From contig NZ_OY782498.1 of the NCBI RefSeq assembly GCF_963677845.1, forward strand, positions 816,001 through 880,000: a DNA stretch of 64,000 nt. Reading direction: 5' to 3'. The stretch is from an uncultured Pseudodesulfovibrio sp. (lineage in GTDB: Bacteria > Desulfobacterota > Desulfovibrionia > Desulfovibrionales > Desulfovibrionaceae). Shown here in pieces: positions 1 through 64,000 of this stretch. How positions within the stretch are numbered: position 1 is the first letter of the stretch; the number at the start of each line of letters is the position of its first letter. Made by a program: the position numbers and the translations under genes. The notes under the pieces are model-generated. The model searched no databases, was not told the DNA's origin, and saw nothing but the letters and a program-made list of their open reading frames with translations.

Positions 1-1380
1 AGAAACGTTCTCCACTTCGTAACCGAATTCGCTTGCAAGCAAAGTCGCAGTATCAATATCAAGAGATTGGTTGATCGTGGCCATAACACCCATTGTGAAC
101 AATGCCTTAATGAGGTCCTGAGCCTTGATTCCCATCTGATGAGCCATGTCCGCAAGACGGATGGTTTCATCAAATTTGATCTTGCGCTTGGCTGCCTTCA
201 TGGGCTGTGCCTGAACCTGCTCATGTTGAGGAGTCTGGTTCTTGCGGCCTTTTTTCTTGCGACCTTTGCGTCCCTGCGGGAAACCATCGTTGAAGTTTTT
301 GTTGCCGCGATCATTCCCGGCACCGAATTCTACAACGCGGCGTTTCTTACCCTGTTTTTTCTTACTGCGACCATCAGGCATTGCCGGAGTCGGAGCAGGA
401 GCACTACCGGGACGACCACCGCTTGGGCGACCTCCGCCAGGGCGGTTGTCAGGACGACCCCCGCCAGGACGACCAGCGCCGGGACGACCAGCGCCGGGAC
501 GGCCTCCGCCAGGACGACCGCCACCAGGGCGACCTCCACCTGGACGACCACCGCCGGGACGACGTTCAGGCTGGGCCATTTTGGCAGCTGCACGAGCCTG
601 TACTTCCGCCTCGGTGGGCATGGAAATGATTTTTACTTTAGGAGCTTCTTGCTCTCTTTTCTTTTTCTTTTTCTTTTTTGGTTCAGCTTTGGCCGTAACC
701 TCTTCCTTGGCCGGTTTTTCGGCAGGGGCTTTCTTTTCCGCTTTTTTTGGCTTTTCAGCTTTTTGAGCGGGTTCAGCCTTTTTGACTGGCTTGGTAGGGG
801 CTTCTTCCTTGGCTTCAGCTTTAGGAGCAGCTTCGGTTTTTTCAGGCACGGGTTCGGGGGCGGCCTCTTCAACCACTGCTTCCGGAACCGGGGTTTCTAC
901 AACCTCGGCCTTGATCTCTTCGGGCTTTTCCTCCACGGCCGGTTTGATCACCTTGACCTGAGGGGCAGCCTTTTTTGGAGCCTTCTTTTTGGCAGGTTTT
1001 TTTTCTGCCTTTGGTTCTTTGACTTCCTCAACAGGTGCAGCTTTTTCCTCCACAGGAGCTTTTGCCACTTCCTCGACGGGAGCCTCCACCACTTCCTCGA
1101 CCGTATCCTCGATCGGGGCTGCGGCTTCCTCTTCCTTGGGAGCCTTGGATTTATTGCGTCTGCGTCGGATTATGACGCCAGAGTCGCTCACACGACGGAC
1201 TTCGCGTTTGCCGGAACCGCCTTTCTTCATTTCCGCCTTGAGGCGGTCCACATCTTCGTCTTCTACGACAGTCTTTTGGCTTTTGGCCTGGACGCCGATT
1301 TCACGAAGTTGCTGAATGATCTCCTTGTTGCTGAGTTTGAGCTCAGCAGCCAAGTCTTCTACCCGAACCTTTGCCGTCAT
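1..1380 (-). CDS. infB: Translation initiation factor IF-2, N-terminal part (cut by window edge)
   Basis: IF-2 is the GTPase that brings initiator fMet-tRNA to the 30S subunit. The ATG at 1380 begins [20 protein letters not shown], the IF2_N helical module. About 460 codons are visible and the frame is open at position 1, so the G domain lies outside the window. After the N-terminal module come a long Lys/Ala/Pro/Glu-rich linker (about residues 60-250) and a Gly/Arg/Pro-rich stretch with GGRPGGG-type repeats (about 265-320). A basic segment and the second IF2_N module follow, ending near [13 protein letters not shown]. This long low-complexity linker is normal for IF-2 of delta-proteobacteria. 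It is the last visible gene of the rimP-nusA-ylxR-infB operon and directly follows the ylxR stop. Confidence 0.95.
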
Positions 1381-1632
1381 CTAATTACCCCTTTTGCGTT
1401 TCTTCATCAGGCCCATGATTACTTTTGGGAATAGCTCCCTGCATCGGGTCTGACCGCATACGTAAATTCCGCGTCCGGGCATTATGTGCCCCGGATCAAG
1501 TACCGGACCGTTGTCAGTCGGTTCGCTTGTTGCTTCCGGACAGACGTACCGCGTCAGTTCTCCCTTGGAGAACCGTTCGCGACAGACAACGCACATTCTG
1601 ACAGGATCGTGTTTATGCCCTGTATGGTTCAT
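1381..1632 (-). CDS. ylxR: YlxR family (DUF448) RNA-binding protein
   Basis: Small basic protein of 83 residues that carries the YlxR signature: CVVCRERFSKGELTRYV near residues 14-30 and a GRGIYVC motif with a second Cys pair near residues 54-65. The family sits between nusA and infB in many bacteria and binds RNA; a role as a regulator of gene expression or of RNase P has been proposed for Gram-positive members. The four cysteines could bind a metal. The stop codon abuts the infB start and the gene begins 20 bp after the nusA stop, so it is translated as part of the nus operon. Specific function in this organism is not visible from sequence. Confidence 0.88.
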   Translation of the reverse strand: MNHTGHKHDPVRMCVVCRERFSKGELTRYVCPEATSEPTDNGPVLDPGHIMPGRGIYVCGQTRCRELFPKVIMGLMKKRKRGN

Positions 1633-1652
1633 GCGTTGTCCGTGCCCCAGTG

Positions 1653-3041
1653 TTATTTCGTCTCCTCGCCTTCGGCGGGAGTTTCTGATTCTTCAGTTTC
1701 AGTAGCTTCTTCAGCAACATTCTCTTCCACTTCTGCTTCGACTTCTGCGATTTCTTCAGTCGTTTCTGCTTCGGCGGTCTCTATTGCTTCTTCTGCGGCC
1801 AGCTCTTCGAAGATGCCGGGAGCAAGCATGTTGATAGCCACGCGGATATCGCCAATTTTGCTTTCGGTCATGCCCTTGATGGAGAGCAGGTCTTCATCTG
1901 TGGCCTTGACGATGGACTCGATGGTCTCGAAGCCTGCGCCAAAGAAGTTTTCCATGCCGATTTCGGCAACTGCTGCAATTTGATCCATGCCCTTGCGTGC
2001 AGCATTCATCTCGCCGTAGCGGGATTCGGTGAAGATGTCGATCTTCCAGCCCAGAAGTTTTGCGGCCAACTTGACGTTTTGCCCTTTGCGGCCAATTGCC
2101 AAGGAGAGCTGATCGTCGGGGCAGACTACTTCCAATGCTTCTTCTTCATCATCCACAGTAATGCGTGAGATGAGGGCTGGAGAGAGTGCGTGCTGAGCGT
2201 ACATGGCGATGTCCGGACTCCAGACAACGATGTCTATGCGTTCACCCTTGAGTTCCTGCACCACGTTTTGAATACGGGAGCCACGAATACCAACACAGGC
2301 GCCGACCGGATCAACATCACGATCTCGGGACATGACAGCCACCTTGGCGCGGAGGCCGGGATCGCGAGATACACCCATGATCTTGACGGTGCCGTCTGCC
2401 ACTTCGGGAACCTCGCGCTTGAACAGTTCGATCATGTAGTCCGGGTGGGACCTTGACACGACGACCTGCGGGCCACGGGATTCTTTTAATACATCTATAA
2501 TATACGCCTGGACGCGATCGCCGCGTTTGTAGCGTTCTCTGGGAATCTGTTCGTCTTTGGGTAACAGAGCTTCGGTGCGTCCGAGGTTGATAATCCAACC
2601 GGTACGGTCGCGGCGTTGAATGATGCCGCTAGCGATTTCGGAAACGCGGTCTCTGTATTCTTCAAATATGATTTCCTGTTCAGCATCCCGCATACGCTGG
2701 ATGATGACCTGTTTGGCGCTCTGCGCAGCAATACGGCCAAGGTCTTCGACTTTCAGGGGGAAACCCATCTCGTCATCTAACTGGGCCTTGGGGTCATGGT
2801 CTATGGCATCGTCCAGCGAAATTTCGCTGATTGGGTCGTGCACGTCGTCCACGACTACCTTGAATTCGAAGACCTCGATTTCGCCGAGTTCTTCGTTGAA
2901 GGCTACTTCGATGTCCATGGTCTCGCCATACTTGCGGGCCACAGCCGAACGGACGGCCTCCTCAAGAGTGTCGATCAACAGGTCGCGGTCAATGCCCCTG
3001 TCCTTGCTTATCTGGTCGATGGCCTTTTTCAGCTCCGACAT
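1653..3041 (-). CDS. nusA: Transcription termination/antitermination protein NusA
   Basis: NusA (462 residues) binds RNA polymerase and nascent RNA and modulates pausing, termination and antitermination. Domains in order: N-terminal polymerase-binding domain (1-125), S1 domain (about 135-200, with GWIINLGRTEALLPKDEQ), KH1 (about 225-290, with GIRGSRIQNVVQELKGERID), KH2 (about 300-345, with AIGRKGQNVKLAAKLLGW), one helix-hairpin-helix region (355-410) and a Glu-rich tail to the end. The C-terminal part is shorter than in E. coli, where two acidic repeats are present. It lies between rimP (61 bp upstream) and ylxR. NusA often feeds back on its own operon; the tRNA and terminator upstream of rimP give a possible site for this. 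Confidence 0.97.
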   Translation of the reverse strand: MSELKKAIDQISKDRGIDRDLLIDTLEEAVRSAVARKYGETMDIEVAFNEELGEIEVFEFKVVVDDVHDPISEISLDDAIDHDPKAQLDDEMGFPLKVEDLGRIAAQSAKQVIIQRMRDAEQEIIFEEYRDRVSEIASGIIQRRDRTGWIINLGRTEALLPKDEQIPRERYKRGDRVQAYIIDVLKESRGPQVVVSRSHPDYMIELFKREVPEVADGTVKIMGVSRDPGLRAKVAVMSRDRDVDPVGACVGIRGSRIQNVVQELKGERIDIVVWSPDIAMYAQHALSPALISRITVDDEEEALEVVCPDDQLSLAIGRKGQNVKLAAKLLGWKIDIFTESRYGEMNAARKGMDQIAAVAEIGMENFFGAGFETIESIVKATDEDLLSIKGMTESKIGDIRVAINMLAPGIFEELAAEEAIETAEAETTEEIAEVEAEVEENVAEEATETEESETPAEGEETK

Positions 3042-3102
3042 GATCTAACCTCCGCTTGTGCCGAAATGGTCCGAATCCTTTCGGCGGATAATGCACTTAC
3101 AA

Positions 3103-3561
3103 CTAAAATTTGTGTATCAGTTTGGCTTTCTTGATGGAAATCCACATGAAATCCAAGATATCGTCATCGACATTCATGGTGATCGTTTCGTCTTTCACCC
3201 CAGTCAGTGTGCCTTTAAACTTGCGCCTGTCACCGTGAGCTTCAAACAGGGTGATTTGGATTTCTTTGCCGATATACTTGACCATTTGGTCCGGCGAGAA
3301 AAAAGGGCGCTCCAATCCGGGCGAGGATACTTCCAGTGTGAAAGCTCCGGGAATGACGTCTTCTACTTCGAGCATCAAACCAACCTGACGGCTGACGTGA
3401 GCACATTGGTCGATATGCACGCCATCAGGACCGTCGATGTATATGCGAACAACACGTTTTTTGCCGGACGCAGGAGAAGACAGTCCCCAGAACTGGTAGC
3501 CGAGGTTTTCCACCTCTGGCCGGATGATGTCCGACAGCATTTCTTCGAAAGTCTGACGCAT
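3103..3561 (-). CDS. rimP: Ribosome maturation factor RimP
   Basis: RimP (152 residues) helps assemble the 30S subunit. The start is placed at the ATG at 3561, giving MRQTFEEMLSDIIRPEVENL. The same frame is open further upstream, but that extension would run into the terminator hairpin at 3604-3632 and has no family similarity. A GGAG lies about 10 bases before the chosen start. The family core is visible: a RVYIDGPDGV-like segment (RIYIDGPDGVHIDQC) and LEVSSPGLERPF, followed by the small C-terminal SH3-like domain. It is the first protein gene of the nus operon. Confidence 0.93.
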   Translation of the reverse strand: MRQTFEEMLSDIIRPEVENLGYQFWGLSSPASGKKRVVRIYIDGPDGVHIDQCAHVSRQVGLMLEVEDVIPGAFTLEVSSPGLERPFFSPDQMVKYIGKEIQITLFEAHGDRRKFKGTLTGVKDETITMNVDDDILDFMWISIKKAKLIHKF

Positions 3562-3603
3562 TGTATCAATACTCCATGCAAACCGCGTAAGCGGCGAAAA
3601 AAC

Positions 3604-3632
3604 AAATAAAAAAGGTGAGCCCGAGCTCACCT
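3604..3632 (-). terminator. Rho-independent terminator between tRNA-Gly and rimP
   Basis: On the minus strand an 8-bp perfect stem AGGTGAGC / GCTCACCT with a 4-base loop (3613-3632) is followed by TTTTTATTTG. It lies between the tRNA-Gly gene and rimP, so it would end the tRNA transcript. Any transcription of rimP-nusA from the tRNA promoter would need read-through. Confidence 0.85.
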
Positions 3633-3678
3633 GCGCGAACCCCGCAAGGTTGTTAGAAACCAGCCTTGCGAAAGGCAT

Positions 3679-3754
3679 TGGAGCGGGTGACGGGGGTCGA
3701 ACCCGCTACTTTCAGCTTGGGAAGCTGACACTCTACCAATTGAGTTACACCCGC
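3679..3754 (-). tRNA. tRNA-Gly (anticodon CCC), CCA encoded
   Basis: The minus strand folds as a complete cloverleaf. Acceptor stem GCGGGTG pairs with CACCCGC. The anticodon stem TCAGC / GCTGA encloses loop TTCCCAA with anticodon CCC, which reads GGG. The T arm is GCGGG-TTCGACC-CCCGT. The discriminator base is T and CCA is encoded (3681-3679). The gene is oriented toward rimP-nusA-infB. Confidence 0.95.
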
Positions 3755-3767
3755 TTGGAAACGAGCC

Positions 3768-3796
3768 TATTTATACATATATAGAACCGTTGTCAA
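3768..3796 (-). promoter_or_regulatory. Sigma-70 promoter of tRNA-Gly
   Basis: Minus strand: consensus -35 TTGACA (3796-3791) and -10 TAAATA (3773-3768) with a 17-bp spacer. The expected start is near 3761, about six bases before the tRNA 5' end, as is usual for a strong tRNA promoter. Confidence 0.75.
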
Positions 3797-3845
3797 CAAG
3801 CTTGACCTCTTGGCAAATGCTGTCAGTCGTCAGTCTTTACCAATT

Positions 3846-3861
3846 TGGCATGCATAGTGCA
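3846..3861 (+). promoter_or_regulatory. Candidate sigma-54 promoter for the flgF operon
   Basis: TGGCATGCATAGTGCA matches the -24/-12 consensus (TGGCACG-N4-TTGCA) at all but two informative bases. The GG (3847-3848) and GC (3859-3860) have the required 10-base spacing. The predicted start at about 3872 is just ahead of the AGGAGG ribosome site (3877-3882) of flgF. Rod and hook genes are commonly sigma-54 dependent in polarly flagellated proteobacteria. No UAS was recognised. Confidence 0.6.
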
Positions 3862-3890
3862 AATCCCTCGCAGAACAGGAGGATCGCTCT

Positions 3891-4670
3891 ATGCGAAATA
3901 GTACATATAGTGCTTTATTCGGCGCTTTATCCAATGAAATGAGGATGTCATCCATCGCCAATAATTTGGCGAATGTGAACACGTCGGCTTTCAAAAAGGA
4001 CACGATGGCTTTCCATGACACCTTTACTCGCTTTGCGCATGATTACCTTATAGATGGGAAAAATCATCTTCGAGGTAAGGATTTGTTTCCTAGAGCCAAC
4101 GTCATGGCTAAACCGCGTCTTTCTGCGCAGCAGACCGATTTCTCCCAGGGGAGCCTCCAAAAGACTGGTAACCAACTTGATTTTGCTTTGTCTGGAGAAG
4201 GTTTTTTCAAGGTGCAGAGTGGGAACGGGGATGTACTATACACCCGGTCCGGCAATTTCCTGCCCGATTCTAACGGGATTCTTCGTACGCAGGATGGTAA
4301 CACTGTCATGGTGGACGGTGGGCCTTTGACACTTCCGCCGGGAGCGCAGGTAATCGTTGATTCTGCCGGCAATATTTCCGTTAACGGAAATCCTGCGGGA
4401 ACCTTTGATCTCGCGTCCTTTGAAGATTTGACGCAGGTCGAACGTCTCGGGGCAAACTATTACACCGTTGCAGATGGTGTTGGTGAGATTCCTCCCGAAG
4501 ATATGTCTGTTCAGCAGGGATTTCTTGAGAAGGGCAATGTGGATGTCGTCACCGAGATGGTAGCCATGATCGAAACACAACGCGCCTTTACCATGTATTC
4601 AAAGATGATTCAGACTACCAACGAGGCTGACACGAAATTGATCACTCAGGTTGGACGTCCAACCATATAA
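3891..4670 (+). CDS. flgF: Flagellar basal-body rod protein FlgF
   Basis: FlgF is a proximal rod subunit of the flagellar drive shaft. The 259-residue protein has the N-terminal rod motif SSIANNLANVNTSAFKKDT (near residues 20-38) and the C-terminal FlgF/FlgG motif EMVAMIETQRAFTMYSKMIQ. Both ends form the coiled-coil of rod and hook proteins. The ATG is preceded by AGGAGG with good spacing. It heads the plus-strand flagellar run and is followed 17 bp later by flgG, the same order as in many proteobacteria. It is told apart from FlgG by its lower similarity to the distal-rod consensus and its position. Confidence 0.93.
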   Translation: MRNSTYSALFGALSNEMRMSSIANNLANVNTSAFKKDTMAFHDTFTRFAHDYLIDGKNHLRGKDLFPRANVMAKPRLSAQQTDFSQGSLQKTGNQLDFALSGEGFFKVQSGNGDVLYTRSGNFLPDSNGILRTQDGNTVMVDGGPLTLPPGAQVIVDSAGNISVNGNPAGTFDLASFEDLTQVERLGANYYTVADGVGEIPPEDMSVQQGFLEKGNVDVVTEMVAMIETQRAFTMYSKMIQTTNEADTKLITQVGRPTI

Positions 4671-4687
4671 TTTAGGAGGATTCGGCT

Positions 4688-5470
4688 ATGATGCGTTCTC
4701 TTTGGACCTCAGCCACAGGCATGGTTGCCATGCAGACTCACATCGACACGTTGTCAAACAACTTGGCCAACGTGAACACCACCGGGTTTAAAAAGAGCCG
4801 GGCGGAGTTTGAGGATCTTATGTACCAGACGCTTCAGATTGCGGGCGCTCAAAATGCCACGGGCGGGCGGACACCTGTTGGTATGCAGATTGGTATGGGG
4901 GTACGTCCGGTCACAGTACACAAGTTCTTTACGCAGGGTGACTTCAAAAATACCGGTAACCCTTTGGATATGGCTATTGAAGGCGACGGGTTTTTTCAAG
5001 TGTTGCAGAATGGTGAAGAGGTTTATACCCGCGCAGGCTCTTTCAAGCTGGATGACGAAGGACGTGTCGTTACCGCAGGCGGTTGGCCGTTGCAGCCTGA
5101 ATTCACCGTGCCGCCGGAAACCGTCAGTGTCGTCGTTACTGAAAACGGTAATATTGCCGCTTTGGATAAGGATGGTACGGCATTATCTGAAGGCGATATC
5201 GATATTTATCGTTTCCAGAACCCGGCGGGACTGATTGCTACAGGTCGTAATTTTTACCGCGAAAGTGAAGCTTCCGGTGCGGCTGTATCCGGTACTCCAG
5301 GTGATGAAAATTACGGCACTATCGCTCAGGGATTTCTTGAAGGGTCCAATGTGGAAATGGTGGATGAGATGGTTGGTCTGATCGTGGGGCAGAGAGCTTT
5401 TGAAATTAATTCAAAAGCTATCACTACATCTGACAGTATGTTGCAGACCGCCATTAATATCAAACGTTAA
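4688..5470 (+). CDS. flgG: Flagellar distal rod protein FlgG
   Basis: FlgG (260 residues) builds the distal rod. It begins MMRSLWTSATGMVAMQTHID, nearly the family consensus, with LSNNLANVNTTGFKKSRAEF next. It has the FlgG-specific segment PVGMQIGMGVRP and the C-terminal EGSNVEMVDEMVGLIVGQRAFEINSKAI motif in shorter blocks. AGGAGG precedes the ATG. It belongs to the flgF-flgL transcription unit. Confidence 0.96.
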   Translation: MMRSLWTSATGMVAMQTHIDTLSNNLANVNTTGFKKSRAEFEDLMYQTLQIAGAQNATGGRTPVGMQIGMGVRPVTVHKFFTQGDFKNTGNPLDMAIEGDGFFQVLQNGEEVYTRAGSFKLDDEGRVVTAGGWPLQPEFTVPPETVSVVVTENGNIAALDKDGTALSEGDIDIYRFQNPAGLIATGRNFYRESEASGAAVSGTPGDENYGTIAQGFLEGSNVEMVDEMVGLIVGQRAFEINSKAITTSDSMLQTAINIKR

Positions 5471-5506
5471 CGGGTAGTTGAATAACGCCTGTTACAAGGA
5501 TGGTTC

Positions 5507-6520
5507 ATGCGTATGTCGAGCAGACAGAATAAAAACACACGGTGGTCAGGGATCGCCCGGCATTTGTTTGTCATTTTGATGGCAGGATTTGTTTTGGGAT
5601 TGCCTGTTTTGACCGGGGCCGCCAATGGTTCGGCATGGCAGGCCATGGTGCGTGATGCGGTCTGCGTTGAGGGACCGGATGTCTTGCTTGGTGAAATTGC
5701 TGATCCAGTCAACGATATGGCGCAGAATCAATGGAAGACCCTTTCAACCATCAAATTATGGAAAGCTTCAACCAAACCAGGGCGTCCGGTGACGGTGTCC
5801 CGGGGCAAGCTGAAAAAAGTACTTCATCATTATATGGGCGATTTGGTGAACAATCTGGTTTTGCCGAGTCAGATGACGGTGCAGACCGGGGGACAGGTTG
5901 TCAGCGGTGAACAGCTCAAGGCTCGTGTTGTCGCTTTTTTGACGCCGAGGGTTAAAGATCTCGATGGTGACGTTGATTTCAAGAATTTTCAGATGCCACG
6001 ACATATATTTTTCCCCAATAAATATGATTCATTGTCCATCAGTATGCGTGATGATCTTAAGCCTGGACGGAATCAGATCAAGCTGCACGGTGTGACTCCT
6101 GATGGGAAAATTATTTTGCGGAAGAGTTGTGTGGTGTTCGCTAATGTTTGGAAGGCCGTACCTGTAGCAGCCAAACCGTTGAATCGATTTGAGCGGTTGA
6201 CCCGTGAAAAGGTGTCGTTTCAGCGAGTCAATCTGGCATATAAGCGTGATGTTTGGGACGGAACCGGTGGACCGTGGCGCATGGCTCGCACCTTGGGTCG
6301 GGGACAACCTTTCACTCGGGCTCATTTGGAACAGATTCCGCTTATTGAAAAAGGGGAGCACGTTCATCTCATGTACAGAGGAAAGAAGGTGCAACTGACC
6401 ATCAAAGCCGAGGCTCTTGGTGAGGCTGGAATGGGACAACAGGTTGCGGTTAGGAATTTGCAAAGCAAAAAGACAGTGTTGGCTACCGTGATCAGCGATG
6501 ACACGGTGCTCGTCAGATAG
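5507..6520 (+). CDS. flgA: Flagellar P-ring assembly chaperone FlgA
   Basis: FlgA is a periplasmic chaperone for P-ring (FlgI) assembly. The 337-residue product has a basic start and a hydrophobic signal segment (about residues 17-40, HLFVILMAGFVLGLPVL). A long N-terminal extension follows, and then the conserved SAF-type C-terminal domain: RFERLTREKVSFQRVNLA, MARTLGRGQPFTRAHL and GEHVHLMYRGKKVQLTIKAE. The final ALGEAGMGQQVAVRNLQSKK block is typical of FlgA. At 337 residues it is longer than E. coli FlgA (about 220), the extra length being N-terminal. It lies between flgG and flgH, and an AAGGA precedes the ATG. Confidence 0.9.
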   Translation: MRMSSRQNKNTRWSGIARHLFVILMAGFVLGLPVLTGAANGSAWQAMVRDAVCVEGPDVLLGEIADPVNDMAQNQWKTLSTIKLWKASTKPGRPVTVSRGKLKKVLHHYMGDLVNNLVLPSQMTVQTGGQVVSGEQLKARVVAFLTPRVKDLDGDVDFKNFQMPRHIFFPNKYDSLSISMRDDLKPGRNQIKLHGVTPDGKIILRKSCVVFANVWKAVPVAAKPLNRFERLTREKVSFQRVNLAYKRDVWDGTGGPWRMARTLGRGQPFTRAHLEQIPLIEKGEHVHLMYRGKKVQLTIKAEALGEAGMGQQVAVRNLQSKKTVLATVISDDTVLVR

Positions 6521-6535
6521 GCAAGGAGTAAAGTC

Positions 6536-7231
6536 ATGAGGCAATATCTTTTAATTATGGTGGCAGTCATCACGCTGATGGCTGGTTGTGCCCCTCGTTA
6601 TGAGGAGCAACCCATGCCCGTCTTGACCCCTCCGGTCTATGAAGAGCAAGACCCGGCTCTTAATCCCGGTTCACTGTATGATACGAACCGATCTGAATTC
6701 CTTTATGATGATAACCGGGCTACCCGCGTTGGTGATATCGTTTTGGTGAGAGTCTCCGAAACTTCTAATACCAAGTTGAAGTCCGAAACGACGGCAGACA
6801 AGGAAAATACCATTAATACCGGTGTGACAGCTATGCCTACCACCGGATTGATCGGTGCCATCCCATTGGCGGGAACTCTTGGAGCTGAAGCCGGTACGAG
6901 TATTGCTGCATCCCAGTCTTCTGAGTTCAAGGGGAATGGTGAAACCAAACAGGAGTCGGAATTTGAGGCCATGGTTGCCACCCGCATCGTGCGCAGGCTT
7001 CCGGGCAACCTTTTGCAGGTCGAGGGTGCGCGACGTATCCGTGTCAACGCTGAAACTCAGTTTCTCGTCGTTCGAGGCCTTATTCGTCAGCGGGATATTC
7101 AGGCGGATAATTCCATTTCGTCTGCGAGTTTGGCTGAGGCTCAGATCGAAATTTATGGTCAGGGTGTCCTGGCTGACAAGCAACGTCCCGGTTGGCTGTC
7201 ACGTATTTTGGATAACATCTACCCCTTCTAG
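6536..7231 (+). CDS. flgH: Flagellar L-ring lipoprotein FlgH
   Basis: FlgH forms the L ring in the outer membrane. The 231-residue precursor has a lipoprotein signal peptide ending in LMAGC, with the lipidated Cys at residue 18. Family motifs are SLYDTNRSEFLYDDNRATRVGDIVLV, seen here in parts, and the C-terminal block NLLQVEGARRIRVNAETQFL with the region after it that promotes ring packing. It starts 16 bp after flgA with a GGAG-like site and precedes flgI, the usual order. Confidence 0.95.
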   Translation: MRQYLLIMVAVITLMAGCAPRYEEQPMPVLTPPVYEEQDPALNPGSLYDTNRSEFLYDDNRATRVGDIVLVRVSETSNTKLKSETTADKENTINTGVTAMPTTGLIGAIPLAGTLGAEAGTSIAASQSSEFKGNGETKQESEFEAMVATRIVRRLPGNLLQVEGARRIRVNAETQFLVVRGLIRQRDIQADNSISSASLAEAQIEIYGQGVLADKQRPGWLSRILDNIYPF

Positions 7232-7278
7232 TGAATGGGCGTAACAATATTTTAGCAAGAGGTTGAGGAGCAAACGTC

Positions 7279-8436
7279 ATGAGTTTGAATCAGCAAGCGA
7301 CTCCTATCAATACCGGTGAGGTGACACGGTCACTGATTCTGGTTGTCCTTTTGGGCACTATGCTTGTGTTCTTGGCATCGGTTTTTGTGCCGACCGAGGC
7401 GCGGGCTGCCCGTCTTAAGGATATCGCCAGTTTTAGCGGCGTGCGGAATAACGAATTGGTTGGGTACGGTCTGGTTGTCGGTTTGGCCGGAACCGGTGAT
7501 GGAACCTCGTCATCTTTTACCATGCGTTCCATGGCTAACATGTTGGAAAAGATGGGGGTCGAGGCTGATCCTAATACCCTGAAACCCAAGAACGTGGCCG
7601 CGGTTATGGTTACGGCTAAGATGCCGGTATCTTCAAAACCCGGTTCCGCAATCGACGTCACAGTTTCATCACTTGGCGACGCCAAGAGCTTGTTGGGTGG
7701 TATTCTTCTGTTGACGCCTCTCAAGGGGCTTGATGGACGAGTTTATGCTGTAGGGCAGGGGGCTTTGACCATTGGTGGTTTTTCTGTCGGTGGAGAAGCT
7801 GCGGATGCCCAGAAGAATATCCCCACCGTGGGGCGTATTCCTAATGGTGCTATAGTTGAGCGGGGAGTCCCCTTCCGGTTTAATAATCAAAATTCCATGA
7901 CTTTGAACCTGACTGTGCGAGATTTTGGCACGACTATGCAGGTGGTTAATAAAATCAACGCCAGCATGGGCGGGGGCTTTGCCTCAGCCACGGATATTTC
8001 CACTATCGAATTGGAACTGCCCGATCAGTTTCGGGGCAATATGGTTCCCTTGATGGCTTCTCTTGAAAATCTCGATATTTCGCCTGACGGCAAGGCTCGT
8101 GTGGTTGTGGATGAAAAGACCGGCACCGTGGTGTTGGGACAGGATGTCCGTCTGAGCAAGGTGGCCGTGGCTCACGGTAACTTGCAGATTGTGGTCTCCG
8201 AAACCGAGGAAGTGAGCCAGCCTGGACCGTTCTCCGATGGGGAGACCGTTGTTTCTCCTTCTACCGATATTCAGGTGCAGGAGCAGAACAATCAGTTGAT
8301 GCTCATGGAAGGCGCGACGTTGCAGGAATTGGTGGATGGTCTCAATTCCATTGGTGCGGCACCGCGTGACCTCATATCCATTATTCGTGCCCTGAAGGTG
8401 GCGGGTTCATTACATGCGGAAGTGGAGGTTATCTAG
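7279..8436 (+). CDS. flgI: Flagellar P-ring protein FlgI
   Basis: FlgI (385 residues) forms the periplasmic P ring. The N terminus carries a hydrophobic segment at about residues 18-40 ending in [11 protein letters not shown], so the signal peptide is unusually long at its front. The mature part starts with the hallmark [20 protein letters not shown] and [15 protein letters not shown]. The C-terminal block [18 protein letters not shown] is also FlgI-typical. A second in-frame Met is absent near the hydrophobic segment, so this start is kept. GAGGAG precedes it. It works with FlgH as the L/P ring bushing. Confidence 0.95.
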
Positions 8437-8437
8437 C

Positions 8438-9211
8438 ATGATCAGCAGTAATATTGATCCTCGTCTGGCAGCCCAACAGGCTGATACCAAAGACCTCATT
8501 CGTTTCAAGCAGGAGATGGATGGCCTGAAGAAGCGGCTTTCTGAAGGTGTGGATACCAAGGAGCAGCAACTCAAGAAAGCGTGTCAGAATTTTGAGGCCG
8601 TGTTTATCGGCAAGCTCTGGCAACAGATGAAGCAGTCTGTTCCCAAGGAAGGCTATCTGCATTCCAAACAGGAAGACAGTTATATGGGTATGTTTGATAA
8701 AGAATTCTCCGAAAAGATGGCTCAAGCCGGTGGAATCGGTCTGGCAGACGTCATTTTTTCTCAGCTCAGTGAGAAACTCAAAGAAACCAGTAAAACGACA
8801 TTGGCCGGTGGTGTTGATATAAAGCCATTGGTGCCTCAACCCATTACTCTGGGCAAGCAGGGAGGTGGCATCTCTTTGCAGCAGGAACCGAAAGGCATGA
8901 CACTGGAAGATTGGGGTGGAACCGAGGATGTCAGTTCTGCTGGCGGTAATCGTCTCGATCCACAGATGACCAGTGAGCAGATTGCAGCAGGATTGTTGGG
9001 TAAGTCTTCCCGTCCAGTTTTGAGTGATATGGAAGTGCAGGCAAAACTGGATGATTTGGCCCGTCGACTTGAAGCTGACAGAATTCGCGATGGACTGCTT
9101 GGCAACGGCAGTCGTGTCAGGAAGCCCGGCAGTACCGGGGATGGTTATGAAATTCAAAGCCGTGATGAGCAGGATGGTGGTATTGGCCGGAAACTTGCAG
9201 AAATAGGGTGA
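8438..9211 (+). CDS. flgJ: Rod-binding protein, FlgJ N-terminal domain type (no muramidase domain)
   Basis: The 257-residue protein carries the FlgJ rod-capping domain in residues 45-115: ACQNFEAVFIGKLWQQMKQS, then the MGMFDKEFSEKMAQAGGIGLAD block in parts. The remaining 140 residues are Gly/Asp/Arg-rich and show no glucosaminidase motif, so unlike E. coli FlgJ it cannot itself cut peptidoglycan. The start at 8438 (ATG just after the flgI TAG) is preferred over an in-frame ATG inside flgI because a GGAGG lies about 10 bases upstream. A separate lytic enzyme must open the wall for the rod. Confidence 0.85.
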   Translation: MISSNIDPRLAAQQADTKDLIRFKQEMDGLKKRLSEGVDTKEQQLKKACQNFEAVFIGKLWQQMKQSVPKEGYLHSKQEDSYMGMFDKEFSEKMAQAGGIGLADVIFSQLSEKLKETSKTTLAGGVDIKPLVPQPITLGKQGGGISLQQEPKGMTLEDWGGTEDVSSAGGNRLDPQMTSEQIAAGLLGKSSRPVLSDMEVQAKLDDLARRLEADRIRDGLLGNGSRVRKPGSTGDGYEIQSRDEQDGGIGRKLAEIG

Positions 9212-9284
9212 AGGAAAGCTTCCTGATTGTAAGAAAAAGTTAAGATTTGTTTTGATTTAAACAAGTTATGTAAGGGAGAGGGGT

Positions 9285-9767
9285 ATGAAGCTCCGTCTGA
9301 TAGAGGAAAATTTGGTCCGGCAGAACAAGGCAACAATGCTTTTGCTCATTTTGCTTGAGGAAGAATTTTCCCGCCTTGGTCAACTCAAGCCCCAATCGGT
9401 TTCTCAGATCGAGTTGTCCATTCAGGAACTGATGCGGCAGATCGTGGCCGAACGGTATTCTTTGCGTAAATTGATAGGTGGGGTTGATCCCGAGGCCCAA
9501 AAAGTCGCGGAACTTTATCCCCATATGGAAGAGTCCATGGCTGAAAATTGTCAGGAAATGATAAAGCGGCTGGATACAACAGAGCAAAAATGTGCTGTTC
9601 AGGCCGCCAAGAATAATGAAATGGCCATGGCTTTGTTTGATCAGAGCAAAGGTTTGCTTGATTTTATGCACAATCAGATCAAGCCCAAGAATACTTCTGC
9701 ATATGCCCGCTCCGGGCGTTTTGCTCAGGCTCCAAGCAACGCTCGGCTTTTGTCTGGGAGGATGTAA
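9285..9767 (+). CDS. flgN: FlgN-like flagellar export chaperone
   Basis: Helical, charged protein of 160 residues placed directly before flgK, with its TAA touching the flgK ATG. FlgN chaperones FlgK and FlgL to the export gate. Sequence support is modest: the pattern LLILLEEEFSRL near residue 22 and ELMRQIVAERYSLRKLI are consistent with the FlgN fold (long antiparallel helices). Position and size make FlgN the best reading. A GGGAGAGG precedes the ATG. Confidence 0.72.
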   Translation: MKLRLIEENLVRQNKATMLLLILLEEEFSRLGQLKPQSVSQIELSIQELMRQIVAERYSLRKLIGGVDPEAQKVAELYPHMEESMAENCQEMIKRLDTTEQKCAVQAAKNNEMAMALFDQSKGLLDFMHNQIKPKNTSAYARSGRFAQAPSNARLLSGRM

Positions 9768-11906
9768 ATGTCCTTTGGTGCCAATTCCATTCTCGACATG
9801 GGCCGATGGGCTTTGTTTGCATCGCAGACACAGCTCCAAGTTACCGGTCAGAATATTGCCAACGTTAATACTGAAGGGTATTCGCGTCGGTCTGTCGTGT
9901 TGGAAGAAGGCCAGTACATTGATTACGCCCCTGGTCAGCTTGGAACCGGTGTGGTTGCCAAGGAAGTTGTTCGGCATTTTGATGACATGGTTGAGGCCAT
10001 GTATCTTCAGCAGTCCTCCCTTACAGACAAGTGGGGCAACTTGTGGGAACAGCTCAAGTCTGTGGAAAATCTGCTCAATGAGTCCAGCGGCTCAGGTGTC
10101 AGTGATTCCCTGTCTAAATATTTCAATTCATGGAACGAAGTTTCCCAGCGCCCTGACAACTATGGTGCACGTCAAACTGTGTTGAACGATGCCGCTACAC
10201 TGATTTCTACCTTGAAGCAGGTGGATACCGATCTTACATTGATGCAGGAACGCATTAATAATGATGTATCCGCTCAGGTCGATGAAGCCAACAAACTCAT
10301 GGAAGAGATCGCTTCCCTTAACAAGGAAATTCAGGTCCACAATATTGAGGGGCAGAACAACGCCAATGCCCTGTTTGACGAGCGAGCCAGAAAGGTCCGT
10401 GCTTTGGCCAAATTGGTGGACGTCAAAACCATTGACAACGGTGGAGGCGAGTTCACGGTTATGACCCAGGCTGGGCAGACTTTGGTTGATGGCGAAAGTC
10501 ATTTCTCTCTGGAGTTTAATTCCGCAGTCAAGACAGAGGATTTGCGTCCTGATTCGACTTTTGCTGGCAATGTGTATTTTGATGGGAATGATGACTACGA
10601 ATATACGATTGAATTTGTGGCTTCCAGTTCCGGGTCCAATTTGGCAGGGCAGGTAACGAGTGGAAGTAATGCCGCACAATTCAGGGTTTCTCTTGATGGT
10701 GGTGTGACCTGGTTAGCTAATGAGGACGGCAGTGAACGCCATTTTGCTGCTCGTGATTATGATAGCCGTGTCAATGTGGAAGGGCTTCAGATCTGGTTCG
10801 GTTCCGACACCAATTCAAAGGGGACGCCCTCGGGAACATTTGAAAAGGGTGATCGATATATTATCAGCCCACATCAGGGGCTGTATTGGGTGCAGAATAC
10901 ATCCAATGTAGAAGAAATTACCCCACAACAGCATTTCAATGGCGAAGAAAATACACGGCGTTTGACCGGCGGTTCCATTGCAGCTCTTTTGACTTTCCGT
11001 GACACCTACGTGGGTAAGTATCGTTCCAAGCTGGACGAACTGGCCCGAACCGTTGTTTGGGAAACCAACCGTAGACACAGTCAGGGTGCAGGACTTCAGA
11101 CTTTTACGACCCTCGATGGTACGTATCATGTGGACTATACGGACAAAGCTTTGGCGAGTGATTCTACAGGCCTCGCTTTTGGAGACAAGCTCCAGTCCGG
11201 TAGTTCCTTTGTATATGTTTATGATGAATCTACCGGATTGCTGGCCTCTTCCGCAGCGCTTGATTTCGATGGTAATGGCGGAACATTCAACCCCGCTATT
11301 CACACATTGGAAGACGTCGTGACAGCTTTTGACAATACGTATGGCGGCAGAATCAAGGCCTCCATTGTCAACAACAAGATTCGTCTGGAAGCTTCGGATG
11401 GGTATTCCTTTGCATTCGGTACTGATTCAGCCGGATTGTATGCGGCCCTTGGTATCAATACATTTTTTAAGGGCGAAACTCCCAAAGATATGCTGATCAA
11501 TGAAAAGGTGTCGGGTGATCTCGATTATCTGGCCACTGGGCATGTCAATGGTTCAGGTGAAATGAACTCGGGTGATAATGCCACCGCTTTGGCCATGTAT
11601 AAGCTGCGGGAAGCGCAAGTGACCATGCACACAGCCCATGAAGGGGCAACCACTCAGTCCATTCTGGATTATTACAACGGTATTGTAGGCAATGTTGGTT
11701 CTGATACCAATCGGGCAGAATTCAACAAGAATTTTTTTGGAACTTTGTCCAATGATCTGAATGAGCGACAACAGCAGGTTTCAGGTGTGAACCTGGATGA
11801 GGAAATGAGCGACCTTGTCAAGTATCAGGCTTCGTACACGGCTGCTGCCAAGCTTATCTCCACGGCTGATCAGATGCTGCAAACGATTTTGTCACTCAAG
11901 CCGTAA
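9768..11906 (+). CDS. flgK: Flagellar hook-associated protein 1, FlgK
   Basis: FlgK joins hook and filament. The 712-residue protein has the N-terminal hook/rod motif QLQVTGQNIANVNTEGYSRR (residues 23-42). The C terminus is the matching helix with GVNLDEEMSDLVKYQASYTA and AAKLISTADQMLQTILSLK. It is longer than E. coli FlgK (about 547) because of extra surface-exposed middle domains. One of these carries a SLDGGVTW motif near residue 308 that is echoed in FlgL. The start overlaps nothing but directly follows the flgN-like stop, so translation is probably coupled. Confidence 0.95.
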   Translation: MSFGANSILDMGRWALFASQTQLQVTGQNIANVNTEGYSRRSVVLEEGQYIDYAPGQLGTGVVAKEVVRHFDDMVEAMYLQQSSLTDKWGNLWEQLKSVENLLNESSGSGVSDSLSKYFNSWNEVSQRPDNYGARQTVLNDAATLISTLKQVDTDLTLMQERINNDVSAQVDEANKLMEEIASLNKEIQVHNIEGQNNANALFDERARKVRALAKLVDVKTIDNGGGEFTVMTQAGQTLVDGESHFSLEFNSAVKTEDLRPDSTFAGNVYFDGNDDYEYTIEFVASSSGSNLAGQVTSGSNAAQFRVSLDGGVTWLANEDGSERHFAARDYDSRVNVEGLQIWFGSDTNSKGTPSGTFEKGDRYIISPHQGLYWVQNTSNVEEITPQQHFNGEENTRRLTGGSIAALLTFRDTYVGKYRSKLDELARTVVWETNRRHSQGAGLQTFTTLDGTYHVDYTDKALASDSTGLAFGDKLQSGSSFVYVYDESTGLLASSAALDFDGNGGTFNPAIHTLEDVVTAFDNTYGGRIKASIVNNKIRLEASDGYSFAFGTDSAGLYAALGINTFFKGETPKDMLINEKVSGDLDYLATGHVNGSGEMNSGDNATALAMYKLREAQVTMHTAHEGATTQSILDYYNGIVGNVGSDTNRAEFNKNFFGTLSNDLNERQQQVSGVNLDEEMSDLVKYQASYTAAAKLISTADQMLQTILSLKP

Positions 11907-11921
11907 CGAGAGGGAACTGGA

Positions 11922-13577
11922 ATGCGCGTAACGCAACAAATGCTTTTTGACAGGTATGTCTTCAACTTGAATTCGTCGTTGACGGAGTTGATGGACCTGA
12001 ACGTCAAGGCCCAGACCCAGAAACGGATCAATAAGCCGAGTGATGATCCCACTGGCATGACCCGAATTCTTGACCATCGTGATACTTTACGTTCTTTGGA
12101 ACAGTATAACGAGAATATTTCCACAGCCAAGGGATGGCTTGGGAGCGCCGATGAATCGTTGATGCAGGTATCCACCATCCTGACTCGTGCCAAGGAACTT
12201 GCTGAACAGGTGGCAACCGGTACTGTTGACGCGAATAACCGTGAACAGGTTAGCTACGAAATGCGGTCCCTGTTCGAACAGTTGATCGGTCTCGCCAACT
12301 CTGACTTCGAAGGCAAATCTATTTTTGCCGGTCACAAGGTGAACGATTCTGCATTCAAAGAGATTATGTGGCTGACAACCAATGACGAGGACTTTGGCAC
12401 CAATGCCGATTTCACGGTCAATGGTTCTTCCGAGTCAACAGTCCTTGTACAATATTTTGATACGACTGGCGCTACGGCTGTTGGCGGCAATATGAATTTG
12501 TCTGATCCCAACCTTGGCATTCGATATTCCACCGATGGTGGTGATACGTGGCAGAACGATGGAACCATGACAGGCAACACCTTGAATCTGCCTCAGAGTG
12601 GCACCAGTGTGACTTTTGCCAATGATCCGCAGATCAAGGTCAACCATCAGACTGATCCTTCTGTTTCGGATGGCACCTGGATGTGGATACGTCCTTCGGT
12701 GCAGTATTTGGGTGATGATGACGATCCGCCGCCACAGGTTGATGCGATGGGGCCGGGGTCAAATCAAATCAAGGGAAGTGCTTCCGGTTCATTCCTTGAT
12801 ACCAATGTAACGGTTCGTATTGATAATACGTCAGCCGTGACAATGGATGAAGATATAGAATATTCCTACAGCATGGACGGCGGTATCAATTGGGTGACCG
12901 GCAATGTGGCCCCAGCTGATTCCACGGCCAGCAACGCCGTACTGAGTGTGGCAAACGGTGGAATTCTGACTCTGAGCAACGCTGGATCAAATGTGCTTGA
13001 ACCGGGACAGCAGTATGTCATTCGTCCCAGAAGCGCCGCCATTAAGCTGGATGTCTCGTCCAGTGAACAGGTGCAAGTCAACTCCGTGGGTAAGGATATT
13101 TTTGGTGGGATCTATATGGATCCTGATAATATTCTTGCATCAAATGGCTCCATTGTGCCTTTGTCCAGTATGAGTGGTAGCCGTGTATTCCATGATTCCA
13201 ATGGCTCCAAAATGGGATTGACTATTCAGGGCGATGACGAAGTCTCACAGAATCTTTTTGAAGTTATGGGCAATCTGGTCGCTTTTGCCGAAACCAATAA
13301 TCAAACAGGGTGTCAGCAGTCTCTTGCCAATTTGAAAAAGGTGCAGGAGCATGTCATGAATTCTGTTGCGGAGATTGGCGGGCGAGAGAACAGGTTGACG
13401 GTCAGCAAGGGGATTTTGGATGGGTTGAAGCTCAATGAGGATTCCTTGATCAGTTCCATCGAAGACGCGGATGTGTCGGAATTGATGACCCAACTGGCCC
13501 AGCAGCAGATTGTGTACGAGTCTGTTTTGCGCTCCACATCCATGATTATGCAGCTTAATCTGGGTAAGTTTATCTAG
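11922..13577 (+). CDS. flgL: Flagellar hook-associated protein 3, FlgL
   Basis: FlgL, the second hook-filament junction protein, starts MRVTQQMLFDRYVFNLNSSL and has the flagellin-like N-terminal coiled coil (RINKPSDDPTGMTRILDHRD). The C-terminal helix carries SELMTQLAQQQIVYESVLRS. Length is 551 residues against about 317 in E. coli. The excess lies in a central domain (about 150-420) that holds two DGG-x-x-W motifs (STDGGDTW near 203 and SMDGGINW near 316). A GAGGGA site precedes the ATG, 15 bp after flgK. Confidence 0.94.
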   Translation: MRVTQQMLFDRYVFNLNSSLTELMDLNVKAQTQKRINKPSDDPTGMTRILDHRDTLRSLEQYNENISTAKGWLGSADESLMQVSTILTRAKELAEQVATGTVDANNREQVSYEMRSLFEQLIGLANSDFEGKSIFAGHKVNDSAFKEIMWLTTNDEDFGTNADFTVNGSSESTVLVQYFDTTGATAVGGNMNLSDPNLGIRYSTDGGDTWQNDGTMTGNTLNLPQSGTSVTFANDPQIKVNHQTDPSVSDGTWMWIRPSVQYLGDDDDPPPQVDAMGPGSNQIKGSASGSFLDTNVTVRIDNTSAVTMDEDIEYSYSMDGGINWVTGNVAPADSTASNAVLSVANGGILTLSNAGSNVLEPGQQYVIRPRSAAIKLDVSSSEQVQVNSVGKDIFGGIYMDPDNILASNGSIVPLSSMSGSRVFHDSNGSKMGLTIQGDDEVSQNLFEVMGNLVAFAETNNQTGCQQSLANLKKVQEHVMNSVAEIGGRENRLTVSKGILDGLKLNEDSLISSIEDADVSELMTQLAQQQIVYESVLRSTSMIMQLNLGKFI

Positions 13578-13637
13578 GTGAAACGCTTTACTAAAGTACA
13601 TCCGTAATGTAGTCGGCACAGAAGTTTCGCGTGATGC

Positions 13638-13663
13638 GGACAATTCGAAGGAAATAATTAGGA
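13638..13663 (+). promoter_or_regulatory. Cluster of GGA motifs in the csrA leader, candidate CsrA autoregulatory site
   Basis: Three GGA triplets lie within 26 bases directly before the csrA start (13638-13640, 13650-13652, 13661-13663), and the last overlaps the ribosome-binding site. CsrA recognises A-N-GGA in leaders and commonly represses its own mRNA. This is a pattern match only. Confidence 0.4.
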
Positions 13664-13668
13664 ACCAC

Positions 13669-13911
13669 ATGTTGATACTGACCCGGAGACCGGGAGAAAG
13701 CCTTTATCTGGGCGATAATATCAAGCTGAAGATCCTGAGTGTTCAGGGAAAGCAGATAAAAATCGGCCTGGATGTACCCGAAGACATGACTGTCTATCGG
13801 GAAGAGGTGTATCTTAAGATCAAGGAACAGAACAAGCAGGCGCTGGAGATTAGTCAGCAGGACCTGCTCGCGGCGGCTGCGCTATGGCAAAAGAAAGAAC
13901 ACAAAAAATAA
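13669..13911 (+). CDS. csrA: Carbon storage regulator / translational repressor CsrA
   Basis: 80-residue RNA-binding protein beginning [20 protein letters not shown] with the family core [20 protein letters not shown] and [18 protein letters not shown]. CsrA binds GGA motifs near ribosome sites and, in bacteria with FliW, represses flagellin translation until FliW titrates it. The extended C-terminal tail ([15 protein letters not shown]) is of the kind seen in species that carry FliW, which binds an extended CsrA C terminus. The next gene is fliW and overlaps it, which fits the CsrA-FliW-flagellin switch. Confidence 0.96.
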
Positions 13912-14330
13912 TGACGCGACTGGGCGAGCGAGAAGTCAGCTCCGAAGGTATCATTTATTTCCCCCGGGGACTCGTGGGGCTTGAAGACAAACGCGAGTTT
14001 GCACTTTTGAGCGTTAAGAGCGATGACTCTCCTTTTCTGTTGCTGCAGTGCATAACAGATCCGGGACTTGGTCTCCTTGTGGCAGACCCTTATTCATTTC
14101 TTGATGATTATGATGTGAAGATTGAAAATATTGACCGTAAGGCTCTCAAAGTCGATAATATCCGTCAATTGGCAATACTGGTAACGGTGACCATTCCACA
14201 AGCCAAACCCGAAGACACTACTCTGAACCTTCAGGGGCCGATTGTCATCAACACCGAGGCAAGAATAGGTCTTCAGGTTCCACAGACCGAAGCCGGGTAT
14301 CCCACGCACTTCAATCCGATTAAGGGCTAA
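13884..14330 (+). CDS. fliW: Flagellar assembly factor FliW
   Basis: FliW binds CsrA and relieves its repression of flagellin translation. The core motif is [20 protein letters not shown], matching the family FP-x-GL-x-G pattern, followed by [17 protein letters not shown]. Two starts are possible: ATG 13884, which overlaps csrA by 28 bp, or ATG 13911, whose A is the last base of the csrA stop (TAATG). The longer form is listed because it supplies a few residues before the first beta strand. The shorter one is equally compatible with translational coupling. Length is 148 or 139 residues. Confidence 0.93.
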
Positions 14331-14355
14331 ATAAGCCGATTAATTTCTTTACAAG

Positions 14356-14664
14356 CTAAACGAGAAGATCGAGGTCGTCACGAATGAGATTCGCGGCGGC
14401 CTTTTTCAGGTCCGGTTTGTAGGAGCCGTCCTGAACCTGTCTTTTGAGTTCATCCACCTTTTTGCGGCGGACATCAGGTGCGTCGTTTGCCGTCTGGAGG
14501 GCTGCGCCCCGCAGTCGACCTTCGGAGGACAGGACTACACGATCAGCAGCTTCGCCGGAATTCTTGGTAGCTTCCTGGGTGCGCTGTGGATCCTTGGCCT
14601 GTGGCCGTTCGATCTTCTTGTTTGCGTAAGGGTTTTGATCCCCTACAATGTTCTTGATAACCAT
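14356..14664 (-). CDS. flgM: Anti-sigma-28 factor FlgM
   Basis: FlgM holds sigma-28 (FliA) inactive until the hook is finished and FlgM is exported. The 102-residue protein has a disordered, charged N terminus and the C-terminal FlgM region: DRVVLSSEGRLRG, VDELKRQVQDGSYKPDLKKA and AANLIRDDLDLLV. It is transcribed against fliW (26 bp between stops) and follows the DVU0524-family gene by 27 bp on the same strand. It is therefore probably expressed from the sigma-28-like promoter at 15129-15155, a feedback loop typical of flgM. Confidence 0.92.
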   Translation of the reverse strand: MVIKNIVGDQNPYANKKIERPQAKDPQRTQEATKNSGEAADRVVLSSEGRLRGAALQTANDAPDVRRKKVDELKRQVQDGSYKPDLKKAAANLIRDDLDLLV

Positions 14665-14691
14665 GACATTCCTCCCGTGTATACGGGCCTA

Positions 14692-15102
14692 TCAAAGCAT
14701 GGTGTCGTCCACCTTTGACAATGTTATTTCCCACAAGCGGCGCATGACCTTGTTCCTTTCGGAACCCTCAATGTCACGCGGACCACTTTGTGTCTCTTTC
14801 AATATCTGAACGTCGCCGCCTTCAAGGGGATACTCGAAGATGTATCGACATCCGAATTCCCGTTCAAGCTGGATAAGAACAGCTTCAACCACCGGGGATG
14901 GTTCGGAGTTGACGATCAGGTTTTCAATGACCTCGTGTGCAATGCGCTCTACCAATTCGCGGCGCTTTGCCTGCTTGGCGATGTCATCCATTGGTTCGAC
15001 ATCACCCATTGCCTGCCGGAAACGTGCTAGACGTTTCGCGCTCGTAAGTTGCTTCCCATAGGTTCGCAACATATTTCGAACATTGGCAGACGATACATTC
15101 AC
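14692..15102 (-). CDS. DVU0524 family FlgM-associated protein
   Basis: 136-residue protein upstream of flgM on the same strand. The gene pair with flgM is the hallmark of the DVU0524 family found in Desulfovibrio relatives. Visible sequence: a basic N-terminal helix (MRNMLRTYGKQLTSAKRLAR in part), a charged helix RRELVERIAHEVIENLIV, and FGCRYIFEYPLEGGDVQI near residue 85. No enzyme motif or signal peptide is present. Its function is unknown; position behind a sigma-28-type promoter suggests a late flagellar role, perhaps with FlgM. Confidence 0.82.
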   Translation of the reverse strand: MNVSSANVRNMLRTYGKQLTSAKRLARFRQAMGDVEPMDDIAKQAKRRELVERIAHEVIENLIVNSEPSPVVEAVLIQLEREFGCRYIFEYPLEGGDVQILKETQSGPRDIEGSERNKVMRRLWEITLSKVDDTML

Positions 15103-15128
15103 GGTTTTTTTCCTTTCCTTAATTGTTA

Positions 15129-15155
15129 GAATCGACTGCTGTAAAAAAAACTTTA
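15129..15155 (-). promoter_or_regulatory. Sigma-28 (FliA) type promoter for the DVU0524-family gene and flgM
   Basis: Minus strand: TAAAGTTT (15155-15148), 11 bases, GTCGATTC (15136-15129). The -35 equals the FliA consensus and the -10 matches GCCGATAA at five of eight positions with the exact spacer. The predicted start lies about 20 bases before the ATG at 15102. Confidence 0.7.
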
Positions 15156-15192
15156 GGGTGAAACCGGGAAAAAATCTAGAAAATCACTTTTC

Positions 15193-15218
15193 AAATTCGG
15201 GTTGAAAATGCCGAATTT
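15193..15218. repeat. Inverted repeat in the intergenic region
   Basis: Perfect 8-bp arms AAATTCGG and CCGAATTT separated by 10 bases, between the sigma-28 promoter (minus) and the sigma-70 promoter (plus). It could be a protein-binding dyad or a weak hairpin; nothing decides between these. Confidence 0.4.
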
Positions 15219-15227
15219 TAGAAAAGG

Positions 15228-15256
15228 TTGAATGTTTTTGTAAGATTAACTATAAA
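15228..15256 (+). promoter_or_regulatory. Sigma-70 promoter for the DUF89-like gene
   Basis: TTGAAT (15228-15233), 17-bp spacer, TATAAA (15251-15256). It gives a leader of about 190 bases before the likely ATG at 15450. That leader holds a weak hairpin (AAAGG/CCTTT, 15335-15350) and the short leader ORF at 15382. Confidence 0.5.
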
Positions 15257-15381
15257 TTTTTTGATGCTATGACCCATAAGAAAAAAATCGATTATTTACA
15301 AATTAAATGATTTTTAGGTGTTTTTTCTCCTATGAAAGGTTCAATCCTTTTTGCTTTATTCTTCTTTGCAAGGAGGGTGAC

Positions 15382-15435
15382 ATGGGGGCGGTGGTCAGGC
15401 ATTGTATCAGGGACTTGAGAAACATGGAAATTTGA
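15382..15435 (+). CDS. Short leader ORF (17 codons) with a strong ribosome site
   Basis: ATG at 15382 is preceded by AAGGAGGGTGA, the best ribosome-binding site in the area. It encodes MGAVVRHCIRDLRNMEI and then stops, overlapping the front of the next frame. It may be a leader peptide that couples translation to the following gene, or the true N terminus of that gene separated by a frameshift. No homology is recognised. Confidence 0.35.
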   Translation: MGAVVRHCIRDLRNMEI

Positions 15436-15449
15436 CCAACGAGGTGAAC

Positions 15450-17213
15450 ATGGGGTTGGCCCGGCATATAGAATCTATTCGTGACATTCAGTATGGTCAG
15501 GATGCAGCCCTTGATGCGTTGCTGCTTCATTTTATGACCGAGAACCATCTTGAGTACTCTATTGATCCTGATAAAAATGCATCTGGTGAACAGATTCGTT
15601 TCATGATGGCGCTTGAAGAAGGGGAGTTTTATGCTCCGTGTTCAGATTGGATGTTTCGTATGCTCCTTGAAGACGGTTTGCCCGAGCGTTTGCTGGAAGA
15701 ATATCTCGTCCAGTGGAAGACTTTTATTAGTCTATCCCGTAATTTTTGCACTGATAGAGAGATTGCACGACGGTTTATTCAGCTAGCCCGACATAAGTTT
15801 CGTATGGTTCTTGCCTCTCCCATCATTTTGCCGTCACGTCTGATGAAACGGTTCATTACTATCTTTATGACTCAGAGCGGCATTGACGATCCATACAGAG
15901 ATATTCGCAAGGCATTGAATCGTAAGGCTTCCGAGATTGTGGATAGTGATGTCTTTGATGCTATGGTCAATGGTTGTCTGGCGAATGTCGAACAACCCGG
16001 TCGTATTGATGATCTTCGGTTTAAAATAGATATGGTTGAAATTGAACGGCTTATGCGGATTTCTACCATGACGGACCATTGGATGCCTGAGACATTTACG
16101 CCGGAAGCGCTCAAATCGTCTGTTTTGTCTGAAGAGGTCAAAGAGGGCTCACGGCTGTTCCGTGACGTTTTTGAACGATTGGGCAAGGATAGAGAGAAGC
16201 GTCATCGTATCCTTTATCTTCCCAATCGGGCAGGTGGAATATTGTTTGACCTGCAGGTGGTGCAGACCCTTTTGCGGTTGGGACATCGCGTGGTCATGGC
16301 CTTGAAAGAAGGTTTCTATTTCGAGCATCCGACGTTTTGGGATCGCGACAATGATCCGTTGCTGGCTAAGGCGTTTAACGGTGCAAAGTTTGTCAGCGAA
16401 GATCGACTCTCCAAAAACGAATTGCTGGGCATCATGGCTCAACATCCTTTTGTCGTTATTTCTGACGGAACGCGGGAACGTTTTAATCCCTACCGTGCGT
16501 CTGTAACTTTTGCTCGTGCTTGGAAAGAGTGTGATCTGGTTTTGGCCAAGGGGCAGGCTGTTCACAATCGGCTTATCATGAGCAGTCATGATTTTACGCG
16601 GGATATAGTGAACTTTTATCGGGATGAACATGGTGAATTCCAGTTGCATTACCGTCCCAAGCCAGAATCCGTGGTGTCTTTCAGCGAACAATACATCGCA
16701 GCCAAGGCGGATGAAATCATTGCAGAGATGCGGGTTGCTCGCTCCTTGGGGAAAACAGTTATGTTTTACTCTGGTATCATTGGTTCCGTTCCCGGACAGA
16801 CGCAAGCCGCCATCGAGGTTATCACAACATTTGTGGAGCACCTCCGTTCACAGCTTGATGATGCGTACATCATTAATCCCGGTGAACATTTTGAAGAAGG
16901 TATGGATGCCGATGACCTGATGTTCATGTGGGAAAAGGTCCAGCGAAGCGGATACATCAATGTCTGGCGTTTCCAGACGTATTTCGATATTGAAAAGAGC
17001 TTCGAGTTGATGGGCCGAAAGGTCCCGCCGGTATGGACCGGTAAGGATGCCACCTATTCTACCGGATGCACCAAGGAAATGCACATTGCGTTGGATGTTC
17101 AGCGGGTGCACCCGGAGTTGCAGATCATTGGACCAAACCCAGAGAAATTTTTCCGCAGGCGGGAATACGGGGTAGGCAAGTTCTGTGATGTGGCTATTGA
17201 TTCGTGCGGATAA
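15450..17213 (+). CDS. DUF89/ARMT1-like domain protein
   Basis: Cytosolic protein of 587 residues (603 if a TTG at 15402 is used). The second half has the pattern of the DUF89/ARMT1 fold, metal-dependent phosphatases that clear damaged phosphometabolites. The visible blocks are RILYLPNRAGGILFDLQVVQ, in the place of the usual DNAGE block, and then LVLAKGQAVHNRLI, matching the AKG-Q-x-N signature. The aspartate and asparagine of the classic DNA motif are replaced by Asn-Arg-Ala-Gly, so activity is uncertain. The N-terminal 250 residues are helical and unassigned. ATG 15450 is preferred for its GAGGTG site; the upstream frame starts only with TTG. Function is not known. Confidence 0.6.
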   Translation: MGLARHIESIRDIQYGQDAALDALLLHFMTENHLEYSIDPDKNASGEQIRFMMALEEGEFYAPCSDWMFRMLLEDGLPERLLEEYLVQWKTFISLSRNFCTDREIARRFIQLARHKFRMVLASPIILPSRLMKRFITIFMTQSGIDDPYRDIRKALNRKASEIVDSDVFDAMVNGCLANVEQPGRIDDLRFKIDMVEIERLMRISTMTDHWMPETFTPEALKSSVLSEEVKEGSRLFRDVFERLGKDREKRHRILYLPNRAGGILFDLQVVQTLLRLGHRVVMALKEGFYFEHPTFWDRDNDPLLAKAFNGAKFVSEDRLSKNELLGIMAQHPFVVISDGTRERFNPYRASVTFARAWKECDLVLAKGQAVHNRLIMSSHDFTRDIVNFYRDEHGEFQLHYRPKPESVVSFSEQYIAAKADEIIAEMRVARSLGKTVMFYSGIIGSVPGQTQAAIEVITTFVEHLRSQLDDAYIINPGEHFEEGMDADDLMFMWEKVQRSGYINVWRFQTYFDIEKSFELMGRKVPPVWTGKDATYSTGCTKEMHIALDVQRVHPELQIIGPNPEKFFRRREYGVGKFCDVAIDSCG

Positions 17214-17238
17214 AGGGTACCGATTAGACTTTGAACAA

Positions 17239-18600
17239 ATGCGGGATATGAAAGCACACATATACATTTTTGCAGCGCGGACGACGCGGCTTCTGGCCGC
17301 AATGTTGTGCTTGGCGGCACTCTTTTCCTGCGTGAAGGACGGCTCATTCTATCGCGCCAAGGTTGAATCCCCGCCTATTGTGGTGGAAACTGAAAAGCCT
17401 GCGGAATCTGTTGAGGATGCGTGTACTGGGAGTTTATGCGGTTCTCGTGTCACGGATAGATTGACTTTGCGGATGGTGCGTGAACCCGAGTCTGTCCCGG
17501 CTTGCGATATGTTTTTCCCCCTATCCAATGTTGAGGGAGCCGAGAGTACGGCCCGGATTGATCTCGCCAGTCAGGGGCTTTCATCGTGGAACGCGTTGGA
17601 GGGGCCTGTTCAACGGAGTCTCGAATACGCCCTGAATATGGATCAGGATGCCCCGGCTCTGGTGCGGCCCGGTATGGTTCTGACGTGGGGGCAGGTTGTT
17701 TGTTCGTTGGAAGAATTCCTTGATCTTCTGCCGCATCTCGATGACGCTCCAGAATTGCTTGGCCAAAGATTTGTTTGGTATGGGATGCGGAAAAAACCGG
17801 TGATGACAGGCTATTATACGCCGGAGATTCAGGCGAGCCTGACTCGGCAGCCCGGATATGAGTTCCCGATTTATGGTGTCCCCGAGGATCTTCGTTATGG
17901 CAAGGTGCGCGGGTACAAGCAGTTTTATCGTGTGGAAAAAGGGCGTGTTCTGCCATACTATGAGCGCGGCGATATGGATGTGCGCAAGGTCCTGACGGGA
18001 CGCGGGTTGGAAATAGCTTGGGCTAAAGATCCTATTGACGTTTTCTATATGCAGGTGGAAGGGTGTGGGCGGCTTCGGTTGCCTGACGGCACCACGAGAA
18101 ACGTGTTGTACGGGGCCAAGAATGGATACGGATTCAGAAGTCTTGGGCGTATCCTTCATTCGCAGGGATTGCTCCCTCAAGGGAAGCTGTCCAAGGAACA
18201 TGTTAAATCTTATTTTGCCAAGAATCCCGAAAAGATGTTTCAGCTGATGGCGGAAAATCGCAGCTATGTTTTCTTTCGTTTGGAGAACTCTCCGCCTGAA
18301 GGGACCATTGGAAAGCCGTTGACGCCGATGGTTTCACTGGCTACAGACCGAAAGCTCCTGCCGCTCGGCAGTCTTCTCGCCTTTGAGGCCGAAATTCCTG
18401 AGGCCAGGAATGGGCGACCTGTTGGCAAGCGGACAGTGTCAGGTATCGGGTTGGCTCAGGATACAGGAACAGCCATTCGTGGACCGCGAGTGGATTATTA
18501 CATAGGCGAAGGGAACGCGGTGGAGCCCATTGCCAATAATATAAAGACAGAGGCCACCGTGTATCTCCTTATAAGCAAAGAAGCACTCATCAATGGCTGA
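17239..18600 (+). CDS. mltA: Membrane-bound lytic murein transglycosylase A
   Basis: MltA cleaves glycan strands of peptidoglycan from the outer membrane. The product starts MRDMKAHIYIF (an inner ATG at 17248 is also possible) and has a lipoprotein-like signal ending LFSC. The MltA domain is visible from YGMRKKPVMTGYYTPEIQAS. Then come FYMQVEGCGRLRLPDGT, YGAKNGYGFRSLGRIL and the 3D domain with GSLLAFEAEIP, GLAQDTGTAIRGPRVDYY. The Asp of DTG is the catalytic acid in this family. It may supply wall-cutting activity missing from the local FlgJ-like protein, but that is inference. The gene overlaps the next one by 8 bp. Confidence 0.92.
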   Translation: MRDMKAHIYIFAARTTRLLAAMLCLAALFSCVKDGSFYRAKVESPPIVVETEKPAESVEDACTGSLCGSRVTDRLTLRMVREPESVPACDMFFPLSNVEGAESTARIDLASQGLSSWNALEGPVQRSLEYALNMDQDAPALVRPGMVLTWGQVVCSLEEFLDLLPHLDDAPELLGQRFVWYGMRKKPVMTGYYTPEIQASLTRQPGYEFPIYGVPEDLRYGKVRGYKQFYRVEKGRVLPYYERGDMDVRKVLTGRGLEIAWAKDPIDVFYMQVEGCGRLRLPDGTTRNVLYGAKNGYGFRSLGRILHSQGLLPQGKLSKEHVKSYFAKNPEKMFQLMAENRSYVFFRLENSPPEGTIGKPLTPMVSLATDRKLLPLGSLLAFEAEIPEARNGRPVGKRTVSGIGLAQDTGTAIRGPRVDYYIGEGNAVEPIANNIKTEATVYLLISKEALING

Positions 18601-19237
18601 TATTACCATAGAAATTACCAAAGAGACTCTTCAGGACGCTATAGCTCATCAGACTCGGTCTGTGATGGATTGGCATTACGGCGAACCCGTGTATGAGGGA
18701 GACCCTGCCGATGATTTGAGCGGAGTCTCCGGTTTGCGTGAACTTGTCGCCCGTCAGCACTGGGCCAATTTTCAGCTTTGGCATGTGGAAGACCGTGCCC
18801 GTCGTAAGGACGTGGACGCCAAGGTTATCGCAGATTGCAAGTATGCCATCGACAAGCTCAACCAGAAACGTAACGATTTGATCGAGCGGGTGGATGAATG
18901 TCTGATAGGCATGATTTCTCCTTTGTTGCCCGAGAATGCTGTCGAGAGATACAACACTGAGACCGTGGGAGCCGCTTTGGACAGATTGTCCATTCAGGCG
19001 CTCAAGATTTATCACATGAAAGAGCAGTGCAGCCGCAAGGATGTTGATGAAGCTCATGTGGACCAGTGTAACGCCAAAGTTGGTGTCTTGATGCGTCAGC
19101 ATGGGGACTTGGGGCAGGCCATTCAGGAATTGATCGATGAATATGTTGCCGGCACCAAGAAACCCAAGGTGTACTTCCAATTCAAGATGTACAACGACCC
19201 CAGTCTGAACCCGGAACTCTACAAAAACAAATCATAG
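18593..19237 (+). CDS. DUF4254 domain-containing protein
   Basis: 214-residue soluble, mostly helical protein. It has the DUF4254 pattern: HWANFQLWHVEDRARRKDV near residues 58-76 and KYAIDKLNQKRNDLIERVDE near 85-104, matching the W-H-x-E-D and K-x-x-I-D-x-x-N-Q-x-R-N-D-x-I-E signatures. A partial internal repetition (HMKEQCSRKDVDEAHVDQC) lies near residue 145. The biochemical role is unknown. It overlaps mltA by 8 bp and gatB follows within 10 bp, so the three are probably one transcript. Confidence 0.8.
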   Translation: MADITIEITKETLQDAIAHQTRSVMDWHYGEPVYEGDPADDLSGVSGLRELVARQHWANFQLWHVEDRARRKDVDAKVIADCKYAIDKLNQKRNDLIERVDECLIGMISPLLPENAVERYNTETVGAALDRLSIQALKIYHMKEQCSRKDVDEAHVDQCNAKVGVLMRQHGDLGQAIQELIDEYVAGTKKPKVYFQFKMYNDPSLNPELYKNKS

Positions 19238-19246
19238 GTAAGCGAC

Positions 19247-20680
19247 ATGTCCCGCTACGAAACCGTCATCGGTCTTGAGATTCACGCACAACTCAAGACC
19301 AAGACCAAGATTTTCTGTTCCTGTTCCACTGAATTTGGAAAGGACCCCAATGAGAATGTATGCGCAGTCTGTTCCGGCATGCCCGGCGTTTTGCCCGTAC
19401 TCAACGAGAAGGTAGCCGAATACGCGACCAAGATGGGTTTGGCTATTAATTGCGAGATCAATCTCAAGTCCATATTTGCGCGTAAGAACTACTTTTATCC
19501 CGACCTTCCTAAAGGCTATCAGATTTCCCAGTTTGAACTGCCCATTTGCGAACACGGGCATGTGGATATCGAAGTAGACGGCGAAAAGAAACGTATCGGT
19601 GTGACGCGTATTCACATGGAAGAGGACGCAGGGAAGAATATTCACTCTGCGGCTGATAACGCCAGCTTTGTAGATTTGAACCGGACCGGCGTACCGCTTA
19701 TCGAAATCGTATCCGAGCCGGATATGCGGAGTGCCGAAGAAGCTATTGCTTATCTCAAGGAAGTTCGATCCGTTCTCCTTTATCTCGGTATTTGCGATGG
19801 TAATATGGAAGAGGGCAGTTTCCGCTGTGATGCGAATATTTCCGTTCGTCCCTATGGGCAGGAAGAGTTCGGAACTCGTGCGGAGTTGAAGAACCTTAAC
19901 TCTTTCAAGCATATCCTCAAGGCCATCGATTACGAAGTTGATCGTCAGATTGATCTCGTTGAAGAGGGAGAAAGCGTGGTGCAGGAAACTCGACTTTTCA
20001 ACGTGGACAAGGGGATTACTCAGTCCATGCGTGGCAAGGAAGAGGCACACGATTATCGTTATTTCCCGGACCCGGACCTTGTCCCGTTGGTTCTTGATGA
20101 AGCGTGGGTTAAACAGTGGCGGTCCGAACTGCCCGAGTTGCCCCGTGACAAACGTGAACGGTTCATGACGGAGTATGCGCTGGCCGATTATGATGCGGCA
20201 TTGATCACCACGGATCGAACTGTGGCTGAATATTTTGAAGCTGCAGTCAAGGCGTATGGCGGTAAAGCCAAGAAGGTCACCAACTGGGTGGTCGGTGAAT
20301 TGCTGCCGTTTTGTCATGAGGTTGAGTCTGAAGCCTGCGATGTAAAGCTTTCGCCCGAAAAGCTGGCTGCTTTGCTCAAGCTGGTTGATGACGGCACCAT
20401 TTCCGTCAAGATTGGTAAGGATATTTTCCGTGATCTTTGTGAGTCCGGTGACGATCCGGCAGAATATGTCAAGGCCAAAGGGCTTGCGCAGATGTCTGAT
20501 TCCGGCGAACTGGAAGCCATGGTCGATCAGGTTATCGCTGACAATCCGTCTGAAGTGGAAGCATTCAAGGGCGGCAAGAAAAAGCTTATGAGCTTTTTCA
20601 TGGGACAGGTCATGCGTCTTTCCAAAGGTCAGGCCAACCCCGGCATCGTGACCAAGATGATTCAAGAAAAACTCTCATAA
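19247..20680 (+). CDS. gatB: Asp/Glu-tRNA(Asn/Gln) amidotransferase subunit GatB
   Basis: GatB is the kinase/transamidation subunit of GatCAB, which turns Glu-tRNA(Gln) and Asp-tRNA(Asn) into the correct aminoacyl-tRNAs. The 477-residue protein begins [20 protein letters not shown], the family hallmark, with [19 protein letters not shown] (zinc-binding Cys residues) and [19 protein letters not shown]. The tail domain (GatB/YqeY type) occupies the last 140 residues with [20 protein letters not shown]. Full length. gatA and gatC are not in the window. Confidence 0.97.
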
Positions 20681-20789
20681 TCAAGATTCTGGGGATTCTC
20701 TTTTTTGATTATGCATTGAATTTTGGCTGAAACCCAATCGGCGCATACGGGCCTTTGCTGACCTTGAAACGCACAGCGCCATGATACAA

Positions 20790-20843
20790 AGTTTTGGAGA
20801 TTTTCAAGAACCTTTTCCAAAAAGTTCTTGAGCCGCCGGAGGC
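20790..20843 (+). repeat. Dispersed intergenic repeat, copy A (hairpin plus CCGCCGGAGGC end)
   Basis: The tract starts with GTTTTGGAGA, forms a hairpin with 8-bp arms TCAAGAAC / GTTCTTGA (20804-20831) and ends GCCGCCGGAGGC. A second copy in the other orientation lies near 50719-50805. The GGAGG at the end of this copy is the ribosome site of mtnA. Confidence 0.65.
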
Positions 20844-20849
20844 AAAAAA

Positions 20850-21902
20850 ATGACTGAACATATTCAATATTCCTCTGAAAAAGACGCACTTATTCTTCTT
20901 GATCAACGATTCCTGCCCAACCGTGAGGATTGGTTCGAATGCAAGACCACGGACGACATCTGTTTCGCTCTGGTGGTCATGGTTGTGCGTGGTGCACCCG
21001 CTATCGGCGTGACCGCTGCCTATGGCTGTTATTTGGCTGGTCGCGAAGTTCAGGGCATGAATGGTGACTGGAAGGTGAATCTTGAAGCCAAGCTTGACCA
21101 GATTCATGATGCCCGCCCGACCGCAGTCAACCTGCGCTGGGCCGTGCGCGAGATGCGTCGTATTTGGAAAGAAGCTGGTGATGTTTCTCTTGAGAAGTTG
21201 CTGGAAACCTGGCTGGAAAGAGCCAAGGAAATCCATGTCGGCGATATCGAGATGTGCGAGCTTATCGGCAAGTTCGGCGGCGAGCTGATGGACGATGGCG
21301 ATACCATCATGACCCATTGTAATGCCGGTGCGCTGGCAACTGCCGGATACGGCACGGCTCTGGGCGTGGTGCGTGGTGCCATTGATCAAGGCAAGAAAGT
21401 GTCTGTCATTGCCAACGAGACCCGTCCGTTTTTGCAGGGCGCACGCCTGACCGCGTATGAACTGCATAAGGATGGCATCCCGGTAAAGGTTGCCTGTGAT
21501 AACGCCTGCGCATTGCTCATGAAGCGTGGACTTGTGGACAAAGTGGTGGTCGGCGCTGACCGTATTACCGCTAACGGTGACGCCGTGAATAAGATCGGCA
21601 CCTTTGGCGTAGCCATTATGGCTGATCGGTTTAACATTCCTTTTTATGTGGCCGCTCCGCAGTACACCATTGATACCGAGACACTTTCTGGTGACGATGT
21701 GCCCATCGAGGACCGCGATCCCAAGGAAGTGACCCATATCGGCGATCATCGTATTCCGCCTGAAGGCGTTGAGGTTTATAACCTCGCGTTTGATCCGACT
21801 CCCAATGATTTGATAGCTGGTATTATCACGGAAAAAGGCGTGCTGTATCCGCCGTACACTGAGTCCATAAAAAAACTCTTTGCGGATTACCCGGAAGGAT
21901 AG
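20850..21902 (+). CDS. mtnA: S-methyl-5-thioribose-1-phosphate isomerase
   Basis: MtnA converts methylthioribose-1-phosphate to methylthioribulose-1-phosphate in methionine salvage. The 350-residue protein has the eIF2B-like fold with [13 protein letters not shown] (catalytic Cys157) and [12 protein letters not shown] (Asp237), and [10 protein letters not shown]-like [13 protein letters not shown] near residue 51. The ribosome site GGAGG, seven bases before the ATG, is the end of a dispersed repeat. It stands alone between gatB and der; other salvage genes are not seen here. Confidence 0.95.
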
Positions 21903-21929
21903 ACTCGACATTCTTTTAAAGATAGGCTA

Positions 21930-21963
21930 ATCCCGCGCTTCCCTGTTAACGGAAGTGCGGGAT
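21930..21963 (+). terminator. Hairpin after mtnA, probable terminator
   Basis: Arms of 13 bases, ATCCCGCGCTTCC and GGAAGTGCGGGAT, with one mismatch and an 8-base loop, followed by CTTATCGTT. The U tract is poor, so it may terminate weakly or protect the mRNA end. Confidence 0.55.
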
Positions 21964-22002
21964 CTTATCGTTCTCGCGTCATTTTTATAATCTGGAGCCA
22001 AT

Positions 22003-23514
22003 ATGCTGCCAATCGTCGCCCTTGTGGGTCGCCCCAATGTGGGTAAGTCCACACTTTTCAACCGTCTACTTAGGAAAGCGCGGGCCATTACCCACGATTT
22101 GCCGGGGGTGACGCGCGACCGCATCTATGGCGAATGCCGGATGGGTGACGTGCGTTTTGATCTCGTCGATACTGGCGGTATGGTACTTGAATCAGAAGCC
22201 ACACCCGAATTGTCCAAAGATTTTGAAGACGAGATTTTTGAACAGGCCCAGGAAGCCATTGAAGAGGCTAATGCCATCATCTTCGTGGTGGATGGCAAGG
22301 AAGGTCTAACTCCGCTTGATCAGCAAGCTGCAGAATATGTGCGCCGCTCCGGCAAGCCTGTGTTCATGCTTGTGAATAAAGTGGACGGTAGTGAGTTTGC
22401 CCCACAAATGACGGGTGAATTTCATGAGCTTGGTATCGAGTTTATGCCTGTTTCCGCTGCTCATGGTTATAATTTGCATGAAGTACGTCATCGGGTGAAA
22501 CAGTTCGTTATTGATCTGAATATCCCTGAAGATGAAGACGACGGTATTGAAAAAGGTTTGCGCCTGACCATGCTCGGTCGTCCCAACGCCGGTAAGTCTT
22601 CCATTATCAATGCGGTTATCGGCAAGGACCGGCTCATCGTTTCCGATGTGGCTGGAACCACCCGTGATTCCATTGACGTTACTTTCGAGAAGCGGGATAA
22701 GCGGTACACTTTTGTTGATACCGCGGGCGTTCGCAGAAGGGCCAACATTCAGGATCATCTGGAAAAGATCAGTGTCATTCGTGCGCTGAAGAACTCCAGA
22801 CGATCTGACGTGACCATCCTGACCATCGATATTACCCTTGGGGTTGGACGACAGGACAAACGACTCATCGAATTTCTGGCCAAGGAAAAGACCCCGTTTA
22901 TCGTGGTGGTGAACAAGGCTGATCTGGTTCCTCGTAAAGAGACCAACCGGGCTTTGGAAGCATTCAGAAATGAATTGCGTATCATTCCGCATGTCCCCAT
23001 CGTTATGACAAGTGCACACAAGGGCGTGGGAGTCGGAAAACTCCTTCCCATTGCCGAGGCCATGCGTAAGGAGTGTCAGATTCGTATTGGTACCGGAATC
23101 CTCAATAGATCGCTTCAGGCCGTACTGGAGCGCCAGCAACCGCCTGTTGTGAAACGTCGTAGACCTAAATTTTTCTATGTGACACAGGCTGACGAGGAAA
23201 TTCCGACATTCGTATTTTTTTGTAATGATCATACCCTCGTCAAGACATCCTATGTCCGCTATCTGGAAAACCAGTTCCGCAAAATGCTCGGTATTAAGAC
23301 CGCACCAGTGAATATTGTGTTCCGGTCTAGTCATGACAAGAAGGAATGGCAGAAGAACCGTGGTATTTCGGCCATGGGCAAACGCGGTCCGGGCCGTGAG
23401 CGCATGGGCGGTGCCAAGACCCGTCGTCATGAGACCAAATATAAGGCTCTCAAGAGCAAGCGGCGCAGGGATGAAAAAGATGAGAAAGAAAAGAAAGGGA
23501 AAAGAGGTAAATAA
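22003..23514 (+). CDS. der: Ribosome biogenesis GTPase Der (EngA)
   Basis: Der has two tandem GTPase domains and matures the 50S subunit. The first P-loop is GRPNVGKS (residues 7-14), followed by DTGG and NKVD. The second is GRPNAGKS near residue 190, with the switch-II DTAG and the NKAD base motif. A KH-like domain follows (about 355-440). The protein ends in a very basic tail of about 60 residues (KSKRRRDEKDEKEKKGKRGK) that is longer than in E. coli Der and probably binds rRNA. Full length, 503 residues. An AGGCTA... leader with GGAG precedes the ATG. Confidence 0.97.
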   Translation: MLPIVALVGRPNVGKSTLFNRLLRKARAITHDLPGVTRDRIYGECRMGDVRFDLVDTGGMVLESEATPELSKDFEDEIFEQAQEAIEEANAIIFVVDGKEGLTPLDQQAAEYVRRSGKPVFMLVNKVDGSEFAPQMTGEFHELGIEFMPVSAAHGYNLHEVRHRVKQFVIDLNIPEDEDDGIEKGLRLTMLGRPNAGKSSIINAVIGKDRLIVSDVAGTTRDSIDVTFEKRDKRYTFVDTAGVRRRANIQDHLEKISVIRALKNSRRSDVTILTIDITLGVGRQDKRLIEFLAKEKTPFIVVVNKADLVPRKETNRALEAFRNELRIIPHVPIVMTSAHKGVGVGKLLPIAEAMRKECQIRIGTGILNRSLQAVLERQQPPVVKRRRPKFFYVTQADEEIPTFVFFCNDHTLVKTSYVRYLENQFRKMLGIKTAPVNIVFRSSHDKKEWQKNRGISAMGKRGPGRERMGGAKTRRHETKYKALKSKRRRDEKDEKEKKGKRGK

Positions 23515-23526
23515 CGGTTCTCTCTG

Positions 23527-23556
23527 TTGACAAGCAACCGTTGAAAAGTGTAGACG
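23527..23556 (+). promoter_or_regulatory. Candidate sigma-70 promoter for tRNA-Ser
   Basis: TTGACA at 23527-23532, 18-bp spacer, TAGACG at 23551-23556. It starts just after the der stop and lies about 40 bases before the tRNA. The -10 is poor. Confidence 0.4.
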
Positions 23557-23601
23557 ATTTTTCCTCGACACGTTGTTGTCACCAACAACAGGTTCGGGAT
23601 A

Positions 23602-23695
23602 GGAGAAGTGGCCGAGTTGGCTGAAGGCGCACGCCTGCTAAGCGTGTAACGGGTGTTAAGCTCGTTCGAGAGTTCAAATCTCTCCTTCTCCGCCA
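23602..23695 (+). tRNA. tRNA-Ser (anticodon GCT), CCA encoded
   Basis: Class II cloverleaf: acceptor GGAGAAG pairs with CTTCTCC, loop CTGCTAA gives anticodon GCT, and a long variable arm (GTAACGGGTGTTAAGCTC) identifies serine. Discriminator G and CCA are encoded. The sequence after it to about 25.9 kb is accessory in character. Confidence 0.96.
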
Positions 23696-23701
23696 TATTT
23701 T

Positions 23702-23733
23702 AAGGGCTTACGATGCAAATCGTAAGCCCTTTT
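23702..23733 (+). terminator. Rho-independent terminator after tRNA-Ser
   Basis: A 13-bp perfect stem (23702-23714 with 23719-23731) closed by a GCAA tetraloop is followed by TTT. Confidence 0.85.
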
Positions 23734-23961
23734 GGTGTGTTTAGGGTGGTGTAAACAAGAGAGTGTGGAACAAAGTGTAAACATTTTGTTTGGGAATGAT
23801 TTTTAGGACATCTCCATGCGTTCGAAATTATGGTTGTCGAAGCTTGGCGCGCTGGTCATTTTGTCAAATATTTTCTTTGCCTTTTAACTTGTTCATCTTC
23901 GATTTCGAGAGATATGAAAAATTGACCGAGCAGAAATTGGGGAGGTGGCCCCCAAATTCCC
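23734..23961. other. Intergenic sequence without a recognisable gene
   Basis: AT-rich stretch between the tRNA-Ser terminator and the DUF4238 gene. It has a direct repeat of GTGTAAAC (around 23751 and 23781) and a small hairpin near 23940-23963. No ORF of coding character and no second copy of the tRNA 3' end was found. Confidence 0.4.
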
Positions 23962-24951
23962 CTAGCGATAGAAATTGCTGAGATCCATTTTAAGGCCTTC
24001 TTTGGTTTCAGGATTTTGCTTGAGAATCGTCCTCGCGAAAGAGAAGTCGTTGCTTGGTGAAAACACGTATCTTCTTGCCTGTTGAATCTGTAATGAGTTT
24101 ACATAGATTATGTTTTGATGGTCACAGATGTAAGCGGGGCCTCCTCGCCAAGATTCTTCCATCGCAAGTAGTCTCTGGAACTGTAGCTTTTCGTCGGCGT
24201 TTAGATGACCACGCATTTGTGAAATTGTGAGAAGCATGTTTTTTGTTTTGAGAAGAGTGTCGCCCCATGAGTCGCACATGAGCGCTAGGCTCAGTCGTTT
24301 GCTGAGGGGCAAATATAATTCAATACCTTTACTGGCCAACCCGAGGTTTCCGTATGGTGACGCATCAAGATAGTTGCTTTTGACAAAGGGGACGTCTCCG
24401 ATCACGAAATGTTCTCCTGGTGGGGCTTTCATCAGATACCAAATCTTGCCTTTGAAGTACGATAGGAAGTCCACGCAGGATCTAAGTTGGGACAAAAAGA
24501 ATATTTGCTCGTCCCTTTCATCTGGCTCTGTGCTGCCATTAACAATCCGTTTACCCGTTTTTCGTTCAGCCATATCAAAAACGGCTTTTCGAAATTCCGA
24601 ATACGTGTCTTTGCTGTACAGAGTCCTTACCATCTGTACGCAGAGAAAAAGGGCGAGTTGGGCATGTTCTTCTTGGTTGATAATGCTGAGGGTCTCGGCC
24701 TTCATGATTTTTTGGAGGACTTTGGCGGTGTCGTCGTCAAGCTTTTGCATTGCTGGTTCAAGCGATTTCTCGTCAATATCATATAGTGATCTTTTGCAAC
24801 CAACATTCCTTACACTGTTCTTAAATTGCTTCTTTTCCCATTTGTCGAAGGCATGGATTTGCTTGTTTTTCGCCTTGGGGTCTACAGCAAATTTGTTGAG
24901 TAGGAACTGAGGCACAAAGTGCTGTTTTTTCGTATCGGTGTCCTTCGCCAC
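23962..24951 (-). CDS. DUF4238 domain-containing protein
   Basis: 329-residue soluble protein. It begins, from a GTG start, AKDTDTKKQHFVPQFLLNKF, which is the DUF4238 opening motif H-x-V-P-Q-F-x-L. Other family-like features are the helical region with EEHAQLALFLCVQMVRTL and FVIGDVPFV near residue 193, and then LPLSKRLSLAL. AGGGAG lies seven bases before the GTG. Family members are scattered, often on accessory elements, and are of unknown function. Its place next to a tRNA and beside decayed genes points to horizontal acquisition. Confidence 0.78.
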   Translation of the reverse strand: MAKDTDTKKQHFVPQFLLNKFAVDPKAKNKQIHAFDKWEKKQFKNSVRNVGCKRSLYDIDEKSLEPAMQKLDDDTAKVLQKIMKAETLSIINQEEHAQLALFLCVQMVRTLYSKDTYSEFRKAVFDMAERKTGKRIVNGSTEPDERDEQIFFLSQLRSCVDFLSYFKGKIWYLMKAPPGEHFVIGDVPFVKSNYLDASPYGNLGLASKGIELYLPLSKRLSLALMCDSWGDTLLKTKNMLLTISQMRGHLNADEKLQFQRLLAMEESWRGGPAYICDHQNIIYVNSLQIQQARRYVFSPSNDFSFARTILKQNPETKEGLKMDLSNFYR

Positions 24952-25136
24952 CTTCGTCTCCCTTTGGTCTGCTCATATTTTATAAAATTATGGGGACACC
25001 TCCGTAATCCCCAGAGATATGTCCCTTTAATTTTCATCCTTAATTCCCAATAATACCTGTGGCAACAACAGCTCCGAATGACATGCACTCATCGCGCACA
25101 CCTATGAAGTCCATGAACACAGCCCATCGTGCTTCA

Positions 25137-25474
25137 AGGCGGGAACGGAACCAGGTGCCGTTGTATCCAGTCTTTTGGAAGCGTATCATTCTTTGTTTTG
25201 TCTTCCAATACTGCACCAACAATGAATTGGGCAAAAGTCCGAATATCATTGTCCACACTGGCCGACTCCAGCGCGACCATATAAGTGTCGCGGTTATCGA
25301 CCTTGATTGTCGTCCAGGGGTAACCGTCTGAGGCGAGCATCAGATCATGAGGAAGCGCACCATGCGTCCGTTGTCGTCCGAATATGGGTGGATGTATCCC
25401 AACATCCTGTGCCCCAGGACGGCGGTGATCATGTGCACTTCTTCGTCTTCGAGGCGGTTGAAGAGTGTGTTCAT
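25137..25474 (-). pseudogene. Fic-domain protein remnant (5' truncated and frameshifted)
   Basis: Minus-strand reading from ATG 25474 gives MNTLFNRLEDEEVHM and then LGYIHPYSDDNGRMVRFLM before a stop. One base is missing near 25341-25350. In the next frame the protein continues LMLASDGYPWTTIKVDNRD and ALESASVDNDIRTFAQFI. HPYSDDNGRMVR corresponds to the Fic AMPylation motif HPFxxGNGR, with Asp in place of the first Gly. The 100 or so residues normally before the motif are missing. Both defects mean the gene cannot make an intact Fic enzyme. Confidence 0.72.
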
Positions 25475-25656
25475 GACATTTCGTCTAGAATTTCCTTAGG
25501 AGTTCTCCTTTTTCGTTCCGTTAAGGGGGGAGCATTTTCACCAAGGATAGCAAGAATCTTTTCTTCAGCAGCAGGACTCCAACCTTTCCCCAAAAAATAA
25601 GCACCCAAAAGACAGGTGCATCCAGAGAAATCATTCGGGTGGTGAGTACTATAGAG
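25471..25656 (-). pseudogene. Unidentified gene fragment upstream of the Fic remnant
   Basis: Open frame of about 61 codons with no ATG near its front: LYSTHHPNDFSGCTCLLGAY, then GKGWSPAAEEKILAILGEN, ending TPKEILDEMS. Its stop overlaps the Fic remnant ATG (ATGA), as in a coupled pair. In the same frame before it, ATG 25740 reads MDDDTANALEAIMGNNPREL and stops at 25657. This short piece resembles LDDDTAKVLQKIM of the nearby DUF4238 protein. I do not recognise the family. Confidence 0.35.
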
Positions 25657-25740
25657 CTACTTGATAACTTTTAAATGTTTTAGCTCTCGTGGGTTGTTTC
25701 CCATAATTGCTTCCAGAGCATTGGCAGTGTCGTCATCCAT

Positions 25741-25832
25741 ATGTGTTTTTCAAGGTAGATTTTGGTCGTGGACTCTTTTTTTGCTGAAATCATATGTGTG
25801 GAATATTTGTATTTAGGCGTTATGAAAACACC
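25741..25832. other. Short intergenic stretch, nothing recognised
   Basis: End of the accessory patch before the terminator of the betaine cluster. No gene or repeat was seen. Confidence 0.4.
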
Positions 25833-25868
25833 AAAAAAAGGGGAGGGCTGCATATGCAGCCCTCCCCT
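25833..25868 (-). terminator. Rho-independent terminator of the betaine cluster
   Basis: A perfect 15-bp palindromic stem (25839-25853 with 25854-25868) is followed on the minus strand by TTTTTT. It lies directly after the betaine-binding protein stop, so it ends the betA-betB-SBP transcript. Confidence 0.92.
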
Positions 25869-25892
25869 TAAATCTCAGAATGAGGGTTATAC

Positions 25893-26846
25893 CTAGATCT
25901 TGGAATCCAGATATGCCTTGAAGGCTGTTGTGGCGGGTTTGCCGTCGGCAGTGGTGACGCCTTTGAGCCAATTTTCGTATGTGGCGGGATTGGCCTTGAG
26001 CCATTTGAGGCCGGCTTTGCTCAGGCCGATGGTCTTGTCCTTGTGAACGGAAGTCATGATCTGGTTCATCATGGACACGGGGAAGGTCATGTTTTTGAAC
26101 AGCTTGGCCACGTTGGGATTGTCTTGTTCTAACCCTTTGCGGATGTTGGTGTAGACTGTTGCAGTCCCGTCGTTATCGCCGAAGGTCTGGGCCGTGCTGC
26201 CGGTAAGATAGGTCATGTCGATGCGTTCGTTCATGCTGTGTGGAGCCCAGCCGAGAAAGACGATCCACTTGTTGTTCTGTGCGTAGGCCTTTGCCTGAGC
26301 GAGCATGGCAACTTCGCTGGAGGCAACCAGCTTGAACTTGCCCAGTCCGAACATGTCTTTGTCGATCATGTCCTGAATGATCATGTTGCCGTCATTGCCG
26401 GCTTCGATACCGTGAATCTTCCAATCGAGCTTGTCGCCGTATTTGGCGATATCGCTAAAGTCCTTGAGGCCTGCTTCTGCGCAGAAAGTCGGTGTGGCGA
26501 GGGTGTATTTCGCGCCGGGCATATTCGCGACGTATTTGATGACCTTGCCGGTTTTGAAGAATTTGTCTGCGATGTTGGCCATGGAAGGCATCCAGTTGCC
26601 AAAGAATACATCGGCATCGCCGCTGGCAAGAGCAGTGTATGTGATGGGTACCGAGAAGACTTTGTTCTCGGACTTGTAGCCAAGGCTTTCGAGAACGGAA
26701 ACAGCGATTTCCGATTTGATGGTTACTCCGGTCCAGGAAACGCTGGCGACGGTAATTTTTTCAGCTGCATGTGCAGCGAAGGCGGAGCAGAAAAGGGTTG
26801 CGATGATGAACGAAGCGAAGATAATCCGCTTAAGGCCAGAAGACAT
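25893..26846 (-). CDS. Choline/glycine betaine ABC transporter substrate-binding protein
   Basis: Periplasmic binding protein of 317 residues with a signal peptide (about 1-27, ending AFAAHA). It belongs to the ProX/ChoX OpuAC family: ITVASVSWTGVTIKSEIAV, FFGNWMPSM and then WIVFLGWAPHSMNERIDM. These carry the Trp residues that usually form the aromatic box around the quaternary ammonium. No permease or ATPase gene accompanies it, so it must work with a transporter elsewhere, or deliver substrate to a shared system. It is the last gene after betA and betB, consistent with choline or betaine as ligand. Confidence 0.87.
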   Translation of the reverse strand: MSSGLKRIIFASFIIATLFCSAFAAHAAEKITVASVSWTGVTIKSEIAVSVLESLGYKSENKVFSVPITYTALASGDADVFFGNWMPSMANIADKFFKTGKVIKYVANMPGAKYTLATPTFCAEAGLKDFSDIAKYGDKLDWKIHGIEAGNDGNMIIQDMIDKDMFGLGKFKLVASSEVAMLAQAKAYAQNNKWIVFLGWAPHSMNERIDMTYLTGSTAQTFGDNDGTATVYTNIRKGLEQDNPNVAKLFKNMTFPVSMMNQIMTSVHKDKTIGLSKAGLKWLKANPATYENWLKGVTTADGKPATTAFKAYLDSKI

Positions 26847-26930
26847 TAAACCTCCACGGTTAAAATTGCTGGGACAGCTGCTGATTAGTGAGCCGTTCCC
26901 ATACGCACGAATGTGCGCGTGATGCTATAC

Positions 26931-28406
26931 TCAGCCGCCAAACCAGTTGAGGGGCTTGGTGGCATAGTTGCGGTAAATATGTTTGACCTCGGTGTATTCT
27001 TCGAGGCCGATTTTTCCGAGTTCACGGCCCAAGCCGGATTGTTTGTAGCCGCCCCAAGGGGCTTGCACGAAGTATACATTGAAGTCGTTTACCCACACTG
27101 TACCAAAGCGGAGCGCCTTGGAAACGCGTTCGATGCGGTCGACATTGTTTGTCCAGAATCCTGCGGATAGACCGTAAATGGTGTCGTTGGCCCGTTCTAT
27201 GGCTTCTTCTTCTGTATCAAACCGTTCGATCGTGATGACGGGGCCGAAAACTTCCTCCTGTACAATGCGCATGTCATTCGCGCATTCGGAGAATAAAGTA
27301 GGCATGCAGAAATACCCTTTTTGCAGGGCTGGATCAGTCGGGCGTGTTCCACCCAGAAGGAGCTTGGCACCCTCGTTTTTTGCTATTTCAATGTAGTTTT
27401 CCACCTTGGCGAGATGGGCGGCGGAGATAAGCGGTCCCATTTGGGTCTTTTCATCAAAACCGTTGCCTAGAATGATGCGCTCCATGCGCTGACGCAGGGC
27501 TTCCACAAAGCGGTCGTGGATGCCGGCCTGTACCATGACTCGGGCGCCAGCAGAGCATATCTGACCTGCATGGAAGAAAACGCCGTTGAGGGCGTAGTCC
27601 ACGGCAAGGTCAAAGTCTGCGTCATCGAAAATAATATTGGGATTTTTGCCGCCCAGCTCCAAGGCCACTTTTTTCACGTTGGCTGTTGCGGCCCGCATGA
27701 TGGTCTTGCCGGTGGCAATACCGCCAGTAAAGGAAATGAGGTCGACGTCATCACTCTCAGCCAGTTCTGCGCCAACTTCCGGGCCGGGGCCGAGCACTGT
27801 GTTGATGACACCCGCTGGAAATCCGGCTTCTTCTGCGAGTTCTGTTACCTTGAGGGTGGTCAGCGGGGTGATCTCGCTTGGTTTCATGACGATGGTACAC
27901 CCTGCGGCCAGCGCCGGGGCCATCTTCCACGAAGCCTGGAGCAGTGGGTAATTCCAAGGAGATATTTGGCCGCACACACCCACCGGCTCACGTATCACTG
28001 TGCTGGTTGAGTCCGGGTTGGGCGAGGCGATAACTTCGCCACCATCCTTGTCTGCCAGTCCTGCGAAGTAACGGAAGATACCCGCGATATCATCCATATC
28101 CCACCGGCTTTCTTCCACCGTCTTTCCTGTGTCGAGGCTTTCCAGTCGGGCCATTTCTTCGTGGTCGCGCTCGATAAGGTCGGCTAATTTGAAGAGAAGC
28201 CTTGCCCGTTCAGATGCCGGGGTTTGCGGCCAGCCTCCTTTATCGAAAGCATGGCGGGCCGCTTTGATGGCCGCTTTGGTGTCATCGCGATTTCCTTCGG
28301 CGACCATCGCAATGGTCGAAGCGTCAAACGGATTTAGTATATCGCGCTCTTTGCCGGAGCATGATTCGACCCATTGGCCGTTGATATAGAGTTTGCCTGT
28401 GATCAT
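26931..28406 (-). CDS. betB: Betaine-aldehyde dehydrogenase
   Basis: BetB oxidises betaine aldehyde to glycine betaine with NAD(P)+. The 491-residue protein has the full aldehyde dehydrogenase set: Asn152 in SPWNYPLLQ, the cofactor loop KPSEITPLT, FTGGIATGK, the general base Glu250 in ALELGGKNPNI and the nucleophile Cys284 in HAGQICSAGAR. It lies 15 bp after betA, and the substrate-binding gene follows on the same strand. Substrate assignment rests mainly on this context; related aldehyde dehydrogenases share the same motifs. Confidence 0.9.
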   Translation of the reverse strand: MITGKLYINGQWVESCSGKERDILNPFDASTIAMVAEGNRDDTKAAIKAARHAFDKGGWPQTPASERARLLFKLADLIERDHEEMARLESLDTGKTVEESRWDMDDIAGIFRYFAGLADKDGGEVIASPNPDSTSTVIREPVGVCGQISPWNYPLLQASWKMAPALAAGCTIVMKPSEITPLTTLKVTELAEEAGFPAGVINTVLGPGPEVGAELAESDDVDLISFTGGIATGKTIMRAATANVKKVALELGGKNPNIIFDDADFDLAVDYALNGVFFHAGQICSAGARVMVQAGIHDRFVEALRQRMERIILGNGFDEKTQMGPLISAAHLAKVENYIEIAKNEGAKLLLGGTRPTDPALQKGYFCMPTLFSECANDMRIVQEEVFGPVITIERFDTEEEAIERANDTIYGLSAGFWTNNVDRIERVSKALRFGTVWVNDFNVYFVQAPWGGYKQSGLGRELGKIGLEEYTEVKHIYRNYATKPLNWFGG

Positions 28407-28421
28407 GGTTACTCCGGCAGG

Positions 28422-30059
28422 TTACTTTTTATGCTTGTAAAAGGGGGCAGTGTCAGGAGCCAATGGCGTATTGCCAAGAATCAGGTCAGCAGCTTTTTCT
28501 GCGATCATCATGGTAGGAGCGTAGATGTTGCCGTTGGTCACGTAGGGCATGACTGATGCATCAACGACACGCAGTCCTTCAACGCCGTGTACGCATAGTT
28601 CCGGGTCTGTGACAGCCATATCGCCGGTGCCCATGGCACAGGTACAACTCGGATGGTAGGCAGATTCACCTTCGTTCGCCACGAAATCCAGGATTTCTTC
28701 GTCAGTCTGAGCCTGTGTCCCGGGAGCGAGTTCTTTGCCTCGGAATTCATCAAACGCAGGTTGGGTCATTATTTCACGGGTTTTGCGGATGGCTTCGACC
28801 CATTCACGTTTTTCCTGTTCGGTTGAAAGGTAGTTGAACAGGACGCTTGGATATTCGTTCGGGTCCGACGATTTGATTTTTACATGACCGCGTACATCGG
28901 TGTTCATGGGGCCGACGTGGACCTGATACCCGTGTCCTTCGTTCGGAGCAGAGCCGTCGTAGCGGATGGCGATGGGCAGGAAATGATATTGGATATTGGG
29001 GTACTCAAGCTGGTCGTTGCTGCGAATGAAGCCGCCCGCCTCGAAGTGGTTTGTTGCCGCTTCGCCTTTGCCCGCAAGGAGCCATTTCAGGCCAATTAAT
29101 GGCTGGTTATACCACTTGAGAGCAGGGTACATGCTCACCGGTTTCTTGCAGGCATACTGGACGTATAATTCAAGATGATCCTGAAGATTTTCGCCAACGC
29201 CCGGAAGGTCTTGAACCATATTAATACCGAGTGCAGAAAGTTCTTTGCCGTTGCCTATCCCTGAGAGTTGGAGCAACTGCGGGGAGTTGATGGACCCGCC
29301 GCAACAAATGACTTCACCGGCGTACGCTTTCATGACCTGTTTGGCGCGAGTGTATTCCACTCCCACGGCGCGTTTGCCTTCGAACAGGATGCGCGTTGTC
29401 ATTGCCTTGCATTTGACGGTCAGGTTGCGGCGGTTTTTGACAGGATGGACATATGCGCGGGCAGCATTCCAACGGCGGCCTTGATACGTCGTACGGTCGA
29501 ATTTGCCGAAGCCTTCTTGTTGGTAGCCATTAACATCCTTGGTCAATGGATAGCCTGCTTCCTGCACGGCATTGAAGAAGGCGTTGAAGAGCGGATTATC
29601 GCATTCCGGTTCTGTCAGATAGAGCGGTCCGACAGCTCCCTGATATTCATCAGCACCTGCTGTGCGTCCTTCAAATCGTTTGAAATACGGAAGGCAATGG
29701 GCATACGACCAGTTTTCCAGTCCATCTTCCTTGGCCCATTTTTCGTAATCCATGGCGTTGCCACGGATATGGATCATTCCATTGATACAGCTGGAACCGC
29801 CAAGTACTTTGCCTCGTGGTTGATAGATACGGCGGTTGTTCATGTGCGGTTCTGGCTCGGATTCGTACCACCAGTTGTAGGTTTTTCCGGCCAGAGGGTA
29901 TGTCAGCGCGGCAGGCATATGAATGCGGAAATCGAATTTGAAATCAGGCAGGCCAGCTTCAAGGACGAGGACTTTGTTTTTGGGATTGGCACTCAGGCGG
30001 TTGGCAAGAACAGACCCTGCGGAGCCGCCACCGACAATTATGTAATCATATCTTTTCAT
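28422..30059 (-). CDS. betA: Choline dehydrogenase (GMC oxidoreductase)
   Basis: BetA is a membrane-associated flavoprotein that oxidises choline to betaine aldehyde. The 545-residue protein starts MKRYDYIIVGGGSAGSVLAN, the FAD-binding motif. It has the GMC signatures RGKVLGGSSCINGMIHIRGN and CCGGSINSPQLLQLSGIGN, and the active-site YHPSCTCAMGTGDMAVTD. It is the first structural gene after the FadR-type regulator (18 bp), which supports choline as substrate. GMC enzymes for other alcohols look alike, so substrate is inferred from context. Confidence 0.9.
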   Translation of the reverse strand: MKRYDYIIVGGGSAGSVLANRLSANPKNKVLVLEAGLPDFKFDFRIHMPAALTYPLAGKTYNWWYESEPEPHMNNRRIYQPRGKVLGGSSCINGMIHIRGNAMDYEKWAKEDGLENWSYAHCLPYFKRFEGRTAGADEYQGAVGPLYLTEPECDNPLFNAFFNAVQEAGYPLTKDVNGYQQEGFGKFDRTTYQGRRWNAARAYVHPVKNRRNLTVKCKAMTTRILFEGKRAVGVEYTRAKQVMKAYAGEVICCGGSINSPQLLQLSGIGNGKELSALGINMVQDLPGVGENLQDHLELYVQYACKKPVSMYPALKWYNQPLIGLKWLLAGKGEAATNHFEAGGFIRSNDQLEYPNIQYHFLPIAIRYDGSAPNEGHGYQVHVGPMNTDVRGHVKIKSSDPNEYPSVLFNYLSTEQEKREWVEAIRKTREIMTQPAFDEFRGKELAPGTQAQTDEEILDFVANEGESAYHPSCTCAMGTGDMAVTDPELCVHGVEGLRVVDASVMPYVTNGNIYAPTMMIAEKAADLILGNTPLAPDTAPFYKHKK

Positions 30060-30077
30060 GTGTGTTTTCTCTTTTCG

Positions 30078-30860
30078 CTATTGTTCGTCTTTTTGGAGGA
30101 ATTCGGCATCCGGCTCATTCGTGAGGGCTGCTTTTTCATCGATGCATTGGCGCAGGAGCACATAGTGGTGCCCGATGAAAGCCAAGGCTCTCATGAGTTC
30201 GCCTTGAGCGATTGCACGCGCCGTATCACTCCAGTTGGCCGCAGCCCGTTCGCGGTAGGCCGCGTCTTCGTACAAGGCGTAGTCATGGGAACTGAATCCC
30301 ATCTGAATGGCATGCATGACCCATTCGAAAAGCGGGTTACGGGCCATACGGGCCAGCATTATGTTCAGTTTTCGATCCAGCTCACTGCTGGCGATAAAGT
30401 CTGGTTCGTCTTCCCGAAGCATTGACTCCAAGCGAAGTGCTTCTTTGAACAGCTCGTCCTTTTCGGCTTGATCTGCATGCGCGATAGCGAGTTGCGTAAT
30501 CGTTCTATCTATGGTTTCGCGAAATTCGATGAGCTTTTCCGGGTTCACAGGATTTTGCTTGAGAAATAAGGCAAGGGATTCTGAAATATTATCGACATCT
30601 AATTGTCGGATATAAGCTCCGCCCTTGGCTCCTTTTTTCACCTCAAGGAGGCCTTTTTGTTTGAGGATTTTGATGGCTTCACGAACGACGCCGCGCCCGG
30701 TTCCAAATTGTGATTGCATCTCCCTTTCGCTTGGCAGACGTTCCCCGGGTGATAAGCGCCCATCCATAATGGCTGCTTCAATTTGGAGAGCAACTTCCTC
30801 GCTGGCACGTCCGGCCTGAACGGGAATGAACATTGTTTGAAGAGTAATATTGTGAGGCAA
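30078..30860 (-). CDS. GntR/FadR family transcriptional regulator of the bet cluster
   Basis: 260-residue repressor with an N-terminal winged helix (SPGERLPSEREMQSQFGTGR then GVVREAIKILKQKGLLEV) and an all-helical FCD ligand-binding domain (about 95-230). The domain carries the Asp/His metal positions expected of the family, including FIGHHYVLLRQ near the end. It heads the minus-strand betA-betB-SBP unit. Its own promoter has a perfect FadR-family operator at the start site (30925-30935), so it probably represses itself and the bet genes until a choline-related ligand appears. Confidence 0.88.
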   Translation of the reverse strand: MPHNITLQTMFIPVQAGRASEEVALQIEAAIMDGRLSPGERLPSEREMQSQFGTGRGVVREAIKILKQKGLLEVKKGAKGGAYIRQLDVDNISESLALFLKQNPVNPEKLIEFRETIDRTITQLAIAHADQAEKDELFKEALRLESMLREDEPDFIASSELDRKLNIMLARMARNPLFEWVMHAIQMGFSSHDYALYEDAAYRERAAANWSDTARAIAQGELMRALAFIGHHYVLLRQCIDEKAALTNEPDAEFLQKDEQ

Positions 30861-30924
30861 TGGTACTACCTAATAGCCGTATTTGTGGCTTGTGAATAAG
30901 TTTTGAAGGTAATTTACTTATGTT

Positions 30925-30935
30925 TGGTCGGACCA
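30925..30935. promoter_or_regulatory. FadR-family operator
   Basis: TGGTCGGACCA is a perfect palindrome matching the FadR-subfamily consensus TNGTNNNACNA. It overlaps the last base of the -10 element of the promoter for the regulator and extends to the start point, where a repressor would block polymerase. Confidence 0.7.
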
Positions 30936-30964
30936 TTGTAGGCATGCCAATTCGATTCAGTCAA
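30935..30964 (-). promoter_or_regulatory. Sigma-70 promoter of the FadR-type regulator and bet genes
   Basis: Minus strand: TTGACT (30964-30959), 18-bp spacer, TACAAT (30940-30935). The leader to the ATG at 30860 is about 65 bases. Confidence 0.6.
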
Positions 30965-31090
30965 GAAGGCGGCAGGGAATAGCAGGAAGAGAGGGCATTA
31001 AAACCGGGGCGTTGGGTTATAAGTATTTTCTAATTTTAGATATACTGGTATGTTGATTTCATCTGATAATTCAAATGGTAAAGATGTACG

Positions 31091-32644
31091 ATGAAACCAG
31101 CTGCAATACACGATTTGTTCCCGAATATTGACCCCGGCTCTGTGCCTTTTCTTGCCATTCTCGATCAGTTTTATATGGGAGTGGTTATAACGGATACTGT
31201 CGGCAAGATTTTGTATTTTAACGATGTTCAGGCGCGCATCGACAACCTTGATCCGAACGATGTGATCGGGCAAAAGGTCATGGACTATTACCGTGTGGAT
31301 GACGATGTTACTCCCATCATGAAATGCGTTGAATCAGGGGAGATCGTTGACAACTTTGCCTGTTATTATCGTACTCGGTTGGGGAAGGTCGTTAACTCCA
31401 TACACAATGTTTATCCTTTGTATTCCCATGAAAAATTGATTGGTACGATCTGTTTCGTGAGAGATTACAGCATCACTCGGGAGACTTTCGAAACCATTTC
31501 GCAACCCCACGCAAGCCGTGAACTGCGGACTTTTAATATCCCGGCCACTCCCGCCAAGAGTCGTGATCTGGGAAATGGAACTCGTTTCTCGTTCAAAGAT
31601 ATCATTGGAAAGTCTACAGAATTCGTCAAAGCAGTGGAGTCTGCCCGTACGGCGTCGAATTCGCCTTCCTCCATCATGCTTTACGGAGAAACCGGTACCG
31701 GGAAAGAGCTTTTGGCTCAGTCCATCCACAACAAAAGCGCGAGAAAAGACAAGCCGTTCACAGCGATCAATTGCGCGGCTATTCCCGAGCATTTGTTGGA
31801 AGGAATACTCTTTGGCACGGCCAAGGGTGCTTTTACCGGAGCCATGGATAAGCAGGGGCTTTTTGAACAGGCCGATGGCGGCACGTTGTTTCTTGATGAG
31901 ATAAATTCAATGTCCATCGGATTGCAGGCGAAGTTGTTGCGGGTTGTTCAAGAACGAAAAGTACGTCGCGTCGGTTCCTTGAAAGAAACCGACATGGATA
32001 TAAGAATTATCAGTTCGGTGAATGAGGACCCGCATCAAGCCGCAGAAAGAGGGGCTCTTCGATATGATTTGCTCTACCGTTTGGGTGTTTTGATTATCAG
32101 AATTCCACCTCTCCGGGAACGAATGGGCGATCTGGAAAAATTGCTTCGTCATTTTTTGTATAAGTATAGCCTTCTTCTTGATAAAAATATTAACGCTATT
32201 TCAGCTGATGTGATGGACATATTTCACAATTATCATTGGACCGGCAATGTCCGTGAATTGGAACACGTCATTGAAGGAGCGGTGAATTTGGTCATGGATG
32301 GCGAAGCCATTGCCATTCAACATTTGCCAGCTCATATTTCTAAAACGATCGTCTCTCCATCTAACGAAGTCGTATTTTCTTCTCGTCAGACTGAGAGGAG
32401 GGACGTTAGCCCCGCGAATTCGCTCAATGTTGTTTTTCCGACAGATTCTTCGGGTACAGCGTGCCCGCAAGATATGTCTTTGGCGAAAATTCAGGCTGAC
32501 AACGAGAGCCAGACTATTCGCGAGATGTTGGCTTTTTTTCAGGGGAATGTTTCAAGAGCTGCCAGAAAACTTGGACTTTCTCCTCAGCTTCTCAATTATA
32601 AAATGAAGAAACACGACATTCGCAGAAGCGATTTTCTTGTGTAA
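31091..32644 (+). CDS. Sigma-54 dependent activator with PAS sensor domain
   Basis: 517-residue enhancer-binding protein of the RocR/PrdR type. A PAS domain (about 20-130: FLAILDQFYMGVVITDTVGK and ILYFNDVQARID) should sense a small ligand. The AAA+ domain (about 175-400) has Walker A GETGTGKE, the sigma-54 contact loop KGAFTGA and Walker B GGTLFLDEIN. A Fis-type helix-turn-helix ends the protein (NVSRAARKLGLSPQLLNYKM). There is no receiver domain, so no phosphorylation is expected. It is transcribed toward the isomerase gene, which has a sigma-54 promoter with a dyad upstream, its probable target. Confidence 0.9.
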   Translation: MKPAAIHDLFPNIDPGSVPFLAILDQFYMGVVITDTVGKILYFNDVQARIDNLDPNDVIGQKVMDYYRVDDDVTPIMKCVESGEIVDNFACYYRTRLGKVVNSIHNVYPLYSHEKLIGTICFVRDYSITRETFETISQPHASRELRTFNIPATPAKSRDLGNGTRFSFKDIIGKSTEFVKAVESARTASNSPSSIMLYGETGTGKELLAQSIHNKSARKDKPFTAINCAAIPEHLLEGILFGTAKGAFTGAMDKQGLFEQADGGTLFLDEINSMSIGLQAKLLRVVQERKVRRVGSLKETDMDIRIISSVNEDPHQAAERGALRYDLLYRLGVLIIRIPPLRERMGDLEKLLRHFLYKYSLLLDKNINAISADVMDIFHNYHWTGNVRELEHVIEGAVNLVMDGEAIAIQHLPAHISKTIVSPSNEVVFSSRQTERRDVSPANSLNVVFPTDSSGTACPQDMSLAKIQADNESQTIREMLAFFQGNVSRAARKLGLSPQLLNYKMKKHDIRRSDFLV

Positions 32645-32745
32645 ATACGAGGCGTCAACTCTAGGCGTACTGAGTTGTTTTCAAGAATTTTGTGGAAAAG
32701 TTTTTTAAAATATTTTTGTCTTTTTAAAATGTAGTTTTAAAATAG

Positions 32746-32760
32746 CACAATCTGATTGTG
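32746..32760. promoter_or_regulatory. Dyad CACAAT-N3-ATTGTG, candidate activator binding site
   Basis: Perfect 6-bp arms with a 3-base centre, about 100 bp before the -24 box of the sigma-54 promoter. Enhancer sites usually sit 80-200 bp upstream, so this is a good candidate for the adjacent PAS-AAA activator. Confidence 0.5.
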
Positions 32761-32857
32761 TGTACTCCCTTCATTTTTTCTTTCTTTTTTTTGTTTCCAT
32801 CAAATATTTAGTTGTTTTATCAAGTGGTTGCATTGATTTCCCTTTTGCTGCCGTCTG

Positions 32858-32874
32858 TGGCATGTCCGTTGCTT
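32858..32874 (+). promoter_or_regulatory. Sigma-54 promoter of the sugar isomerase gene
   Basis: TGGCATGTCCGTTGCTT has GG (32859-32860) and GC (32871-32872) separated by exactly 10 bases. It matches TGGCACG-N4-TTGCW with a single C-to-T change. An NtrC-type activator gene lies directly upstream. Confidence 0.72.
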
Positions 32875-33084
32875 TCTCTCAATCAAAAGGCTCGGAATTT
32901 GATGGGCAAATGTCCATGAAATTGTATCAGAAGGGCTTTGAGAGTGGCGCGACATCTGGGAGACCATGGTTGTCGCCTTGAATACCAACGAATTATGGAT
33001 TTGGTGCATCCTTTGAAACCGTCTGCCGGTTGCCAAGAGATTGTACGTAGAATTCATAGCAACTTTCATTCAGGAGACCTCGTT

Positions 33085-33978
33085 ATGGAAAAGAAAATGA
33101 AATTGGGATTGCACACCTATACTTTGCATCTTTGGGGGCTCGGTCAGAATTGGGGTATGATAGCAAAGCCACGCCCCAAGGAAATGAATTTGATGCAGTT
33201 GATGGACAAAGCTGTGGAATGGGGGCTGGACGGGCTTCACATTACCGGTTGTGATTTGGAAACCAAAGACGATCAGCGTTTGAAAGAAGTCAAGGAAGCC
33301 GCTGAAGCTCGTGGCCTTTATTTGGAGTACAATTTCTCTCTGGATGAAGAGTTTGATCCTCGATTGAGTGACAGCGTGGAGGAAGGTGTTCATATTGCTG
33401 AAAAGATCGGTGCTGATTTGGGTAAGATCAGTTTGGATATCCGTCGTCCCCGTCCGCTTTATGGCAGCTGTTTTCATCCTGACGTTATGAAACAGCTCTG
33501 CGCAGTCTATGACGAGGTGAAGGCAGCACTTCCCTTGCTGGAGAAGACCGGTATAAAGTTGGCCTTGGAAAATCATACTGAAACTTTTGCTGATGAGATT
33601 CTGTGGTTGATCGAAAGAATCAATCATCCGCTGGTGGGGGCTTGCGTTGATACGGTGAATTCCATGGGTGTTCTGGAAAATCCGGAAACGGCTGTGGCGA
33701 AATTGGCACCGTATGCTTTTTCAAATCATTTTTGCGACCACAAACTTGATCGGGATCAGTTCGGTATTCGGTTTCATGGCGTCGCACTTGGTGACGGGGA
33801 TATCGACTGTTTCAAGACCTATAACACCATAAAAGAGTTGTCTCCGACAGACCGTATTACTTTCGAAATCGAATGGGATATGGGGGAAGATTCTCTTGAG
33901 GTCGCACGAGAAAAAGAATTGGATGCCTGCATCAGAAGTATTAAGTACGCCCGCGAAGTTCTCAATATAGGAGCGTAA
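33085..33978 (+). CDS. Sugar phosphate isomerase/epimerase family protein (TIM barrel)
   Basis: 297-residue protein of the AP-endonuclease-2/xylose isomerase-like TIM barrel family. Visible: MKLGLHTYTLHLWGLGQNWG at the first strand, GLDGLHITGCDLE, then metal-site segments GIKLALENHTETFADEI, LVGACVDTVNSMG, FSNHFCDHKLD and the final ITFEIEWDM. The Glu, Asp, His and Glu in these segments fit a divalent-metal site. The start at 33085 follows AGGAG; the frame is open upstream but non-coding in look. Its substrate is unknown. The adjacent sigma-54 activator suggests substrate-inducible expression. Confidence 0.75.
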   Translation: MEKKMKLGLHTYTLHLWGLGQNWGMIAKPRPKEMNLMQLMDKAVEWGLDGLHITGCDLETKDDQRLKEVKEAAEARGLYLEYNFSLDEEFDPRLSDSVEEGVHIAEKIGADLGKISLDIRRPRPLYGSCFHPDVMKQLCAVYDEVKAALPLLEKTGIKLALENHTETFADEILWLIERINHPLVGACVDTVNSMGVLENPETAVAKLAPYAFSNHFCDHKLDRDQFGIRFHGVALGDGDIDCFKTYNTIKELSPTDRITFEIEWDMGEDSLEVAREKELDACIRSIKYAREVLNIGA

Positions 33979-34059
33979 GAAGATTAACGCCTCTTCGGGA
34001 GAAAGCTTTTCGGAGGGGGGTAAGTGCTCATGAATGCTGACGGCGTCATTGTACGCTAT

Positions 34060-34091
34060 AAAAAAGGGGACGTTCTTTGGAACGTCCCCTT
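34060..34091 (-). terminator. Rho-independent terminator of the glycerol transporter operon
   Basis: A 12-bp perfect stem (34064-34075 with 34080-34091) with a TTTG loop is followed on the minus strand by TTTTTATA. It also sits downstream of the plus-strand isomerase gene and could act weakly in that direction. Confidence 0.85.
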
Positions 34092-34115
34092 GTGTTTCAT
34101 TGTGTGGAGAGTTGG

Positions 34116-35843
34116 TTATTTAACCTTGCCAGCCTTCCATGCTTCGAGCAGCTTGTCGTAATCGACAGTTTCACCCTTGGGCTTCTCATTGGCGAGCTTG
34201 GCCTTGGGGGAACCCGGCTTGTTCAGCCAGTATGACTCTTCGCGGGGCTTGTTCAGCTTGGGACCGCAATCGCCGAGGATGCCTGCACGTTCGAGGCGCA
34301 TGAGAATCTTGTCCTGTTCCTTGGCGAGGTTGTCCATGGCGGTGTCGACGGTGACTTCACCGGCAACAGCTTCACCGATGTTCTGCCACCAGAGCTGAGA
34401 CAGCTTCGGGTAATCAGGAACGTTGGTGCCGGTAGGCGTCCATGCGACGCGGGCCGGGCTGCGATAGAATTCCACCAGACCGCCCAGCTTGGGAGCGCGT
34501 TCGGTGAAAGACTTGTCGTGGATGTCAGAGTTACGGATGGGGGTCAGACCAACGTGGGTCTTCTTCAGGGACGTGGTCTTGGCGACGCAGAACTGTGCGA
34601 ACAGCCATGCAGCCTGACGACGTTTAATCGGAGTGGATTTCAGCAGGGTCCAGGAACCGCAGTCCTGATAACCGAGTTTCTGGCCTTCTTCCCAGTACGG
34701 ACCGTGCGGGGACGGAGCCATACGCCATTTGGGTGTACCGTCAGTGTTGACGACCGGAGTCCCTTCCTGAACCATGGAAGCGGTAAAGGCGGTGTACCAG
34801 AAGATCTGCTGGGCAACGTTACCCTTGGCAAGGCTGGGGAGAGACTGATAGAAGTCCATGCCCAAAGCACCCGGAGGGGCGTATTTACGGAGCCAGTCCA
34901 TGTACTTGCGGAGTGCATACTTGGCGGCGGGGCCGTTGGTGGCGCCACCACGGGCAACAGAAGAACCGACAGGGCGGCAACCTTCTACACGGATGCCCCA
35001 TTCGTCGACAGGCTTGCCGTTGGGGATACCTTTGTCGCCAGCACCGGCCATGGACAGCCATGCGTCAGTGAAACGCCAGCCGAGGTCCGGAGCTTTTTTG
35101 CCGTAATCCATGTGGCCGTAAATGGCCTTTCCATTGATTTCACGGACATCTTCACTGAAGAATTCAGCGATATCTTCGTAAGCGGACCAGTTGACCGGGA
35201 CGCCCAGTTCATATCCGTATTTGGCCTTGAAGGCTTTTTTCAGTTCAGGTTTCTGGAACCAATCATAGCGGAACCAGTACAGGTTGGCGAACTGTTGGTC
35301 AGGCAACTGATAGAGCTTGCCGTCAGGACCTGTTGTAAAGGATTTACCCATGAAATCGTCGATATCAAGGGTGGGCAGAGTGACGGATTTTCCTTCGTTT
35401 TCCATCCAGTCGGTCAGGTTGACCACGTGGCCGGAACGGAAGTGGGTACCGATCAGATCGGAGTCGTTGATGTAGGCATCAAAGACGTTTTCGCCAGATT
35501 GGAATTGGACCTGGAGTTTTTCAATGACATCACCTTCCTGAATCAAGTCATGTGTGACCTTGATACCGGTGATTTCATAGAAAGCCTTGGCAAGTACTTT
35601 GGATTCGTACTCGTGGGTGGGGATAGTCTCAGAGACAACTTTGATTTCCATGCCTTTGAAGGGGGCGGCGGCTTTGATAAACCACTGCATTTCCTTCATC
35701 TGTTCCTCTTTTGTCAAAGTGGATGGCTGGAACTCGTTGTCGATCCATTTTTTGGCAGCCTTGGTGTCGGCAAAACCGACACTGGCGAGGCTGAGGCATG
35801 CTACTGTGAGCACGCCTGTCATCAATAAACGCCGCAACTTCAT
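34116..35843 (-). CDS. glpV: Glycerol ABC transporter substrate-binding protein GlpV
   Basis: Large extracytoplasmic solute-binding protein (575 residues) with a signal peptide MKLRRLLMTGVLTVACLSLA followed by SVGFA. It belongs to the long binding proteins of the GlpSTPQUV glycerol importers known from rhizobia, with YDCDF-like early segments KAFYEITGIKVTHDLIQEGD and the C-terminal DYDKLLEAWKAGKV. The neighbours are the small GlpU, two permeases and two ATPases in the conserved order, followed by glpR and the glp oxidation genes. That context makes glycerol the likely substrate. It is last in the operon and would be the most abundant component. Confidence 0.88.
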   Translation of the reverse strand: MKLRRLLMTGVLTVACLSLASVGFADTKAAKKWIDNEFQPSTLTKEEQMKEMQWFIKAAAPFKGMEIKVVSETIPTHEYESKVLAKAFYEITGIKVTHDLIQEGDVIEKLQVQFQSGENVFDAYINDSDLIGTHFRSGHVVNLTDWMENEGKSVTLPTLDIDDFMGKSFTTGPDGKLYQLPDQQFANLYWFRYDWFQKPELKKAFKAKYGYELGVPVNWSAYEDIAEFFSEDVREINGKAIYGHMDYGKKAPDLGWRFTDAWLSMAGAGDKGIPNGKPVDEWGIRVEGCRPVGSSVARGGATNGPAAKYALRKYMDWLRKYAPPGALGMDFYQSLPSLAKGNVAQQIFWYTAFTASMVQEGTPVVNTDGTPKWRMAPSPHGPYWEEGQKLGYQDCGSWTLLKSTPIKRRQAAWLFAQFCVAKTTSLKKTHVGLTPIRNSDIHDKSFTERAPKLGGLVEFYRSPARVAWTPTGTNVPDYPKLSQLWWQNIGEAVAGEVTVDTAMDNLAKEQDKILMRLERAGILGDCGPKLNKPREESYWLNKPGSPKAKLANEKPKGETVDYDKLLEAWKAGKVK

Positions 35844-35946
35844 ACGTACCTCCGTATGCTGATTAAAATAACACCTCTACCTCTAGTACCTCTTTACAAC
35901 CGCAGATCTTCTCAATGCGGGTTTTGAAAGTGCCATGTGTCTGGGA

Positions 35947-36225
35947 TTATCCCCAGCGCATGACCACAATGAGAAAACACACGGATATTACCGTTGCAAT
36001 CCAAACACTGAAATCAGTCAGTCCTACCCATGACAAATGAATATATGCGCTGCCCAGCAGCCCGATGAAAAGGCGGTCTCCACGAGTTGTGGTCAGCGGC
36101 AGTATGCCGCGTCTGGCCACACAGGGAGAAACCACTTCCCATATTGTCATCCCGATGAGCATCAAAACGATGACGCAAAAGAACCCAGCCGTGACCGGTG
36201 TCCATGCCATCCATTCCAGATTCAT
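35947..36225 (-). CDS. glpU: GlpU-type small membrane protein (DUF2160)
   Basis: 92-residue protein with two or three hydrophobic segments (about 12-34, 50-66 and 72-90) and the DUF2160 pattern LEWMAWTPVTAGFFCVIV and GDRLFIGLLGSAYIHLSWVG. In rhizobial glp operons this family is the small accessory membrane subunit of the glycerol ABC importer. It lies between glpQ (15 bp) and glpV. Confidence 0.87.
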   Translation of the reverse strand: MNLEWMAWTPVTAGFFCVIVLMLIGMTIWEVVSPCVARRGILPLTTTRGDRLFIGLLGSAYIHLSWVGLTDFSVWIATVISVCFLIVVMRWG

Positions 36226-36240
36226 ATCCGTATCCTTTTC

Positions 36241-37040
<800 letters not shown>

Positions 37041-37044
<4 letters not shown>

Positions 37045-37913
37045 GATTTTTCTCCTGTCCCGACTGCCTGAAGAGCTTGATAGAACAGCCAGCAGAACAA
37101 CAGGATGATGAGGAAGTAGATCAACGAGAATGCAGCAGCCGGACCAAGGTCGAACTGACCGACAGCTATTTTGACAAGGTAGATGGACAGGAAGGTCGTC
37201 GAGTTACCGGGGCCGCCGCCTGTGAGGACGAAAGGCTCTGCATAAATCAGGAAGCTGTCCATGAAGCGAAGTAGCAGGGCGATGGTCAGAACGCCGCGCA
37301 TTTTGGGGAGTTGGATGAAACGGAAGATCGCCCAAGCCGAGGCGCCGTCAATCTTGGCCGCCTGATAATACGCTTCGGGAATGGCCCGAAGCCCTGCGTA
37401 GGCCAGCAGGACGACGAGTGGTGTCCAGTGCCAGACTTCCATGAGCATCAGTGTTGTCCATGCGTCAAATGCATGGGCCGTGTGATCAAACGAAATTCCG
37501 GCTCCGTTGACGAGATAGCCGAACAGGCCGATATCCGGTCTGGTGAAAATGATCCAGATTGTTCCAATGACATTCCAGGGAATCAGCAATGGCAGGGCAA
37601 GAATGACGAGACATGCGGAAGCTGCCCATCCCTTTTTGGGCATGGTCAACGCAATGGCTATACCGAGGGGCATTTCAATGAGCAGGACAAGTCCCGAGAA
37701 TGCCAATTGTCGCCATAGGGCGTCATGGAGTCGGACGTCCAACAGGACCTCTTTGAACCATTCGACGCCAACGAAGAATCGCTGCCCCGGCCCAAAGATA
37801 TCCTGCACCGAATAGTTGACAACAGTCATCAACGGAATGATAGCACTGAAGGCCACGATGATAAAGACCGGGAGAATGAAAAACCATGCTTTGTTATTGT
37901 TCCATTTATTCAC
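37041..37913 (-). CDS. glpP: Glycerol ABC transporter permease GlpP
   Basis: 290-residue permease of the MalF/UgpA type, with six or so helices. The EAA motif reads IPEAYYQAAKIDGASAWAIF, then RFIQLPKM. The N terminus MNKWNNNKAWFFILPVFIIV is cytoplasmic then membrane. It forms the transmembrane pair with GlpQ and follows glpT by 12 bp. Confidence 0.88.
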
Positions 37914-37925
37914 AGTCGCCTCCCG

Positions 37926-39011
37926 TTATTTGACCAGTCTTTCGTCGCAGTAAATCTTTGTTTTTTCCGGCGGAAAGGTCAGCCAGCATGTACCCTCCGG
38001 AATATTCCGGTTATCTTTGATTCTGGCTTTGATGTCGTTGTCACCGAATCGAGCTGTGACAATACGACAAAAACCTTGATCTTCGACGCTGACAACTTGA
38101 GCGGCAATGCCTTTCTCAACTTCCGTGTCATGGATTTTAACGTACATGGGGCGAATGCCGATTTTGAGTTTGCCACCTAATCGAGTGGCTTTATCGGCAT
38201 AAGAAGGAGTCAACGGGATGGCTACGTCATTAACCAGAGCCGTACTGTCGGTTACTGTACATTCCATAAAATTCATGCCCGGGCTACCTATGAAATATCC
38301 GACAAAGGTGTGGTCCGGGTTTTCAAAAAGTTCTTCCGGTGTACCTGTCTGGACAATTTCACCTTCGTACATGACTACTATTTGATCCGCGAAGGTCATT
38401 GCCTCCACTTGATCGTGTGTGACGTAGATCATGGTTAATTTGAATTCTTTATGGATTTCCTTGAGCTTACGTCGAAGATCCCATTTGAGATGCGGGTCGA
38501 TGACCGTGAGCGGCTCATCAAAAAGGATGGCTGCGACATCACTTCTGACCAACCCTCGGCCAAGGGATATTTTCTGTTTTGCGTCAGCGGAAAGTCCGGC
38601 TGCCCGTTTGTGCAGGTCCTGTTTCAGGTCGAGGGCCTCAGCTATTTCATCAACTCGTTTGTTGATGTCCGCCTTGGGCACGCCTCTGTTTTTCAGGGGA
38701 AATGCGAGGTTCTGATACACCGTCATGGTGTCGTACAGGACCGGGAACTGGAAAACCTGAGCGATATTCCGTTGTTCCGGCTGCATGGCAGATACGTCTT
38801 TGTCATCATAAAGGATGCTGCCGTGCGACGGTTTCAGCAACCCGGATATGATGTTCAGCATCGTGGTCTTGCCGCAACCTGACGGGCCGAGCAGAGCATA
38901 GGCTCCTCCATCTTCCCAAACCGTGTGGATTCGCTTGAGCGCGAAGTCGTCTTCATCCACCGGATCAGGGCGATAGCTGTGCTTGATTTCCTTGAGTTCA
39001 ATGCGCGCCAT
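37926..39011 (-). CDS. glpT: Glycerol ABC transporter ATPase GlpT
   Basis: 361-residue ATPase with a C-terminal regulatory (MOI/TOBE-like) region. Walker A is GPSGCGKT, Walker B AILFDEPL and the switch His is in THDQVEAM. The ABC signature is LSADAKQKISLGRGLVRSD instead of LSGGQ-x-Q-R. The same altered signature is known in the rhizobial relatives, so it is likely a working composite site opposite GlpS. It follows glpS by 12 bp. Confidence 0.88.
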   Translation of the reverse strand: MARIELKEIKHSYRPDPVDEDDFALKRIHTVWEDGGAYALLGPSGCGKTTMLNIISGLLKPSHGSILYDDKDVSAMQPEQRNIAQVFQFPVLYDTMTVYQNLAFPLKNRGVPKADINKRVDEIAEALDLKQDLHKRAAGLSADAKQKISLGRGLVRSDVAAILFDEPLTVIDPHLKWDLRRKLKEIHKEFKLTMIYVTHDQVEAMTFADQIVVMYEGEIVQTGTPEELFENPDHTFVGYFIGSPGMNFMECTVTDSTALVNDVAIPLTPSYADKATRLGGKLKIGIRPMYVKIHDTEVEKGIAAQVVSVEDQGFCRIVTARFGDNDIKARIKDNRNIPEGTCWLTFPPEKTKIYCDERLVK

Positions 39012-39023
39012 GAGATCTCCCGG

Positions 39024-40103
39024 CTAGTCAGTCTCTGGCGAGAGTATGAGTTCTCCCGCCTCGTTGAATACATAAAAGGCACTCGGATGGACATAAACCG
39101 AAACTTGGCTTCCTGTTTTGTGAATGTGGACGCCATCATCCTGAACGACGAGTGATTCGTCGCCGTGCTTGATGTGAACAAAGGTTTCGGACCCGTTGAT
39201 TTCCGATAAGGCCACTTCGCCCACGATACAAACGTGGTCGTCACTGTCGCAGACCATGCTGAGCTGATTGGAGCGAACGCCGAAAATATAGTTGTCCTTG
39301 GGGAGGTCGGCCATTGTCGAAGCTTTTTGAAAGGTCAATCCATTGACCATATCTACCGTGCCGTTACTGATCGAACCGTGCATGAAATTGATGGGCGGAT
39401 CGCTGAAGACTTCGGCAACCTGAGTGGTGGCGGGGTGCTGATACACTTCGGCGGTTGGTCCGATCTGGAGGACTCGGCCTTCGTGCATGACAATGACATT
39501 GCCGCCGAGCATGAGTGCTTCGGTGGGCTCCGTCGTCGTGTAAACAACAACCGAGTCACGTTCGATGAAGATTTTTTGCAATTCGTCTCGAAGTTCTTCT
39601 CTCAATTTGTAGTCGAGGTTGACCAGAGGTTCATCCAGCAGGAGAAGGTCGACGTTTTTGACTAATGCGCGGGCGATGGCTGTCCGTTGCTGCTGTCCAC
39701 CAGAAAGTTCAGCGGGGAGTCGGTCGAGCAAGTGTTCAATATGCAGCATGGAGGCTGCTTCCATGACACGTCTTTCGATTTCGTCTTTTTTCACGCCGTG
39801 AATTTTTAAGGGTGATGCGATGTTTTCGTAGATGGTCTGGGACGGGTAATTGATGAATTGCTGGTAAACCATGGCGATACTACGCTTGCGAACGGTGACG
39901 CCTGTGACGTCTTGTCCATCAGCGAAGACGGAACCCGACGTGGGACGATCAAGGCCTGCCATGATTCGGAGAAGCGAGGTCTTTCCCGCTAGAGTCCGTC
40001 CCAGAACCACGTAGCGAGAGCCCGAATCGAACTCCAGGTTGATCTCGTTGAGATGGACTTCCTGTCCAACCAATTTATTGATGCCTTTGAGCTGTAAACT
40101 CAT
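39024..40103 (-). CDS. glpS: Glycerol ABC transporter ATPase GlpS
   Basis: 359-residue ATPase, partner of GlpT. Walker A is the unusual GRTLAGKT, the signature is canonical LSGGQQQRTAIARALV, Walker B LLLLDEPLVNLD, and the switch position reads TTTEPTEAL rather than H-D-x-x-E. One ATPase thus has a normal signature and a modified switch, and the other the reverse. This is the pattern of heterodimeric ABC systems with one degenerate site. It is the first gene of the importer operon, with a GlpR-like site upstream. Confidence 0.88.
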   Translation of the reverse strand: MSLQLKGINKLVGQEVHLNEINLEFDSGSRYVVLGRTLAGKTSLLRIMAGLDRPTSGSVFADGQDVTGVTVRKRSIAMVYQQFINYPSQTIYENIASPLKIHGVKKDEIERRVMEAASMLHIEHLLDRLPAELSGGQQQRTAIARALVKNVDLLLLDEPLVNLDYKLREELRDELQKIFIERDSVVVYTTTEPTEALMLGGNVIVMHEGRVLQIGPTAEVYQHPATTQVAEVFSDPPINFMHGSISNGTVDMVNGLTFQKASTMADLPKDNYIFGVRSNQLSMVCDSDDHVCIVGEVALSEINGSETFVHIKHGDESLVVQDDGVHIHKTGSQVSVYVHPSAFYVFNEAGELILSPETD

Positions 40104-40178
40104 AAATCGTACTCCCGGTGGTCTATTCCGGTCAAAATTTTCACAACATATTCACAATATGACGTAGCATTGTCAGTA

Positions 40179-40198
40179 AATGTTCGCAAGTGAAAACG
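40179..40198. promoter_or_regulatory. GlpR-like operator upstream of glpS
   Basis: TGTTCGCAAGTGAAAA (40181-40196) is nearly identical (15 of 16 bases) to a site at 41118-41133 in front of glpA. Both resemble the ATGTTCG half of GlpR operators. This copy lies about 75 bp before the glpS ATG. Confidence 0.6.
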
Positions 40199-40250
40199 AT
40201 TTTTCCATGACTCCTGAGTTATTTACTTTTTTTAAAAATACCTGTTTGAA

Positions 40251-41060
40251 CTACTCGGCAACATGGAGTTCGACGTCGTTGTGCTTCATTATCTCAACGA
40301 GTTCAGCCGGTGGCAGCTTGTTAGTGAACATGGCATCAACTTCGCGGATGTTGCCCAGTCTGACCATGGCGTTTCTGCCGAATTTAGTGTGATCTGTGAC
40401 AAGAAAGACTTTGCGAGAATTTTCAATGATGGAACGTGCGGCTGTGACTTCGCGATAATCGAAATCGAGGAGTGTGCCGTCTTTGTCTACACCGCTGATT
40501 CCGATAATGCCGTAGTCAACCTTGAACTGCCGTATGAAATCAATGGCTGCCTCTCCTACGATGCCGCAGTCCTTGTGTCGTACGATTCCGCCGGAAACGA
40601 TAACTTCTATGTCTTTGTTTCCGCTTAATGTCTTGGCAACATTGAGATTGTTTGTGATAACACGGAGCTTGTCATGGTGAACTAAGACTTTTGCGACTTC
40701 TTCGGTGGTTGTTCCCATATTGATAAAAAGCGAAGACTTGGTGGGGATGTTTTGGGCAACCAATTTGGCGATGACCTGTTTTTCCCGAAGGCAGAGAATC
40801 TTGCGATCAGTGTAGTCGACGTTTTCCGTGCTGAGTATGGGCCCGGCTCCCCCGTGGTGTCTTTGAAGGAGTCCTTGATCACAGAGTGTATTGATATCTC
40901 GACGGACAGTTTGCGGGGTGACATTGAACTTTGTGGACAAGTCTCCAATGGCAATAAAGCCTCGTTCTCTGACAAGGTCGACTATTTGTTTGTGGCGTAT
41001 TTGGACGGAGGCGTGTTTGCCGCCTTTGTTTGTGGAATTGCCTGAATTTTGATCCGACAT
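40251..41060 (-). CDS. glpR: DeoR family glycerol repressor GlpR
   Basis: 269-residue DeoR-type regulator: N-terminal helix-turn-helix (residues 20-75: QIRHKQIVDLVRERGFIAIG, then VTPQTVRRDINTLCDQGLLQ) and a C-terminal sugar-phosphate sensor domain (about 90-255) with VIVSGGIVRHKDCGIVGEAA. It lies between the glycerol importer operon and the oppositely oriented glpA operon, and GlpR-like operators flank it on both sides. Glycerol-3-phosphate would be the inducer by analogy with E. coli. Confidence 0.92.
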   Translation of the reverse strand: MSDQNSGNSTNKGGKHASVQIRHKQIVDLVRERGFIAIGDLSTKFNVTPQTVRRDINTLCDQGLLQRHHGGAGPILSTENVDYTDRKILCLREKQVIAKLVAQNIPTKSSLFINMGTTTEEVAKVLVHHDKLRVITNNLNVAKTLSGNKDIEVIVSGGIVRHKDCGIVGEAAIDFIRQFKVDYGIIGISGVDKDGTLLDFDYREVTAARSIIENSRKVFLVTDHTKFGRNAMVRLGNIREVDAMFTNKLPPAELVEIMKHNDVELHVAE

Positions 41061-41081
41061 AACTCTTCCTTAACTCTATAG

Positions 41082-41101
41082 TATGTTCAATTGCGAAAAT
41101 A
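41082..41101. promoter_or_regulatory. GlpR-like operator 1 in the glpR-glpA intergenic region
   Basis: TATGTTCAATTGCGAAAATA is an imperfect dyad (TATGTTC and GCGAAAATA). It fits the E. coli-type GlpR operator at 16 of 20 positions. It lies 22 bp before the glpR start and 215 bp before glpA. Confidence 0.65.
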
Positions 41102-41117
41102 AATATTGGTGTTTTCT

Positions 41118-41133
41118 TGTTCGAAAGTGAAAA
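41118..41133. promoter_or_regulatory. GlpR-like operator 2 in the glpR-glpA intergenic region
   Basis: TGTTCGAAAGTGAAAA, almost the same as the site in front of glpS. It lies 36 bp from operator 1 start to start, so two repressor dimers could bind side by side. Confidence 0.6.
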
Positions 41134-41315
41134 AAATAATGACGCAATCCCTGTTTTTAGGTATGTTAGAGCTGCTTTTTTGCTTTGTTGTGTTTATAAT
41201 TTTCTTTTTTACTCATAACAGTTTCATTTTTTTGCTACAAGAGAAAATCGAAAGTTGTCGTTTGAATGATCCATTTCTACTGTTTGCAGTTATTTGGGCA
41301 TAGGGAGCCGTCATT

Positions 41316-42905
41316 GTGAAATCACTTCAGACCAGAGTTCTTATATTAGGTGGGGGAGCCACCGGAACCGGTTTGGCCAGAGATTTGGCCCTGCGGGGTG
41401 TCCCGTGCCTTTTGGCAGAACGACGAGATATCAACGCCGGTGCGTCCGGCGGCAACCACGGTCTTCTGCACAGCGGAGCACGGTATGTTGCCTCTGATAT
41501 GGAAGCCGCTGTGGAGTGTCGGGAAGAAGGGGCCATCCTCAAGGCCGTTGCTCCTCAGTGTATTGAGAATACCGGTGGTCTTTTTGTCGCTGTTGAAGGT
41601 GATGACGAGCAGTACGTGGCTGACTTCGAGGGCATGTGTCAAAAGAGTCTTATCCCGGCCAAACAGCTTGATCTTGATGAAGCCCGTGAGATTGAACCGT
41701 TGCTTTCAGAGAAACTTATTTCCGCTTATGCCGTTGAAGACGGTGCTGTTGATCCGTTCATGTTGTCGCTCGACAACATGGCGCACGCAATGACTCTTGG
41801 GGCGAAATCGATCAGAAATGCCAAGGTGGTTGGTTTTACCATGGGCAATGGTCGAATCCAACGGGCGTTGTTTCTGGATGAAACTTCGGGCGAGTCCTTC
41901 GAGGTAGAAGCGGACCTTATAGTCAATGCAACCGGAGCGTGGGCAGGGCTTATTGCGGCCCTTGCTGGTGCTGAAATTCATATTTTGTATTCCTCTGGCA
42001 GTCTGCTCGTGACGCAGGATCGATTGACCAAGCGTGTTATCAATCGACTGCGCAAGGCGTCGGATTCGGATATTCTTGTTCCTGGCGGAACCGTGTCTGT
42101 TTTGGGGACAACATCGGTGACCATCGATTCTCCTGATGATTGCCGTCCGACAGTAGCAGAGACCGACAGGATTATCGAAGACGCTCAGGCAATGATTCCG
42201 GTCTTGGCAACAACCCGCTATATCCGGGCTTATGCTGGTGTACGGCCCCTTGTCCTTTCGGGTGAGAGCGGCGACGCGCGGAGTGTCAGCCGAGGCTTTT
42301 CCCTTATCGATCATGCCCGTGACAATGTGGACAATTTCATCACCATTACTGGCGGTAAGCTGACGACGTATCGACTTATGGCCGAAAAGACGGCGGATAT
42401 GGTCTGCAGGAAACTCGGTGTGAAAGCTCCATGCCTGACGCGAACCGAGCCGTTGCCTGCATCAACTATGGGGCGGTGGACCGAACCGGGGTTAGCTCCA
42501 AAATCGTGGGTACGGAATCGGGACGAGGACGATCTTATTTTGTGCGAGTGTGAGATGGTGTCACGCAATTCCATTGATTCCATCATTGAAAATATGCCCG
42601 GTATGCGTGGTAATTCCATGCTCAAAGCCATTGGCATGCGCAGTCGTGTCGGCAAGGGACCGTGTCAGGGGGGCTTTTGTGGACTGAGGATTACTGGACA
42701 TCTCTACGATCAGGGGCATGTGTCCAACGTACAGGGATTGAATGAACTCAAGACATTTGTCGGTCGACGATGGCGCGGTTTTTCACCTGTCTTGTGGGGA
42801 CTCCCCATGGTGCAGGCAGACTTGCAGGAAGCCTTGTATTGCGGTGCGCTTGATATGGAACTTGATCATAATACGGATGATTTTACCTGCGAGGATGACG
42901 AATGA
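41316..42905 (+). CDS. glpA: Anaerobic glycerol-3-phosphate dehydrogenase subunit A
   Basis: GlpA is the FAD subunit that oxidises glycerol-3-phosphate to dihydroxyacetone phosphate. The 529-residue product begins, from GTG, KSLQTRVLILGGGATGTGLA (FAD motif). It has GASGGNHGLLHSGARYV and the substrate/FAD segment GGKLTTYRLMAEKTADMV. The C-terminal BFD-like [2Fe-2S] domain has CECEMVSRNSIDSIIE and GPCQGGFCGLR (CxC and CxxxxC). GGGAG lies eight bases before the GTG. It is the first gene of the glp oxidation operon and overlaps glpB by 4 bp. The length fits class-A GlpA rather than aerobic GlpD. Confidence 0.94.
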   Translation: MKSLQTRVLILGGGATGTGLARDLALRGVPCLLAERRDINAGASGGNHGLLHSGARYVASDMEAAVECREEGAILKAVAPQCIENTGGLFVAVEGDDEQYVADFEGMCQKSLIPAKQLDLDEAREIEPLLSEKLISAYAVEDGAVDPFMLSLDNMAHAMTLGAKSIRNAKVVGFTMGNGRIQRALFLDETSGESFEVEADLIVNATGAWAGLIAALAGAEIHILYSSGSLLVTQDRLTKRVINRLRKASDSDILVPGGTVSVLGTTSVTIDSPDDCRPTVAETDRIIEDAQAMIPVLATTRYIRAYAGVRPLVLSGESGDARSVSRGFSLIDHARDNVDNFITITGGKLTTYRLMAEKTADMVCRKLGVKAPCLTRTEPLPASTMGRWTEPGLAPKSWVRNRDEDDLILCECEMVSRNSIDSIIENMPGMRGNSMLKAIGMRSRVGKGPCQGGFCGLRITGHLYDQGHVSNVQGLNELKTFVGRRWRGFSPVLWGLPMVQADLQEALYCGALDMELDHNTDDFTCEDDE

Positions 42906-44170
42906 CCAAAAGTGAAGACATATATGATGTCATGGTCATCGGAGCGGGCTTTGCTGGAATGGCTGCCGCGTTTTTTGCTTCGGCGCAAGGACTCAAGGTT
43001 GTGCAGACCGGAGCTACCGGGGGCATAGATTTCAGTACGGGCTTCATTGACCTTATGGGCGTTCATCCCATCGCTGAAGGGAAGCGATGGAAGAATCCAT
43101 GGTCGGCCATTGAAGCCGTGGTGCAAGACTGTCCGAATCATCCTTATGGGCTACTTTCCAGTGATGAAATATTCGAATCAGTAGACTTGTTTACCCGATT
43201 CCTTGCGGAACAAGGGCTGGAATATGTTGGCTATACAGATCGCAATACCTGCTCCCTTACTCCGGCCGGAACAATCAAACGAACATATCGTGTTCCCAAA
43301 ACGGCATGGGACGGGTCCGTGGCTCTCGGAACAAAGGCCCCGACACTGATTGTTGATTTTCATGGACTCAAGGGATTTAGCGGTACGCAACTTGTTGAGA
43401 CACATAAGCATCACTGGCCGGAGCTCAAAACTGCACGAATACAGTTTCCCGGCGGTCGAGGTGAGTTGTATCCCGAACATATGGCGTGGGCCTTGGCCGA
43501 CTCGGCTGTTCAGGAAAAGATGATCGCCGCCATCATGCCTCATGCCGCTGATGTCGAGTATATTGGATTCCCTGCGGTTCTCGGTCTTAATGATCCTCAA
43601 AAAGTTGTGGATCATCTGGAAGCGTTGTCTGGGAAAAAGATATTTGAAATTCCGACATTGCCACCATCCATTGCCGGTCCTCGTTTGCGTGCGGTTTTTG
43701 ACCGTGGGCTTCCCGTTCAGGGCGTTCGCACTCACTCTCAAAAAATGGTGACGGATGTGAGGGAATTGGACAGCGGTATGTTCGAGTTCATGGTGGGGAC
43801 GGGCGCAGCTATGCTCCCGGTGGTGGCAAAAAAAACAATATTGGCCACCGGACGTTTTTTTGGCAAAGGGCTTCGTGCCGAGCGAAAGAAACTTGTTGAG
43901 CCGGTGTTTGATCTTCCTGTTGTGCAGCCTGAAACTCGTGAACAATGGCATGAACAGGATTTTTTTGCGCCGCAGGGGCATTCGGTGAACAGCGCGGGCA
44001 TAGAGGTTGATGAAAGGCTGCGGCCCCTCGGCCAATCAGGACGTCCTGCGTATGACAATCTTCATGCGGCAGGAGCTGTCTTGGCTCATCATGACTGGAT
44101 GCGTATGAAATGCGGAGCCGGGCTTGCCATTGCCACGGCATACAAGGCTGTGAAGGAATTGATGCGATAA
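42902..44170 (+). CDS. glpB: Anaerobic glycerol-3-phosphate dehydrogenase subunit B
   Basis: 422-residue second flavoprotein subunit, with the FMN/FAD-type motif DVMVIGAGFAGMAAAFFASA near the start and GGIDFSTGFIDLMGV, followed by the conserved end YDNLHAAGAVLAHHDWMRMK and CGAGLAIATAYKA. It partners GlpA and passes electrons toward the membrane. Its ATG overlaps the glpA stop (ATGA). Confidence 0.93.
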   Translation: MTKSEDIYDVMVIGAGFAGMAAAFFASAQGLKVVQTGATGGIDFSTGFIDLMGVHPIAEGKRWKNPWSAIEAVVQDCPNHPYGLLSSDEIFESVDLFTRFLAEQGLEYVGYTDRNTCSLTPAGTIKRTYRVPKTAWDGSVALGTKAPTLIVDFHGLKGFSGTQLVETHKHHWPELKTARIQFPGGRGELYPEHMAWALADSAVQEKMIAAIMPHAADVEYIGFPAVLGLNDPQKVVDHLEALSGKKIFEIPTLPPSIAGPRLRAVFDRGLPVQGVRTHSQKMVTDVRELDSGMFEFMVGTGAAMLPVVAKKTILATGRFFGKGLRAERKKLVEPVFDLPVVQPETREQWHEQDFFAPQGHSVNSAGIEVDERLRPLGQSGRPAYDNLHAAGAVLAHHDWMRMKCGAGLAIATAYKAVKELMR

Positions 44171-44204
44171 CGGCGCACCCGATAGCGGGCAAGAAGGAAG
44201 GGGT

Positions 44205-45848
44205 ATGATTTTTTTTGATATCGGCCTGACCTTGGCACTCACCATATGCGTGATCGGTATTATCTACCGTGTTGCCCGATGGCGCGGGGAATGGACCTCC
44301 CGCACGCCACAGCCTTCTTCCGGTTTTCTCTTGTGGATCGGTCGTGCAGTCAAATCACTGATTCTTGATGTTGTGCTTTTGGCGCGAAGTGGCAGGACAA
44401 GCTTTTTACGGTGGCTGGCACATAGCCTCGTCTTTTTTGGTTTCATGGGGCTTCTTTTATTCCATGCCATGGACGAGACGGTCACGGCGACTTTTTTCCC
44501 TTTCTATGAATCCACCCTTGATCCCTGGCAGTTCCTGCGCAACCTGTTTGGAGCCATGACGTTGGTCGGGCTTGTGCTCATGGTGTATCGCCGGGTGCAT
44601 TCGACCAAACTTCGTTTGTTGACGCATTTTCAGGACTGGGCGGCATTGTTGATTCTCGGTTGTATTATCTTGTCGGGATTCTTTTTGGAGGCATCAAAGA
44701 TCATGTCTCCAGCGGTTTTTGATCGGATGACCGATGAATATTTCGTTCCGGGAGAGGTCGGTGATCTGACTGCCTTGAAGGCTTATTGGGCTCATGAATA
44801 CGGTGTTGTTTTTTCTGTGGAGTACCCCATGGATGAAGAAACACTCGAACTCGGGGCAAGTCTTGACGAAGACAGTTGTGTCGACTGCCATGCCAACACA
44901 GCCACCGCGTTTGTTTCTCGTCCATTGGCAACAGCCCTTACCCCGGTGGCGTTTGCCTTGAATACGAGCAGGGCGGATCAGGTCTTTTGGTATTTTCATG
45001 TCATATTTTGTTTTATCGCGTTGGCTGCCTTACCGTTTGGGAAATTTTTCCATCCGGTGTCCACGCCGATCAATCTGGTTGTGCGACAAGGGCGGCGGGA
45101 TGATCTTGAAGAATTTCAGCCTTCTGATGTATGTCGGAGCATAGGCATGGATGCTTGCACCCGGTGTGGGGAGTGCAGTCTGCATTGCAGTGTGGCTCCG
45201 GCTTTTACGGTTCTCGGAAATCAAAACATACTGCCTTCGGAAAAACTCGCTTCCCTCAAGCAGTTTCAGACTGGTGAGCATATGTCTCAAGCCGGTCTAA
45301 CTGCTTTTTCGGAAGGGAGTCGTATCTGTACGGAATGCCTGCGGTGTACGGATATCTGTCCGGCTGGGATTAACCTTCAGGATTTATGGATTGCATCCAA
45401 AGCCCGGATAACCAAGCTGGCACCGAGTCCCAATGATCTGTTGCGAAATAAAACGACAACTCAGCGAGCGCGAGTCTTTGATGATTTGTGCAAGTCTTCA
45501 TCCATTTTGCCAGCCGTGACCGGGCTTGCGGATGACTCGGCCTCCTATTGGGCCTGTGTGCAGTGCACTACTTGTACGAGTGTCTGTCCAGTGGTTGCGG
45601 TTTGCGAAGACCCATCACGCGATCTTGATCTTTTGCCGCAACAGATCATGAATTTGCTGCGAATGGGACTCAAGGAAGAGACGCTTGGAGCACGTATGGT
45701 TTGGAGTTGTACGACCTGTTATAAATGTCAGGAGCATTGTCCACAGAATATCCGTGTGGCCGACGTCCTTTATGAATTGCGAAATACCGTTGCCGCCCGA
45801 GTTCGGGATGGCGGTGCCAGTTGCGAAGGAAACGGAGAATCTTTGTGA
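44205..45848 (+). CDS. Fused cytochrome b / heme-c loop / four-cluster iron-sulfur membrane protein, GlpC replacement
   Basis: 547-residue protein. Residues 1-290 are a NarI/HdrE/DsrM-like membrane domain with helices near 5-22, 70-90, 110-128, 143-162 and 258-282, and His73, His87, His141, His265 and His283 as heme b ligand candidates. Between helices four and five lies a loop with CVDCH (225-229), a single c-type heme site. The loop would be periplasmic if the usual topology holds. The cytoplasmic part has four CxxCxxC motifs (C318-C328, C375-C385, C451-C461, C502-C512). The HdrD/GlpC CCG domain is absent here but encoded by the next gene. Together they could carry electrons from GlpAB to menaquinone or a cytochrome c. 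The start is 35 bp after glpB. Confidence 0.8.
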   Translation: MIFFDIGLTLALTICVIGIIYRVARWRGEWTSRTPQPSSGFLLWIGRAVKSLILDVVLLARSGRTSFLRWLAHSLVFFGFMGLLLFHAMDETVTATFFPFYESTLDPWQFLRNLFGAMTLVGLVLMVYRRVHSTKLRLLTHFQDWAALLILGCIILSGFFLEASKIMSPAVFDRMTDEYFVPGEVGDLTALKAYWAHEYGVVFSVEYPMDEETLELGASLDEDSCVDCHANTATAFVSRPLATALTPVAFALNTSRADQVFWYFHVIFCFIALAALPFGKFFHPVSTPINLVVRQGRRDDLEEFQPSDVCRSIGMDACTRCGECSLHCSVAPAFTVLGNQNILPSEKLASLKQFQTGEHMSQAGLTAFSEGSRICTECLRCTDICPAGINLQDLWIASKARITKLAPSPNDLLRNKTTTQRARVFDDLCKSSSILPAVTGLADDSASYWACVQCTTCTSVCPVVAVCEDPSRDLDLLPQQIMNLLRMGLKEETLGARMVWSCTTCYKCQEHCPQNIRVADVLYELRNTVAARVRDGGASCEGNGESL

Positions 45849-46702
45849 AGTACGCCTATTTCCCGGGGTGTAAAATCCCTCACCATCTTCCTGAATACGG
45901 TGCATCCGTTGAAGCCGTATGCAAAGCTTTAGCTATTGAACTGGTGCCGCTTGAATTCAACTGTTGCGGCTGGCCTGTGCGGCATGAAAATGAATTGGCT
46001 TCAATTTTTTCGGCGGTACGAAATTTTGCGGTTGCCGAAAAGGCAGGGTTGTCGATTTTTACTCCCTGTAAATGCTGTTTCGGTAATCTGAAATATGCCC
46101 AGTCCAGAATGGCGGAAGACGAAAAACTCTCAGCTCAGGTCGAATCCCTTTTGGTTCAAGATGGTTTGGCGTTACCCAAGTCCATGGATGTTTTTCATAT
46201 GTTGACAATTCTTGACGAACAGGTCGGGGCCGAAATCCTCTACCGACGGACCGCAAATCCTTTGGAGGGAGTGAAGGTGGCTTGCCATTATGGTTGTCAT
46301 GCACTTCGTCCGGGGAATGTCACTGGGTTTGATGACCCCATGGCCCCGACCGTGTTCGAAAGAATCATGCAGGCCATTGGAGCAGAGCCTGTTGATTGGG
46401 ATTTACGATTGGAGTGTTGTGGATATCCCTTGCGTGGGCGTGATGACACTATTTCCGAAGCCCTGATGCGTAAGAAACTTGAGGATGCGGCTTCGGTTGG
46501 TGCGGATGTCGTGGCCACAGCCTGTACATATTGTCAGCTTCAGTTTGATAAGGAGCGTGACGGGCTTCCGTATAGTGATCCGCTTCGGAAGGCACCGCCT
46601 GCTGTGCTCGTTAGTCAGTTGATAGGCATTGCCTTAGGATTGGAGGCGAATGCGCTTGGACTGGAGAGGAATTGTCTCCCTTGGCAGGCACCTGGTTTTT
46701 AA
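45845..46702 (+). CDS. CCG-domain (HdrB/GlpC C-terminal type) protein
   Basis: 285-residue protein with two CCG domains: C-K-I-P-H near residue 10, NCCGWPVRHE, PCKCCFGNL, then CHYGCHALRP, ECCGYPLRGRDD and ACTYCQLQFD. Such domains hold a special [4Fe-4S] cluster or bind heterodisulfide-like substrate in HdrB, and form the C-terminal half of GlpC. The start is GTG 45845, overlapping the previous stop (GTGA) and preceded by GGAGA; a frame extending to 45821 is less likely. With the fused membrane protein before it, it probably makes up a split GlpC. Confidence 0.82.
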   Translation: MKYAYFPGCKIPHHLPEYGASVEAVCKALAIELVPLEFNCCGWPVRHENELASIFSAVRNFAVAEKAGLSIFTPCKCCFGNLKYAQSRMAEDEKLSAQVESLLVQDGLALPKSMDVFHMLTILDEQVGAEILYRRTANPLEGVKVACHYGCHALRPGNVTGFDDPMAPTVFERIMQAIGAEPVDWDLRLECCGYPLRGRDDTISEALMRKKLEDAASVGADVVATACTYCQLQFDKERDGLPYSDPLRKAPPAVLVSQLIGIALGLEANALGLERNCLPWQAPGF

Positions 46703-46774
46703 GGATGTATCTTTATGGTATAGACGCAATCATCATCATGAATGTCACGTTTGAGATTGAATAAGGAGAGCGAC

Positions 46775-48286
46775 ATGGCGAAATATATCGGAGCCGTTGA
46801 TTCCGGGACCACGAGCAGCAGATTTATTATTTTTGACGAACGTGGCCGTATTGTCGGTCTTGATCAGAAGGAACATGAACAGATTTATCCCAAACCGGGA
46901 TGGGTCGAACATGATCCCATGGAGATATGGAACAATACGCAGGAAGTTATCAAGGGAGCCTTGACCAAGTCCGGTATCAAGGGGTCGGAACTGGCAGCCA
47001 TCGGTATCACCAATCAGCGTGAAACTACGATTGTCTGGGATCGATATACCGGGAAACCTTTCTACAATGCCATTGTCTGGCAGTGTACCCGTACCCACAA
47101 AATTTGTAAGGAACTCACGGCCGATGGCGGTCAAGATCGTTTTCGCGAGAAGACCGGCCTGCCTATCGCAACATATTTTTCCGGTCCGAAAATCAAGTGG
47201 ATTCTGGATAATATTCCTGAAGCACGTGCCGCTGCCGAAAAGGGTGATGCCATGTTCGGTACCATCGAAACATGGATTATCTGGTGGCTCACAGGCGGGC
47301 CGAAGGGCGGTGCTCATGTCACTGATGTTACCAACGCCAGCCGGACAATGCTCATGGATCTCAAGACGCTTGAGTGGGACGAGGAGATCATGAAGGTTAT
47401 GGGCATCCCCGCCGAGGGCCTTGCTCGCATTGTGCCGTCATCGGATCAGGCGACGTGGGGACCGACATCGGAAAGTGGGCCTCTGGGCGCACGTGTTCCG
47501 GTTTGCGGTGCGGTGGGCGATCAGCAGGCTGCATTGGTCGGCCAGACGTGTTTTGCGCCGGGGCAGGCAAAGAATACTTACGGCACCGGCTGTTTTTTGC
47601 TCATGCACACAGGGCATAAGCCTATTCAGTCCAAGCATGGCTTGATCACGACACTTGCCTATCAGTTCAGCGGACGTAAACCGTCATATTGTCTTGAAGG
47701 TTCCATCGCCATTGCCGGTGCGTTGGTCCAATGGTTGCGAGACAATCTTCAGATGTTCGATTCCGCTCCCGAAGTCGAAGCATTGGCAAAAAAGGTGGAA
47801 GACACCGGTGGTATGTATATTGTCCCGGCTTTTTCGGGCCTGTATGCACCATACTGGCGACCTGATGCCCGGGGAGTCATGGTCGGCCTGACTCGATATA
47901 TCAATCGTAACCATATTGCCCGTGCTGTTCTGGAGGCCACCGCCTATCAGACCAAGGACATTGTGGAAGCCATGAATAAGGATTCCGGCGTGGTCTTGGA
48001 AACCCTCAAGGCTGATGGCGGCATGGTTTACAATGAATTACTCATGCAGTTTCAGTCTGACATTCTGGATGTCCCGGTTGTTCGGCCCAAGGTGGCTGAG
48101 ACTACTTGTCTCGGAGCAGCCTATGCGGCAGGCATCGCCGTTGGTTTTTGGTCTGGGCGTGAGGAGTTGTACAACAACTGGGAAGAAGACAAGACGTGGC
48201 AGCCGGACATGGATGAGAAGGATCGGACCGAAGGATACAACGGGTGGAAAAAGGCTGTCGAACGCACGTATGATTGGGTTGATTAG
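46775..48286 (+). CDS. glpK: Glycerol kinase
   Basis: GlpK phosphorylates glycerol to glycerol-3-phosphate. The 503-residue protein starts [20 protein letters not shown]. It carries the FGGY signatures ([20 protein letters not shown] and [20 protein letters not shown] in part), [13 protein letters not shown] and [13 protein letters not shown]. The ATG at 46775 follows AAGGAGAGCGAC; the frame runs further upstream but without a start of quality. It closes the glp oxidation operon and is followed by a terminator. Confidence 0.96.
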
Positions 48287-48311
48287 GCCAAGTATCTGAA
48301 ATATGACAGAG

Positions 48312-48344
48312 CAAGGCGGTCGAGTGTGGCTGCCTTGTTTTTTT
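48312..48344 (+). terminator. Rho-independent terminator after glpK
   Basis: CAAGGC (48312-48317) pairs with GCCTTG (48332-48337), and a run of seven T follows directly. The loop is large with partial inner pairing. Confidence 0.65.
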
Positions 48345-48364
48345 CAGCGTGAGTGAGGCTCGAA

Positions 48365-49483
48365 ATGCAGATGTACACGTCCCCGTCGAAACGAATTCCC
48401 ATGCTCGATATTGCCCGTTTTTTCGGTATGATATTGGTTTATTACGGCCACATTATCGAACGGATAATGTATCTCGAAAATCCAATTGCCACGGCTCAAT
48501 ACAAATTTATTTATTCATTCCACATGCCCTTTTTCTTTCTTCTGGCCGGGTTCACTCTTGCGCCGGAAAAGATGGTGCTACCTGTGGGGAAGTTCTTCAA
48601 AAAGGTGTTGGCTTCACGACTTGTTCCCTATTTTGTGTTTACCGCTGTATTGGCGATTTTGAGTTTGCTTTTCGTTGGTCATTTCGTGGTTATCGATCTG
48701 TCAACTGCAGACGGGTACCTCGAGGGGATAATCGCGACCCTGTTGGGTTTCCCTGTGTTCAATATCCCTCTTTGGTTTATGGCCTGTCTGGTTTCTGTTG
48801 AAATACTCCATTTTTTTGTCGGTCGATTTCTTAACAGTACGTTCAGGATTCTTGGTGCAGCCATTGCCTTTTATATTGGGGGATACGCCTTGACCGCGAC
48901 CATTCAGTTTATTCCCGGTCCCAATTTCTGGCTTATTCATGAAGCCTTGGTTGTGTATGCCTTTTATTTGATAGGGGTCTTGTTCCGTCGCAACGGCATT
49001 ATGCTTGGTAGACAGCCGCGGTGGCGACTTTTACTTGCGACCGCAGTGTGTCTGCTGATTGTGGTGTTTACCTATGATGTGAACGAAGGACCATTCAGAC
49101 TCTTTGACGCTGTTGTTATCGTCTTGTCAGGACATGGAAATATTTTGCTTTTCCCGCTCACGGCGTTAGCTGGCAGTTTGATGATCCTTTTGCTTGCGCG
49201 AAGCTCAGGTGCCAACAAATTCCTGATGTTCATGGGAGAAAATGCTTTGATTCTTTTTTGTCTCAACGGCATTTTTTACCATTTTTTCAACGGGCCGTTT
49301 GCCGCATGGTTCGTTGCGGCATTCCCCGGTCACTGGATGGCAGTAACAGGCGCGGGAATGGCGTTTACCGTTGTTAGTCTGACATGTTGCGTTCCGTGTG
49401 TCTGGTTGCTCAACGCCTATGTGCCGCAACTGGTCGGCAAGCCACGGCAGCAAGGGCCGCTTCTTCCCAGATTCCTACGGTAA
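48365..49483 (+). CDS. Acyltransferase 3 family membrane protein
   Basis: Integral membrane acyltransferase of 372 residues with about ten hydrophobic helices. The AT3 motif is near the start: KRIPMLDIARFFGMILVYYG then HIIERIM, with the His that is essential in this family. Later comes SFHMPFFFLLAGFT, typical of OafA-like O-acetyltransferases. The substrate is unknown, probably a surface polysaccharide or other glycan. ATG 48365 is preferred; a GTG at 48353 is also in frame. The stop faces the minus-strand alcohol dehydrogenase with 4 bp between them. Confidence 0.82.
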   Translation: MQMYTSPSKRIPMLDIARFFGMILVYYGHIIERIMYLENPIATAQYKFIYSFHMPFFFLLAGFTLAPEKMVLPVGKFFKKVLASRLVPYFVFTAVLAILSLLFVGHFVVIDLSTADGYLEGIIATLLGFPVFNIPLWFMACLVSVEILHFFVGRFLNSTFRILGAAIAFYIGGYALTATIQFIPGPNFWLIHEALVVYAFYLIGVLFRRNGIMLGRQPRWRLLLATAVCLLIVVFTYDVNEGPFRLFDAVVIVLSGHGNILLFPLTALAGSLMILLLARSSGANKFLMFMGENALILFCLNGIFYHFFNGPFAAWFVAAFPGHWMAVTGAGMAFTVVSLTCCVPCVWLLNAYVPQLVGKPRQQGPLLPRFLR

Positions 49484-49487
49484 TGCT

Positions 49488-50642
49488 TTAAAGTGCCAGA
49501 GTGAGAATTTCCGTTAGTTCGGTTTTGCTTAAGAGAACAGGATTCCCTTTCATACTGCTGGCAGTGGCGGCTTTGTCGGCCAGATCGTTGAAATGTATGG
49601 TCTCTATTCCCATGTCTTTGAGCGTGGGGATTCTCATGTCCGTACAGAGTTCCCGTACCCATTTGATGCCATCTTCCGGCGTTGCGTTGACGTTTCCGGT
49701 CAGTATGACGGCTGTTTCCGTATATGCATCAAGGCTCGGAGATTTCGGCTCACGTTCCCTGAGAGCGTTGATGTTGATTTCCATTACAGAAGGGAGCAGG
49801 GCCGCACATACAGCACCATGTGGTGCCTTGAATTCGCCGCCGATGGGAGCGGCAAAACCATGGACTGCACCGAGTTTGGCATTGGACAATGCAATGCCGG
49901 AAAAAAGGCTGGCAAGGGCCATGTCTTCACGGGCTGAACTGTTTGAACCATCGTCATACGCGACATGCAATGAGCGGGCAGCGCGAAGCATCCCTTCGCG
50001 GCAAAATGCATCGGTCATGGGATTAGCCTTGTTGGAAACAAACGCTTCCATGAGTTGAGTCAGGGCATCCATGCCCGTGGCAGCGGTCAGGCTTGGCGGC
50101 ATATCCTTGGTCAGTTCGGGGTCGACCACCGCAATATTCGGAATCATTTCCGATGAACGCATGCTGACTTTTACGCCATGTTGGGGTGAGAGAATGACGG
50201 CGTTAGATGTGACTTCCGAGCCGGTGCCTGACGTTGTGGGAATCGCGATGAGCGGGACGGGAGTTTGAGTTAGTTGTTGTCCTTTTCCAATGACTTCAAG
50301 GTAATCAAGAAGGTCGGCGTGGTTGGTAAGAAGTGCGGCCAAAGCTTTCCCGGCGTCAAGCACACTCCCGCCGCCAACAGCCACAACGACATCACATCCG
50401 GCTTGCCGTGCAGCTACTGCATTTTGTGAGATTGTTTCTACATTCGGTTCGCCGGATATGGAGATGATATGTGGAGTAAGCCCTTTATTTTTCAGGCCGT
50501 CGATGGCCCATTGCACTCGTTTGGAGGAACTGCCGATAACAAGGCAGACTGAAGTCCCCAGCGTTGCAGCCAAGTCGGGAATATCTTTTGAGGAGTTGGG
50601 GCCGAAAATTATTCGTGGAGCGGTGGCGAATTCAAATTGCAT
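49488..50642 (-). CDS. Iron-type (group III) alcohol dehydrogenase family protein
   Basis: 384-residue dehydrogenase with the NAD motif VVVAVGGGSVLDAGKALAAL near residue 90 and the IPTTSGTGSEVT segment. The metal region reads GMDALTQLMEAFVSNKANPM, VHGFAAPIGG and APHGAVCAALLP. Relative to FucO-type enzymes the ligands Asp, first-VHG His and PHG His are kept, but the His of DALTH is Gln and the AHP His is Ala. The same DALTQ form occurs in a known clade of shorter Fe-ADH-like proteins, so it may use another metal or substrate. The start at 50642 follows AAAGGAT. Substrate is unknown. Confidence 0.85.
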   Translation of the reverse strand: MQFEFATAPRIIFGPNSSKDIPDLAATLGTSVCLVIGSSSKRVQWAIDGLKNKGLTPHIISISGEPNVETISQNAVAARQAGCDVVVAVGGGSVLDAGKALAALLTNHADLLDYLEVIGKGQQLTQTPVPLIAIPTTSGTGSEVTSNAVILSPQHGVKVSMRSSEMIPNIAVVDPELTKDMPPSLTAATGMDALTQLMEAFVSNKANPMTDAFCREGMLRAARSLHVAYDDGSNSSAREDMALASLFSGIALSNAKLGAVHGFAAPIGGEFKAPHGAVCAALLPSVMEININALREREPKSPSLDAYTETAVILTGNVNATPEDGIKWVRELCTDMRIPTLKDMGIETIHFNDLADKAATASSMKGNPVLLSKTELTEILTLAL

Positions 50643-50951
50643 GGGGTGATCCTTTGGAGTCGGTTCTGAAATGCTCATGCCGTTTTGAATATCATTTCGA
50701 TTCAGTCCCTTCAAGCGGGGGGGGCCTCCGGCGGGCCTACCGGCGGTCGCTTTCAGCGGGACCAGAGAACCTTTTGAAAAAGGTTCTCTGGACTCTCCAA
50801 AACTTTTTGTGTCGCTTCGCGAAGGCTGCGGCAATAAGAATTTGTTTTTTTATAATAACCTTCGCCGAAGGCGACATGGGATTCTTAAGGCCCTCGGCCT
50901 TAAGCCGTCGGAGACGAAATCACCCGTCTATCCCGCCAAAGGCGGTTCCCT
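50643..50951. repeat. Dispersed intergenic repeat, copy B, within a hairpin-rich region
   Basis: 309-bp gap between two minus-strand genes. It has a 12-14-bp perfect hairpin CCAGAGAACCTT / AAGGTTCTCTGG (50762-50791) flanked by GCCGGCGG-type GC-rich repeats and TCTCCAAAAC. Read on the minus strand it matches copy A at 20790-20843: GTTTTGGAGA, then the hairpin with AGAACCTTTT, then GCCGGAGGC. Further small inverted repeats follow at 50815-50830, 50862-50878 and 50888-50906. No ORF is present. The hairpin region could stabilise or attenuate the mRNA between the HdrD-like gene and the dehydrogenase. Confidence 0.65.
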
Positions 50952-52262
50952 CTAATACTCTTGCGAATCAAGATCAACGCTCAAAGCATCCCATTGTGCT
51001 GTGGCGTCAGCTTTGGCTTTTTCGATTATGTCATTCGACCATGGCTCGATGACGAGGGCTTCGGCAACGAGCTGCCAGAGGTATTTTACTTCGAATTCAC
51101 AATCGTCGAAATACTTCGGAATCCGTCGCATGATTTGGTCGCGGCAATTGGAGCAGCCGACCACAACGACATTGGCACCGCTTTGCTTGATTTGTTCGTT
51201 CTTGTATCGAGCGTGCCATGCAGACTGGTCTTCGAAAGGCATGGGCCACATCCCGCCGCCGCCCCCGCAGCAGTAGTTCTTTTCACGGTTGGGCGTCAGC
51301 TCGACGAAATTATCCACGCATTGCTGAACGATCCAGCGAGGCTCGTCAAAATATCCTTTGCCGAAATTGCGCGCCAGTTCACGACCATGCTTGCAGGAGT
51401 CGTGAAACGTGAAGGTCTTTCCGGCATGGGCCGACTTGTCGAGTTTGATCCGGCCCGTTTTAATCAAGTCCATGAGGTAGTCGTATAGATACATGAATCC
51501 GATTTCGTTGGCCGGGTCCTGTGCCACGAGTTTTGTCATCCCCTTGCGGAATCCGTAGGAACCGCCACCGCAGTCGGGCATGATTAGAGACGTGATGTCG
51601 AATTCTTTCATGTAGGCGATTTTGCGGCGGGCTAACTCGGTGTTACCGGCGTCATTTCCGGTGAACAACGCCCAATCCACGGCTTCCCAATTTTCGGAGG
51701 GAACTGTCCAGTTTTCCTTGGCCGCGTAGAAAATCTTCCACCACCAATACTGGTCCTCGAAATCTCCGTAGACTTCCTTGGAGTTCGGGAAAAAGAGGAT
51801 GTCTGCTCCGTGCTTGTCCACCGGTACATGGAAACCCGGGAGTTCCTCGGCCAGTTCTTCGCCAAGCTCTGCCATGCCTTCCAGATAATCTTCTTTGGAA
51901 ATACCGAGATTGTTGCCGGTCTCAAGGTTGTTGACCATGCCCTTGTGCAGGGAGCCGGGGACATCTTCACGCGGCCTGAGACTTTTCAGGTGCGCCATAA
52001 TGGAGGTGATGTCGAGACCGCCGGGGCAAGTGCTTGTGCAGCGGCCACAACCGGTACACAGCCACGGAAAATTTGAATCGATGACTTCGTCGATCAAGCC
52101 GTTGGCAAGCATCCGCATGACCTTTCTGGCATCCCAGCCATCCAGCTCGGGGGCGCCTGTTGTTGGGCAACTGTTGGCGCAAGCTCCACAGACAAGGCAG
52201 TTGGAGAAGTCGTAATTTTCAAGAAAGGTCAGTTCATTGTTGGTGGTATGCGTACTTTGCAT
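50952..52262 (-). CDS. HdrD-like iron-sulfur protein with CCG domain
   Basis: 436-residue cytoplasmic protein. Two ferredoxin-type clusters are visible: C22-L-V-C25-G-A-C28...C32 and C69-T-G-C72-G-R-C75...C79. The C-terminal half carries the CCG-domain motifs HDSCKHGRELA and NYCCGGGGGMWPM, with VVGCSNCRDQIM near residue 380. This is the HdrD/GlpC fold used by Desulfovibrio-type electron-transfer complexes. It stands alone (no HdrE-like partner adjacent) and is divergent from the FmdE-like gene. Its donor and acceptor are unknown; it could serve the membrane system encoded in the glp operon or the FmdE unit. Confidence 0.82.
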   Translation of the reverse strand: MQSTHTTNNELTFLENYDFSNCLVCGACANSCPTTGAPELDGWDARKVMRMLANGLIDEVIDSNFPWLCTGCGRCTSTCPGGLDITSIMAHLKSLRPREDVPGSLHKGMVNNLETGNNLGISKEDYLEGMAELGEELAEELPGFHVPVDKHGADILFFPNSKEVYGDFEDQYWWWKIFYAAKENWTVPSENWEAVDWALFTGNDAGNTELARRKIAYMKEFDITSLIMPDCGGGSYGFRKGMTKLVAQDPANEIGFMYLYDYLMDLIKTGRIKLDKSAHAGKTFTFHDSCKHGRELARNFGKGYFDEPRWIVQQCVDNFVELTPNREKNYCCGGGGGMWPMPFEDQSAWHARYKNEQIKQSGANVVVVGCSNCRDQIMRRIPKYFDDCEFEVKYLWQLVAEALVIEPWSNDIIEKAKADATAQWDALSVDLDSQEY

Positions 52263-52570
52263 GACGGTATCCTGGGCGGTTAAGCCATACCCGGCTAAGG
52301 TGGCGGGCTATTTAACTGTGTCGAATGGATGTGTCGTGGAAGGACGTATCGGGACCATTCTGAGGTCGTTTTTCAGCGTTTGAGAATGCTTACTACATAA
52401 GGATTGTGCGTAAGTCAAAGCCCGTGGTTTGGGCTTATGGATTCAACGTGTCCTAAAGATTTTGATGCTTTCTTATGATTCTTTTGACGGTATGTGTCGG
52501 TAACCATAAATGAATAGTATTTTTTGTTTTCCGACAAAACTGGAATGGTGGATTTGTTTTTCTTGATGCT

Positions 52571-52587
52571 TTCCAGTTTTTTTGGAA
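52571..52587. promoter_or_regulatory. Dyad TTCCA-N7-TGGAA, candidate response-regulator site (copy 1)
   Basis: TTCCA (52571-52575), 7 bases, TGGAA (52583-52587). The same dyad recurs at 58461-58477 in front of dmsA. This copy ends 71 bp before the GG of a sigma-54-like element in front of the FmdE-like gene. Confidence 0.55.
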
Positions 52588-52657
52588 ACTCAGAAGGAAA
52601 AGGTGAAATGATGTTATCTAATAGTTTAGAATGAAAGGGATTTTAATTATTTACGGT

Positions 52658-52673
52658 TGGTATGGTCTTTGTA
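52658..52673 (+). promoter_or_regulatory. Weak sigma-54-like promoter before the FmdE-like gene
   Basis: TGGTATGGTCTTTGTA has GG (52659-52660) followed 10 bases later by GT instead of GC. Three bases deviate from the consensus, so the call leans on position and on the dyad at 52571. Confidence 0.35.
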
Positions 52674-52719
52674 ATAGCTCGTTCATCATATTAACGAGAA
52701 TGTTATCAAGAGGTATATC

Positions 52720-54390
52720 ATGGTGAAGAGCGATGTTTTTGAAAAAGAAGTCTATCGGACAGTTGGCCAACATACATTTGAAGAGTTTATTGAGATGGCC
52801 AGTTTGTTTCATAATTATGCTGCACCCGGGCTGCTCATAGGTGGATATATGGTTGCCGAGGCCCAACAGTATATGCCGGAAGGAACACTGTATGAGGCTA
52901 TTTCGGAAACATCATGGTGTTTGCCTGATGCCATTCAGATGATGACGCCATGCACGGTTGGCAACGGCTGGATGCGTGTCATGAATTTCGGGCTGTACGC
53001 AATGAGCCTTTATGACAAGTTTACCCGCGAAGGCGTCAGGGTTTGGCTTGATCTTGAGAAAATTCCGCATGACTCCGAAATTCGGACATGGTTTTTGAAG
53101 ACCAAAGCAAAACAGGATCAGGATTCTGAATTGCTCCGTCACCAGATAGGCATGGCCGGAGCTGATATTTTGTCTGTTGAGAAAATTACCTTGAATCGAA
53201 GCCTATTGGTCAAGCGGAATAAGGGTAAAATCTCGGTGTGTTCTGTGTGTGGCGAGGCTTATCCTTCCGCTCATGGTCCGATATGTCGTTCATGTCGTGG
53301 GGAATCTCCCTACGAAGGAAATTTGAAAGCCGAGTCTACCATCTTGTACCCCCTCCCCAAACAGGTCCGCAAAATAGGCGCAGAAGGGGCGTTGGGTAAA
53401 AAAGTGGTTCATGACATGACCCAGATTATTCCCGGTACGGACAAGGGCGCGGCTTTCAGGAATGGACAGACCTTTGATGTCGGCGATCTTTGTCGACTTC
53501 AGCAGATGGGGAAAAACAATGTTTTTGTGCAGGATGAGGAACTTGATGAACAGTGGGTGCATGAAGATGATTGTGCACGGAGTTTTGCCGAGGCCATGGC
53601 TGGGAAGGGCATCGCGCCAAGGGAAGATCCTCATGAGGGCAAGGTGACGCTTAAGGCGGAACACGATGGACTCTTGTTTGTCGATACCCACCGATTGAAG
53701 GCGTTTAACTTGGCTCCGGGCGTCATGGCAGCGAGTCGGAAAGGATGGACATTGGTTCGGAAAGGGGCTGAGATTGCAGGGACACGAGCCATTCCATTGT
53801 ACATGCAGCGCGATCAGTTCGAGTGTGCGCAGGATGTACTTACGGCTGGACCGATTTTTGAAGTCCTGCCTTTGAAGCAAGCAAAGGTCGGTATTCTGAT
53901 TACAGGCAATGAGGTTTTTAACGGAACGATCGAAGACCGTTTTGAAGAGATCATTCGTGCCAAATTGACGGCCTTCAATTGCTCGGTATACAAGGCCGTA
54001 TTGGTCCCTGATGATCGTGAAGTCATTCGCGTTGCAGCCTTGGAAATGCTTGAAGGTGGATGTGATTTGATCATTACGACAGCCGGCCTTTCCGTGGACC
54101 CTGATGACGTGACTCGACATGGCTTGGTTGATGCCGGAGCTCATTCCCTGATATACGGTGCGCCGATTCTTCCAGGGGCAATGACCTTGATCGGAAAAAT
54201 CGGTTCTGCACGATTGCTTGGAGTTCCCGCTTGTGCCCTGTTTTTCCAAAGAACAAGCCTTGACCTCCTGTTGCCGCGCCTTTTGGCCGATGTAGATATT
54301 TCGCGAAATGATTTAGCGGAAATGGGTGAAGGCGGTATGTGCCTTGGATGTACCAATTGTACTTTCCCCAAGTGTCCGTTTGGTCGATAG
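52720..54390 (+). CDS. FmdE domain fused to a molybdopterin-binding domain
   Basis: 556-residue cytosolic protein. Residues 15-170 are an FmdE domain (HNYAAPGLLIGGYMVAEAQ; CLPDAIQMMTPCTVGNGWMR with the conserved Cys pair). A zinc-ribbon-like piece follows (CSVCGEAYPSAHGPICRSC near 170-190). The middle and C-terminal part (about 320-535) resembles MoeA/MogA-type molybdopterin-binding domains: VGILITGNEVFNGTIEDRFE, IITTAGLSVDPDDVTRHG and YGAPILPGAMTLIGKIG. The end has CLGCTNCTFPKCPFG, which may hold a cluster or zinc. A role in molybdopterin cofactor handling for the DMSO-reductase-type enzyme downstream is plausible but unproven. It is first in an operon with the two-component system. Confidence 0.75.
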   Translation: MVKSDVFEKEVYRTVGQHTFEEFIEMASLFHNYAAPGLLIGGYMVAEAQQYMPEGTLYEAISETSWCLPDAIQMMTPCTVGNGWMRVMNFGLYAMSLYDKFTREGVRVWLDLEKIPHDSEIRTWFLKTKAKQDQDSELLRHQIGMAGADILSVEKITLNRSLLVKRNKGKISVCSVCGEAYPSAHGPICRSCRGESPYEGNLKAESTILYPLPKQVRKIGAEGALGKKVVHDMTQIIPGTDKGAAFRNGQTFDVGDLCRLQQMGKNNVFVQDEELDEQWVHEDDCARSFAEAMAGKGIAPREDPHEGKVTLKAEHDGLLFVDTHRLKAFNLAPGVMAASRKGWTLVRKGAEIAGTRAIPLYMQRDQFECAQDVLTAGPIFEVLPLKQAKVGILITGNEVFNGTIEDRFEEIIRAKLTAFNCSVYKAVLVPDDREVIRVAALEMLEGGCDLIITTAGLSVDPDDVTRHGLVDAGAHSLIYGAPILPGAMTLIGKIGSARLLGVPACALFFQRTSLDLLLPRLLADVDISRNDLAEMGEGGMCLGCTNCTFPKCPFGR

Positions 54391-54406
54391 GAAGATTGTA
54401 CGACGT

Positions 54407-56986
54407 ATGAAACGAGTATTCGGATTTATCCTGTGTGCCTGCATGGTGTTGGTGACATTTTCCTGTACCCCGCTTGATGGGCAGACTCCACTTACGGCTG
54501 AAGAACGGGAATGGATTGAAAAAAACAAGGAGATACCGCTCGGTGTCTCCTTGCATTATCCTCCGTATGAAGAGTTTGGTTTGAAGGGTGGATATCAAGG
54601 GCTGAGTGCTGACTATATCCGTTTGATCAATGAAAAAACGGGTCTAAAGTTTGTCCCATTACGGTTCAGGAATCGGGATGAAGTCCTCGCAGGAATCAAG
54701 AGGGGCGAGATCTCTGTTGTCGCCGCTCTTGAAATGACGGATGAACGTCGTAATTTTCTTGATTTCACTCAACCTTATGTGAATGTTCCGGCTGCTATAA
54801 TAACTCGGAAGGAATTCAAGGGAGAGCTTTCTCTTGAAAAACTGGATGGCATGAGAATCGGTGTTACTGTTTCACCGGAGTTTATCAGCTATCTGGAAAA
54901 GTATTTTCCGGGAGATTATACAGTCGTTACCATGGCTGGTGGGTATATCGGCGGCTTGCGTTCTTTGGCGGTCGGCGATGTTGATGCCTTGATCTGCGAC
55001 ATGGCGCTTGCTTCCCGATATATAGCCAATGCTCGTATCAGTAATCTGCGAATAGCCGGTATTTCCAGTTATACGATTGATTTGCGAATAGCCTCGCTCA
55101 AGAGTCAGCCCATAGTGGGGCAGATTCTGAGAAAAGGGCTTGCCATGATTCTTCCCCATGAACGTAAGACCATTGAAGAAAAATGGTTAACCTTGCACTA
55201 CCGACCAATTTGGGCCAGTTGGACTTTTTGGCTGGGATTGCTGGGTGTTCTTTGTCTGGTCTTTGGTGGAATTGTTCTTGTTTTGTTTTGGAATCGCAGC
55301 CTCAAGCGTCAAGTTGCTCAAAGAACCATGGCCTTAAGTTCCATCAACAAGGTTTTGCTCGGAGCATTGGATTGTCACACCGAGCGAGAGGTTATGTTGC
55401 GCTGTTTGCAGGAAGCAAAAACGATGTCTTCAAGTGAGCGGGCTTTTCTCGGTGAAGTTGAACAAGTCGGTTCAATCAAGGTTTTGCTTGCAACGGAAGG
55501 AGGGGCGGATTGTCCTGAATGGGATTGTGCCGAGTTTGAAAGTGTTGTTCTTGAAGGCGAGCAATTGGATCGTCTGGCTGGTGGAAACGTCGTGAATCTG
55601 TCAATTGGTGAAGACAGAAAGAGCCTTCCCCATTTGATTGTAGTGCCGTTGCAGATTCTTGCGGGTGCTAATATGAAAATCATTGCGGTTGCCCGGAGAC
55701 AAAGCAGGTACGTGTCCAATGAAGTTTTGATGTTGGCAGAAGTCTTGTTTGCTTTTGAAGAAGCCTTGCAGCGCAAACGAACCGAGATATCACTGCATGA
55801 GAAGGAACGACAGCTTCAACGAGTCCAGCGTATGGAAGCCCTTGGTACGCTCGCTGGCGGTATTGCACACGATTTCAATAATATACTCGGTGTTATTATT
55901 GCCAATGGCGAAATGATAGAAATGTTTCATATGGATGTTGATAAAACCGTTCATCCAAAAATCCGGGCTATTCTTGCGGCAGCGTATCGAGGCCGTGATT
56001 TGGTGAATCAAATTTTGACTTTCACGAGAAAAAGTAATGATGAGGCCGCTGTATTGAATGTTGGGCCTATTCTCAAGGAAACCGTTAAATTCCTGCAATC
56101 CTCGTTGCCAGCTTCCATTACAATTGAATATGCGATTGATTCCCCTGAATCGACAGTGTTTGTTGATCCTACCCAGATGCATCAGGTTTTGATGAATTTA
56201 TGTACCAACGCAGCCCATTCGATGGAAAGCAAGGGGGGAAATCTTCATCTTTCCTTGCGTTCAGGCCAAGTGAATCCCCATCAGGTCGGGGCGCAAACCC
56301 TTGAGTCGGGAGCGTATTTGATTCTCGAGGTGCGGGATACTGGAAGTGGTATTAAACCAGAGTTGATGGATCGTCTTTTTGATCCGTTTTTTACGACGAA
56401 AGAGCCGGGGAAAGGGACAGGTCTTGGTTTATCCGTGGTTCAGGGAATCGTGAAATCATGGGGAGGCGAAGTGTTGGTTAAGAGCACCCTTGGAAAGGGT
56501 TCTCTTTTTCAAGTGTTTATACCGGCCAGAAGAGAGAACGGGGAACAGCCTGTGCAACTTGGAAGTGGGGGAGAAATATCCAAGGGAACAGGGAGTATTT
56601 TGTTTGTTGATGATGAAGAAGAGTTGGTTAGATCCTGTTCGGAATTCCTTGCAAACCTTGGATATAAGGTCCATGCGGAGACAGACAGCCGGGCTGCATT
56701 GGAGTTGTTTAGCAATGCTCCAGAGAAGTTTGATCTTGTCATAACGGATTACAATATGCCGGGATTGAGTGGAGATGCCCTTGCCCGGAAGATTCTTGAG
56801 AAAAAACCAACTGTTCCAATCATTGTTTGCAGTGGGTACAGTCAAAGTTTTGATGAGGGCACCGCAGCGTCTCTGGGCATAATGGAATATCTCAAAAAAC
56901 CAATCAGTCTGAAAATGCTGGCCTTGGCCGTACGGAAATATTTGCGGCCTGATCTTGAAGAAGAAACGCATGAGTTCATGGAGTAG
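54407..56986 (+). CDS. Hybrid sensor histidine kinase with periplasmic solute-binding domain
   Basis: 859-residue kinase. A lipoprotein-like or uncleaved signal segment (1-20) leads to a periplasmic SBP_bac_3 domain (about 40-262). Visible sequence is IPLGVSLHYPPYEEFGLKGG and LDGMRIGVTVSPEFISYLEK. A transmembrane helix (about 268-292) follows, then a GAF-like region, a HisKA domain with His488 in GGIAHDFNNILG, a HATPase domain and a C-terminal receiver with Asp781 in VITDYNMPG. No Hpt domain is seen. The binding domain suggests direct sensing of a small solute. Start ATG 54407 follows GGAAG; the upstream frame lies inside the FmdE gene. Confidence 0.88.
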   Translation: MKRVFGFILCACMVLVTFSCTPLDGQTPLTAEEREWIEKNKEIPLGVSLHYPPYEEFGLKGGYQGLSADYIRLINEKTGLKFVPLRFRNRDEVLAGIKRGEISVVAALEMTDERRNFLDFTQPYVNVPAAIITRKEFKGELSLEKLDGMRIGVTVSPEFISYLEKYFPGDYTVVTMAGGYIGGLRSLAVGDVDALICDMALASRYIANARISNLRIAGISSYTIDLRIASLKSQPIVGQILRKGLAMILPHERKTIEEKWLTLHYRPIWASWTFWLGLLGVLCLVFGGIVLVLFWNRSLKRQVAQRTMALSSINKVLLGALDCHTEREVMLRCLQEAKTMSSSERAFLGEVEQVGSIKVLLATEGGADCPEWDCAEFESVVLEGEQLDRLAGGNVVNLSIGEDRKSLPHLIVVPLQILAGANMKIIAVARRQSRYVSNEVLMLAEVLFAFEEALQRKRTEISLHEKERQLQRVQRMEALGTLAGGIAHDFNNILGVIIANGEMIEMFHMDVDKTVHPKIRAILAAAYRGRDLVNQILTFTRKSNDEAAVLNVGPILKETVKFLQSSLPASITIEYAIDSPESTVFVDPTQMHQVLMNLCTNAAHSMESKGGNLHLSLRSGQVNPHQVGAQTLESGAYLILEVRDTGSGIKPELMDRLFDPFFTTKEPGKGTGLGLSVVQGIVKSWGGEVLVKSTLGKGSLFQVFIPARRENGEQPVQLGSGGEISKGTGSILFVDDEEELVRSCSEFLANLGYKVHAETDSRAALELFSNAPEKFDLVITDYNMPGLSGDALARKILEKKPTVPIIVCSGYSQSFDEGTAASLGIMEYLKKPISLKMLALAVRKYLRPDLEEETHEFME

Positions 56987-56996
56987 GAGTTGATAT

Positions 56997-58415
56997 ATGG
57001 CCAAAGTCTTGGTGATAGATGACGATCGCATGATATGTGATGCGCTCATGGAGTTGATTCGAAATATTGGGCATGAAGCGGATTACGCATCAAGTGTTCA
57101 GGAAGGGTTGGAAAAGAATCTGGCTGAAGAATTTGATGTGGTTTTTTTGGATATCAGACTTCCTGACGGCAACGGGTTGGATATTTTGCCACAACTCAGG
57201 GAGCTTCCTATTCCGCCTGAGGTTATTATCCTCACAGGCCTTGGTGATCCCGATGGCGCTGAGTTGGCCATACGAAACGGAGCGTGGGATTATTTGCAAA
57301 AACCGCTTTCTCCCAAGAAGATTCTGCTTCCGTTGCAGCGGGTGCTCAAATACCGGGATACATTGCGGAATGAAGGACATAATCAATTTTCTCTCAAGCG
57401 GTGTGGCATCGTCGGCAGCGGTCCTGCCATTACTCATGCCTTGGAGCGTTTGGGGGCGGCGGCGCACAGTGATGCGAGCCTGCTTCTCACGGGTGAAACT
57501 GGAACGGGAAAGGAACTGTTTGCGCGTGCTCTTCATGAAAACAGCAAGAGGAGCCAAGGTCCTTTCGTGATTGTCGACTGTGCTTCAATTCCGGCTAATC
57601 TGTTGGAAAGCACACTGTTTGGTCACGTCAAAGGGGCTTTTACCGGAGCGGATCGTTCAAGCTGTGGGTTGGTTCTTGAGGCGCATGGCGGCACTCTTTT
57701 CCTTGATGAAATAGGGGAAATGCCACTTCCTTTGCAGAAGAAATTGCTCAGGGTTTTGCAGGAACGCAAATATCGTCAGGTGGGCGGAAGTCAGGAAGTC
57801 AGCAGTAACTTCCGACTGGTCGCAGCCACGCATCGAGATTTGAATGAGATGGTCCAGAAGGGGCTTTTTCGCAATGACCTGCTGTATCGACTGGGAGCCA
57901 TGACTATCAACCTCCCCGTATTGCGTGAGCGTAAGGAGGATCTGGGCGAACTGACTCAGCATTTTGCACGGTATATCTGCGAGAAAAATGCAATTCCTCC
58001 CAAGACATTTTCTGATGATTTTATGGAAACTCTTGCCCGGTATGATTGGCCGGGCAACATTCGTGAGCTGGTCAACGTTCTTGAGAATGCAATGATCAGC
58101 GCTTACGGCCACACTGAATTATTCGCGAAGCATCTACCGGAGCGGACACGTATCGCAATGTTGAAACATGATCTTGTTTCGAACGAAGATTCATATTCCA
58201 ATACCGATTTGACCGAAACTCAAACAGAAGAGTGCGGTACTTTGCCTTCGTATAAAGAATACCGTGGGCATGTTTTGGAGCAGGCCGACAAGAGTTATTT
58301 CACCCGCCTGATGGAAGCTTCGTGTTGGGACATAGAACGTGCCTGTACGATCTCGGGATTGCGGAAAAGCCGGGTGTACGATCAGCTCAAGCAGTACGGC
58401 ATAGAGAAAGAATAG
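56997..58415 (+). CDS. Sigma-54 dependent response regulator (NtrC family)
   Basis: 472-residue activator. The receiver domain has DDD at 8-10 and phospho-acceptor Asp52 in VVFLDIRLPDGNG. The AAA+ domain has Walker A GETGTGKE, the sigma-54 contact KGAFTGA near 212 and Walker B GGTLFLDEIG. A Fis-type helix-turn-helix ends the protein (CWDIERACTISGLRKSRVYD). It follows the hybrid kinase by 10 bp and is transcribed toward dmsA. Candidate target dyads precede both the FmdE-like gene and dmsA. Confidence 0.93.
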   Translation: MAKVLVIDDDRMICDALMELIRNIGHEADYASSVQEGLEKNLAEEFDVVFLDIRLPDGNGLDILPQLRELPIPPEVIILTGLGDPDGAELAIRNGAWDYLQKPLSPKKILLPLQRVLKYRDTLRNEGHNQFSLKRCGIVGSGPAITHALERLGAAAHSDASLLLTGETGTGKELFARALHENSKRSQGPFVIVDCASIPANLLESTLFGHVKGAFTGADRSSCGLVLEAHGGTLFLDEIGEMPLPLQKKLLRVLQERKYRQVGGSQEVSSNFRLVAATHRDLNEMVQKGLFRNDLLYRLGAMTINLPVLRERKEDLGELTQHFARYICEKNAIPPKTFSDDFMETLARYDWPGNIRELVNVLENAMISAYGHTELFAKHLPERTRIAMLKHDLVSNEDSYSNTDLTETQTEECGTLPSYKEYRGHVLEQADKSYFTRLMEASCWDIERACTISGLRKSRVYDQLKQYGIEKE

Positions 58416-58417
58416 CT

Positions 58418-58434
58418 TTCCAGACTTTTCGGAG
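58418..58434. promoter_or_regulatory. Degenerate dyad TTCCA-N7-CGGAG upstream of dmsA
   Basis: TTCCA (58418-58422), 7 bases, CGGAG (58430-58434). The right arm matches TGGAA at three of five positions. It lies 43 bp from the better dyad, about four helical turns, so two dimers could bind on the same face. Confidence 0.35.
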
Positions 58435-58460
58435 TGGGTTGTCCAAAAGAGTTGGTCCCT

Positions 58461-58477
58461 TTCCAGATATGTTGGAA
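58461..58477. promoter_or_regulatory. Dyad TTCCA-N7-TGGAA, candidate response-regulator site (copy 2)
   Basis: TTCCA (58461-58465), 7 bases, TGGAA (58473-58477), 62 bp before the -24 GG of the dmsA promoter candidate. The flanking AAAAGAGT/ACTCTTTT arms (58445-58452, 58481-58488) could also form a terminator for the upstream operon. Confidence 0.55.
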
Positions 58478-58538
58478 TTGACTCTTTTTGTATGTGCTCA
58501 AATTCACGTAGTAGATTGTTTTTATTTATATTTTTTCA

Positions 58539-58554
58539 TGGCACAGTTGTTGAT
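58539..58554 (+). promoter_or_regulatory. Sigma-54-like promoter of the dms operon
   Basis: TGGCACAGTTGTTGAT has a perfect -24 TGGCAC and correct 10-base spacing, but the -12 is GA in place of GC. The predicted start is about 55 bases before the dmsA ATG. Confidence 0.5.
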
Positions 58555-58579
58555 ATCAAAATTCCCATGATGTTAGATT

Positions 58580-58599
58580 CACTGTGCCCTCGCGCACAG
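58580..58599. repeat. Inverted repeat in the dmsA leader
   Basis: ACTGTGC and GCACAGT, perfect 7-bp arms with a 6-base loop, located between the predicted start site and the dmsA ribosome site. It could be a regulator site or a leader hairpin. Confidence 0.4.
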
Positions 58600-58619
58600 T
58601 CAAACGAGTGAGGATAGTT

Positions 58620-61058
58620 ATGGGTAAGAAGGAATCTGAGAAAACCCCTGTAGAAGGGCGGCTTGGAAGACGTAAATTCCTGAAATGGAGTGCCGCGCTC
58701 GGTGGGGTGACAGCCCTGTCGGGAACCGGTGTTTTTTATGGTCTTCGGTCTGTTGAGAGCGCTGAACCATTCGCCGATAAGGTTGTTTGGACATCCTGCA
58801 ATGTGAACTGCGGCAGCCGATGTGCCTTGCGGGCTTTTGTAAAAGATGGCGTGGTCACCCGTGTCGAAACAGACGACAAGGGCGAAGATATTTATGGCGA
58901 TCATCAGGTTCGTGCTTGTTTACGGGGTCGCTCAATGCGCCACCGTATTTATGCGCCGGATCGTTTGAAGTACCCCATGAAGCGTGTGGGCAAACGTGGT
59001 GAAGGCAAGTTCGAGCGTATTTCCTGGGACGAGGCTTTGGATGGAATCGCAAAGAGTCTGGGCGATACTATTGAGAAGTGGGGCAACGAGTCCGTATATC
59101 TGAATTATGGCACCGGCAACCTTGGCGCAGTCATGTCCAAGTCCTGGCCGACTGGCTCCACTCCTGTTGCCCGCCTCATGAACTGTTTGGGCGGCTACCT
59201 CAATCAGTATGGAACGTATAGTGACGCACAGATCGACATGGCGTTGCCGTATACCTTTGGTAAGGGGTGGGTTCGTGGCAACCTCTTGTCTGACATCGTC
59301 AACAGCAAGTTGGTCGTGTTGTTCGGCAACAATCCCGCTGCCACACGTATGAGCGGTGGTGGTCTTGTGCACGATGTGATTCAGGCCAGAAAAAAAGGGT
59401 ATGCGCGGATTATTGTCGTTGATCCTCGTTTTACGGATACAGCCACAACATTGGCTGATGAATGGATTCCCATCCGTCCGGGAACCGATGCTGCTTTGGT
59501 TTGCGGTCTGGCCCATGTGATGATTTCCGAAAATCTGGTTGATAATGATTTCATCAAGCGGTGTACCGTCGGCTATGATGAAGATTCCATGCCTGAAGGC
59601 GTGCCTGCCGGTAATTCTTACAAGTCTTACATTCTGGGCAAGGGTAAGGATGGGCAGGCAAAGACACCGGAATGGGCTTCGAAGATTACGGGTATTCCCG
59701 TTCGCCGTATTGTTCAGCTTGCTCGTGAAATTGGTCAGGCAGAGCCTTGTTATATTTCTCAGGGTTGGTCCGTACAACGTCAGGCCAACGGAGAAAACAA
59801 CTGTCGTGCCATCAGCATGTTACCTATCCTTACAGGGAATGTGGGAGTGCAGGGCGGTAACACCGGCGCCCGTGAGAGTGGGTATGGAATCCCGTTTGCT
59901 CCTTTCCCGGTTCTTGAAAATCCAGTCAAGACATCCATATCCTGCTTTACCTGGACCGATGCCATTGAACGCGGCACGGAAATGACCGCGAAAAGAGATG
60001 GTGTGCAGGGACGTGATCGTCTGGAAGCACCTATCAAGTTCATTTGGAACTATGCTGGCAACTGTCTTGTGAATCAGCATTCAGACAGCAATCGGACATC
60101 GGAAATTCTTGCTGATGACAGCAAGTGTGAAACCGTTGTAGTCGTGGACAACTTCATGACGCCAAGCGCCAAATTCGCTGATTACCTTTTGCCTGCGACT
60201 TCAAATCTTGAAGAGGATGATTTTGCCCCGCAAGGTTTTGCATCGGAAATGGGCTATGTCGTTTTTGCAGAAAAAGTCATTGAGCCGCTTTTTGAAAGCC
60301 GTACCATTTTTGATATCTGTGCAGGCGTTGCCAAACGTCTGGGTGCGGAACAGAAGTACACTGAAGGGCGGACCCGTGCGCAATGGGTTGAATATGTCTA
60401 TCAGAAGTCCCGCGAAAAATTGCCCGAGCTTCCCGCCAAGCTTGAGGATGCCTTTGCCATGGGACTGTATAAGCGGGAAAAGCCCGGTTTGCCTCCAGTT
60501 CCTTACAAGGAATTCCGTGATGATCCAGAAGGTCATCCTTTGAAAAGTCCTTCCGGTAAATTGGAAATCTTTTCCAAGCAGCTTTGGGACATCGCTCATG
60601 ACTGGGAACTCGCCGAAGGCGATGTTATCTCCGGCCTTCCGGAATACGCTCCTACTTGGGAAGGTGTTTCCGACCCCTTGAAAAAGGAATTCCCTCTGCA
60701 ATTGATCGGTCATCATTACAAACAACGTACACACTCCACGTACGGCAATGTGGACTGGCTGAAAAAAGTCGCGCCACAGGAACTTTGGATTAATCCCATG
60801 GATGCCGAAGAACGGGGCATCGTCCACGGTGGAAAGGTCAAGGTCTTCAACGCTCGGGGCGTGGTTTACACCACGGCCAAGGTCACACCCCGCATCATGC
60901 CAGGTGTTTTGACCCTGCCTGAGGGGGCTTGGTTTGATCCGGGCAAAGATGGAGCCGACCACGGTGGCTGTGTAAACGTTCTGACGACACTTCGTCCTTC
61001 ACCGTTGGCAAAGGGGAATCCCCAGCATACCAACCTTGTACAGGTCGAAAAGGCGTAA
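58620..61058 (+). CDS. dmsA: DMSO-reductase-type molybdopterin oxidoreductase, catalytic subunit
   Basis: 812-residue precursor with a Tat signal (RRKFLK at residues 17-22), so it is exported folded. A [4Fe-4S] site has C60, C64, C68 and C100, followed by LRGRSMRHRIYAPDRLKYPM and KRVGKRGEGKFERISWDEA, the DmsA pattern. The segment SKSWPTGSTPVARLMNCLGG, with GTYSDAQI close after, fits the DmsA active-site region. It probably reduces DMSO or a similar S- or N-oxide, or acts in reverse on an unknown substrate. It is followed by dmsB, dmsC and a TorD-like chaperone. ATG 58620 follows GAGGA; a GTG at 58584 is less likely. Confidence 0.88.
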   Translation: MGKKESEKTPVEGRLGRRKFLKWSAALGGVTALSGTGVFYGLRSVESAEPFADKVVWTSCNVNCGSRCALRAFVKDGVVTRVETDDKGEDIYGDHQVRACLRGRSMRHRIYAPDRLKYPMKRVGKRGEGKFERISWDEALDGIAKSLGDTIEKWGNESVYLNYGTGNLGAVMSKSWPTGSTPVARLMNCLGGYLNQYGTYSDAQIDMALPYTFGKGWVRGNLLSDIVNSKLVVLFGNNPAATRMSGGGLVHDVIQARKKGYARIIVVDPRFTDTATTLADEWIPIRPGTDAALVCGLAHVMISENLVDNDFIKRCTVGYDEDSMPEGVPAGNSYKSYILGKGKDGQAKTPEWASKITGIPVRRIVQLAREIGQAEPCYISQGWSVQRQANGENNCRAISMLPILTGNVGVQGGNTGARESGYGIPFAPFPVLENPVKTSISCFTWTDAIERGTEMTAKRDGVQGRDRLEAPIKFIWNYAGNCLVNQHSDSNRTSEILADDSKCETVVVVDNFMTPSAKFADYLLPATSNLEEDDFAPQGFASEMGYVVFAEKVIEPLFESRTIFDICAGVAKRLGAEQKYTEGRTRAQWVEYVYQKSREKLPELPAKLEDAFAMGLYKREKPGLPPVPYKEFRDDPEGHPLKSPSGKLEIFSKQLWDIAHDWELAEGDVISGLPEYAPTWEGVSDPLKKEFPLQLIGHHYKQRTHSTYGNVDWLKKVAPQELWINPMDAEERGIVHGGKVKVFNARGVVYTTAKVTPRIMPGVLTLPEGAWFDPGKDGADHGGCVNVLTTLRPSPLAKGNPQHTNLVQVEKA

Positions 61059-61071
61059 GGGAGACTGATTG

Positions 61072-61692
61072 ATGTTAAAAAGACCTGCATTTTATTTTGA
61101 TATGGAAGCATGCACGGGATGTAAAACGTGCATGATCGCCTGCATGGATAAGAATGATCTCCCTGATGGCGTTCTTTTCAGGCGTGTCACCGAGTATGCT
61201 GGCGGCGATTGGATGAAAGACAAAAACGGTGCATATGAACAGAACGTATTCGCCTATTACCTGTCTGTTTCATGCAACCATTGCGAGAATCCCATTTGCG
61301 TCCGTTCATGTCCGACCACGGCCATGCACAAGGATGAAAATGGTATCGTCAGCGTCGATCACGACAAGTGTGTTGGCTGTCGTTATTGCGAATGGGGTTG
61401 TCCCTATTCCGCCCCGCAGTACAATGCCCAAAAGGGCAAGATGGAAAAATGCGACTTCTGTCGTGATTATCTGGAACAGGGTAAGCCTCCGGCGTGTGTG
61501 GCTGCATGTCCCACTCGTGCTCTTGAGTTTGGAGAATATGAAGATTTGGTCGCCAAACATGGAGCTTCTCAAGTTGTCGCTCCGTTGCCTGACCCGTCTA
61601 TTACATATCCCAACTTGATTGTTTCGGCTAATCGCAATGCGCAACCCGCCGGTTCCCGTCTTGGTAAAATTCAAAACCCTGAGGAGGTGTAA
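61072..61692 (+). CDS. dmsB: DMSO-reductase-type electron-transfer subunit (four [4Fe-4S])
   Basis: 206-residue iron-sulfur subunit with the DmsB Cys groups CTGCKTCMIAC, CNHCENPICVRSC, CVGCRYCEWGC and CDFC followed by CVAAC. It links the catalytic subunit to the membrane anchor. The ATG at 61072 (with a TTG one codon before it) follows GGGAG, 13 bp after dmsA. Confidence 0.92.
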   Translation: MLKRPAFYFDMEACTGCKTCMIACMDKNDLPDGVLFRRVTEYAGGDWMKDKNGAYEQNVFAYYLSVSCNHCENPICVRSCPTTAMHKDENGIVSVDHDKCVGCRYCEWGCPYSAPQYNAQKGKMEKCDFCRDYLEQGKPPACVAACPTRALEFGEYEDLVAKHGASQVVAPLPDPSITYPNLIVSANRNAQPAGSRLGKIQNPEEV

Positions 61693-61694
61693 CA

Positions 61695-62570
61695 ATGCTC
61701 TTTAATGAATGGAGTCTGGTCATTTTCACCATCCTCGTACAAACCGCAATTGGTATGTTGTTGGTGTCTGAAGTCGCGCGGGTTATTTCGCCGTCTTCTG
61801 TCAGCAAGAGCTTCTCGTGGCAGCTTCCGACAATCAGTCTGGTGACGGGTGCTTCCTTGTTGTTTTCCTTAGGACATCTTGGGACCCCGATGCACAGTGT
61901 CTATACGATACTCAACGCAGGTTCTTCATGGTTGAGCCGTGAGATCCTTGCCACTGGAGGCTTTTTTGTCTCGGTTGTGGCTTTGGCCGTCATTCGCATG
62001 AAGACGCCGGAAGCCAAGGCGACCGGAGTCTCTGTGGCCGCCAGTATTCTGGGGCTTGTCACTGTGTTCGTCATGTCCAGAGTATACATGCTGCAAACCG
62101 TACCGGTATGGGACAGCATTTCAACCATGCTGGGCTTCTATGGCACCATGTTGATTCTCGGTTCCATTGCGGGCGGCGTGCTGTTTGGCATTCAGGCCAA
62201 CAAGGGCGACGAGCTTGAAAAAGGCGATCATATCCGTATTGCCGGTGCATTCATTGTTGCGGCCATACTGGGGTTGGGATTGAAGTTTATAGGCATACCG
62301 CTTGATATGATTTCCCTTGATGCAACGAATAATCTGGGCGTTTCCGGTATTGATATACTGACATCGGGAGGAACTTTCCTGTTCGTTGCCTGTGTCGCAT
62401 TGACCTTTTTGGGAACGACAGTGTTTGCATGGGGTGTCTACAAGATTATTGCATCGAATGAAATGAGTGCCATGACCAATATCAGCCTGTGCGCCTTTGG
62501 GCTTGTACTTGCTGGTGAGATTGTCGGTAGGCTCATGTTCTACGGTACTTATCTTCGAATCGGACTGTAA
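61695..62570 (+). CDS. dmsC: DMSO-reductase-type membrane anchor subunit
   Basis: 291-residue integral membrane protein with about eight hydrophobic helices and no signal peptide. It starts MLFNEWSLVIFTILVQTAIG, the DmsC opening. It would oxidise menaquinol and pass electrons to dmsB. GAGGTG precedes the ATG, 2 bp after the dmsB stop. Sequence in the C-terminal half is poorly conserved, as is usual in this family. Confidence 0.88.
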   Translation: MLFNEWSLVIFTILVQTAIGMLLVSEVARVISPSSVSKSFSWQLPTISLVTGASLLFSLGHLGTPMHSVYTILNAGSSWLSREILATGGFFVSVVALAVIRMKTPEAKATGVSVAASILGLVTVFVMSRVYMLQTVPVWDSISTMLGFYGTMLILGSIAGGVLFGIQANKGDELEKGDHIRIAGAFIVAAILGLGLKFIGIPLDMISLDATNNLGVSGIDILTSGGTFLFVACVALTFLGTTVFAWGVYKIIASNEMSAMTNISLCAFGLVLAGEIVGRLMFYGTYLRIGL

Positions 62571-62581
62571 TATACAAATAT

Positions 62582-62606
62582 GGCCCGAGGAGTAATTCCC
62601 TCGGGC
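62582..62606 (+). other. Hairpin between dmsC and the TorD-like gene
   Basis: GGCCCGAG and CTCGGGCC, perfect 8-bp arms with a loop of about 9 bases, followed by TTTGG. It could be a partial terminator or an RNA processing signal that lowers chaperone expression relative to dmsABC. An ATG at 62580 is at its base. Confidence 0.5.
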
Positions 62607-62618
62607 CTTTGGAAAATC

Positions 62619-63257
62619 ATGGAAACATCAGATACATATTTTGCTGCGGCCATAGTATGCGCTTTTTTCGGCAGAGTCTTTTCGCACGACCCGGAAAAAG
62701 AATTCATTTCTCAGGTTCGTGATGAAAACCTTTTGGAAGAATGGCCGCTGGAAACATCCGTTGAAGATAAGGCCTCTCTTGACCTGCTGACCTCCTGTAT
62801 TGCCGATCTTGATGAGCAGGGAATGGCCCTTTTGCAGGATGATTACAATGCGTTGTTCATTATTCCTGATTCCGCTGTACCAGTGTGGGAATCCGTATGG
62901 ACGACCAAGGAACGGCTCCTTTTTGGTGACCCTACATTTGCAGTGCGTGAGGCGTACGCCCGTTACGGGGTTGTTGCGCCCAAGTTGAACAATGAACCGG
63001 ACGACCATATCGGCTTGGAGCTGGATTTCATGGCTCGTTTGTTCGCCTTGTCAGCAGATGCGATGGAGGCGGGCGATACCGTCAAAGCTGATAAGTGCGC
63101 CGAAGATGCCAAATCTTTTTATCAGGATCATTTTGGGAAATGGGCAAAGGATTGTCTGGTGGAAATAGAATCAAAATCGGTCACGGAGTATTACACCTCA
63201 ATGGCCCGACTGTGCATGAGTATGGTGGATTCTTTGCCCCGGATATTGGCTCAATAA
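62619..63257 (+). CDS. TorD/DmsD family chaperone
   Basis: 212-residue all-helical protein of the redox-enzyme chaperone family that guards Tat-exported molybdoenzymes until the cofactor is inserted. Visible: LQDDYNALFIIPDSAVPVWE and the acidic EPDDHIGLELDFMARLFALS, matching the E-P-x-D-H-x-x-x-E-L-x-F pattern of TorD. ATG 62619 is chosen over ATG 62580 because the intervening bases form a hairpin. The gene lies directly after dmsC, so DmsA is its likely client. Confidence 0.88.
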   Translation: METSDTYFAAAIVCAFFGRVFSHDPEKEFISQVRDENLLEEWPLETSVEDKASLDLLTSCIADLDEQGMALLQDDYNALFIIPDSAVPVWESVWTTKERLLFGDPTFAVREAYARYGVVAPKLNNEPDDHIGLELDFMARLFALSADAMEAGDTVKADKCAEDAKSFYQDHFGKWAKDCLVEIESKSVTEYYTSMARLCMSMVDSLPRILAQ

Positions 63258-63276
63258 TTTTAGCTCGGTAAGCTGT

Positions 63277-64000
63277 ATGCCGTACCAACCGTTTTTTACG
63301 GAAAGCACATGTCTTCGGTTCAAGGGGGGAGAGTGCTCTTTGTGCGCCGATGTGTGTCCTTCTAAGGCAATTTCTTTTGCTGATAGTCCGTGTTTTGTCG
63401 GAGATATTTGTCTGGCATGTGGTGCTTGTGCTGCGGTTTGTCCTGTTGATGCGGTGACGCATAATGCAGCAGGGCGTCTCCTGAAAAAAATCACCTCTCT
63501 CTGTCCAACTGTTACCATTTCTGTGGGGTGTTTTGCCATCCCCTTTGCCCCTGAGGAAATGGTACAGTTGGATGGTTGCCTTTCTACTCTCGGGATGGAT
63601 GTTTTGGCGGCTTTGGCCCTTGTTGATGTTAAAACCCTTCGATTTGTGCACGGCGATTGTGAGAAATGTCCAAAGGGCGATCATTGCAGATTATTTGCCA
63701 GAACCTTGGATGCGTTTCGTCTGACATGTCCTGCCGTTTCTGCAAAAATGTACTGTGTAGAGAAAAAGACCTCTCGCCAAACGAGTGCAAACACCATGTC
63801 ACGGCGTGGGCTGTTCAATATGTTCGGTTCGCGGAAAGAGGCCGTGTCCGCTCAAGTGAATGCCGATAAGTCGGTGCTTTTACAGACCCATACGACTGGT
63901 TCCAAACGACTCCGGTTGCATACGGCATTTCGTTTGTTGTCGTGTTTAGAGCATGTGCCCGAATCTGTGCGAATTGCAGAGATGGAAGTCGTTCAATCCT
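63277..64000 (+). CDS. Ferredoxin-like [4Fe-4S] protein, partial (cut by window end)
   Basis: Open frame of 241 codons continuing past the window. The N-terminal part has CLRFKGGECSLCADVCPSKA and CLACGACAAVCPVDAV, two 2x[4Fe-4S]-type motifs near residues 12-60. Later Cys groups are CFAIPF and CEKCPKGDHC near residues 128-137. The rest is basic and has no recognised domain. It probably serves the dms complex as electron carrier or maturation factor; no firm function. It begins 19 bp after the TorD-like gene without a clear ribosome site. Confidence 0.65.
   Translation, partial: MPYQPFFTESTCLRFKGGECSLCADVCPSKAISFADSPCFVGDICLACGACAAVCPVDAVTHNAAGRLLKKITSLCPTVTISVGCFAIPFAPEEMVQLDGCLSTLGMDVLAALALVDVKTLRFVHGDCEKCPKGDHCRLFARTLDAFRLTCPAVSAKMYCVEKKTSRQTSANTMSRRGLFNMFGSRKEAVSAQVNADKSVLLQTHTTGSKRLRLHTAFRLLSCLEHVPESVRIAEMEVVQS

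Follow-up and report, generated by a model that had tools for sequence, protein, structure and literature searches.

Genes of the locus

The locus lies near the end of a 64,000-nucleotide stretch of DNA from an uncultured Pseudodesulfovibrio (positions 816001-880000 of a 3.70-Mb contig; hereafter the window), with all of its genes on the forward strand. It includes fmdE (52720-54390), whose 556-residue product fuses FmdE, zinc-finger and MoeA-like (MoCF) domains (PF02663, PF23475 and PF00994) and whose upstream neighbour in the window is a divergent gene. The following gene encodes a hybrid sensor kinase (54407-56986; the start is our choice within a reading frame that opens at 54326) in which Pfam recognizes an SBP_bac_3 (Venus-flytrap) domain, HisKA and HATPase modules and a receiver, and in which a lipobox-like cysteine ends the signal sequence. 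An NtrC-type response regulator of 472 residues (56997-58415) combines a receiver (PF00072, residues 4-110), a sigma-54 AAA+ domain with its lid (PF00158 and PF25601; GAFTGA is visible in the translation) and a putative Fis-like helix-turn-helix (HTH). No Pfam HTH family matches the regulator at E<=1e-3, and the C-terminal HTH is read from an alignment in which xKSR(V/L)YxQ(L/V) is conserved in 17 of 19 orthologues. Against the NtrC equivalog model the regulator scores 356 bits, below the 559-bit cut-off.

The dms cluster begins with dmsA (58620-61058), which encodes a Tat-type catalytic subunit of the molybdopterin S-oxide/selenate reductase family (Pfam; TIGR02166, 1206 bits against a cut-off of 778). 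Membership of the DmsABC family is further indicated by dmsB (61069-61692), a four-cluster ferredoxin-type subunit above the TIGR02951 cut-off, and by the membrane anchor dmsC (61695-62570), which matches PF04976 and no NCBIfam model. A TorD/DmsD-family chaperone (62580-63257; PF02613) and a 4Fe-4S protein assigned by Pfam (63277-64000) complete the cluster, the latter gene continuing past the window end (in L005). Further downstream is an operon that we call torC-torD-torA after its best-scoring models, all of which fall below their curated cut-offs: TIGR02162 for the torC-like gene (371 bits, cut-off 478), and TIGR02164 (658 bits, cut-off 1465) and the bisC family (828 bits, cut-off 1018) for a torA-like gene scored from a partial read, 684 residues of an 824-residue open frame. 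Pfam and NCBIfam thus confirm the FmdE protein, hybrid kinase with periplasmic binding domain, NtrC-type regulator and DmsA, DmsB and DmsC named in the original prediction.

Paired dyads upstream of candidate sigma-54 promoters

Exact TTCCA-N7-TGGAA dyads stand on the forward strand at 52571-52587 upstream of fmdE (TTCCAGTTTTTTTGGAA) and at 58461-58477 upstream of dmsA (TTCCAGATATGTTGGAA), as originally reported. They had been described as identical 17-bp elements; the arms are indeed identical, but the 7-bp spacers differ (GTTTTTT at fmdE, GATATGT at dmsA). The weaker copy noted 43 bp ahead of the dmsA dyad is present at 58418-58434 (TTCCAGACTTTTCGGAG), and the fmdE promoter has a matching copy that had been overlooked, with one mismatch, 42 bp ahead of its exact dyad (52529-52545; TTCCGACAAAACTGGAA). 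Sigma-54-like -24/-12 elements follow on the same strand, at 52658-52673 for fmdE (TGGTATGGTCTTTGTA, supported by score and column conservation) and at 58539-58554 for dmsA (TGGCACAGTTGTTGAT, by score), at distances of 70 and 61 bp from the exact dyads that are close to the 63-72 bp originally given. A third exact dyad of the cluster precedes the torC-torD-torA-like operon, 400 bp beyond the window end at what would be position 64401, and the sigma-54 element of this promoter reads TGGTATCCATCTTGCT. The -12 part is mostly TTGT or TTGA at the fmdE or kinase and dmsA promoters, compared with the consensus TTGC, in which the torC elements end.

The dyad is uncommon in the two short upstream regions and ordinary over the whole window and genome. 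Base shuffling creates a TTCCR-N7-YGGAA in 16 of 20,000 versions of the fmdE upstream region and in 11 of 20,000 versions of the regulator-dmsA gap. Across the window there are 7 dyad matches at one mismatch or fewer against 3.94 expected, a number reached by 16 of 100 shuffles, and the third exact in-window match, at 19324, lies inside a gene. Of the 17 exact dyads in the whole genome (6 for a reversed control), 3 belong to promoter regions of this cluster; 12 of the others fall within long ORFs and 2 are intergenic. Single dyads also do not discriminate among genomes of the genus, numbering 2-17 in the 12 that encode the regulator and 1-11 in the 24 that do not. Single sigma-54 elements are weak evidence in themselves, since the window contains 17 that score at least 14.5. 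The main evidential weight lies in dyad position and conservation, and only the tandem form and the dyad-plus-sigma-54 form discriminate regulator genomes. All 17 genomic dyads were inspected, among them the two intergenic ones outside the cluster. The dyad at 1385245 sits after an adk-like ORF (named by eye) and before a T-run, as a terminator-like hairpin. The intergenic dyad at 2965040 lies some kilobases from dsr-like genes (named by eye), and recurs in two other genomes (G008 and G009); a simple pattern search finds no sigma-54-like element close to it.

We collected 41 target upstream regions from the 12 regulator-bearing genomes of the genus and five further genomes (G235, G084, G226, G094 and G269), with some gene starts set by homology. 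TTCCR-N7-YGGAA occurs at 46 sites in 34 of these regions, while all other spacings (1-6 and 8-18) together give four matches, all N11, and three arm controls give none. This dyad is missing from seven targets, three of them kinase genes (G235, G084 and G094) and four of them dmsA (G023, G021, G084 and G226); near matches are present in G084 (kinase and dmsA) and G023 (dmsA). In G021 and G226, dmsA follows close behind the regulator gene with no sigma-54 element by score, and the two genes may be co-transcribed. Most fmdE, kinase and dmsA promoters carry tandem pairs 40-44 bp apart, often with one imperfect arm, and torC in four genomes has an outer pair spaced by 40 bp that flanks a weaker site. 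Of 44 targets, 36 have a sigma-54 element scoring at least 14.5.

This geometry bears on a reading of the dyads as transcription terminators or RNA hairpins rather than protein sites. The terminator-like setting of the dyad at 1385245 and the placement of the dmsA dyads after the regulator stop codon are compatible with such a role; against it, the stem has just 5 bp and encloses a 7-nt spacer, and the tandem sites, fixed in spacing, recur ahead of first genes and 60-120 bp before sigma-54 elements, the fmdE promoter with its divergent upstream neighbour in the window included. We reject a terminator or hairpin role as extremely improbable and treat the dyads as candidate protein-binding sites.

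Co-occurrence of regulator, tandem dyads and reductase genes

Among 36 Pseudodesulfovibrio genomes, including that of the window, 12 encode an orthologue of the regulator (61-100% identity), and the next matches are at 54% identity or less. Exactly these 12 genomes also encode dmsA (E<=1e-200), and the six genomes with torA (E<=1e-150) are all among them. The tandem pattern TTCCR-N7-YGGAA-N23-28-TTCCR-N7-YGGAA gives one match in each of 11 of the 12 regulator genomes, always at the locus, and none in the 24 genomes of the genus without the regulator or with a reversed control (Fisher p = 2e-8, uncorrected for relatedness; the 12 genomes are not independent, because G000, G008 and G009 are close relatives). 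The pair precedes fmdE in seven genomes, the kinase gene in three (G021, G026 and G034) and torC in one (G019); the exception, G023, has two dyads 44 bp apart with one mismatch each. An order-wide scan finds the tandem pattern in 12 of 327 genomes, with a single match beyond the genus (G312) that we attribute to chance: it has TTCCG/CGGAA arms, no target or regulator gene in the 12-kb stretch examined and no regulator in the genome at E<=1e-145. Regulators at 42-51% identity (in G082, G163, G227 and G137, and two in the window genome) occur in other contexts and were set aside as paralogues.

The fmdE promoter is 81-87% identical to that of the window in two close relatives and 41-53% identical in six others, and an alignment of nine fmdE promoters keeps TGGYAY-N5-TTG in all nine and the TTCC/GGAA arms throughout except at the outer dyad of G269, which the alignment program misplaced. 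The original prediction had named dyad loss at orthologous promoters as one outcome that would count against it, and examination of the relatives left it standing.

Blind scans of the 36 genomes for a dyad followed by a sigma-54 element place 18 of 19 and 20 of 23 matches at target promoters. Of the combined 42 matches, 38 are at target promoters, one falls within dmsA of G028 and three lie at other places, in G011, G016 and G019; the 24 genomes without the regulator contribute two matches in all, and the reversed controls one each. We rejected the matches in G011, G016, G019 (C6) and G028 (59514) as target promoters and count them as misses, three of them being inside ORFs. The G011 match starts just past a stop codon, that of a different regulator (32% identity).

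Targets separated from the regulator gene retain the sites. In G035, torCDA lies about 1 Mb from the regulator and carries both a dyad and a sigma-54 element, at -193 and -72 relative to torC, compared with -192 and -71 in the window genome. A second dmsA of G035, some 1.7 Mb from the regulator gene, likewise has both, and the geometry at these two unlinked targets is nearly that of the window genome. The fmdE gene of G021 is inverted and moved and keeps its own dyad, and G029 has a duplicated dmsABC with its own dyad.

The dyads could instead be bound by another factor, either a different sigma-54 activator or a global regulator, with the local regulator controlling something else. Candidates are plentiful: a first look at the genome lists 109 NtrC-like stretches, with three matches at E<=1e-100. 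However, the tandem pattern tracks this regulator, and related genes outside the locus lack the sites. Neither an exact dyad nor a pair is present in eight 20-kb regions that surround other FmdE fusions (L058-L065, drawn from G032, G009, G015, G022, G000 and G010), although four of them hold single one-mismatch matches (up to three, widely separated, in L063); no TTCCR-N7-YGGAA dyad lies upstream of the DmsA-like paralogues (49-51% identity) of G026, G034 and G021. Together with the covariation described below, these observations make control by another factor unlikely.

Site and recognition helix differ together in distant genomes

Two more distant genomes (G233 and G156) encode regulators at 55-58% identity in the gene order fmdE-kinase-regulator-torCDA, without dms genes. 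Their dyad reads GTCCA-N7-TGGAC (TGGAG once) and precedes fmdE and torC in all four upstream regions. The arms GTCCA and TGGA(C/G) are absent from these regions at other spacings from 1 to 18, and the N7 form has no other match on the same strand of the two 20-kb stretches of G233 and G156. The recognition helix of both regulators reads GRSRLYSLLK, compared with xKSR(V/L)YxQ(L/V) in the 17 others. Dyad sequence and recognition helix thus differ together between lineages, a covariation drawn from two genomes, which, with co-occurrence, is the basis for assigning the sites to this regulator.

Predicted regulon

From the sites, their spacing and conservation, their co-occurrence with the regulator and the unlinked targets, all directly visible in the genomes, we infer that the regulator binds the dyads and that sigma-54 is used. 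We consider it highly probable that the locus specifies a sigma-54 regulon that controls itself and serves S- and N-oxide respiration, in which the NtrC-type regulator acts through tandem dyads on fmdE-kinase-regulator, dmsABC and torCDA. The original prediction of one regulon uniting the FmdE fusion, sensor, regulator and DMSO-reductase-type operon is supported by the comparative data; its extent was too small, as torCDA appears to be a third target.

In the proposed mechanism, the membrane-bound hybrid kinase would read a periplasmic signal through its Venus-flytrap domain and phosphorylate the regulator encoded alongside it. Regulator dimers would bind the TTCCA-N7-TGGAA dyads, usually two of them about four helical turns apart (40-44 bp), and the regulator, as an AAA+ oligomer, would act 60-120 bp downstream by opening sigma-54 RNA polymerase at its elements. 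One predicted target is fmdE-kinase-regulator itself, which implies positive autoregulation; the others are torCDA and dmsABC together with the genes for the chaperone and ferredoxin. The regulator operon and two respiratory enzyme operons are probably switched on jointly, and activation would be self-reinforcing because the regulator gene belongs to the fmdE operon.

Sensor domain and candidate signals

The kinase has an H-box, ATPase and receiver and no HPt match at E<=1e-3, which makes direct phosphotransfer to the regulator likely. A structural model of its sensor domain of moderate confidence (pLDDT 78.5) retrieves relatives in a fold search, the closest being RmcA and the second Venus-flytrap domain of BvgS (VFT2), both amino-acid-binding-type domains; the search identified no ligand. 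Of 395 genomes sampled from the phylum, its own included, 3 have the sensor domain at E<=1e-50, all of the same family. Its mean column identity is 81% compared with 72% for the whole kinase, as might be expected of a domain with a fixed ligand. At the site occupied by Arg in RmcA, BvgS and EvgS, 6 of 14 orthologues have R, 7 have L and 1 has N, and the Asp matched in RmcA is invariant across kinase orthologues. Presumably these positions serve ligand binding; variation of the Arg beside an invariant Asp hints weakly at a ligand without an amino-acid carboxylate. That the signal is an S- or N-oxide is our guess.

A working regulon could be tuned to a signal other than DMSO or TMAO, such as a selenate- or tellurate-type oxyanion, another S- or N-oxide, a redox cue or the state of the molybdate supply. 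The scores of DmsA against DMSO and selenate models are close together (TIGR02166, 1206 bits; YnfE, 1176 bits; DmsA-exception, 1157 bits; the last two below their own cut-offs); DMSO and selenate-type substrates are not separable by sequence, and the sensor fold is of the amino-acid-binding type. Pointing the other way, the orthologous regulators in G233 and G156 adjoin torCDA without dms, and the third target in the window genome is torCDA-like, which makes S/N-oxide-type reductases the common denominator; an ordinary amino acid is weakly disfavoured by the variable Arg position in so conserved a domain. We give a signal other than DMSO or TMAO a substantial chance that stops short of even.

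FmdE-MoeA fusion

The N-terminal domain of the FmdE fusion matches the FmdE-like structure PDB 3d00, and its C-terminal part matches MoeA chains. Genomes encode several paralogues of this fusion; in the window genome one adjoins a formate-dehydrogenase-like operon and another is near dsr-like genes (both named by eye). The MoeA-like domain, predicted co-regulation with the reductases and the paralogue beside the formate-dehydrogenase-like operon point to a probable role for the fusion as a molybdenum-cofactor factor dedicated to these bis-MGD enzymes. A MoeA dedicated to a single enzyme has a precedent described in Methylorubrum (PMC13197769). Four of the 12 regulator genomes (G019, G023, G026 and G034) lack a full-length fmdE next to the regulator, and the neighbouring gene is therefore not strictly needed there.

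The most specific version of the proposal is one that we put forward tentatively and judge, taken whole, to be rather doubtful: a one-piece, lipobox-anchored kinase would bind TMAO or DMSO directly, its sigma-54 activator would induce two S/N-oxide reductases together with an FmdE-MoeA cofactor-insertion factor dedicated to them, and site and recognition helix would have changed together between lineages. If true, cofactor supply would be part of the substrate response. The association of an unexplained FmdE-MoeA fusion family with specific molybdenum enzymes makes its function testable.

Comparison with known systems

Sulfate reducers are among the dmsA carriers in saltmarsh sediments, the site of a DMSO-reduction study (PMC10689795), and the regulon predicted here would give DMSO/TMAO-type respiration in sulfate reducers a named regulator and a cis code open to testing. 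In a survey of an open-access library we saw neither this regulon nor sigma-54 control of DMSO/TMAO-type reductases. The sigma-54 regulons of Desulfovibrio vulgaris Hildenborough are alike in placing an NtrC-type regulator beside its targets and its site upstream of sigma-54 promoters, and are small, most with 1-4 operons (Kazakov 2015, PMC4641369). They differ in their targets, which here are S/N-oxide-type reductases and an FmdE fusion; the main text of that study makes no mention of FmdE, dms, molybd, TTCCA or TGGAA, and a term search of the available text of Rajeev 2011 (PMC3333781) gave no match. The FmdE/MoeA family proteins are alike in both domains, which are joined here in a single fusion protein with a predicted function.

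NtrC itself shares the domain layout of the regulator and an arrangement of two dimer sites upstream of a sigma-54 promoter, the classical NtrC enhancer layout, and differs in dyad (TTCCA-N7-TGGAA here), spacing (40-44 bp here) and targets. A functional parallel is TorT-TorS-TorR, in which TorT is a separate binding protein and TorR is an OmpR-type regulator that acts without sigma-54. As in the control of torCAD in E. coli and Vibrio (PMC10662104), a hybrid kinase with a periplasmic substrate-binding module would govern TMAO reductase genes. Here, by contrast, the binding domain is fused to the kinase in the manner of BvgS and RmcA, and the kinase is not a TorS equivalog (TIGR02956, 130 bits against a cut-off of 676.5, with the match confined to residues 550-856). 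The regulator is of the NtrC type, its sigma-54 AAA+ domain setting it apart from OmpR-type proteins, and the predicted regulon also takes in dmsABC and fmdE. Judged from its sequence, the locus resembles TorTSR in purpose and is not a member of that system, from which it differs in both regulator class and sensor.

Sensor kinase and a second FmdE–MoeA fusion

The hybrid sensor kinase encoded between fmdE and the NtrC-type regulator gene (54407-56986) may be a lipoprotein, because a lipobox-like cysteine closes its signal sequence in 16 of the 19 orthologues inspected; among these 19, no such cysteine was found in those of G269, G233 and G156. In the same-genus genome G023 (stretch L067), a frame change close to the start of the kinase gene interrupts it, and this change is either real or a sequencing error. 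Within 10419-15691 of stretch L062, a second FmdE–MoeA fusion adjoins a ModE-like open reading frame and a formate-dehydrogenase-like operon, both named by eye. The catalytic reading frame of this operon lies in two pieces, perhaps owing to a selenocysteine codon.

Further sites and the -12 element

At G000:C1:2965040 (L017:1041), the window's own genome carries an intergenic exact dyad, TTCCAAACCCCTTGGAA, that is common to its close relatives G008 and G009. A simple-pattern scan nearby found no close sigma-54-like element, and the dyad may be an unrelated site. The 49-50%-identity regulator of G082 stands in a different gene context, and TTCCGATTTTTTTGGAA lies immediately upstream of its own gene (L123, reverse strand, 218-255). 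Unlike the torC promoters, which have TTGC as their -12 element, the majority of fmdE, kinase and dmsA promoters have TTGT or TTGA (for example, at 52658-52673 and 58539-58554), a conserved departure from the consensus.
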